Part shown: in pieces, positions 1 to 22,339 of the stretch
Layout: each line of letters opens with the position of its first letter
Numbering within the stretch: the stretch's first letter is position 1
Virus record (IMG/VR): IMGVR_UViG_3300047461_000359
Span: 1 to 22,339 of that record
Reading direction: 5' to 3' (one strand)
Source: a virus
DNA length: 22,339 bases
Notes under the pieces: generated by a model
What the model was told of the DNA's origin: nothing
The model's input: the letters and a program-made list of their open reading frames with translations, nothing else
The model's database searches: none
Translations under genes and position numbers: made by a program

Positions 1-771
1 GTTTTTGCCTTTTAGCGAAATTTCATAATCTTCACCGACAATTTTTGTAACCTTGGTGCCATCAGGATGTATTTCATCAAATGTACCTGCCTTATGATAA
101 GTATGCAGACGCTCTTGACCGGGTGTATCGTCAACCTCAAACACATGTCCGCTTTCAGTTTCCCTAACATGATTATAAGGATATTGAGACTTTGTTTCTT
201 CTACGCCTTGAGGGTTAGGCTCATTCCAAGATGATGCTGTTCTCCTACCACCAGGATCGTCACCTTCAATATTAGGTGCAAAGGCAATAGGAACTTCTTT
301 AATACGCATAGCTCGGCGGGATGCCAATGAGTAATGTTTTTCACCCATTGTGTCTCTAGCCAATCTTGATTGGTCAGATTCCGGAACTGTATTGCGTCCT
401 GATTTGTTAGAATTTAAAGGATATTTTCCATTAGGGTCATTGAAGCCAACTTCTTTATTAGGAGGTTGCATAGACAATGCGGCAATGGTTCCCATAATAA
501 TCGGAATCTGTCCTTCTCTACCATCAGCGAAAAAACCAACAACATGTGTGCCTTCAACCATACCGCTTGCAGATTGACCAATACCTGAAACGCCCGCAGA
601 AGTAATAGGTTGCATACAAGTTGCAAGGGGCAAGTCAGATGTAGGTAAAACAGCCTTATCAGGATTGTGATATCCTATAATACGAACTCTTACTCTGCCT
701 AGTTTACTTGGGTCATTCCTATCTTCAACAACACCTTGAAACCAACAAAATTCTGAATACACATTTTCCAT
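1..771 (-). CDS. 5: Baseplate hub protein gp5 (OB-fold plus needle start), 3' part beyond window
   Basis: Partial: 257 codons are visible from the ATG at 771, and the frame is still open at base 1. The N-terminal ~100 residues match the gp5 OB domain, including VSGIGQSASGMVEGTHVVGFF and GQIPIIMGTI. This domain anchors the gp5 trimer on the gp27 torus. Residues ~100-205 form a polar linker, followed by an EVDDTPGQERLH stretch like the start of the VgrG/gp5 C-terminal needle. No T4-type lysozyme domain lies between OB domain and needle, so this hub lacks the muramidase of T4 gp5. The start overlaps the gene 27 stop by one base (TAATG), so translation is probably coupled. Confidence 0.9.
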   Translation of the reverse strand, partial: MENVYSEFCWFQGVVEDRNDPSKLGRVRVRIIGYHNPDKAVLPTSDLPLATCMQPITSAGVSGIGQSASGMVEGTHVVGFFADGREGQIPIIMGTIAALSMQPPNKEVGFNDPNGKYPLNSNKSGRNTVPESDQSRLARDTMGEKHYSLASRRAMRIKEVPIAFAPNIEGDDPGGRRTASSWNEPNPQGVEETKSQYPYNHVRETESGHVFEVDDTPGQERLHTYHKAGTFDEIHPDGTKVTKIVGEDYEISLKGKN

Positions 772-2180
772 TAAAATTCTCCGGCGCCGTCACGGGCAAT
801 TTCCAAAATCATATTATGTCCCAGTTTATCTATATCATGTCTAATACCTGTTACAATATAAACACCCGAAACTTTGTCATCAAATAAATTTTCATATTCA
901 GGATTACTTTGCCCTTTATCACCAACACTAGGATAATTAAACTTGATTAATCTACCAACTTCAATGTCTGTTTTACCTGGAACTGTAATTTCATATTTTA
1001 AAACATCCAATTCAGCCAAAGAGGACTCTCGATAGCATACCGAGGATACTTGTGAGATGTCAAACGCATTTTTATTACCAAATAATCCAGATGCCCCCGC
1101 TTTATATTGTCTTTTACTTAGAGGGTCTGCAAACATACCCTTAGGGATAGGATTTATATTTCCTATATGTTTAAAACTATCATAGTTTATATCCAAAACA
1201 CTTTTGTCCTGTTCACGCCTAGCCGGTTGTTCAGGTGTGTAATCAAACTTAATATTGTAAATATCTTTCTTTGTCCAGTCATAACCATGTGTGACACTGC
1301 CGTAATATCCAGAACTTTGGTTTTCAATTTGGTCAAAATGTCTAGGATATTCCATTTTACTAACAGTTGTCATTTTATTAGAAATAAATGGTGAAGTATA
1401 TTTAAAATTACTTGAACGTTTATCCTGTGAATCTATTGTAATTTCATCTAAATTACTAACATAAACATATTCATCATACAATGTTTTTGTATCTTTTTGT
1501 TCCTGTGTGAGAGCAGTTATAGAAGTAAAATAATGTCCTTTGTTAGATTCAAAGAAAAGTGTGTTTGGTAATTTGTATTCATTACCAACAGTATTTTTTG
1601 CAACGTAGTTCATACATTTAAAGGGTGACCAATAATTGGATACAAATTCTAAGTTGTTTGAAAAATGTGGTGTATCTAGAATAGTTATTGAGGGATCTCC
1701 TGAATCTTTAAAATCAGGAGTCATAACACGCGGCTCGACGATATATTCAGAAAACAATTGTAAAGCGATTTCTTCGGTTGAACCATTAAATTTTTCACTT
1801 AGTCTAGTTATATTATCCTTAATACCTTCCATTGACATAAACTGAATTGTATAAAATTGTTCTCTATCACTGTTCAGGAATCTATCAGTTACGGCATAAA
1901 TTGCAAATGTTTTGTGTATAACATTTTCAGGTGTATCATTAAGTGCAGGTGTTCTAATTTTAAATGTAATTGTATCTCTGCCTAGGATAGGACTATTAGT
2001 TAGTAGATTAACGGCATCACTCACAACAACATGTCCAAATATGCAGGGTGTATGGATACTTTCGTGTAAAGTAATTTCAAGGAAAAAGTTTTGTAAATCT
2101 ATTGATTCCTTAATGCCTGTATTAAGATAGATAGATTCTATCCTAACATCACCCGCTGATTGTTGTAAATTTTGTGCCAT
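771..2180 (-). CDS. 27: Baseplate hub protein gp27-like
   Basis: 469 residues, somewhat longer than T4 gp27 (391). It lies directly upstream of gene 5 and downstream of gene 53, the expected partners. The N-terminal part (VRIESIYLNTG, LQNFFLEITLHESIHTPCIFGHV) is of the type seen in hub proteins with duplicated tail-tube-like barrels, and the C-terminal part ends in VSGVYIVTGIRHDIDKLGHNMILEIARDG. In T4, the gp27 trimer makes the torus that adapts the sixfold tube to the threefold gp5 needle. The ATG sits in TAATG with the gene 53 stop. The assignment comes from position plus recognisable hub-like sequence; the fold was not computed. Confidence 0.8.
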   Translation of the reverse strand: MAQNLQQSAGDVRIESIYLNTGIKESIDLQNFFLEITLHESIHTPCIFGHVVVSDAVNLLTNSPILGRDTITFKIRTPALNDTPENVIHKTFAIYAVTDRFLNSDREQFYTIQFMSMEGIKDNITRLSEKFNGSTEEIALQLFSEYIVEPRVMTPDFKDSGDPSITILDTPHFSNNLEFVSNYWSPFKCMNYVAKNTVGNEYKLPNTLFFESNKGHYFTSITALTQEQKDTKTLYDEYVYVSNLDEITIDSQDKRSSNFKYTSPFISNKMTTVSKMEYPRHFDQIENQSSGYYGSVTHGYDWTKKDIYNIKFDYTPEQPARREQDKSVLDINYDSFKHIGNINPIPKGMFADPLSKRQYKAGASGLFGNKNAFDISQVSSVCYRESSLAELDVLKYEITVPGKTDIEVGRLIKFNYPSVGDKGQSNPEYENLFDDKVSGVYIVTGIRHDIDKLGHNMILEIARDGAGEF

Positions 2181-2707
2181 TATTCGTTAATCAATTGTTT
2201 AAATTCAGTGATAAAATCATTTAAATATCTAGGTTGCAAAACTTTAATGTTTTGCCTAGAATCATTCTCAAATCTTTCATGCTCTATGTGTGTTACCTCA
2301 AACATTTCACCGGCTGTAATAAGAGCAGCATTGTAATCAGAACAAATTAAAGGACTATCATATAATGCAAAATGATGTGTTGCATTGGCGTTTCCTGCGC
2401 CATATTTCTTTTCAACAAGAGCGTCAAGTTGTTCCTCTGTATAATACCATTCTAAGTAAGGATCTATAATATTATTAATTAACAATATGACCCAATGATA
2501 TTTTGCATTATTATAAAGGAAGAACGAAATATCCTCGGGTCTTTCTCCCGACTTAATTGTATATTCCTCAAGGAATGCTTCATTTACAATAAATGAATCT
2601 TTAGGGGCAACTCTACGAAATATATCTGTTAACGTAATTAAGGATTCGTTACCATCATTTTTTTCATCAATCTTATATAAAATTTTAGGAAAGTGTTCAA
2701 AAAACAT
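2180..2707 (-). CDS. 53: Baseplate wedge protein gp53
   Basis: 175 residues from the ATG at 2707, which lies one base after the gene 48 stop. An upstream TTG at 2725 would add six residues, but the ATG start (MFFEHFPKILYKI) fits the family and has an AAGG about 8 bases upstream. The central part (SGERPEDISFFLYNNAKYHWVILLINNIIDP) is typical of the gp53 wedge family. T4 gp53 (196 residues) joins wedges around the hub, and its middle region resembles a LysM-type fold. The gene lies in the leftward baseplate operon 48-53-27-5. Confidence 0.9.
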   Translation of the reverse strand: MFFEHFPKILYKIDEKNDGNESLITLTDIFRRVAPKDSFIVNEAFLEEYTIKSGERPEDISFFLYNNAKYHWVILLINNIIDPYLEWYYTEEQLDALVEKKYGAGNANATHHFALYDSPLICSDYNAALITAGEMFEVTHIEHERFENDSRQNIKVLQPRYLNDFITEFKQLINE

Positions 2708-2708
2708 T

Positions 2709-3941
2709 TTAGTAACCTTGCTCAATTCTATCTTTTGTCATAAGTTCAAGCTCTTTAAATGCTAATTGCATTGTAATTTCTGAAGGTGCGCCGCCTACAT
2801 CCTTAAATGTAGTAAAAGAGCCGCCAGCGCCATAATCCACTTTCATATCTGTTAATGCACATGTAGATATTTTATTGACAAATCTATTTTCGGCGCCCCT
2901 ATATCTAAATTCTATCTGAAACTCGGAAGGATATGTAAGGAAGAAATCACTTGTATCTCTGCCTGAGTGCATATGATATTTGAATGTATCAATGATTTGC
3001 ATAACATTTTCTAATTCATTTCTATTTCTCGGAGCGAACTTCCATTCAAAAGCAAAGTCTCGAAAGTTCATAGTTTTAAAGAGTTGCTCTTTAAAAGGAT
3101 TTACAACCTTTTTAGTGAGTGCTTGAACCGTGCCGCCAAAATCTACATTTAATCCAATTTGTTTAAAAATATCAGAAACACCTATCAAACCTCGACCTAT
3201 TGCCTCACCTGCTCCCCCAGCACTTTTTAAAAATTCGTCTAAACTTGTGGTACCCGGTCCCACTTGTGTTATAGCACCGCCTATTGTTCCCAATTCAGTA
3301 TCCTGCCATTGTGCGCCATACTTAGTGCTAAGAGACTGAGGAATATAAAGTTGAATAATTGTATTTGTTTTAATAAGTCCCGTTCTAGAATTGAGTGCAT
3401 TGGCACCTAGGGCAAATCCACCTAAACCCACAGCCGTTTTTACTAATCCGCTAGCGCCGCCGCGGCCCAAAGCCTTGCCGGTCGCCAAGGCCGCCACACT
3501 ACCCGCAGTTCCTAATGCGGCAGCCTGAGCAGTAGCCACAGAAAATAATCCTGCTCCCTGTTCTGCATTTACTCTATTTTCACTACTATCTGAGTATAAA
3601 GCACCTGGAGCCTCACCGCTTCTAATAGCTTTTGCTTCATTAGAAGGTATTCTTTCTAGAATATTAAACACCATAGAGTGTGGTTGAATTTCGGAATCAA
3701 TGTCCTGAGGATACCGATATGTTCTTTTTTGTTTACGCCGTTTGGCACGTTCAATTCTTTCTTCAACATTTAGGTCACCATTGCCTTGGGGAACTTCTTT
3801 TATAACAGAATTGGCTTGGGATGCCTCTTCATTACTAGATGAGACTGCATCCTTATTTTGGCTAATCTCATCGTTTCTGTTTGGACCTCCCCGAGAATTT
3901 TTTCTTCTCTGTCTTCGTTGTCCTGGTGTCTCTTGTGCCAT
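2709..3941 (-). CDS. 48: Baseplate tail-tube cap protein gp48
   Basis: 410 residues against 364 in T4. The C-terminal half (MNFRDFAFEWKFAPRNRNELENVMQIIDTFKYHM, YPSEFQIEFRYRG, FTTFKDVGGAPSEITMQLAFKELELMTKDRIEQGY) is characteristic of gp48/gp54 proteins, which carry a tail-tube-like fold and cap the central baseplate hole so that tube polymerisation can start. Two regions stand out. The first is a very polar, basic N-terminus (residues ~1-95, with QRRQRRKNSRG and RAKRRKQKRTYRYP). The second is an Ala/Gly-rich hydrophobic stretch (~128-182). It is the first gene of the leftward late operon, with a late promoter 35 bases upstream. A gp54 identity is the alternative. Confidence 0.8.
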   Translation of the reverse strand: MAQETPGQRRQRRKNSRGGPNRNDEISQNKDAVSSSNEEASQANSVIKEVPQGNGDLNVEERIERAKRRKQKRTYRYPQDIDSEIQPHSMVFNILERIPSNEAKAIRSGEAPGALYSDSSENRVNAEQGAGLFSVATAQAAALGTAGSVAALATGKALGRGGASGLVKTAVGLGGFALGANALNSRTGLIKTNTIIQLYIPQSLSTKYGAQWQDTELGTIGGAITQVGPGTTSLDEFLKSAGGAGEAIGRGLIGVSDIFKQIGLNVDFGGTVQALTKKVVNPFKEQLFKTMNFRDFAFEWKFAPRNRNELENVMQIIDTFKYHMHSGRDTSDFFLTYPSEFQIEFRYRGAENRFVNKISTCALTDMKVDYGAGGSFTTFKDVGGAPSEITMQLAFKELELMTKDRIEQGY

Positions 3942-3945
3942 TTGT

Positions 3946-3953
3946 GATAAATA
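3946..3953 (+). promoter_or_regulatory. Possible late promoter for gene 4 (one mismatch)
   Basis: GATAAATA on the plus strand differs from the late octamer only at its first base. It lies 30 bases before the gene 4 start and is interleaved with the minus-strand late promoter at 3976-3983. Expression of the rightward structural genes needs a promoter here. A mismatch at the first T weakens the case. Confidence 0.4.
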
Positions 3954-3975
3954 CCTTTATTACATTGTTTTAGAC

Positions 3976-3983
3976 TATTTATA
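3976..3983 (-). promoter_or_regulatory. T4-type late promoter for the 48-53-27-5 operon
   Basis: An exact TATAAATA octamer on the minus strand, ending 35 bases before the gene 48 ATG. In T4-like phages this octamer at about -13 to -6 is the whole late promoter, read by host RNA polymerase with gp55, gp33 and gp45. Transcription would start near 3970. A gp33 homologue is encoded in this window. The octamer overlaps the first base of the oppositely oriented gene 4 ATG. Confidence 0.8.
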
Positions 3984-4426
3984 TGACTTATACCAAAAAT
4001 TTACACCAAGGGCGTTTTATTCCTCGCAATCCTAAAAAGTATCGCGGTGACCCTACTAATATTATTTATCGCTCTAGTTATGAGCTTAAATTTATGAATT
4101 GGTGTGATATGAATGAAGACCTTCAAGAATGGGGTTCCGAAGAAATTGCAATACCTTATAGGTCACCCCTTGATAATAAAATACACAGATACTTTCCTGA
4201 CTTTTATATAAAGGTAGGTAAGAAGAAGTATCTAATTGAAATAAAACCAGAACGTTTTACAAAAGAACCCACAATACCTAAAAGAAGAACAAAACGTTTT
4301 ATCAACGAGGTAAAACAATGGGGCGTGAACCTAGCAAAGTGGGAAAGTGCCAAAGAGTTTTGTATTGACCAGGGCTGGGAGTTTAAAATTATTACAGAGA
4401 AAGAATTAGGCATCTCGTATAAATAG
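3983..4426 (+). CDS. 4: Head completion protein gp4 (PD-(D/E)XK nuclease-like fold)
   Basis: 147 residues, matching T4 gp4 (about 150), a head-completion protein needed before tail joining. The sequence shows the layout of a PD-(D/E)XK nuclease: E34 in RSSYELKFMNW, D73 in YFPDFYI, then E86-I-K88 in KKYLIEIKP. In T4-like phages gp4 has this nuclease-like signature, but its exact activity in head filling is not settled. It is the first gene of the rightward structural block. No clear Shine-Dalgarno sequence precedes the ATG. The last codons contain a late promoter octamer for the next gene. Confidence 0.88.
   Translation: MTYTKNLHQGRFIPRNPKKYRGDPTNIIYRSSYELKFMNWCDMNEDLQEWGSEEIAIPYRSPLDNKIHRYFPDFYIKVGKKKYLIEIKPERFTKEPTIPKRRTKRFINEVKQWGVNLAKWESAKEFCIDQGWEFKIITEKELGISYK
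4418..4425 (+). promoter_or_regulatory. T4-type late promoter at the end of gene 4
   Basis: An exact TATAAATA overlaps the gene 4 stop codon (TAG at 4424-4426). With the usual spacing, transcription would start at about 4431. That is the A of the next gene's ATG, so the transcript would have essentially no leader. The octamer also encodes the final codons (YK, stop) of gp4, so a chance origin cannot be excluded. Confidence 0.65.
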
Positions 4427-4430
4427 TCGT

Positions 4431-5003
4431 ATGGCTAATCCATTTGAAACAATACGACTAAACGCAGGCGACACAAAACGTTCTGTAAATTGGTATCAAG
4501 ATCAAATTAGAAAACTTGCAGGAGGTGTTAATGCACCTGGACAAGTATTTGCATCTGACTTGGGTGAAACTTCCGGACGTCCAGAAGTAGGTAGCATGTA
4601 TATGTTTGTATATGACCCTAAGACAAAAGCAAAGTTGCCCTACTATGACAGATTCCCCCTTGTATTGCCCTATGACAATGCCACAGGAGGGTTCTACGGG
4701 CTTAACTTACATTACTTGCCTTATATGTTAAGAGCAAAACTACTAGGTGCATTAATTGAAACAAAAGATTCAAGAACCATTGGTCCGGATACACAAATGA
4801 GATATAACTGGAATGTTTTGCAAAGTGCATCACGTTTTCCAGGAGTTCAGCCTACAGTGAAACGTTATTTGTTTAACCATATAAGATCAAGAATTTTAAG
4901 AGTCAACCCCGAGAATTGGCAGACAGCTATTATGTTACCAGTTGAAAAATTTGAGGGTGCTGGCAAACAAACAGTATTTAACGATTCAATGGCGGCAATC
5001 TAA
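4431..5003 (+). CDS. Conserved T4-like virion structural protein (unassigned number)
   Basis: 190 residues. The middle carries a striking conserved-looking block (YYDRFPLVLPYDNATGGFYG followed by LNLHYLPYMLRAKLLGAL, residues ~72-107), a pattern I associate with structural proteins of marine and other large T4-like myoviruses. No enzyme motif is seen. It lies between gene 4 and a tail-tube-fold gene in a late-transcribed block, so a role in the neck, DNA end or tail completion (position of T4 genes 2 or 3) is plausible but not shown. Its stop overlaps the next start (TAATG). Confidence 0.6.
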   Translation: MANPFETIRLNAGDTKRSVNWYQDQIRKLAGGVNAPGQVFASDLGETSGRPEVGSMYMFVYDPKTKAKLPYYDRFPLVLPYDNATGGFYGLNLHYLPYMLRAKLLGALIETKDSRTIGPDTQMRYNWNVLQSASRFPGVQPTVKRYLFNHIRSRILRVNPENWQTAIMLPVEKFEGAGKQTVFNDSMAAI

Positions 5004-5620
5004 TGGCAGATTCATACTTCAAGTTTAATGATTTACTTGCAAAAGTAAGAAAAGAAGATTTATCACGATCAGGTAGATTTGAGATAGAAATAAACGGTCC
5101 CCCTGGTCTTGGTTATGATAGACATGTTTCTATTTTATGTGAGGAAGCCGCGGTTCCAGGAATACTTATACCTAGTGCGCCTATAAAAATTGGTAACTGG
5201 ACTGAATTCCGTGCCCAGAGTTTGGAATATCTAGGGGAATCAGCATCCTTTACTTTTTATTGTGATGCTAATTGGGACGTTCGTGCATACTTTGAGGATT
5301 GGATAGGTAGTGCAACTGTAGATCCTTTGTCCAAGGAAGTAGGCTTTTATAATGATTATACCGGTAGAATAACAATATACACATTGGATAGGGGCGATAG
5401 AAGAACTGGGGAATGGACACTTGTAGATGCATTTCCTCGGACCATTGCATTAACACCTTTATCAGCATCCAATGAAGGAATCAATCGTGTAAACGTTATA
5501 ATGCAATACAAATATTGGAAGTCCGATGGACTGCCGGTTGATAGTAAATACAAAGGACTTAAACGTTTTCTTAACTTTAAAGATTTGGATCTTAGGGAAA
5601 TACTTAGAAGAAATTTATAA
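5003..5620 (+). CDS. Tail-tube-fold protein, possible gp54 tube initiator
   Basis: 205 residues. Features resemble the T4 gp19/gp54/gp48 barrel family: an N-terminal RSGRFEIEI strand, a CEEAAVPGILIPSAPIKIGNWTEFRAQSLEY-type segment comparable to the gp19 'ATALPAG' region, DWIGSATVDP, and a C-terminal GINRVNVIMQYKYW strand like the gp19 'FEVTLALDYW' end. The length lies between gp19 (163) and gp54 (320). The neighbouring hub and chaperone genes favour a baseplate-proximal tube initiator (gp54) over the major tube protein, which normally sits beside sheath gene 18. It is followed by a 15-base gap with a good AGGAG site for the next gene. Confidence 0.6.
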   Translation: MADSYFKFNDLLAKVRKEDLSRSGRFEIEINGPPGLGYDRHVSILCEEAAVPGILIPSAPIKIGNWTEFRAQSLEYLGESASFTFYCDANWDVRAYFEDWIGSATVDPLSKEVGFYNDYTGRITIYTLDRGDRRTGEWTLVDAFPRTIALTPLSASNEGINRVNVIMQYKYWKSDGLPVDSKYKGLKRFLNFKDLDLREILRRNL

Positions 5621-5635
5621 TTAGGAGTAAATATT

Positions 5636-6334
5636 ATGCTACCTCAGGTAGATGTACCTTTAATTGAAATCGAGATGTTTTCTACAAAAGATATCGTTAA
5701 TTTCAGACCCTTCCTTGTAAAGGAAGAAAAAATGCTTGTCATGGCTAGTGAAACTAATGACATTAATGATATGATGAAAGCTACACAGCAGATCATAACG
5801 AATTGTTCTTTTGGAAAAATTGAGGGAGATAAACTTCCCTTATTTGAACTACAATATATTTTTCTAAAACTTAGATCTGCATCCATATCTAATGCAATAG
5901 ATTTAAATATGGTTTGTGGTGATTGCGGAACACAATATAATCATCAGTTAAATTTAGAAGATTTAGAACTTACGCTAGATGAGGATCACAAGAATCCAAT
6001 AAAACTTTCCAAGACTATGGCAGTGGAAATGAAATATCCTGATGCCAAGGAAATGGCTAAGTTATTGGAAGGTGACAACAATGAAGCGATATACGCACTT
6101 GTAGCAAAAAGTATTAAAACAATTTATGACGATGATGAAGTTATTGAGTGTGATGAAATATCAGAAACAGAGATGTATCAATGGGTAGAGAACTTACCAG
6201 CAACAAACTTTGAAAATATCAGAGAGTTTTTTGAAACAATGCCTGCTCTTGAACATCTTATTGAATTTAAATGTGCTAACTGTGGGAAGGAAAATTATCT
6301 TAATTTGAACGGTTATGTAAATTTTTTCGTATAA
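5636..6334 (+). CDS. 26: Baseplate hub assembly protein, gp26/gp51 type (zero-frame product)
   Basis: 232 residues with the pattern of the T4 baseplate-hub chaperone family (gp26/gp51, 'T4_baseplate'). There is an acidic helical middle and two CxxC pairs (C94/C97 in CGDCGTQYNH and C213/C216 in CANCGKENY), which probably form one zinc-ribbon-like site. It lies directly before the probable tape measure gene, the usual place for tail assembly chaperones. The start has AGGAG 9 bases upstream. The final codons contain a slippery heptamer that allows a -1 extension. The gp26 versus gp51 name is uncertain; membership in the hub-assembly family is fairly secure. Confidence 0.78.
   Translation: MLPQVDVPLIEIEMFSTKDIVNFRPFLVKEEKMLVMASETNDINDMMKATQQIITNCSFGKIEGDKLPLFELQYIFLKLRSASISNAIDLNMVCGDCGTQYNHQLNLEDLELTLDEDHKNPIKLSKTMAVEMKYPDAKEMAKLLEGDNNEAIYALVAKSIKTIYDDDEVIECDEISETEMYQWVENLPATNFENIREFFETMPALEHLIEFKCANCGKENYLNLNGYVNFFV
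6322..6328 (+). promoter_or_regulatory. Programmed -1 frameshift slippery site (T TTT TTC)
   Basis: The zero-frame codons AAT-TTT-TTC at the end of the hub-chaperone gene contain TTTTTTC in the canonical X XXY YYZ register. Both tRNAs can re-pair after slipping back one base. The zero frame stops two codons later (GTA TAA). The -1 frame stays open for 59 more codons with protein-like sequence. This mirrors the conserved frameshift of chaperone genes placed before tape measure genes in many tailed phages (lambda G/GT and Mu are the established examples). Confidence 0.72.
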
Positions 6335-6507
6335 ACCTCTCCCATGAATCGTTAGAAAACTTTTTTAAAACCAATTTTTTATTAATGCAGGAACATAAAT
6401 ACTCATTAACAGAAATAGAAAATTGGTTGCCTTGGGAGAGGACCGTTTACATTGCAATGCTAATAGAACATCTTAAGAAAAAAGCCGAAAAGAATAAAAA
6501 TGGATAG
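6328..6507 (+). CDS. -1 frame extension of the hub chaperone (gp26-type fusion tail)
   Basis: This is an open frame of 59 codons entered from the slippery site. It contains LSHESLENFFKTNFLLMQEH, then YSLTEIENWLPWERTVYIAML, then a basic end (HLKKKAEKNKNG). The 'YSLTEIENxxPWER' pattern looks conserved, and it begins upstream of the only internal ATG, so it is unlikely to be an independent gene using that ATG. Fusion would give a protein of about 290 residues (231 zero-frame residues plus 59). The frame overlaps the tape measure ATG by eight bases (ATGGATAG). No gene otherwise explains 6335-6499. Confidence 0.72.
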   Translation, partial: RINLSHESLENFFKTNFLLMQEHKYSLTEIENWLPWERTVYIAMLIEHLKKKAEKNKNG

Positions 6508-7918
6508 AGCAGTTAGTTTAACAAAAAGATTTTTAGGTGTAGATGAAAGTGTAAAAGGCTTTGGCGCGGTTGCAAAGCAGGCATTACGTCCTTCAACTCT
6601 TTTCGGCACAGGCACTTCTGTAGGGTCAGCAAGGGCATCAATGCCAGGTGCAACTCCACAAACTACACAAGCGGCAAGCAATGTTACAATACCTGAAGAT
6701 CCGACGGAAAGTTTAATCGCGGAAGAAATATCCTCTCTTAATAAAAATCTCGAACAAAATATTAGAGCTCTTGATAATACCCTCGAAGCAAATGTTAAGT
6801 TAATGTCAAGGGACGTTGCCTTTTTAACAAGGCAAATTGCTGACCAAGCAAATGATATGGATTTGAATCCCGACAGCCCAACAAAACGTCAAATTGACGA
6901 TTTGATTGAAGAACAGGAAGCCACAACAAGAGCTATATTGAATATGAATGGCATGGGCGGTATGATGGGCGGATTTCCTATGGGAGGTAGACGTCCTGGC
7001 TTTTTTGGTCGTAATAAAACAGGGCGCACCGTGGCGAAGGCAGGAGGTGCCGCTGGCATGGGCGCGGGCGCAAATGCTCTTAAAGGAGCAACACAAGCAA
7101 ACCTTCCTAAGGGTACCAAATTAAATTCAGCCGGAAGATTAGTTGATGCAAAATCAGGTAAATTTGTAAAAAATCCTGCTGGACAGACACAGACAAAGAT
7201 AAACCAAAATATTCAGAATAAAGTAAAGAAAAAAGTTGGTTTGAAAATAGGTGCTAAACTTGCAACTAGAGGTGCTTTGGCAGCAACAGGTGTAGGTGCA
7301 GTTGCAAGTGCAGGTTTACTTGCATATGATGTGGGTGAGGCTGTCTTCAGTAAGGGTGCAAGAGCTGAATATACTATGGCAAACCCAATGGCATCTGAAG
7401 AAGATAAACAGGAAGCATTGGATTATCTAATAAAAGAGGATCCTACAAGATTGGGTGTTGAAGGTCTCGAGAATATTACACCTGAAAAACGTATGGACTT
7501 CCTATCTGCACAGGACGAAAATCCAGAACTGACAAGTGAACAATTCAATACACAAATGATAGAAGAGCAGGGCGGTCCAACAGATAAACAATTGGCTGAT
7601 TTACAGTCCAAAGTAACCGACCAAACTTCTGGCTTCTTCAATAGGAAAAGCAATGACCTTGAAGAAGCACAGGCAATGATTAAAAGTTCCGGTATGGAAG
7701 GCCAAGTTGTTGCTAGGGAAACAAACAATGGTATTGAACTTGAAAGAGTTACAGAAGATACAACTAAAGGTATGGATGGAGCAGGGCAAACACCTCCGAT
7801 AGTAGTAAATGCTCCTCAAGCGGCGCAGGCACCTCAACCTGACATTGTTGTAACATTACCTAAAACTATTTTGTCGCAAAATCCGTCAGCACGAAAATTT
7901 ATTGCCTCAACATTCTAA
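6500..7918 (+). CDS. Probable tape measure / baseplate hub-tail length protein (gp29 position)
   Basis: 472 residues. Regions in order: a low-complexity start; a predicted coiled coil around residues 72-120 (EEISSLNKNLEQNIRALDNTLEANVKLMSRD pattern); a Gly/Met-rich segment (~150-170, MNGMGGMMGGFPMGG); a basic stretch; a hydrophobic Ala/Gly segment (~250-280) that could insert in a membrane; and an acidic, helical C-terminal half. These features, and the position right after a frameshifting chaperone, fit a tail-length ruler such as T4 gp29 (590 residues), though it is shorter. The last bases overlap the stop of the convergent radical SAM gene. Identity is inferred mainly from context. Confidence 0.6.
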   Translation: MDRAVSLTKRFLGVDESVKGFGAVAKQALRPSTLFGTGTSVGSARASMPGATPQTTQAASNVTIPEDPTESLIAEEISSLNKNLEQNIRALDNTLEANVKLMSRDVAFLTRQIADQANDMDLNPDSPTKRQIDDLIEEQEATTRAILNMNGMGGMMGGFPMGGRRPGFFGRNKTGRTVAKAGGAAGMGAGANALKGATQANLPKGTKLNSAGRLVDAKSGKFVKNPAGQTQTKINQNIQNKVKKKVGLKIGAKLATRGALAATGVGAVASAGLLAYDVGEAVFSKGARAEYTMANPMASEEDKQEALDYLIKEDPTRLGVEGLENITPEKRMDFLSAQDENPELTSEQFNTQMIEEQGGPTDKQLADLQSKVTDQTSGFFNRKSNDLEEAQAMIKSSGMEGQVVARETNNGIELERVTEDTTKGMDGAGQTPPIVVNAPQAAQAPQPDIVVTLPKTILSQNPSARKFIASTF

Positions 7919-9477
7919 CTTAGTTTTTTCTTTTTATATTCTTCTACAAACTTGTGCGATTCATTCACGCCCAGTGTAATATCGCCATGCTCTCTATAGG
8001 ATTTGTGAAGGTCCTCGTAGGACATACCTGCATTTTGAAAAGTATGAAAGTGCCAAACGTGAGGATATTGGTCATGCCATAAATCTCTATTGGATTCATA
8101 TTTGGCATATATTTTATGTGCTTCCCAAATATCCATAGTATCATGCTCCCACACTGTAAATGTAGGATGTGACAGACGATTCCAAATTGAATCTCGAACT
8201 CGGGGAGACAAATTTTCTCCCAGTCCCTCTTTTGAGGCACCAAGTTTTTCCATTGTTGTTTCTCTAAATAATCCTGATTCCTCCCATGTTTCTTCAAACT
8301 CTGAATATGTATTTCTTAGATTGGAATCAGTTATTTTATGGTGAATTTGTAAAGGAAAAATATTCATTGATGGGTGTTTCATATTATCGAACATCCACTT
8401 TACACCGGCATCCAATGTTTCCTCAGTTTCGTGCGGCAAGCCGATAATATAACTAAACGTTGTTCTAAATTTGCCAAGTGTTTTCAAGAAATAATCTTGT
8501 GCCTCAAGAATTCCTTCTTTTAATTTTTCGGGATTCATACCCTTACCAATGGACTTAGCAGAAGCATGATTAAAAGATTCAATACCATAGTAATGACCCC
8601 ACAATCCCATCTTTGCCATATGTTCCCAGTCTTGTGGGCGTGCCGCAACAAGGTCTGCCCTCACATAGCCCTGTATGTTAGTCTCAAAGGGTAGTTTATC
8701 AATAACATTACCCGCGGCTTCTAATACTGTATGTTCTGCGTTTGTTGTTTCGTCAGCACAACTGTAATCAGTAATACCCCAATATTCATAATTCCGTAAG
8801 AGTTCATCATACAAGTTATCCATACATCTGGAAGTCTTACCCTTATATCCAATAATATTGAAGTAACAAAACTTACATTTAAACTTACACCCACGAGTAA
8901 GTTCGAGTGTTAAGTTTTCACCTGGTTGTATATGGTCACGTTTCTCATACTTAACCTGTAAATCATCCATTGGATATGACGGGTGAGAAGTATCACAGTT
9001 TACAAACTGATAATTCCTACCCATCATTTCAAATTTTTCAATTACAACACTACTAGGATTTCCTGTAAGTTTTTTAAGGAGTTCTATGATAGCATGTTCT
9101 GCATATCCAGCAAGGTGAAAATCTGCAGGAAGCATGTGACTTGTCATCAACATTTTACCACCAGCAATTGTAGAAACATGCGGATATGTTTTCTTTAGCC
9201 AGTGCATAAAATCAACAATATCTTGTTCCTTAGTAAGCAGGCTGAATACAGTGCTAACACCAATGAATACTGTATCTTTTCTTATTCTTTGTTTGTAAAA
9301 TTCTTTTAGTTCGTCAATCGACCATGCAGGCATAAAGTCCAGGACTTCAATATCCCAACCATGCTCCCTGAGATGGGAAGCAATTCTATGAGCACCAGAC
9401 GCTCTTTTTACCGAGATGTGATTGACCGCCTCATGTATTGGCGTTTCAATCCATCCTCCCATAATGATACCGTGCAT
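7915..9477 (-). CDS. B12-binding-type radical SAM protein
   Basis: 520 residues. The N-terminal ~140 residues look like a cobalamin-binding Rossmann domain (GAHRIASHLREHGWDIEVLDF, GVSTVFSL, STIAGGKML, LAGYAEHAI). The radical SAM cluster motif follows as CKFKCKFC (C197, C201, C204, CX3CX2C) in ELTRGCKFKCKFCYFN. Later elements (YGIESF, YIIGLPHETEET) fit a TIM-barrel radical SAM core, and the C-terminal ~130 residues are unassigned. Such enzymes often methylate or rearrange unactivated carbons; the substrate here is unknown. The TAGGA site before the ATG lies just past the gp32 terminator T-tract, so expression may depend on readthrough. It overlaps the convergent tape measure gene by four bases. 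Confidence 0.85.
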   Translation of the reverse strand: MHGIIMGGWIETPIHEAVNHISVKRASGAHRIASHLREHGWDIEVLDFMPAWSIDELKEFYKQRIRKDTVFIGVSTVFSLLTKEQDIVDFMHWLKKTYPHVSTIAGGKMLMTSHMLPADFHLAGYAEHAIIELLKKLTGNPSSVVIEKFEMMGRNYQFVNCDTSHPSYPMDDLQVKYEKRDHIQPGENLTLELTRGCKFKCKFCYFNIIGYKGKTSRCMDNLYDELLRNYEYWGITDYSCADETTNAEHTVLEAAGNVIDKLPFETNIQGYVRADLVAARPQDWEHMAKMGLWGHYYGIESFNHASAKSIGKGMNPEKLKEGILEAQDYFLKTLGKFRTTFSYIIGLPHETEETLDAGVKWMFDNMKHPSMNIFPLQIHHKITDSNLRNTYSEFEETWEESGLFRETTMEKLGASKEGLGENLSPRVRDSIWNRLSHPTFTVWEHDTMDIWEAHKIYAKYESNRDLWHDQYPHVWHFHTFQNAGMSYEDLHKSYREHGDITLGVNESHKFVEEYKKKKLS

Positions 9478-9486
9478 TAGAATCCT

Positions 9487-9520
9487 AAAAAAAAGGGGGC
9501 AACATATATATGTCGCCCCC
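9487..9520 (-). terminator. Rho-independent terminator after gene 32
   Basis: On the minus strand, GGGGGC pairs with GCCCCC, and after one G-U pair the stem continues through the palindrome ACATATATATGT. Eight T residues follow (As at 9487-9494). It closes the gp33-gp59-gp32 transcript. The next leftward gene begins only ten bases after the T-tract. Confidence 0.92.
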
Positions 9521-9542
9521 TCCTAACTAACTAAACTGAGGA

Positions 9543-10469
9543 TTAGTCTTCTTCTGCTAATTTAGCAAAATAACTTAGTGTATCCTCATCATCATCTGAA
9601 TCTACACTTGAGGAAACTGTAACTGTGTCAGATGTAGCTGCCGTAACTGCAACCAAATCCTCAATGTCATCTGTTCCTGTCTGTGCAGAAATAGTTTCTG
9701 CTGTTGTAACTTTAGCACCACCTGAAAGGACTTGATTAAGTTTAGCTTTCAGTTCATCATATGTTTTAAAGTTTTTTGGATCAACAAGTTCAGCAAGTGA
9801 GTGTTGTTTACCCCAGATTGCTTCAATATCTTCATCAGATTCAGCAACAGGAGTAGGTGAAGATTCAAACTCTGACTTGTCATAGTTTCTATAACCATCA
9901 ACCTGACGAGCCTTCAGTTTAAAGTTTACACCTTCCCAGAAGTCAAAAGGATTAACTGGTGTTTCATCCTCAAACTCTGGTTGCATAACATCCTTAATTT
10001 TGTCAAAGATTTTCTTACCAAACTTATAGAGGAAAACTTGGCCTTCGTTGGCCGGATTAGCAGGATCTTTAATAACAAGAACATTTGCATAATAAGACAA
10101 ACGGCGTTTCTGTTTACGAGCAACGTCCTTATTTGCCTCTGTGCCACTGTTCCAAAGCTCACTATTAAGTTCTGAAACAGGATCAGGTTGGGAAAGTGTA
10201 GTAAGTGAATTTTCAATATACCACTTACCAGTTGGGCCTTGGAAACCATGGTTCCAAAGACGAACCCACGGAAGTTCTTCACCCTTAGGCGGTGCCAAGA
10301 ATCGAAGAACAGCATAACCGTTACCAGCAGAATCTACTTGTAGCTTCCACTCGTTACCGTCATCTTTGTTATAGTTTTGTTGGGGGGAATCAATTTTTTC
10401 GACTTCTTTCATTAAATTATCGAAAGAGCCTCTTGCCTTACGCAAGTCTGATAGTGAATTAAACGACAT
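9543..10469 (-). CDS. 32: Single-stranded DNA-binding protein gp32
   Basis: 308 residues (T4: 301). It has a basic N-terminal cooperativity region (SLSDLRKARGSF), then a core that tracks T4 gp32 closely: EWKLQVDSAGNGYAVLRFL, NHGFQGPTGKWYIENS, LSYYANVLVIKDPANPANEG, FLYKFGKKIFDKI. It ends in an acidic tail (DSDDDEDTLSYFAKLAEED) that in T4 contacts replication partners. The protein contains no cysteine, so the T4 zinc site (His-Cys3) is absent and the loop carrying it is replaced. GGAG precedes the ATG. The gene is last in the operon before a strong terminator, and its leader carries repeats that may be an autoregulatory site. Confidence 0.96.
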   Translation of the reverse strand: MSFNSLSDLRKARGSFDNLMKEVEKIDSPQQNYNKDDGNEWKLQVDSAGNGYAVLRFLAPPKGEELPWVRLWNHGFQGPTGKWYIENSLTTLSQPDPVSELNSELWNSGTEANKDVARKQKRRLSYYANVLVIKDPANPANEGQVFLYKFGKKIFDKIKDVMQPEFEDETPVNPFDFWEGVNFKLKARQVDGYRNYDKSEFESSPTPVAESDEDIEAIWGKQHSLAELVDPKNFKTYDELKAKLNQVLSGGAKVTTAETISAQTGTDDIEDLVAVTAATSDTVTVSSSVDSDDDEDTLSYFAKLAEED

Positions 10470-10528
10470 ATTTTTTCTCCGTATAAGCGTTGTATGTTTG
10501 TGTATGTTGTCCTGTATAAGCGGACATA
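10470..10528 (-). promoter_or_regulatory. gene 32 leader with repeats and hairpin (candidate autoregulatory operator)
   Basis: The 59-base leader holds a small hairpin (TGTCC-GCTTATACA-GGACA). The sequence in its loop, CGCTTATAC, recurs just before the Shine-Dalgarno (CGCTTATACGGAG). Between the copies lies an A/C-rich stretch with ACATAC repeated. T4 gp32 represses its own translation by binding an upstream pseudoknot and an unstructured A/U-rich ribosome-binding region. The repeat arrangement suggests a comparable control site, but no pseudoknot was proven by inspection. Confidence 0.45.
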
Positions 10529-11104
10529 TTATTTATAAAAGTTTTCACTTACATGCCTCATTTTATTTGTAATTTGGACAAATGGACGATACTTCTTAAC
10601 TAACATTGAAACGTCCTCTAAGAATATATCATCAGAATCCATAGTAACATAATTGTAGATTTTGTCAAGCACAACTAATGTTTCTATAGATATTAGGTGA
10701 CCAAAATATAATCTATAGATTAAAGGATGATATCCATCTTCAGATGTAAAAGGATTTGCAATACTTTCCTGCTCCATCTCCAATTCAATCTTAGCAATAT
10801 CCTGTTCAAATATGTAATCAAGTTTTTGTTTACGAGACTTCCATATTTCATATGTTTCCTTTGCATTGGCATCAAAGACGCCGCCCCACTTGTCGCCGGA
10901 AACAAAGTTAGCAACAAGCAAATCTATAATCTCACGCCGCTTGTAATCGCGAGCAAGTTTACGCATAGCTGTCAAGTCTTTGCGTTTAAGGAAAGCATTT
11001 TGACTTGCCCTTACTGCACCTTTTGTTTTTGTTATGTTATAATCTTTTTTTGTAAAGTGTAATTTAAGAGCGAGGTATAATCTATATACTTCAAATGGTT
11101 CCAT
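10529..11104 (-). CDS. 59: Helicase loader gp59
   Basis: 191 residues (T4: 217). It shares the all-helical pattern and key stretches with T4 gp59: FEVYRLYLALKLHFTKKDYNITK at the start (T4 SVYKLYLMIKQHM...YDVIK), VRASQNAFLKRKD, RREIIDLLVANFVSGDKWGGVF (T4 ELALIFISNLVANQDAWIG), and IYRLYFGHLISIETLVVLDKIYNY (T4 IFKLLQSNIISFETFILLDSFLN). In T4 it loads gp41 helicase onto gp32-coated forks and D-loops. The gene order 33-59-32 is as in T4. Its start overlaps the gp33 stop (TAATG). Confidence 0.9.
   Translation of the reverse strand: MEPFEVYRLYLALKLHFTKKDYNITKTKGAVRASQNAFLKRKDLTAMRKLARDYKRREIIDLLVANFVSGDKWGGVFDANAKETYEIWKSRKQKLDYIFEQDIAKIELEMEQESIANPFTSEDGYHPLIYRLYFGHLISIETLVVLDKIYNYVTMDSDDIFLEDVSMLVKKYRPFVQITNKMRHVSENFYK
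10530..10537 (-). promoter_or_regulatory. T4-type late promoter before gene 32
   Basis: An exact TATAAATA on the minus strand overlaps the gene 59 stop and lies 60 bases before the gp32 ATG. The predicted start, near 10524, would give an mRNA beginning with the repeat-bearing leader. It would allow gp32 to be made late in infection independently of gp59 and gp33. Confidence 0.68.
10641..10668 (-). promoter_or_regulatory. Candidate sigma70-type promoter inside gene 59
   Basis: Minus-strand TTGACA, 16-base spacer, TACTAT, with an extended TG before the -10 box. It lies about 170 bases before gene 32 inside coding sequence, so chance is possible. The spacer end resembles the two better-supported early promoters in this window. 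Confidence 0.35.
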
Positions 11105-11397
11105 TAGAAAGGTAACTTACTAGTTTTCTCTTTTAATAAATTAAGTGATTCTGCTTCTTCTTTAATCTTTTCTTTTAGTGATGATGTGAGAAGTTTTTTA
11201 ACAGATTCAATTTCGATTTCTTCTTTTACACAGAAGTCAATGAGAACATCAATATAACCTGTCTTTGTAGCTTTAGACTTTTTCTCAATGTATTGTGAAA
11301 ATTCAGTTGACGTATGAAAACGTTTTGTAATTAGAAATACATCCGATACTTTTTTCACGTCTGTATTGAGATCATTATCTACAATAAGTTTAGGCAT
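11104..11397 (-). CDS. 33: Late promoter transcription co-activator gp33
   Basis: 97 residues (T4: 112). Recognised by position immediately before gene 59 and by its helical body (GYIDVLIDFCVKEEIEIESVKKLLTSSLKEKIKEEAESLNLL), which parallels T4 gp33 (IIEKMVEEFGMSYLEATTAFLEE...IIEKIQSEAIDENLL). T4 gp33 links RNA polymerase to the gp45 sliding clamp and makes late transcription replication-dependent. The C-terminus is short (KEKTSKLPF); in T4 this end carries the hydrophobic clamp-binding motif. It overlaps the preceding epimerase gene by eight bases. Confidence 0.82.
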   Translation of the reverse strand: MPKLIVDNDLNTDVKKVSDVFLITKRFHTSTEFSQYIEKKSKATKTGYIDVLIDFCVKEEIEIESVKKLLTSSLKEKIKEEAESLNLLKEKTSKLPF

Positions 11398-12238
11398 TGT
11401 GTTTCCTTTGTGTCCAGTCTGTAATATACTTAATTACATTTTGTGTTCTGTTAATATATGGGTCTTTGCATATTGTGTGTTGAGCTTCACCGGGCTTATC
11501 AAACTCATATATCATAGGATGATTAAACGCCTCTGCAATGTCATTAATAGTGTAACTTTCACCCGAGCCTAAATGTATTTGTTTGCGTTTCTTTTCATCA
11601 AACAAAGATTTGAAGACACCTTCAACAACATCCTTAACATGAGTAAAGTCCCGAGATTTGTGACCTGTTCCAAATATTTTTAAACTTTCACCTGCTAAGT
11701 AAGCCTTTTTAAACGAACGAATAACGGTGCTATGTTCACCATAGTCTGCTTCACGCGGACCATATACGTTATAAAAATACATTAGACGATAATCAAGTCC
11801 CCAATGACGTTGGTATAGATGCATAACTTCTTCACCAAAGGCCTTACCAAGAGCATAAGGATTATCGTCAGCATGTCCAAATATTCTACTAGAAGACTGT
11901 CCAAAATACAAGGGGCAATTCAACCTTTTTGCCCATTCGCATACATGTGTCGTAGGTCCAATGTTATTCATAATAGCATCAACAGGCTGTTCAAATGCCA
12001 AGCGAATACGAGGAGTATTTGCAAGGTGAATAATACCATCAGCCTGATAAACTTTATCAGTAATATCTACATCACAAACATCCTGGTGAATATATGCAAC
12101 ATAGGGCGAATCAACAATCTTAAACTTGCCGTTTCTCATGTCGTCAACAATAGTAACCGCACATTCTGCGGCAACAAGTCTTTCTACTAAGTGGCTACCT
12201 ATAAAGCCGCATCCACCTGTAACAATATAATGTAACAT
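11390..12238 (-). CDS. NAD-dependent nucleotide-sugar epimerase/dehydratase (extended SDR)
   Basis: 282 residues. The N-terminal Rossmann motif GGCGFIGSHL (8-17) is followed by D32-D33 for NAD ribose binding, S115-S117, and the catalytic Y128-A-L-G-K132. YNVYGPRE and FGTGHKSRDFTHVKDVVEG are typical of the UDP-glucose 4-epimerase/dTDP-glucose dehydratase superfamily. The exact sugar cannot be read from the sequence. It is placed between a cell-wall hydrolase and gp33, away from the glycan cluster at 13.9-22 kb, but could act with it. Start and stop overlap neighbours, so it is co-transcribed. Confidence 0.88.
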   Translation of the reverse strand: MLHYIVTGGCGFIGSHLVERLVAAECAVTIVDDMRNGKFKIVDSPYVAYIHQDVCDVDITDKVYQADGIIHLANTPRIRLAFEQPVDAIMNNIGPTTHVCEWAKRLNCPLYFGQSSSRIFGHADDNPYALGKAFGEEVMHLYQRHWGLDYRLMYFYNVYGPREADYGEHSTVIRSFKKAYLAGESLKIFGTGHKSRDFTHVKDVVEGVFKSLFDEKKRKQIHLGSGESYTINDIAEAFNHPMIYEFDKPGEAQHTICKDPYINRTQNVIKYITDWTQRKHNA

Positions 12239-12750
12239 TAGTCTCTCGGTTTATAAAATATGTGAGCATCAATACGAGCAGTAACATCCATAGTTTCTGC
12301 CCATCGAGGTTTTACATAGTCTGCATGATAAAACAACGCACCATCTGTAATATCAAGTTCAGTTTTCACTGTCAGTTTAGCAACTTCCATAATCTGTTTG
12401 TATTTTTTTATGTTTTTAACTTCATCAGATTTACCATCACAATACCATGAAAACTGGCAACGATTTTTGTATGGATAATATTTACCCGACTTTTTGCTGA
12501 TATAATGTGGACCCTCGAAAACAACCTCACATATAGTATTAGGAAACGCATCTGAGCGAACACGATTCATTGTAACATCTGCAACAGCAATCCATCCTGC
12601 CGTAGATTCATTACGAGCCTCATGGTAAATATTTTGTGTGAGGCATGCAAGTTGAGGATTATCAATTGTATTAATACCTTTATCATTGGGCAATGCCGGA
12701 TTAGAAGATATGGCTACTAATACTGCCATCATTGAATCTAAAAAATTCAT
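12238..12750 (-). CDS. SleB/CwlJ-type cell wall hydrolase (probable endolysin)
   Basis: 170 residues. LTQNIYHEARNESTAGWIAVADVTMNRV with E44 is the hallmark of the SleB/CwlJ (Hydrolase_2) family, followed by CQFSWYCDGKSD, DGALFYHADYVKPRW and the C-terminal HIFYK. This family cleaves peptidoglycan glycan strands as lytic transglycosylase or amidase-like enzymes. The N-terminal ~20 residues (MNFLDSMMAVLVAISSNPALP) are hydrophobic and could be a signal or signal-arrest-release segment, permitting export without a separate holin. It begins two bases after the pseudoazurin stop. As gp5 here lacks lysozyme, this is the best lysis-enzyme candidate in the window. Confidence 0.83.
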   Translation of the reverse strand: MNFLDSMMAVLVAISSNPALPNDKGINTIDNPQLACLTQNIYHEARNESTAGWIAVADVTMNRVRSDAFPNTICEVVFEGPHYISKKSGKYYPYKNRCQFSWYCDGKSDEVKNIKKYKQIMEVAKLTVKTELDITDGALFYHADYVKPRWAETMDVTARIDAHIFYKPRD

Positions 12751-12752
12751 AT

Positions 12753-13202
12753 TTACTGGATTTCTTCTATAAGTTTTTTGAGTTTTTTCTTGCTACCACC
12801 GAATACTTTGGCGGTCGCAACTTGATCAGCATTAGATGTATCATCACCAACAACTACAAGTGCAATCATACCCATACCCTTATGAGGTGTGCATTGATAT
12901 AGATAAACTCCAGGTGTATCAAATGTCAATGAGACTTCTTTATTAAACTTGGAACGCTTGGGTAATTCGTAACCCTCTGGTCCTGCAATAAACTCAACAT
13001 TATGACCTTTATCAGTCGGTAACCATTTGATTGTATCACCCACATTAATACGAGTAATATCTTCTGAGTAAACCATACGAGCACCATCTTCTCGCTTATT
13101 TAACATCTCTACAACTTTTTCCTCTGAATATGCAGGAGTTGCGAATGCTATAGCGGTGAAAAATATAGTTAATATGCCTAGTAATAATAAAGTTCTTGTC
13201 AT
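12753..13202 (-). CDS. Pseudoazurin (periplasmic type 1 blue copper protein)
   Basis: 149 residues with a Sec signal peptide (MTRTLLLLGILTIFFTAIAF, cleavage probably after AYS26). The mature part matches pseudoazurin along its whole length: EMLNKREDGARMVY, VGDTIKWLPTDKGHNVEF, TFDTPGVYLYQCTPHKGMGMIALVVVGD, and a C-terminal helical KKKLKKLIEEI. Copper ligands are H67, C104, H107 and M112, with the family spacing (Cys+3 His, Cys+8 Met). Pseudoazurins carry electrons in the periplasm of alphaproteobacteria, for example to nitrite or nitrous oxide reductase; the host partner here is unknown. AGGAG lies just before the start and directly follows the tmRNA end. Probable auxiliary metabolic gene acquired from a host. 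Confidence 0.92.
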   Translation of the reverse strand: MTRTLLLLGILTIFFTAIAFATPAYSEEKVVEMLNKREDGARMVYSEDITRINVGDTIKWLPTDKGHNVEFIAGPEGYELPKRSKFNKEVSLTFDTPGVYLYQCTPHKGMGMIALVVVGDDTSNADQVATAKVFGGSKKKLKKLIEEIQ

Positions 13203-13215
13203 AATATCTCCTAAT

Positions 13216-13249
13216 AAAAAAGTGGGGACTTCTGTTGCTAGGCGTCCCC
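13216..13249 (-). terminator. 3' hairpin of the tmRNA coding piece, terminator-like
   Basis: GGGGAC pairs with GUCCCC over a 14-base loop, then AC and six Ts. It is both the conserved 3' hairpin of permuted tmRNAs and a plausible intrinsic terminator. The pseudoazurin Shine-Dalgarno begins eight bases downstream of the T-tract, so pseudoazurin expression would need partial readthrough. Confidence 0.7.
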
Positions 13250-13261
13250 TGACCCCGAAGA

Positions 13262-13306
13262 TTATGCCGCGAGGGCGTAATCCTCATGTGCGTAATTATC
13301 GTTTGC
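13262..13306 (-). other. tmRNA proteolysis-tag reading frame (ANDNYAHEDYALAA)
   Basis: From the resume codon GCA (13304-13306) the frame reads ANDNYAHEDYALAA and stops at TAA (13262-13264). With the alanine brought by the charged tmRNA, the tag would be A-ANDNYAHEDYALAA. The AANDNxA start resembles the Caulobacter tag (AANDNFAEEFAVAA), which the alphaproteobacterial SspB adaptor recognises. The LAA end is the ClpX signal. The upstream GUAAGUGCAAACGAU context fits a resume site. Confidence 0.9.
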
Positions 13307-13516
13307 ACTTACGAGTTTGTTGCGCTCTTGCGGATGGGATAGCCCGTCCGTCTCACAGGTGGCTTCCGCACCTAGTTCTCCACTTACCTATTAAATACCA
13401 GTCGATCCTATTTCGCCCCCATAAAAACCGTCACCTATAGACGGCGGTTATGGTGGAGGCGCCGGGTATTGCACCCGGGTCCTGAATACCTTTTAGCTCG
13501 CTTCATCGAACACAGT

Positions 13517-13524
13517 TATTTATA
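13517..13524 (-). promoter_or_regulatory. T4-type late promoter of the tmRNA
   Basis: An exact TATAAATA starts one base after the stop codon of the 88-residue gene. The usual spacing puts the transcription start near 13511, at or just before the acceptor-piece sequence (GTTCGATGAAGCG). This suggests late-phase expression of the tmRNA and of the genes behind it. Confidence 0.75.
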
Positions 13525-13791
13525 TTAGACGGCTAAGGCTTTATAGCCAGCCGCAACAACTGCTTTACTAGGTGCACCAATACGATAGCGTGATGCACGA
13601 ACACGACCACGATTATCTTTAGTGCCTGTGTTAAGATACACAGCATGACCTGCCATACGCAAGGAAGAAACCAATGCACGAGCATTTTTCACGCCATAAC
13701 GTGTTTTCATTTCACCTGCTGTAAGAGCCTCGCCATCAAGAAGTGCGGAAAGAACACGGGCAGTTTTAGTAGTAGTAATGGTATTAGACAT
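13525..13791 (-). CDS. Small winged-helix-like protein, function unknown
   Basis: 88 residues, basic. The pattern TKTARVLSALLDGEALTAGEMKTRYGVKNARALVSSLRMAGHAVYLNT, followed by RASRYRIG, looks like a helix-turn-helix with a beta wing, as in small phage DNA-binding proteins. No family can be named. Its Shine-Dalgarno (AAAGGAGG) is the strongest in the window, and a well-formed sigma70-type promoter lies just upstream. This suggests early and abundant expression. A role as a regulator of the downstream tmRNA/pseudoazurin genes is only a guess. Confidence 0.75.
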   Translation of the reverse strand: MSNTITTTKTARVLSALLDGEALTAGEMKTRYGVKNARALVSSLRMAGHAVYLNTGTKDNRGRVRASRYRIGAPSKAVVAAGYKALAV

Positions 13792-13825
13792 AATATAAGT
13801 CCTCCTTTGTTAACATTACCTCATA

Positions 13826-13854
13826 GTTGTAGCACACTTATTTGGCAAAGTCAA
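13826..13854 (-). promoter_or_regulatory. Early sigma70-type promoter of the 88-residue gene
   Basis: Minus-strand TTGACT, exactly 17 bases, then TACAAC preceded by an extended TG (GTGTGCTACAAC). It lies in the short gap between the sulfotransferase stop and the 88-residue gene, with the start expected about 30 bases before the ATG. It would be read by host RNA polymerase immediately after infection. Confidence 0.72.
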
Positions 13855-13872
13855 GCACTTTTGGTATTCTAT

Positions 13873-14514
13873 CTAATAGGTGTAATTGTATTCCTTGCAA
13901 TCTCGGCGAAGTGCCTCATCAACAAGGCGCAATTCCAGCTCAGTATAGTATTGTTCATAAGAATGGTTCTCAGGAGTTTGCACGTTATATGTTGTATCCC
14001 AAAGATCACTAGGCAAATCATACATTTGACTAAATTGAGCCCATTCACTTTGTATCTCCTCAACACGAAATATAACATCTGCATCATGAGCAAAATAATA
14101 ATTATCTTTAGATCTCATTGACCCTGTTGTTGTTACCGCAAAGGGTGTATTAGGTTTGGAAAAATACTTAAATTTTAAAAAGTCTGTAAATGAATCAAAT
14201 TTTCTTGCACCCTGCACAAACGCATGAAAATGTTTTAAAAGATTATATTGTGAAACTTCTCTATGATAAGGATTTTTTACAAAAGCAACTGTCAAATAAC
14301 CTTCAGGTGCATATCTAGCAGGCAAGTGGTCAACCAATTGTATAGGCGATTCTATATTTTTAAAATCTAGTTTTTTAACAAAATGCTTATCAGGCATATC
14401 CTCAGGCATATAAACTTCAAATCTGTCAGAAGGTATTAATCGTTCTTTCATATTTGACCCCCCGTTATGAGGAATATGAATAAATGCAAGTTTCTTTTCT
14501 TTGTCTAAAATCAT
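13873..14514 (-). CDS. Sulfotransferase family protein
   Basis: 213 residues from the ATG at 14514, which overlaps the upstream stop as ATGA. A TTG at 14526 is possible but less likely. LAFIHIPHNGGSNM (9-22) occupies the place of the 5'-phosphosulfate loop, and VKNPYHREVSQYNLL (79-93) that of the 3'-phosphate motif (VRNPYxRxVS in relatives) of PAPS-dependent sulfotransferases. The usual first-loop Lys/Arg is replaced by His-Asn, so activity is not certain. The family sulfates sugars and other hydroxyl groups. It is the last gene of the leftward glycan cluster. Confidence 0.78.
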   Translation of the reverse strand: MILDKEKKLAFIHIPHNGGSNMKERLIPSDRFEVYMPEDMPDKHFVKKLDFKNIESPIQLVDHLPARYAPEGYLTVAFVKNPYHREVSQYNLLKHFHAFVQGARKFDSFTDFLKFKYFSKPNTPFAVTTTGSMRSKDNYYFAHDADVIFRVEEIQSEWAQFSQMYDLPSDLWDTTYNVQTPENHSYEQYYTELELRLVDEALRRDCKEYNYTY

Positions 14515-15074
14515 AAATATTTCCAATCTATATCAGGATATAGTTTTATAATTTGTTTACGTTCCTGTTCCCATCTCGCAAGTCTACGTCCATTGTCGTC
14601 CATCAACGTCTGGTCATGTAAATGTTCATTATCACCAAAACCTGCAAGATGTATTTCATTAACGCCTGTTTCTGCGGCATGCCACATAGCCAAAGATCCG
14701 GCTGCCATTAAAAAAGGCAGGCGTTCTTCTTTTACTGAAATAACTTGATCTTCTTTTCTTAGGTATGTCATTAGTGTATTGTTTCCTTCTCCACTAATAA
14801 CACATCCATATTGTGTATAATCATTGCTTTCATTTTGTGTATCAAATGTCTCAAAAGCAACAGCCATTTCACTTGGGATAGGCTCCCAATCGAGAAACAA
14901 ACATTGTCCGGTATAGTTGCGATAAATTTCGTGTTGTATTAGAACATCGGTTGCCACTATACATTGAAAATTAATATCTTCCTTGTATGCAAGATTGCAA
15001 CCATAGATATATTCATAGTTTGATAAATCTATATTCTTTCTTGACTTACCATTACCCAATATAATTGTTGACAT
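14511..15074 (-). CDS. Unknown protein with NGxS nucleotide-type motif (DUF115/GT42-like?)
   Basis: 187 residues. It starts MSTIILGNGKSRKNIDLSNYEYIYGCN, a pattern recalling DUF115/MptE-like proteins and GT42 sialyltransferases ('GNGPSL...' and a following 'CN'). Later LMAAGSLAMWHAAETGVNEIHLAGFGDN again fits that type of Rossmann-like transferase. The DNA encoding ILGNGKS overlaps the end of the neighbouring gene in another frame (23 bases). Position between two glycosyltransferase-like genes and a sulfotransferase suggests sugar metabolism. No confident family assignment. Confidence 0.6.
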   Translation of the reverse strand: MSTIILGNGKSRKNIDLSNYEYIYGCNLAYKEDINFQCIVATDVLIQHEIYRNYTGQCLFLDWEPIPSEMAVAFETFDTQNESNDYTQYGCVISGEGNNTLMTYLRKEDQVISVKEERLPFLMAAGSLAMWHAAETGVNEIHLAGFGDNEHLHDQTLMDDNGRRLARWEQERKQIIKLYPDIDWKYL

Positions 15075-15801
15075 AATCTAATCTACCCCGTTCTGCATCC
15101 TTAATTTTTTCCAAACAAATCTCCTGTATATCATACATCTCTTTAGCCAAAAAGTTAAGTTTTTTACTTATCAATGCGTTTGGATAATCCGATAGAGTGT
15201 GTTCTGGTTTATTTGATAAGATAAAACTAGGCGTTCCGAGAATTCTCGCTAGGGAAGAAGCAGAGCCATGATAACTAATCATTAGTTCAGTTTCAGTAAG
15301 AATATCTATAGCTTTATCTATAGGGGTGTCATAGTCCACAAAATTTACTTTATCAAATTGACTGTATAAAGGTTCCCAATTATTGTTTGTCGGATCCTTC
15401 CAAAGTTTGTGTTCAGGTTCAGGATAGTCCTTAAACTGAATCTTATTATTTTCTGTAGTAACAAAGGTAACATAACCGGAACCACCTCGCCATTCATTAA
15501 CTGATTTATAATTATGAAAAGGATGATTAGGCAGCTTAGAGTGTTGATAAGGTAAGTTTTTTGCAAATGTTGTTTTAAGCTCTACATCAGCAGTTCGTAA
15601 CATTACAAAAATAGTATGTAATCTATAAATTAAATCTTCACTGTCATCCTTCTCATACTTGTCTTTGACACCGACATCATTAAAGGATACCCAATCAAGA
15701 CGAACTTTTTCACCAGTCTTTTCCGATAAGTTATTTACATAAGAACAAGGTGAAGTCAAATCACCATATCCCGGTTTACCTTTCCATTCAACGCAAATCA
15801 T
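15052..15801 (-). CDS. Possible GT-B-type glycosyltransferase
   Basis: 249 residues. The C-terminal part (IDILTETELMISYHGSASSLARILGTPSFILSN) resembles the donor-binding end of GT-B enzymes such as GT9 heptosyltransferases ('...GxxHLAxxLGTPxv'). The N-terminus (KGKPGYGDLTSPCSYVNNLSEKTGEKVRLDW) resembles the GDxl/xxP start of such proteins. At about 250 residues it is short for a complete two-domain GT-B enzyme (usually 330 or more). Overlaps both neighbours, so co-transcribed. Assignment is tentative. Confidence 0.5.
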   Translation of the reverse strand: MICVEWKGKPGYGDLTSPCSYVNNLSEKTGEKVRLDWVSFNDVGVKDKYEKDDSEDLIYRLHTIFVMLRTADVELKTTFAKNLPYQHSKLPNHPFHNYKSVNEWRGGSGYVTFVTTENNKIQFKDYPEPEHKLWKDPTNNNWEPLYSQFDKVNFVDYDTPIDKAIDILTETELMISYHGSASSLARILGTPSFILSNKPEHTLSDYPNALISKKLNFLAKEMYDIQEICLEKIKDAERGRLDYVNNYIG

Positions 15802-16471
15802 CTAGAAATTCCTCATAATATTCACTCCATAAACTAGAGTATTCACAGTCTTTGGTTTCCTCAAACCAAGGTCCACCATCTGTGTAGTGTAATGCAAAAG
15901 GATATTCATGTCCCCCCAGATCATCATAGTAACCAACTAACCAGTTCCATTGTTCAGGCAATTTACCTATATCTTTATCTTCAATCCATTTAAACTGATG
16001 TAACTCTGCAGGAGTCATACTATTAACGTCCAGAAACTTATGGGATGGATGTTCATTGTTGAATAAGATCAAAGAACTCCAGTTCTTTCTAGGATATTGG
16101 AACTGGGATCTACCATCCATCTTTGTATTACTCTTTGGGGTATAGTCATGTTTAACTACCATTACAGCATACTTAGGATCCGCAAGGTCAAATAATTCCT
16201 TAACATCTTTGGTAAATAAGAAGTCACAGTCGCAATAAATCGACCATCCCTTAAAGTTTGATAGTGCAGGTGTTAGGAATCTAGTTAGAGAGAACTCCGT
16301 GGCAGCATCCTTATCCACAGGTCTGTCGTAGAGACCAAGAAGTCTTACGTTTTGTTGTTCAATCGGTTTTACGATTGCATTAGGTCTGTGTTTGCGGATG
16401 CTATACTCACAGACCTTGAATGCCCAATGCTCGCGGGAGTCATATCCAATCCAAATGTTCATACTTTTCAT
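15788..16471 (-). CDS. DxD glycosyltransferase (GT-A, GT8-like)
   Basis: 227 residues. IWIGYDSREHWAFKVCEYSIRKH at the start and SIYCDCDFLFTKDVKELFDL with D81-C-D83 are typical of metal-dependent GT-A enzymes related to GT8. RKNWSSLILFNNEHPSHKFL and a late ALHYTDGGPWF complete the pattern. It would transfer a sugar from a nucleotide-sugar donor; acceptor unknown. Its ATG overlaps the radical SAM stop as ATGA, so the two are translationally coupled and may act in one pathway. Confidence 0.83.
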   Translation of the reverse strand: MKSMNIWIGYDSREHWAFKVCEYSIRKHRPNAIVKPIEQQNVRLLGLYDRPVDKDAATEFSLTRFLTPALSNFKGWSIYCDCDFLFTKDVKELFDLADPKYAVMVVKHDYTPKSNTKMDGRSQFQYPRKNWSSLILFNNEHPSHKFLDVNSMTPAELHQFKWIEDKDIGKLPEQWNWLVGYYDDLGGHEYPFALHYTDGGPWFEETKDCEYSSLWSEYYEEFLDDLR

Positions 16472-17430
16472 CGCAAATTAAAGTCAGTTCCTAATATATG
16501 ATCCACTCTAGCATCTGGGTCATTACTCCAAACTAGCACTTCTGGATTATCATAAAGAAAGTCACAAGACTTACAATAATCAGGATAGTCACCCGTCCTG
16601 TGACCTTCTCGGAGTTTCTCATACTCCTCACCAAACCAAATATCTTTCAGGCTTGTGTCATCGGCATGACCGAGAACGGACTTTGCTTCATTTGGTTGTC
16701 CCATGGTCTGGCAACAGGGTGTAACAGCACCTCGATGTCCATCATTACCCCCAGAACGTATAGTAATTTCATTACTGAAAGGGCGACCGCATGTTCTTAC
16801 AGTTTCAGACTCCCTTGTATATTCGGGGTCATAATTACCGCTCCAATTGTGCATTTTCCAAATATAGCCCACAATATCTAATTTGTCAATGACATTTTTT
16901 CTGTATTGTTCTACTTCATATTGCATCTTATCATTGTCAAGAATAAGATTGTATGTGGATAATGTGCAATCACTGTCTTTGCGTTTAATAACTTCTTTTG
17001 CTTCTGTAATATTACTTTGCAATAAGTCAAAGTTATCTATATTCATCCACTCCGCATACTTATCGCGATTATAACCAATGCAACTATAACGAATAAACTT
17101 GATACCAGCATCTATTGTTTTCTCCAATAATTCGCCCTTTAAAAAAGAGCCATTTGTGTATATAAAACTATCATATCCATAGTCTGTGCAAAGTTGAACA
17201 TACTTATACAAATCCTTTGCCATTGAAGGTTCACCTGAACCCTCAAGGTTAATTACAGGATTGCCTTTCAATTGTTTAAGAATATTCTCAAACAAGTCAA
17301 GCGGCATTTTGCGTGTCCAGTCTTTGCCTCGTCCCCAAGTTTGAGGACACATTTGACAGGTGTAATTACACCCTCCAAATACTTCGATTACTGCTCTGCC
17401 TAAATTAGGAAGTTCTGTGGTCGCACTCAT
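16468..17430 (-). CDS. Radical SAM protein with SPASM-type C-terminus
   Basis: About 320 residues. The ATG at 17430 (MSATTELPNLGRAVIE) has AAGAG upstream; an ATG at 17445 would add five residues. The cluster motif CNYTCQMC (C21, C25, C28) is followed by VINLEGSGEPSM and FIYTNGSF, both typical of the core. C-terminal cysteines (TCGRPF, TPCCQT, YCKSCDFLY) fit a SPASM domain holding extra Fe-S clusters. SPASM proteins modify peptides or sugars, including oxidations and epimerisations; the substrate is unknown. The start overlaps the nuclease gene and the end overlaps the glycosyltransferase gene. Confidence 0.86.
   Translation of the reverse strand: MSATTELPNLGRAVIEVFGGCNYTCQMCPQTWGRGKDWTRKMPLDLFENILKQLKGNPVINLEGSGEPSMAKDLYKYVQLCTDYGYDSFIYTNGSFLKGELLEKTIDAGIKFIRYSCIGYNRDKYAEWMNIDNFDLLQSNITEAKEVIKRKDSDCTLSTYNLILDNDKMQYEVEQYRKNVIDKLDIVGYIWKMHNWSGNYDPEYTRESETVRTCGRPFSNEITIRSGGNDGHRGAVTPCCQTMGQPNEAKSVLGHADDTSLKDIWFGEEYEKLREGHRTGDYPDYCKSCDFLYDNPEVLVWSNDPDARVDHILGTDFNLR
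16861..16889 (-). promoter_or_regulatory. Possible internal sigma70-type promoter within the SPASM gene
   Basis: Minus-strand TTGACA, 17 bases, TATATT: a perfect -35, ideal spacing and 5/6 of the -10 box. It lies inside coding sequence about 390 bases before the glycosyltransferase gene. A chance match in AT-rich DNA is possible. Confidence 0.35.
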
Positions 17431-18070
17431 ATAGGTCTCTTGCATGTAGCAAGTCCTTCACATAATTATCTCGGCTCTCAATAAAAATTTGAGGCTCCTC
17501 ATCCTCTACTGCAATAAGAATAACTGACCTATTAATAGGCGTGCCTGTTCTTTCTTCATACATGATTGCGTATGCGGCTGCCTGTGCAAAGTAGTTTGTA
17601 ATCCATTCTTTTTTCTTAGGCTTACCTGATGTCTTAAAGTCAATTACACTTAACTTGCCATCAAACTCTGCAATACAGTCTACCCTACCAGCAAGACGTA
17701 AATGGTCGCTATAGAGAGCAATCTCCTGTGCATGTATATTATTTATTCGGTCTAACAAAGGGCGAAAACTTGTAAAGGTTGTTTTCTCTAACAGGGATAG
17801 TTTATCATATGAAACATCCTTGTTATTTAGAATATCCTCACAAAGGGCGTGTATTTTGGTTCCCCTTACAGACGCCTGTCTACTAATTTTATTAGCTGTT
17901 TCCTCACCCACACGTTTACGCCACGCAATAATTGAATCGCGTGTCTGATAGCCTAATACTGTTGTGACGGAAGGATATGCCGCCCCAGACTCGGTAAAAT
18001 ATTTTCTACTTCCATCTGAGGCGGTTTTATCTTGAGCGTAATCACTCAGCTCTTTTACATGATTGAACAT
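17405..18070 (-). CDS. PD-(D/E)XK exonuclease, MGME1/Cas4-like
   Basis: 221 residues from the ATG at 18070 (MFNHVKELSDYA). A GTG at 18085 would add five. Nuclease motifs in order: RGTKIHALCE with H74, E116, AGRVDCIAEFDGKLSVIDFKTS with D131 and D144-F-K146, then the Q163-xxx-Y167 motif in FAQAAAYAIMYE. This is the pattern of the RecB/MGME1/Cas4 nuclease superfamily, often found in marine T4-like phages. It probably processes single-stranded DNA ends in replication or recombination. It lies between phoH and the glycan genes and has a good promoter overlapping its upstream edge. Confidence 0.87.
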   Translation of the reverse strand: MFNHVKELSDYAQDKTASDGSRKYFTESGAAYPSVTTVLGYQTRDSIIAWRKRVGEETANKISRQASVRGTKIHALCEDILNNKDVSYDKLSLLEKTTFTSFRPLLDRINNIHAQEIALYSDHLRLAGRVDCIAEFDGKLSVIDFKTSGKPKKKEWITNYFAQAAAYAIMYEERTGTPINRSVILIAVEDEEPQIFIESRDNYVKDLLHARDLYECDHRTS

Positions 18071-18075
18071 AACAA

Positions 18076-18104
18076 AAAGTAACACATCTTTTATCTATTG
18101 TCAA
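18076..18104 (-). promoter_or_regulatory. Early sigma70-type promoter of the MGME1-like nuclease gene
   Basis: Minus-strand TTGACA, exactly 17 bases, then TACTTT with an extended TG (GATGTGTTACTTTT). It begins within the phoH stop codon region. The predicted start, near 18069, falls on the nuclease ATG at 18070, so the mRNA could be leaderless. It probably also drives the overlapping radical SAM and glycan genes behind it. Confidence 0.62.
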
Positions 18105-18844
18105 GAAGTATATTGTTCCTCATACTTCATTCGTGCTACTATATATTCCTTCACCAATTCTGACCTGACGATGTCGTCAGTGTCAAACTCTATTGTTCTG
18201 AAGGAAGGCATCATATCGGCAATCATCATAAACTTTTTAAGTCCGGACATGTCGCCGCGTTTGTATAAGTCTGTTTGTCTAAAGTCTCCGCAAAAAATTA
18301 CTTTACTATTTGTGCCAACACGAGTCATTATGGAGTTAATCTCCATATCATTCATGTTTTGGCATTCGTCAACAATAATAATTGCATTATCCAAAGTAAT
18401 ACCTCGGACAAAAGATGTAATCATCCACTCTAAATTTTTTTGTTGTAAAAGCCGACCAAAAGGATTTTGTTTGTCTGGGAAAAGTTCTTGACACATATCA
18501 ATGTATGGTCGCATATAAACTTCTGTCTTCTCAAGTTGGTCACCGGGTAAGTGTCCTATTTCTCGAGAAGGCACAGCAGATCTGCAAATAATTACTTTTT
18601 CGTATTGGTTGGATTTTTCTAAAACTTCTTCTAATGCCTTATATACGGCTATGAAAGTTTTACCTGTGCCCGCGGCACCATGTAGTAGGAAAGATGTGGC
18701 CTTTGAATATTGGTCAAAGAATACTTTTTGATTGTCTGTAATAGGATCAATTACATCTAAGTCTTGTAATTTTAATTTAACGCCTCCAGATTTTTTGTTT
18801 GTGTTGTCATCGGTTACTAGTTGAAGATTATTTCTTCTCGACAT
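18101..18844 (-). CDS. phoH: PhoH-family ATPase
   Basis: 247 residues. Walker A GAAGTGKT (56-63), Walker B IIIVDE (155-160) followed by CQNM, and sensor-type FCGDFRQTDL define the PhoH family, related to superfamily 1 helicases. ICRSAVPSREIGHLPGDQLEK is also typical. PhoH genes are very common in marine myoviruses. The name comes from the phosphate regulon in E. coli, but the phage role (RNA or DNA related) is not established. It follows a terminator, and no clear promoter was seen in the 45-base gap. The ribosome-binding site (AAAGG) is weak. Confidence 0.94.
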   Translation of the reverse strand: MSRRNNLQLVTDDNTNKKSGGVKLKLQDLDVIDPITDNQKVFFDQYSKATSFLLHGAAGTGKTFIAVYKALEEVLEKSNQYEKVIICRSAVPSREIGHLPGDQLEKTEVYMRPYIDMCQELFPDKQNPFGRLLQQKNLEWMITSFVRGITLDNAIIIVDECQNMNDMEINSIMTRVGTNSKVIFCGDFRQTDLYKRGDMSGLKKFMMIADMMPSFRTIEFDTDDIVRSELVKEYIVARMKYEEQYTS

Positions 18845-18864
18845 GTTCGACCTTTGTTGGAGTT

Positions 18865-18895
18865 AAAAGAAAAGGGCAGGCACAATAGCCTACCC
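18865..18895 (-). terminator. Rho-independent terminator before phoH
   Basis: Minus-strand stem GGGTAGGC/GCCTGCCC (8 pairs, one G-U) with a six-base loop, followed by TTTTCTTTT. The stem overlaps the stop codon of the 102-residue gene (18890-18892). It separates the carbamoyltransferase transcript from phoH. Confidence 0.85.
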
Positions 18896-19198
18896 CTGAG
18901 ATACGCCTCCTTTTGTTGAAGGAGAGTAAATTGGTTCAATACTTTTCATAATTTTATTTATAATTTCCCTTGCTTCATATGAGAGCAACCCGCTTTTATA
19001 TCCACGATCTAAAGCATCCAAAACAAAATGAGCAGTCATACAACGTAAATCTTCTTGTTTAAATTTTACGTTCTTTTCGCCCCATATGTTTACGCAGAAC
19101 AATGTCATCTCGATCTCCGCCTCAGTGTAAAGATTAATCTTAAAACCATTAGGGGGAGTCTTGTAATACCTCTTAGGAAGTTTAACAACATTGTCCAT
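18890..19198 (-). CDS. Unknown small protein, 102 residues
   Basis: Not recognised. The protein is helical in appearance with a basic start (MDNVVKLPKRYYKTPPNGFKINLYTEAEIEMTL) and two cysteines. It has no signal peptide or membrane segment. It begins 12 bases after the carbamoyltransferase stop, without a clear Shine-Dalgarno, and its end is merged with a terminator, so it is the last gene of that transcript. Codon usage looks like that of its neighbours, supporting a real gene. Confidence 0.7.
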   Translation of the reverse strand: MDNVVKLPKRYYKTPPNGFKINLYTEAEIEMTLFCVNIWGEKNVKFKQEDLRCMTAHFVLDALDRGYKSGLLSYEAREIINKIMKSIEPIYSPSTKGGVSQG

Positions 19199-19210
19199 AA
19201 AAGTATTTAG

Positions 19211-20629
19211 TTAAGAAAAGACTTTAACGCCATATTTTTTGTAAAAATTTTGTGCGTCATTCTTGTCATTTACCATAGGCTCACCTTTAATATTCAGTGA
19301 GGTGTTTAGTAACATAGGAGTGCCTGTCTCTTTTTTATATCGCATAAGCAATCTAAAAAGACCTGGGTGTTGTTCCTTAGTAACAGTTTGCACTCTGCTA
19401 GTGCCATCATGGTGAACAATGGCAGGATATTTATGCGGCACCTTACATCTTACAACGTATTGCATGTAAGGAGATTCAAACCCCCTAGGCACATCAAAAT
19501 ACCTGTGTGCCTCGTGTTTTAAAATTACTGGTGCAAAGGGTCTAAATTTTTGTCTTTGTTTTATCTCGTTGACCGTATCTTTTATGTGTCTGATTTGTAT
19601 ATCAGCCAAAAGGCTACGATTGCCGAGAGCACGAGGACCAAATTCAGCACGTCCGTTCGCTACTCCTACAATATTTTCAGTTAATAGAGAATCCAGTAAT
19701 TGTTCTACTGGATATCTACCCTCAATGTTGTATCCTAAATATGGAGTCTTCCAATTAAGTCTTCTTTGTTCACCGGCAGCTATAGCGCCAAGAGAAGAAC
19801 CCGCATCACCTGGGTTAGGCATTATCCAAACATGGTTGAAGTATTTATTAATAAAGCGATTTGCAAGACAGTTCAATGCACATCCACCCATAAGAACAAG
19901 ATTATCTTGATTTGTAAGTTGTTTTGTTAAAACAAGTAATTTCTCCAACTCTTCTTCATATACAATCTGTGCAGAGCAAGCCAAATCCTCGTCTCTTGCA
20001 CCCTCAAACGCTTCTCGGCAACCTCGGTGAAAGTTATACCCATTATGTAACATGAGGCGCATTTCTACACACCAACGAGGGCGTCCATAGGCTGCCATAC
20101 CCATAAGGATATATTCATCCTCATTAGGTTTCAATCCTACACGATCTGTAATAGCAGAATAAAATAATCCTAGTGATGTCGGATATTTCCGGCTATAAAG
20201 TTTTTGTAGTCCTGTTTTCCCCAGCCAAATGCTAGTAGTGTCAAACTCACCAATAGCATCAATGACCAAAATGGCAGAACTATCAAATGGACTAGTGTAG
20301 TAACCAGCCGCCGCATGACTTTCATGATGTAAACTCCATTTTACTTTTGTGTTAATACCATATTTTTTCAGATAGGATTTAGGATTCAACCATATTTCAT
20401 CCTGACCTGCATATAATTTCCTACCCGCTTTCAATATAGGGTTTTCATACCAATATACTTTTTCAGGTTCACCATAAGAGAGAGCGTCCGCAACAAGTTT
20501 ATCATTGAGATGTGCGTCATTTTTAATTCGACTATATCTTTCAGAATGACTTGCAAAAAGGATCTTATCATCTTCAACAACAGTCAAAGATGCATCATGT
20601 GTTCCTGCAGATATGCCCCACTTAATCAT
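19211..20629 (-). CDS. NodU/CmcH-type carbamoyltransferase
   Basis: 472 residues. Conserved elements: WGISAGTHDASLTVVED at the start, SLHHESHAAAGYYTSPF (H101, H102, H105), VIDAIGEFDTTSIW, LMGGCALNC, MPNPGDAGSSLGA, and the C-terminal EFGPRALGNRSLLAD and LNTSLNIKGEPMV. These define the two-domain Carbam_trans family. It moves a carbamoyl group from carbamoyl phosphate, via an adenylate, to a hydroxyl on a sugar or antibiotic. Related genes occur in other marine T4-like phages with unknown targets. The start overlaps the stop of the 34-residue gene as ATGA. Confidence 0.93.
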   Translation of the reverse strand: MIKWGISAGTHDASLTVVEDDKILFASHSERYSRIKNDAHLNDKLVADALSYGEPEKVYWYENPILKAGRKLYAGQDEIWLNPKSYLKKYGINTKVKWSLHHESHAAAGYYTSPFDSSAILVIDAIGEFDTTSIWLGKTGLQKLYSRKYPTSLGLFYSAITDRVGLKPNEDEYILMGMAAYGRPRWCVEMRLMLHNGYNFHRGCREAFEGARDEDLACSAQIVYEEELEKLLVLTKQLTNQDNLVLMGGCALNCLANRFINKYFNHVWIMPNPGDAGSSLGAIAAGEQRRLNWKTPYLGYNIEGRYPVEQLLDSLLTENIVGVANGRAEFGPRALGNRSLLADIQIRHIKDTVNEIKQRQKFRPFAPVILKHEAHRYFDVPRGFESPYMQYVVRCKVPHKYPAIVHHDGTSRVQTVTKEQHPGLFRLLMRYKKETGTPMLLNTSLNIKGEPMVNDKNDAQNFYKKYGVKVFS

Positions 20630-20730
20630 TTGTAAATAAACGGATCTTTTTTTCTGGCTTCTGCAATACGTTTTTTAACTAGCCTACGATGTTTAATTTC
20701 CTCAAGCCATGTTATAAATTTTTTGAACAT
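20626..20730 (-). CDS. 34-residue basic protein, unknown
   Basis: ATG at 20730 preceded by AAGGAG seven bases upstream; stop TGA overlaps the carbamoyltransferase ATG (ATGA). The protein begins MFKKFITWLEEIKHRRLVKK and ends RKKDPFIYK. It is a single amphipathic, basic helix with no known motif. The good ribosome-binding site, the coupled stop/start and the filled gap between two genes support a real gene. Its start overlaps the 3' end of the SGNH gene by 29 bases. It may mainly serve translational coupling. Confidence 0.68.
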   Translation of the reverse strand: MFKKFITWLEEIKHRRLVKKRIAEARKKDPFIYK

Positions 20731-21535
20731 ACTTGTGCTCCTTTAGTTGTCTTACTACTTCCCTATGAACTATAGGCCCTGGATGAGAACAATCTCTTGC
20801 TTCATCCATGTTATATCTACCAGTTACCACTGGTATAATTAGGTTTTGAATATTAGTTGCCGTATCAGCTTCCGACATGTCATCTTTCCAAGCCCAGTGA
20901 ATAGGTGTAATGCCCTTAGTCTGCCATAACAAATTACATGTAGTTACATATTGATAAAAGTCCCAGGATGCAGTTTGTCTATAAACAAGAAATCTTTTAT
21001 TGAACCATTCCTTATCTTGTTTAGCCGCTCGTTTATCCTCAATGTTAAAGTGTTCAGGATTTTGAGGCACAAAGGGTGAAATTGCACGTTCAGCATATAA
21101 AAAGTATTTTCTTAGAATTGACGGCCATTGATATATAACATATTTGGGCTTAGGAAAATTATTTTTTAAATATTGTAAGGTGTTGAAACATTGAAAGTCA
21201 GGACCAGTGCCGCCTACACCTAAGTTCATCACGGGCATATTTAATTCTTCACCTATTAAAGAATGCCAAATATCCTCTTTATGTAATCCAATACCCTCGG
21301 TGTAACTACATCCAAATGCTATTATGAATTTACTACCCTTATAGCTATCTATCTCGTTACATCTATATCCTTGATAATTATAGGTATATGTTACAGGCCG
21401 ACTATTTTTATAATAGTCAGAAATATTGTTTTGATTTCCTTCGTACATCTCCTTACTATCATCGGGGTGCCATTTACTATTTAAATTTGTATAGGGCTTT
21501 TGCCTAAAAACTATATCATTATCGTGTATTTCCAT
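20702..21535 (-). CDS. SGNH/GDSL-family hydrolase
   Basis: 277 residues from the ATG at 21535 (GGGAAG upstream). The ATG at 21553 would add six. Block I is IIAFGCSYTEGIGL with the nucleophile Ser; NLGVGGTG gives the oxyanion Gly; the C-terminal DCSHPGPIVHR supplies the Asp-x-x-His pair. Such enzymes hydrolyse or transfer acyl groups, often O-acetyl groups on polysaccharides. The context (sugar dehydrogenase, carbamoyltransferase) supports a glycan substrate. The catalytic Asn block typical of some subfamilies was not clear. Overlaps the upstream dehydrogenase gene. Confidence 0.8.
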   Translation of the reverse strand: MEIHDNDIVFRQKPYTNLNSKWHPDDSKEMYEGNQNNISDYYKNSRPVTYTYNYQGYRCNEIDSYKGSKFIIAFGCSYTEGIGLHKEDIWHSLIGEELNMPVMNLGVGGTGPDFQCFNTLQYLKNNFPKPKYVIYQWPSILRKYFLYAERAISPFVPQNPEHFNIEDKRAAKQDKEWFNKRFLVYRQTASWDFYQYVTTCNLLWQTKGITPIHWAWKDDMSEADTATNIQNLIIPVVTGRYNMDEARDCSHPGPIVHREVVRQLKEHKYVQKIYNMA

Positions 21536-22339
21536 AATCTTCCCATGGGTCAAATATATAAATGTCGTGGGATTCAGTTATTTCATCCTGAGGATGAACT
21601 CTTACAACCACGTCAGGTAATGTGGTAACAATATTACCTCCCAGTTCAGTTACATAATGTTGAACTAAGAGACTGTAACTTCCTTCTATATAATCCACAC
21701 CTGGCTTATAGGAGTTGGAAGTAAACTTAATGTTTTCACCATGTTTTAAAATTTCCTCAGCCATGTTTTTTGCTTGTATATCTCTGGCTTTCATAATTTC
21801 ACCAAATAAATCATAGCCAAGATCTAATTCCTGTGCCATATATCTCAACGCAATATTATCCCTAGGGTGACAGGCACCACCATCACCCATGCCTGCTTTC
21901 ATATATGCAGGTGACATAATTCTTTGTGTGCTGTTTGCAAGTGCGTCAGTAACAACATTAACATCAATATTACCTTGTTTTTGTGCAACGTCCTGTATCA
22001 TATTTACTAGACCAATTTTAGCACTAATAAATGTATTGTAAAAAACTTTAATACATTCACACTCGTCCCACGTCCCCACAATATATCTAGGTCTATTTTC
22101 CATAATAGTCCTATAGAAGTTGATAAGCATGGTAGCATCACCATCCATTTCATCTCCCTCTTCGGTGCCTATCATAACCATTTCAGGATTTACCATATCC
22201 CAACCAACTGTTCCCATAGCAATTAGATAAGGATTGTAAAGAAACCGCGTATTGTATGTTCGATGAACAAACTCGCGGCGAACTGTGCCTGGTAAGACGG
22301 TGCTTACCAAAACAAGAAGTTGTCTTTGTGTCATGTGTT
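21519..22339 (-). CDS. UDP-glucose/GDP-mannose dehydrogenase family, 5' end beyond window
   Basis: Partial: the frame is open to the right edge and the N-terminal GxGxxG Rossmann part is missing, so the ATG visible at 22334 is internal. Present are STVLPGTV, NPYLIAMGTVGWDMVNPEMVMIG, the central helix ECIKVFYNTFISAKIGLVNMI, the active-site Cys in GDGGACHPRDN, and YKPGVDYIEGS of the C-terminal domain. The family oxidises a nucleotide-sugar C6 alcohol to the acid in two NAD-dependent steps. The substrate cannot be decided. It is the first visible gene of the leftward cluster and would supply an acidic sugar such as UDP-glucuronate. Confidence 0.85.
   Translation of the reverse strand, partial: HMTQRQLLVLVSTVLPGTVRREFVHRTYNTRFLYNPYLIAMGTVGWDMVNPEMVMIGTEEGDEMDGDATMLINFYRTIMENRPRYIVGTWDECECIKVFYNTFISAKIGLVNMIQDVAQKQGNIDVNVVTDALANSTQRIMSPAYMKAGMGDGGACHPRDNIALRYMAQELDLGYDLFGEIMKARDIQAKNMAEEILKHGENIKFTSNSYKPGVDYIEGSYSLLVQHYVTELGGNIVTTLPDVVVRVHPQDEITESHDIYIFDPWEDYGNTR

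Follow-up and report, generated by a model that had tools for sequence, protein, structure and literature searches.

Tail assembly chaperones of a marine T4-like myovirus are probably encoded through a helix-stimulated programmed −1 ribosomal frameshift

Introduction

The tail assembly chaperones of the lambda G/GT class are made as two products in a fixed ratio, and both are required for the formation of tails but are absent from virions. A three-part frameshift signal is found in dnaX of E. coli, which combines an upstream SD-like site, the heptamer A AAA AAG and a downstream stem. Frameshifts of this kind are known from many tailed phages. In lambda, ribosomes that slip by −1 shortly before the end of the short gene, which lies just ahead of the tape measure gene, make a longer form with a C-terminal T domain, and in the proposed model the part common to both forms binds the tape measure protein, with the tube subunits bound by the extra part (PMC5009743). 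The same major recoding review lists T4 as the exception to the tail-chaperone frameshift (PMC5009743), and T4 gp51 has been described as essential, with its function called unknown (PMC3004832). From citing papers it appears that T4-like phages have already been described as possessing a short and a long chaperone gene (Vladimirov, Gautam and Davidson 2022, cited via PMC10885494) and that poly-T slip sites have been noted in T4-like TAC-N genes (the same work, cited via PMC12846349), and the PRFect main text makes no mention of a frameshift gene of the gp26 family.

Here we describe a locus in a stretch of viral DNA of 22,339 nucleotides (IMG/VR record IMGVR_UViG_3300047461_000359, positions 1 to 22,339; in the following called the window). 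As for lambda gpG/gpGT, a −1 slip near the end of a short gene would give a short form and a long form bearing a T-like domain, but the locus differs from lambda in its protein family (PF12322), in the slip site T TTT TTC and in a conserved helix that spans a long range in many of the members. Both T4 proteins, gp26 and gp51, belong to PF12322 too, and gp51 carries the C-terminal domain that is seen here in the −1 frame; unlike in the window, the two T4 proteins come from separate genes on opposite strands and no frameshift is involved. With dnaX the locus shares the layout of SD-like site, heptamer and stem, whereas the heptamer is T TTT TTN, the loop is much longer and the SD-like part is optional, being weak in the window itself.

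Results and Discussion

The short-frame gene (5636..6334, plus strand) encodes a gp26-family tail assembly chaperone (TAC-N) of 232 aa with two CxxC motifs, and its reading frame ends at the stop codon TAA at 6332..6334. In profile searches the product matched PF12322 over residues 10–231 (E 5e-58, 196.7 bits with a curated cut-off of 24.5) and phrog_150 over residues 2–231 (E 6e-61). AlphaFold models the zero-frame protein with high confidence (pLDDT 91), and among the chains ranked highest by Foldseek the model's top VIA-align match is 2OB9, the tail assembly chaperone of HK97, with Z 7.1 and an rmsd of 3.4 over 83 of 107 residues, followed by a next-best Z of 5.0; the value of 7.1 falls below the VIA-align guideline of Z 8. 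Foldseek alone gave no significant match of this model in the PDB, the HK97 chaperone included, and searching the PDB by sequence with profiles of gp26 and gp51 returned nothing credible. The predicted structure supports a TAC-like fold of the N-terminal domain but does not prove it. The first-pass annotation had spoken of a hub-chaperone gene, and while its assignment to a gp26/gp51-type family holds, a more fitting name than hub protein gene is tail assembly chaperone gene, with a short and a long product.

The gene upstream (5003-5620) matches the tail tube family phrog_45 (E 2e-26). Downstream, the gene at 6500..7918 (plus strand, 472 aa) itself showed no match to PHROG; the equivalent gene in relatives matches tape-measure PHROGs (L014, 3e-8; L028, 9e-11; L065, 2e-5; R11Z, 1e-8), and we regard it as a tape measure candidate by position and relatives. 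It is convergent with a minus-strand gene at 7915-9477 with a 4-base overlap at the ends, the latter encoding a radical SAM protein with a weak match to a B12-binding domain that lies below the cut-off of that domain. Further upstream, at 3983-4423, a head closure protein with a TnsA-like endonuclease domain was found (PF08722, E 7e-21; phrog_218, E 8e-60).

The zero frame ends with AAT TTT TTC GTA TAA (6320-6334), and reading it places the slippery heptamer T TTT TTC at 6322..6328 on the plus strand, in register and two codons ahead of the stop, just as first described. We collected 262 homologous loci by their gp26 protein and not by the slip site, with a few annotated phages picked through the −1 peptide. 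Aligning the homologues, as had been suggested, revealed T TTT TTN in frame near the stop in 256 of the 262 loci (206 unique regions), with the second frame kept as well. Among the unique regions the last base is C in 163, T in 29, A in 12 and G in 2, and the heptamer lies exactly two codons before the stop in 176 of them; T TTT TTN is also present in more distant relatives. As a control, other Phe-Phe pairs in these genes were counted in an earlier collection of 58 loci sharing less than 60% identity, and just 3/52 were slippery in form; codon usage gives a chance of about 10^-38 for the slip site, an optimistic figure as it assumes independent loci. In E. coli, which may not be the host of this phage, T TTT TTC is slippery to a modest degree, a point that speaks against the frameshift reading. 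The exceptions are Ackermannviridae-type loci and Vibrio D524, which show [AC]TT TTC instead of the heptamer and retain the −1 domain; they may use a slip on T TTC or another mechanism. Loci with [AC]TT TTC and no XXXYYYZ heptamer are L013, L099, L100, L101 and L104 (Ackermannviridae), L103 (Vibrio D524) and L268-L285, and the gp26 gene end of the Kuttervirus and Limestonevirus type reads RATT TTC ATY TAA.

The second frame is always the −1 frame in the loci that were read. In the window it is open from 6322 to 6504 and closes with TAG at 6505-6507, and the extension after the slip (6328..6507, plus strand) comprises 59 residues, in agreement with the length first reported. The fusion would therefore indeed have 231 + 59 = 290 residues. 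The stop overlaps the ATG at 6500 of the next gene, so that the described ending over the tape measure start is correct as regards the overlap, with the identity of the tape measure gene staying that of a candidate. The −1 peptide, previously called conserved-looking, matches phrog_634 (baseplate hub assembly catalyst/gp51) with E 3e-24 and aligns with the C-termini of RB43 and T4 gp51. It also matches the C-terminal end of phrog_150 (positions 231–281), from which we conclude that this family includes proteins with both halves already fused. In the window the PF12322 and phrog_634 domains are both present but in two frames, and they would form one polypeptide only with the predicted frameshift. 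Independent pairs of relatives showed the bias expected for coding positions, with differences concentrated at the third positions of −1 codons: downstream of the common internal Met the counts are 407 vs 189 and 71 (p 2e-48), and upstream of it 222 vs 111 and 64 (p 2e-20). By this pattern the −1 frame is under coding selection and is predicted to be translated as a continuation of gp26.

Folding and covariation point to a putative stimulatory helix of 9 bp on the plus strand, with the 5' arm CCTCTCCCA at 6336..6344, 7 nt after the heptamer, and the 3' arm TGGGAGAGG at 6433..6441 within the codons for a conserved PWER motif. The loop has 88 nt, and the whole region folds with an MFE of -31.5 kcal/mol (z -4.8). 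Compared with synonymous shuffles, the 126 nt past the slip site gave a mean z of -2.03 in 91 loci and -4.9 in the window, whereas control windows of the same genes gave about -0.5 (p 2e-16 for the difference). Over 70 relatives, 87.9% of the helix cells are paired versus 83.5% in shuffles, and the covariation score is 0.159 versus 0.102 +/- 0.007, a value reached by 0/500 shuffles. One pair linking two wobble positions is C-G in 28 sequences and U-A in 25, and the wobble–wobble association persists among loci with identical peptides (Fisher p 1e-8; permutation < 1 in 2000). A tree-based sign test on independent pairs gave one direction only, about 4 to 0 per wobble pair, with low power, and for this reason a likelihood-ratio test for correlated evolution on the gp26 protein tree was used, which yielded p 3e-6 and 2e-8 for the two wobble–wobble pairs versus 0.71 and 0.054 for crossed controls. 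RNAalifold found no consensus (0.0 kcal/mol) in the large groups of downstream regions, which is probably due to differing inner partners and the long loop; the helix was derived from direct pairing and per-sequence folding, not from RNAalifold.

Across 194 loci the mean pairing probability is highest 7–15 nt past the heptamer, and pairing is predicted with a long-range partner in 78 loci, with a local one in 78 and with an intermediate one in 23, while 15 have none. As control windows pair at the same place in 133/194, the argument rests on where the peak lies, on the z-scores and on covariation, and not on the presence of pairing as such. The first-pass annotation had proposed to look for a stimulatory hairpin 5–9 bases downstream, and a structure does begin at 7 nt, but instead of a simple local hairpin, which was not found within the first 40 nt of the window, it is a long-range helix whose stem emerges only in folds of at least about 113 nt. 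Upstream, an SD-like sequence ending about 9 nt before the heptamer is present in about half of the loci, exceeding synonymous resampling (p 4e-14), while the site of the window itself is weak. We consider it reasonably likely, with some reservation, that the frameshift signal contains a long-range helix whose 5' arm has a fixed position after the slip site and whose 3' arm, about 90 nt off in the PWER codons, is swapped between lineages for the partner of a local hairpin; covariation at synonymous sites suggests that the short-to-long chaperone ratio is being held by selection across marine T4-like phages. No prior description of such an exchangeable long-range helix was found in the open-access literature.

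Could the two frames be expressed in another way? The gp51 part might be a separate small protein, started at ATG 6385 inside the −1 frame or by termination–reinitiation at the gp26 stop, and public records of P-HM2, S-PM2, Mosig and RHph_I9 do contain a separate gp51 gene. The overlap of the gp26 stop with an ATG in 10/194 loci also fits this idea, which we nevertheless find improbable. In the window no start codon precedes ATG 6385 within the first 21 codons of the −1 frame, which is conserved as protein about 20 codons ahead of the internal Met, and a −1-frame start codon upstream of the heptamer is absent from 182/194 loci, the window among them. A strong ribosome site at the common internal Met was found in none of the 168 loci having that Met, and a separate gp51 leaves both the invariant T TTT TTN and the covarying downstream helix unexplained. 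In other lineages, with an ATG within the first nine −1 codons (78/194 loci, the window not being one of them) or overlapping the stop, a separate gp51 peptide or additional reinitiation is possible.

It is less probable still that the T run causes RNA polymerase to slip and that some of the transcripts, carrying an extra base, encode the fusion with no ribosomal frameshift involved. In some loci the homopolymer at the site does reach 8 T or more, but the run of the window has only 6 T, which is short for bacterial transcriptional slippage; moreover, the run is held in codon register, the conserved helix lies at ribosome spacing and about half of the loci have the SD-like site ahead of the run. 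The homopolymer at the break might also raise the suspicion of an assembly error or a decayed gene, an explanation of negligible probability that is refuted by the comparison of loci, since 256 loci, taken from independently made assemblies and also from cultured phages, share this junction, and the sequence to either side of it is under coding selection.

The best-supported reading is the one originally proposed, a programmed −1 frameshift in a T4-like gene of the gp26/gp51 type, and based on the sequence comparisons we assign a probability of roughly 0.93 to the tail assembly chaperones of this marine T4-like myovirus being encoded by a helix-stimulated −1 ribosomal frameshift as a short protein and a 290-residue fusion. 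Because of the slip site, the −1 coding frame, the covarying helix and the structural match to the HK97 chaperone, it is probably a frameshift of the lambda G/GT chaperone type. We infer that most ribosomes would terminate at 6334 and release the short chaperone of 232 aa, and that a minority, pausing at the RNA helix that starts 7 nt past the heptamer, would shift to the −1 frame at T TTT TTC and complete the 290-residue fusion bearing the gp51 (T-like) domain. A low frequency of slippage would thereby make the short chaperone the major and the long chaperone the minor product. By analogy to lambda gpG/gpGT, binding of the tape measure protein may fall to the shared part and recruitment of tube subunits to the T-like part.

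To take T4 itself, gp26 (208 aa) covers phrog_150 only to position 235, while gp51 (249 aa) reaches the end of that family profile and additionally matches phrog_634. T4 is thus predicted to make the same pair from two genes, with gp26 as the short and gp51 as the long form. The long proteins of Konradin, RB43 and PSTCR6 resemble T4 gp51 in covering phrog_150 to its end and matching phrog_634. Homologues with the frames fused or separately translated had been named as the finding that would speak against a frameshift; a short gene together with a long fused gene was seen in T4, RB43, Konradin and PSTCR6, where it replaces the frameshift, whereas nearly all of the collected homologous loci keep the slip site together with the second frame, and the one internal start shared by most of them is without a strong ribosome site. 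In RB43 (1934-3227 of locus L008) the long gene (gp51) lies directly before the short gene (gp26) with an 8-base overlap, the arrangement expected after a tandem duplication. Aeh1 and vibriophage R11Z, from the same family as T4, retain the frameshift form, and in Aeromonas phage Aeh1 (about 3190-3370 of locus L098) the gp51 domain follows T TTT TTC in the −1 frame at the end of gene 26. The natural inference is that one frameshifting gene may have been replaced by a short and a long gene.

It has been reported that gp51 is missing in Aeh1 and that cyanophage gp51 looked truncated (PMC3037559), and the frameshift form explains both observations. In P-HM2 (L006), S-PM2 (L011), Mosig (L007) and RHph_I9 (L015) gp51 is annotated as a separate gene of 30–60 residues with differing starts, and these annotations look like truncated calls of the frameshift extension.

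Conclusion

In summary, relatives of T4, some of them in its own family like Aeh1 and R11Z, keep the frameshift, and T4 and RB43 use two genes. Annotations of this locus should be amended to show the fusion. The exchangeable helix offers a natural set for studying the evolution of frameshift stimulators, and T4 gp51 gains a concrete and testable role as the long form of the chaperone.

Follow-up and report, generated by a model that had tools for sequence, protein, structure and literature searches.

The window, i.e. the whole stretch of 22,339 nucleotides that was analysed, carries on its minus strand a pseudoazurin gene placed between a tmRNA gene and a cell wall hydrolase gene. The features of this region are as follows.

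9543..11397, minus strand: T4-like gp32 (SSB), gp59 helicase loader and gp33 late transcription regulator (phrog_224, phrog_269, phrog_254)
12238..12750, minus strand: cell wall hydrolase (Hydrolase_2 / phage endolysin; PF07486, phrog_938)
12753..13202, minus strand: pseudoazurin gene, 149 amino acids, ATG start (profile matches, ligands, predicted fold)
13203..13220, minus strand: spacer with the ribosome-binding site AGGAG, 5 nt ahead of the pseudoazurin ATG (direct reading)
13221..13549, minus strand: permuted (two-piece) tmRNA of the alphaproteobacterial type, tag ANDNYAHEDYALAA (Rfam RF01849, 114.6 bits; ARAGORN)

The end of the tmRNA lies 18 bp from the ATG of the pseudoazurin gene, and downstream the cell wall hydrolase gene follows after 2 bp beyond the stop codon of pseudoazurin. 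The T4-like phage context claimed in a preliminary description of this DNA is borne out by gp32 (SSB), gp59, gp33, PhoH, a tail-tube cap protein and gp2, all identified in the window. The order of tmRNA and then pseudoazurin was also found in L002-L004, in L005-L009 (85% identical) and in L010-L013 (74%). L013, a member of the clade of the window, lies on contig G003, whose gp23 is 66-69% identical to that of phage C48C1, methylophage Melnitz and pelagiphage HTVC008M; this places the window phage close to T4-like marine phages that infect streamlined heterotrophs. Judging by the type of the tmRNA and by the pseudoazurin tree, the host is probably an alphaproteobacterium of the sea. The tag gave no host clue, as the tags of host genomes (ANESYALAA in SAR11, and others) differ from that of the window.

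In other pseudoazurin-bearing phages (L022, L029, L036, L038, L057) tmRNAs with different tags lie approximately 1-5 kb upstream. In L001 (positions 204-942) a tmRNA of the L005 type (85% to that of the window) directly precedes a pseudoazurin 100% identical to that of the window; the allele switch at this junction may be due either to recombination or to assembly. The window also contains a surface-modification-like cluster on the minus strand (13873-21553), with a sulfotransferase, a glycosyltransferase-8-like protein, a radical SAM/SPASM protein and a carbamoyltransferase, and a gene for a B12-binding radical SAM protein (7915-9477).

The window protein scored 113 bits with the NCBIfam pseudoazurin profile TIGR02375, which is above the equivalog cut-off of 109.85 by a narrow margin. 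Scores with the sister cupredoxin profiles were far lower (amicyanin 42.2 bits, plastocyanin 35.3 bits); membership in the plastocyanin family TIGR02656 fails at 35 bits versus a cut-off of 87.85, and phrog_515 (cyanophage PetE) yielded just 30.6 bits, which corresponds to general cupredoxin similarity. Pfam PF00127 (Copper-bind) matched the ORF with an E-value of 1.4e-15, and pseudoazurins of the PDB matched the protein by sequence with an E-value of about 1e-26. The type-1 copper ligands named beforehand (H67, C104, H107 and M112) are all present and the C-x2-H-x4-M loop is intact, reading CTPHKGMGM as described; the four residues were invariant among 24 diverse phage proteins and also among 30 phage and host sequences. 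By eye the N-terminus is signal-like (MTR, a hydrophobic stretch, then AYS/EE, with no lipobox cysteine), the putative signal spanning approximately residues 1-26. The AlphaFold model (mean pLDDT 90.4) has strands between residues 28 and 118 and helices at 125-129 and 136-148, i.e. a cupredoxin barrel with two C-terminal helices, plus a helix at 3-19 predicted with lower confidence. When the model was compared with the PDB using Foldseek, the best matches were all pseudoazurins (3tu6, 5x31, 1adw; TM (target) 0.90-0.91). A plastocyanin or amicyanin identity was rejected, profile scores and fold ranking both favouring pseudoazurin. At the level of profiles, PDB matches and predicted fold, the earlier assignment of 12753-13202 as a genuine, intact pseudoazurin gene is confirmed.

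A scan of IMG/VR yielded 142 stretches encoding pseudoazurin relatives, 80 of which were kept, and a scan with a second seed yielded 143 stretches in a set overlapping the first. (The contigs are fragments, and counts include near-copies except where they are called distinct.) A protein identical to that of the window occurs in four more contigs from different metagenomes, in phage context. Genes for the T4 gp20 portal or gp23 capsid protein are present on several pseudoazurin-bearing records, including G003, and gp43 DNA polymerase, gp44 clamp loader, UvsX, gp46, DnaB or tail sheath genes lie close to pseudoazurin in other contigs. The gene might have been absent from all related phages, a concern of the preliminary description; the 142 stretches remove it. 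Among the deposited phages of INPHARED no pseudoazurin was found at E 1e-5, and relaxed limits gave cyanophage matches only (E >= 0.02). In BFVD no viral pseudoazurin was found, the matches being weaker and cupredoxin-like only. The open-access literature yielded nothing relevant on phage-borne pseudoazurin, cupredoxin, blue copper or DoxX, an absence that is no proof. Three bacterial MAG contigs with close pseudoazurin matches (L092, L136, L098) resemble misbinned phage; L098 is a 335-kb 'Neomarinimicrobiota' contig with a neighbourhood in common with the viral contig L058.

The phage proteins do not stand apart in a tree of 111 rows but are mixed with pseudoazurins from SAR11, SAR116, Rhodobacterales and others. 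A placement of the window protein among cupredoxins without an electron-transfer role was not seen. The window, L005 and L010 form a clade (SH-aLRT 99) whose position among the others is not fixed. A single phage origin was rejected (AU test against one phage clade, p=1e-5), a test to be read with caution as the alignment comprises 117 columns and many forks are left open. Because phage and host sequences interleave and one phage clade is rejected, the sequences indicate that marine T4-like phages took up pseudoazurin from marine Alphaproteobacteria several times. Pairwise dN/dS was 0.03-0.20 in most phage pairs and reached 0.29 in two; for the window versus L005 it was 0.145 at a dS of 0.88. 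Such low ratios speak for purifying selection on a working protein. The gene is a candidate auxiliary metabolic gene: it lies in a genuine phage genome, and the interleaved tree, the AU test and dN/dS show it to be host-derived and kept under selection.

In more than 20 contigs from several phage groups the pseudoazurin stop codon overlaps or abuts the start codon of a DoxX-family gene (mostly TAATG or ATGA junctions), the product of which is a four-helix membrane protein; gp43 is often the next gene after the pair. With a seed alignment built mostly from paired genes, pseudoazurin was located within 2 kb of DoxX in 67 of 78 loci. The scans were repeated because the early seeds came mostly from pseudoazurin loci and biased the counts; with two less biased DoxX seeds, one lacking pseudoazurin and the other not directly beside it, the counts were 38 of 75 loci and 21 of 66. 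Both genes are present and unlinked on L027, L028 and L078. Seven of the 94 distinct DoxX types are without pseudoazurin and have a gene for a signal-bearing cytochrome c directly adjacent, and none has both carriers. These class I cytochrome c genes overlap or abut phage DoxX (L271:4001-4767; also L368, L373, L375, L378, L506 and L509), two of the seven being confirmed by PF00034. No signal-bearing cytochrome c was found more than 2 kb from DoxX in 279 loci, and for about a third of the distinct phage DoxX genes no carrier of either kind lies close by. Searches for DoxX in deposited phages at E 1e-5, and for a meaningful PDB match to its fold, were negative. Host relatives of the phage DoxX are 51% identical and in two genomes stand beside an NDH-2-type dehydrogenase. 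In 34 contigs a small conserved membrane protein with no Pfam match and a core like SPLRNLDPMVxHMIFQ is encoded in the vicinity of phage pseudoazurin or DoxX (cluster c1, e.g. L022:3258-3614), and a gene for a BMP/PnrA-like periplasmic substrate-binding protein lies close to phage pseudoazurin in L056 (1993-3045) and 10 other contigs.

Plastocyanin and cytochrome c6 are the familiar case of interchange between a copper and a haem carrier. The interchange of pseudoazurin and cytochrome c beside DoxX speaks for a carrier of single electrons in the periplasm, and no other evidence supports such a use of phage pseudoazurin as well; the coupling to DoxX and the replacement by cytochrome c tell more about function than does the copper site. 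For the window phage this argument is an analogy, because no DoxX was found in the 22-kb window or in contigs of the same lineage up to 56 kb, all of them fragments. A tentative reading, given somewhat less than an even chance, is that phages of marine heterotrophs carry a modular respiratory cassette in which a DoxX-type membrane redox protein is translationally coupled to an interchangeable carrier, pseudoazurin in most and cytochrome c in others. With such a cassette the phage would add a branch of its own making to the periplasmic electron transport chain of the host; the window phage would have at least the pseudoazurin half of the cassette.

Host copies were found in more than one setting. 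In SAR116 and other marine alphaproteobacteria (L128-L134, L143-L155) they lie inside sox clusters together with soxY, soxZ, a molybdoenzyme, cytochrome c, a SoxB-like protein and flavocytochrome c sulfide dehydrogenase, and in SAR11 L095 pseudoazurin stands behind a sulfite-oxidase-type molybdoenzyme and cytochrome c. Many others have unrelated neighbours away from sulfur genes, and most of the host copies read are outside denitrification clusters.

The window protein is likely to be a carrier, encoded by the phage, that keeps electrons flowing through the host periplasm to the oxidases, possibly with a link to sulfur oxidation. As a putatively exported type-1 copper protein it would be loaded with copper in the host periplasm during infection, take single electrons from membrane or periplasmic dehydrogenases of the host (in many relatives from phage DoxX-linked ones) and pass them to host terminal oxidases, so that respiration and proton-motive force could be maintained as the host's own carriers dwindle or run short of iron. 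A general carrier that supplies the oxidases of the host is favoured because the host copies stand partly in sox clusters and partly among unrelated genes; sulfur oxidation ranks as a serious alternative and nitrite reduction as a lesser one.

A role chiefly in sulfur oxidation is possible and rather unlikely: in the periplasm the phage protein would accept electrons from the sulfite or sulfane dehydrogenase of the host (Sox or sulfite-oxidase-type enzymes) and hand them on, yielding more energy from thiosulfate or sulfite in infection. A membrane subunit linked to thiosulfate or quinone would be a fitting role for DoxX. The host genes within sox clusters and beside the enzyme of L095 point in this direction, as do known phages with dsrA, dsrC, soxC, soxD and soxYZ (PMC8190135), but the many host copies away from sulfur genes do not, the phage flanks that were read showed no recognisable sox, sor or dsr gene close to pseudoazurin, and membership in the DoxX family alone does not fix thiosulfate as the substrate. 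Of the preliminary interpretation, the intact pseudoazurin, the T4-like phage and the many relatives stand, whereas the suggested copper-dependent nitrogen redox finds no specific support and is improbable. The protein would then act in low-oxygen water, as a donor to NirK or to a nitrous oxide reductase of the host, which is the classical role of pseudoazurins. A nirK-cbb3 region with pseudoazurin, reported for some low-oxygen SAR11 of the Benguela upwelling, is in line with this (PMC12816887). Against it, no nirK or nosZ could be recognised next to the phage genes, and the host copies lie partly by sulfur-oxidation genes, partly in unrelated contexts.

DoxX proteins are tied to oxidative stress in mycobacteria, and a function in periplasmic copper or oxidative-stress handling, as a metal buffer or in a stress complex with DoxX and apart from energy metabolism, would agree with this link; it too is improbable, since the class I cytochrome c in place of pseudoazurin beside phage DoxX favours an electron carrier and a haem protein would hardly substitute for a metal buffer. 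A functionless passenger gene or assembly chimera, suggested by a short host-derived gene next to a tmRNA and by the allele switch in L001, is highly improbable: the identical protein of four more contigs comes from separate metagenomes, relatives retain the order of tmRNA and pseudoazurin, and dN/dS is low. A chimera was rejected on the recurrence of identical or related copies in phage context.

That phages steer the electron transport of their hosts is well established for photosynthesis in cyanophages; a pseudoazurin common among T4-like phages of marine Alphaproteobacteria would bring respiration under such control as well. Marine Alphaproteobacteria are among the most abundant heterotrophs of the ocean, and it becomes testable whether they respire on virus-encoded carriers when infected. 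The exchange of copper for haem beside DoxX also opens a way to study the DoxX family, which is poorly understood, and the limitation of infection by metals. The modular cassette, if true, would be a heterotroph analogue of the cyanophage genes for photosynthetic electron transport.

Solved pseudoazurins (TIGR02375; PDB 1paz, 1adw, 3tu6, 5x31) share with the window protein the fold, the ligands and their spacing (H...C-x2-H-x4-M), the length, the C-terminal two-helix tail and a signal-like N-terminus; the window protein differs in being phage-borne and is about 42-45% identical in structural alignments. The phage copies have a conserved basic C-terminal stretch like GKSKKKL, which is common to marine alphaproteobacterial copies, unlike solved pseudoazurins. 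The host pseudoazurins of SAR11, SAR116, Rhodobacterales and OCS116 (L082-L161) are up to about 64-72% identical over the best segment, and the phage copies nest within them; their neighbours are sox/sor or other genes, whereas those of the phage copies are replication genes, DoxX or the tmRNA. The phage sulfur-oxidation genes are likewise energy-metabolism genes in phages of non-photosynthetic bacteria, but encode enzymes, cytochrome subunits or sulfur carriers; azurins and DoxX are both unmentioned in the main text of that report (PMC8190135). Two-piece tmRNAs have already been published for the marine myophages Melnitz, Mosig and pelagimyophages, which, like the window phage, are marine and T4-like and have a permuted ssrA of the alphaproteobacterial type; the tmRNA lies before a transcription coactivator in Melnitz and directly before pseudoazurin in the window (PMC9004378). 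Cyanophage plastocyanin PetE (phrog_515) is also a phage-encoded exported blue copper carrier of T4-like marine phages, export and copper loading being putative for the window protein, but belongs to a different cupredoxin family (about 30-38% identity over half the length, E >= 0.02) and has a photosynthetic host and partners. The proposed heterotroph counterpart of cyanophage plastocyanin is supported, as an intact pseudoazurin in a T4-like phage and in many related phages.
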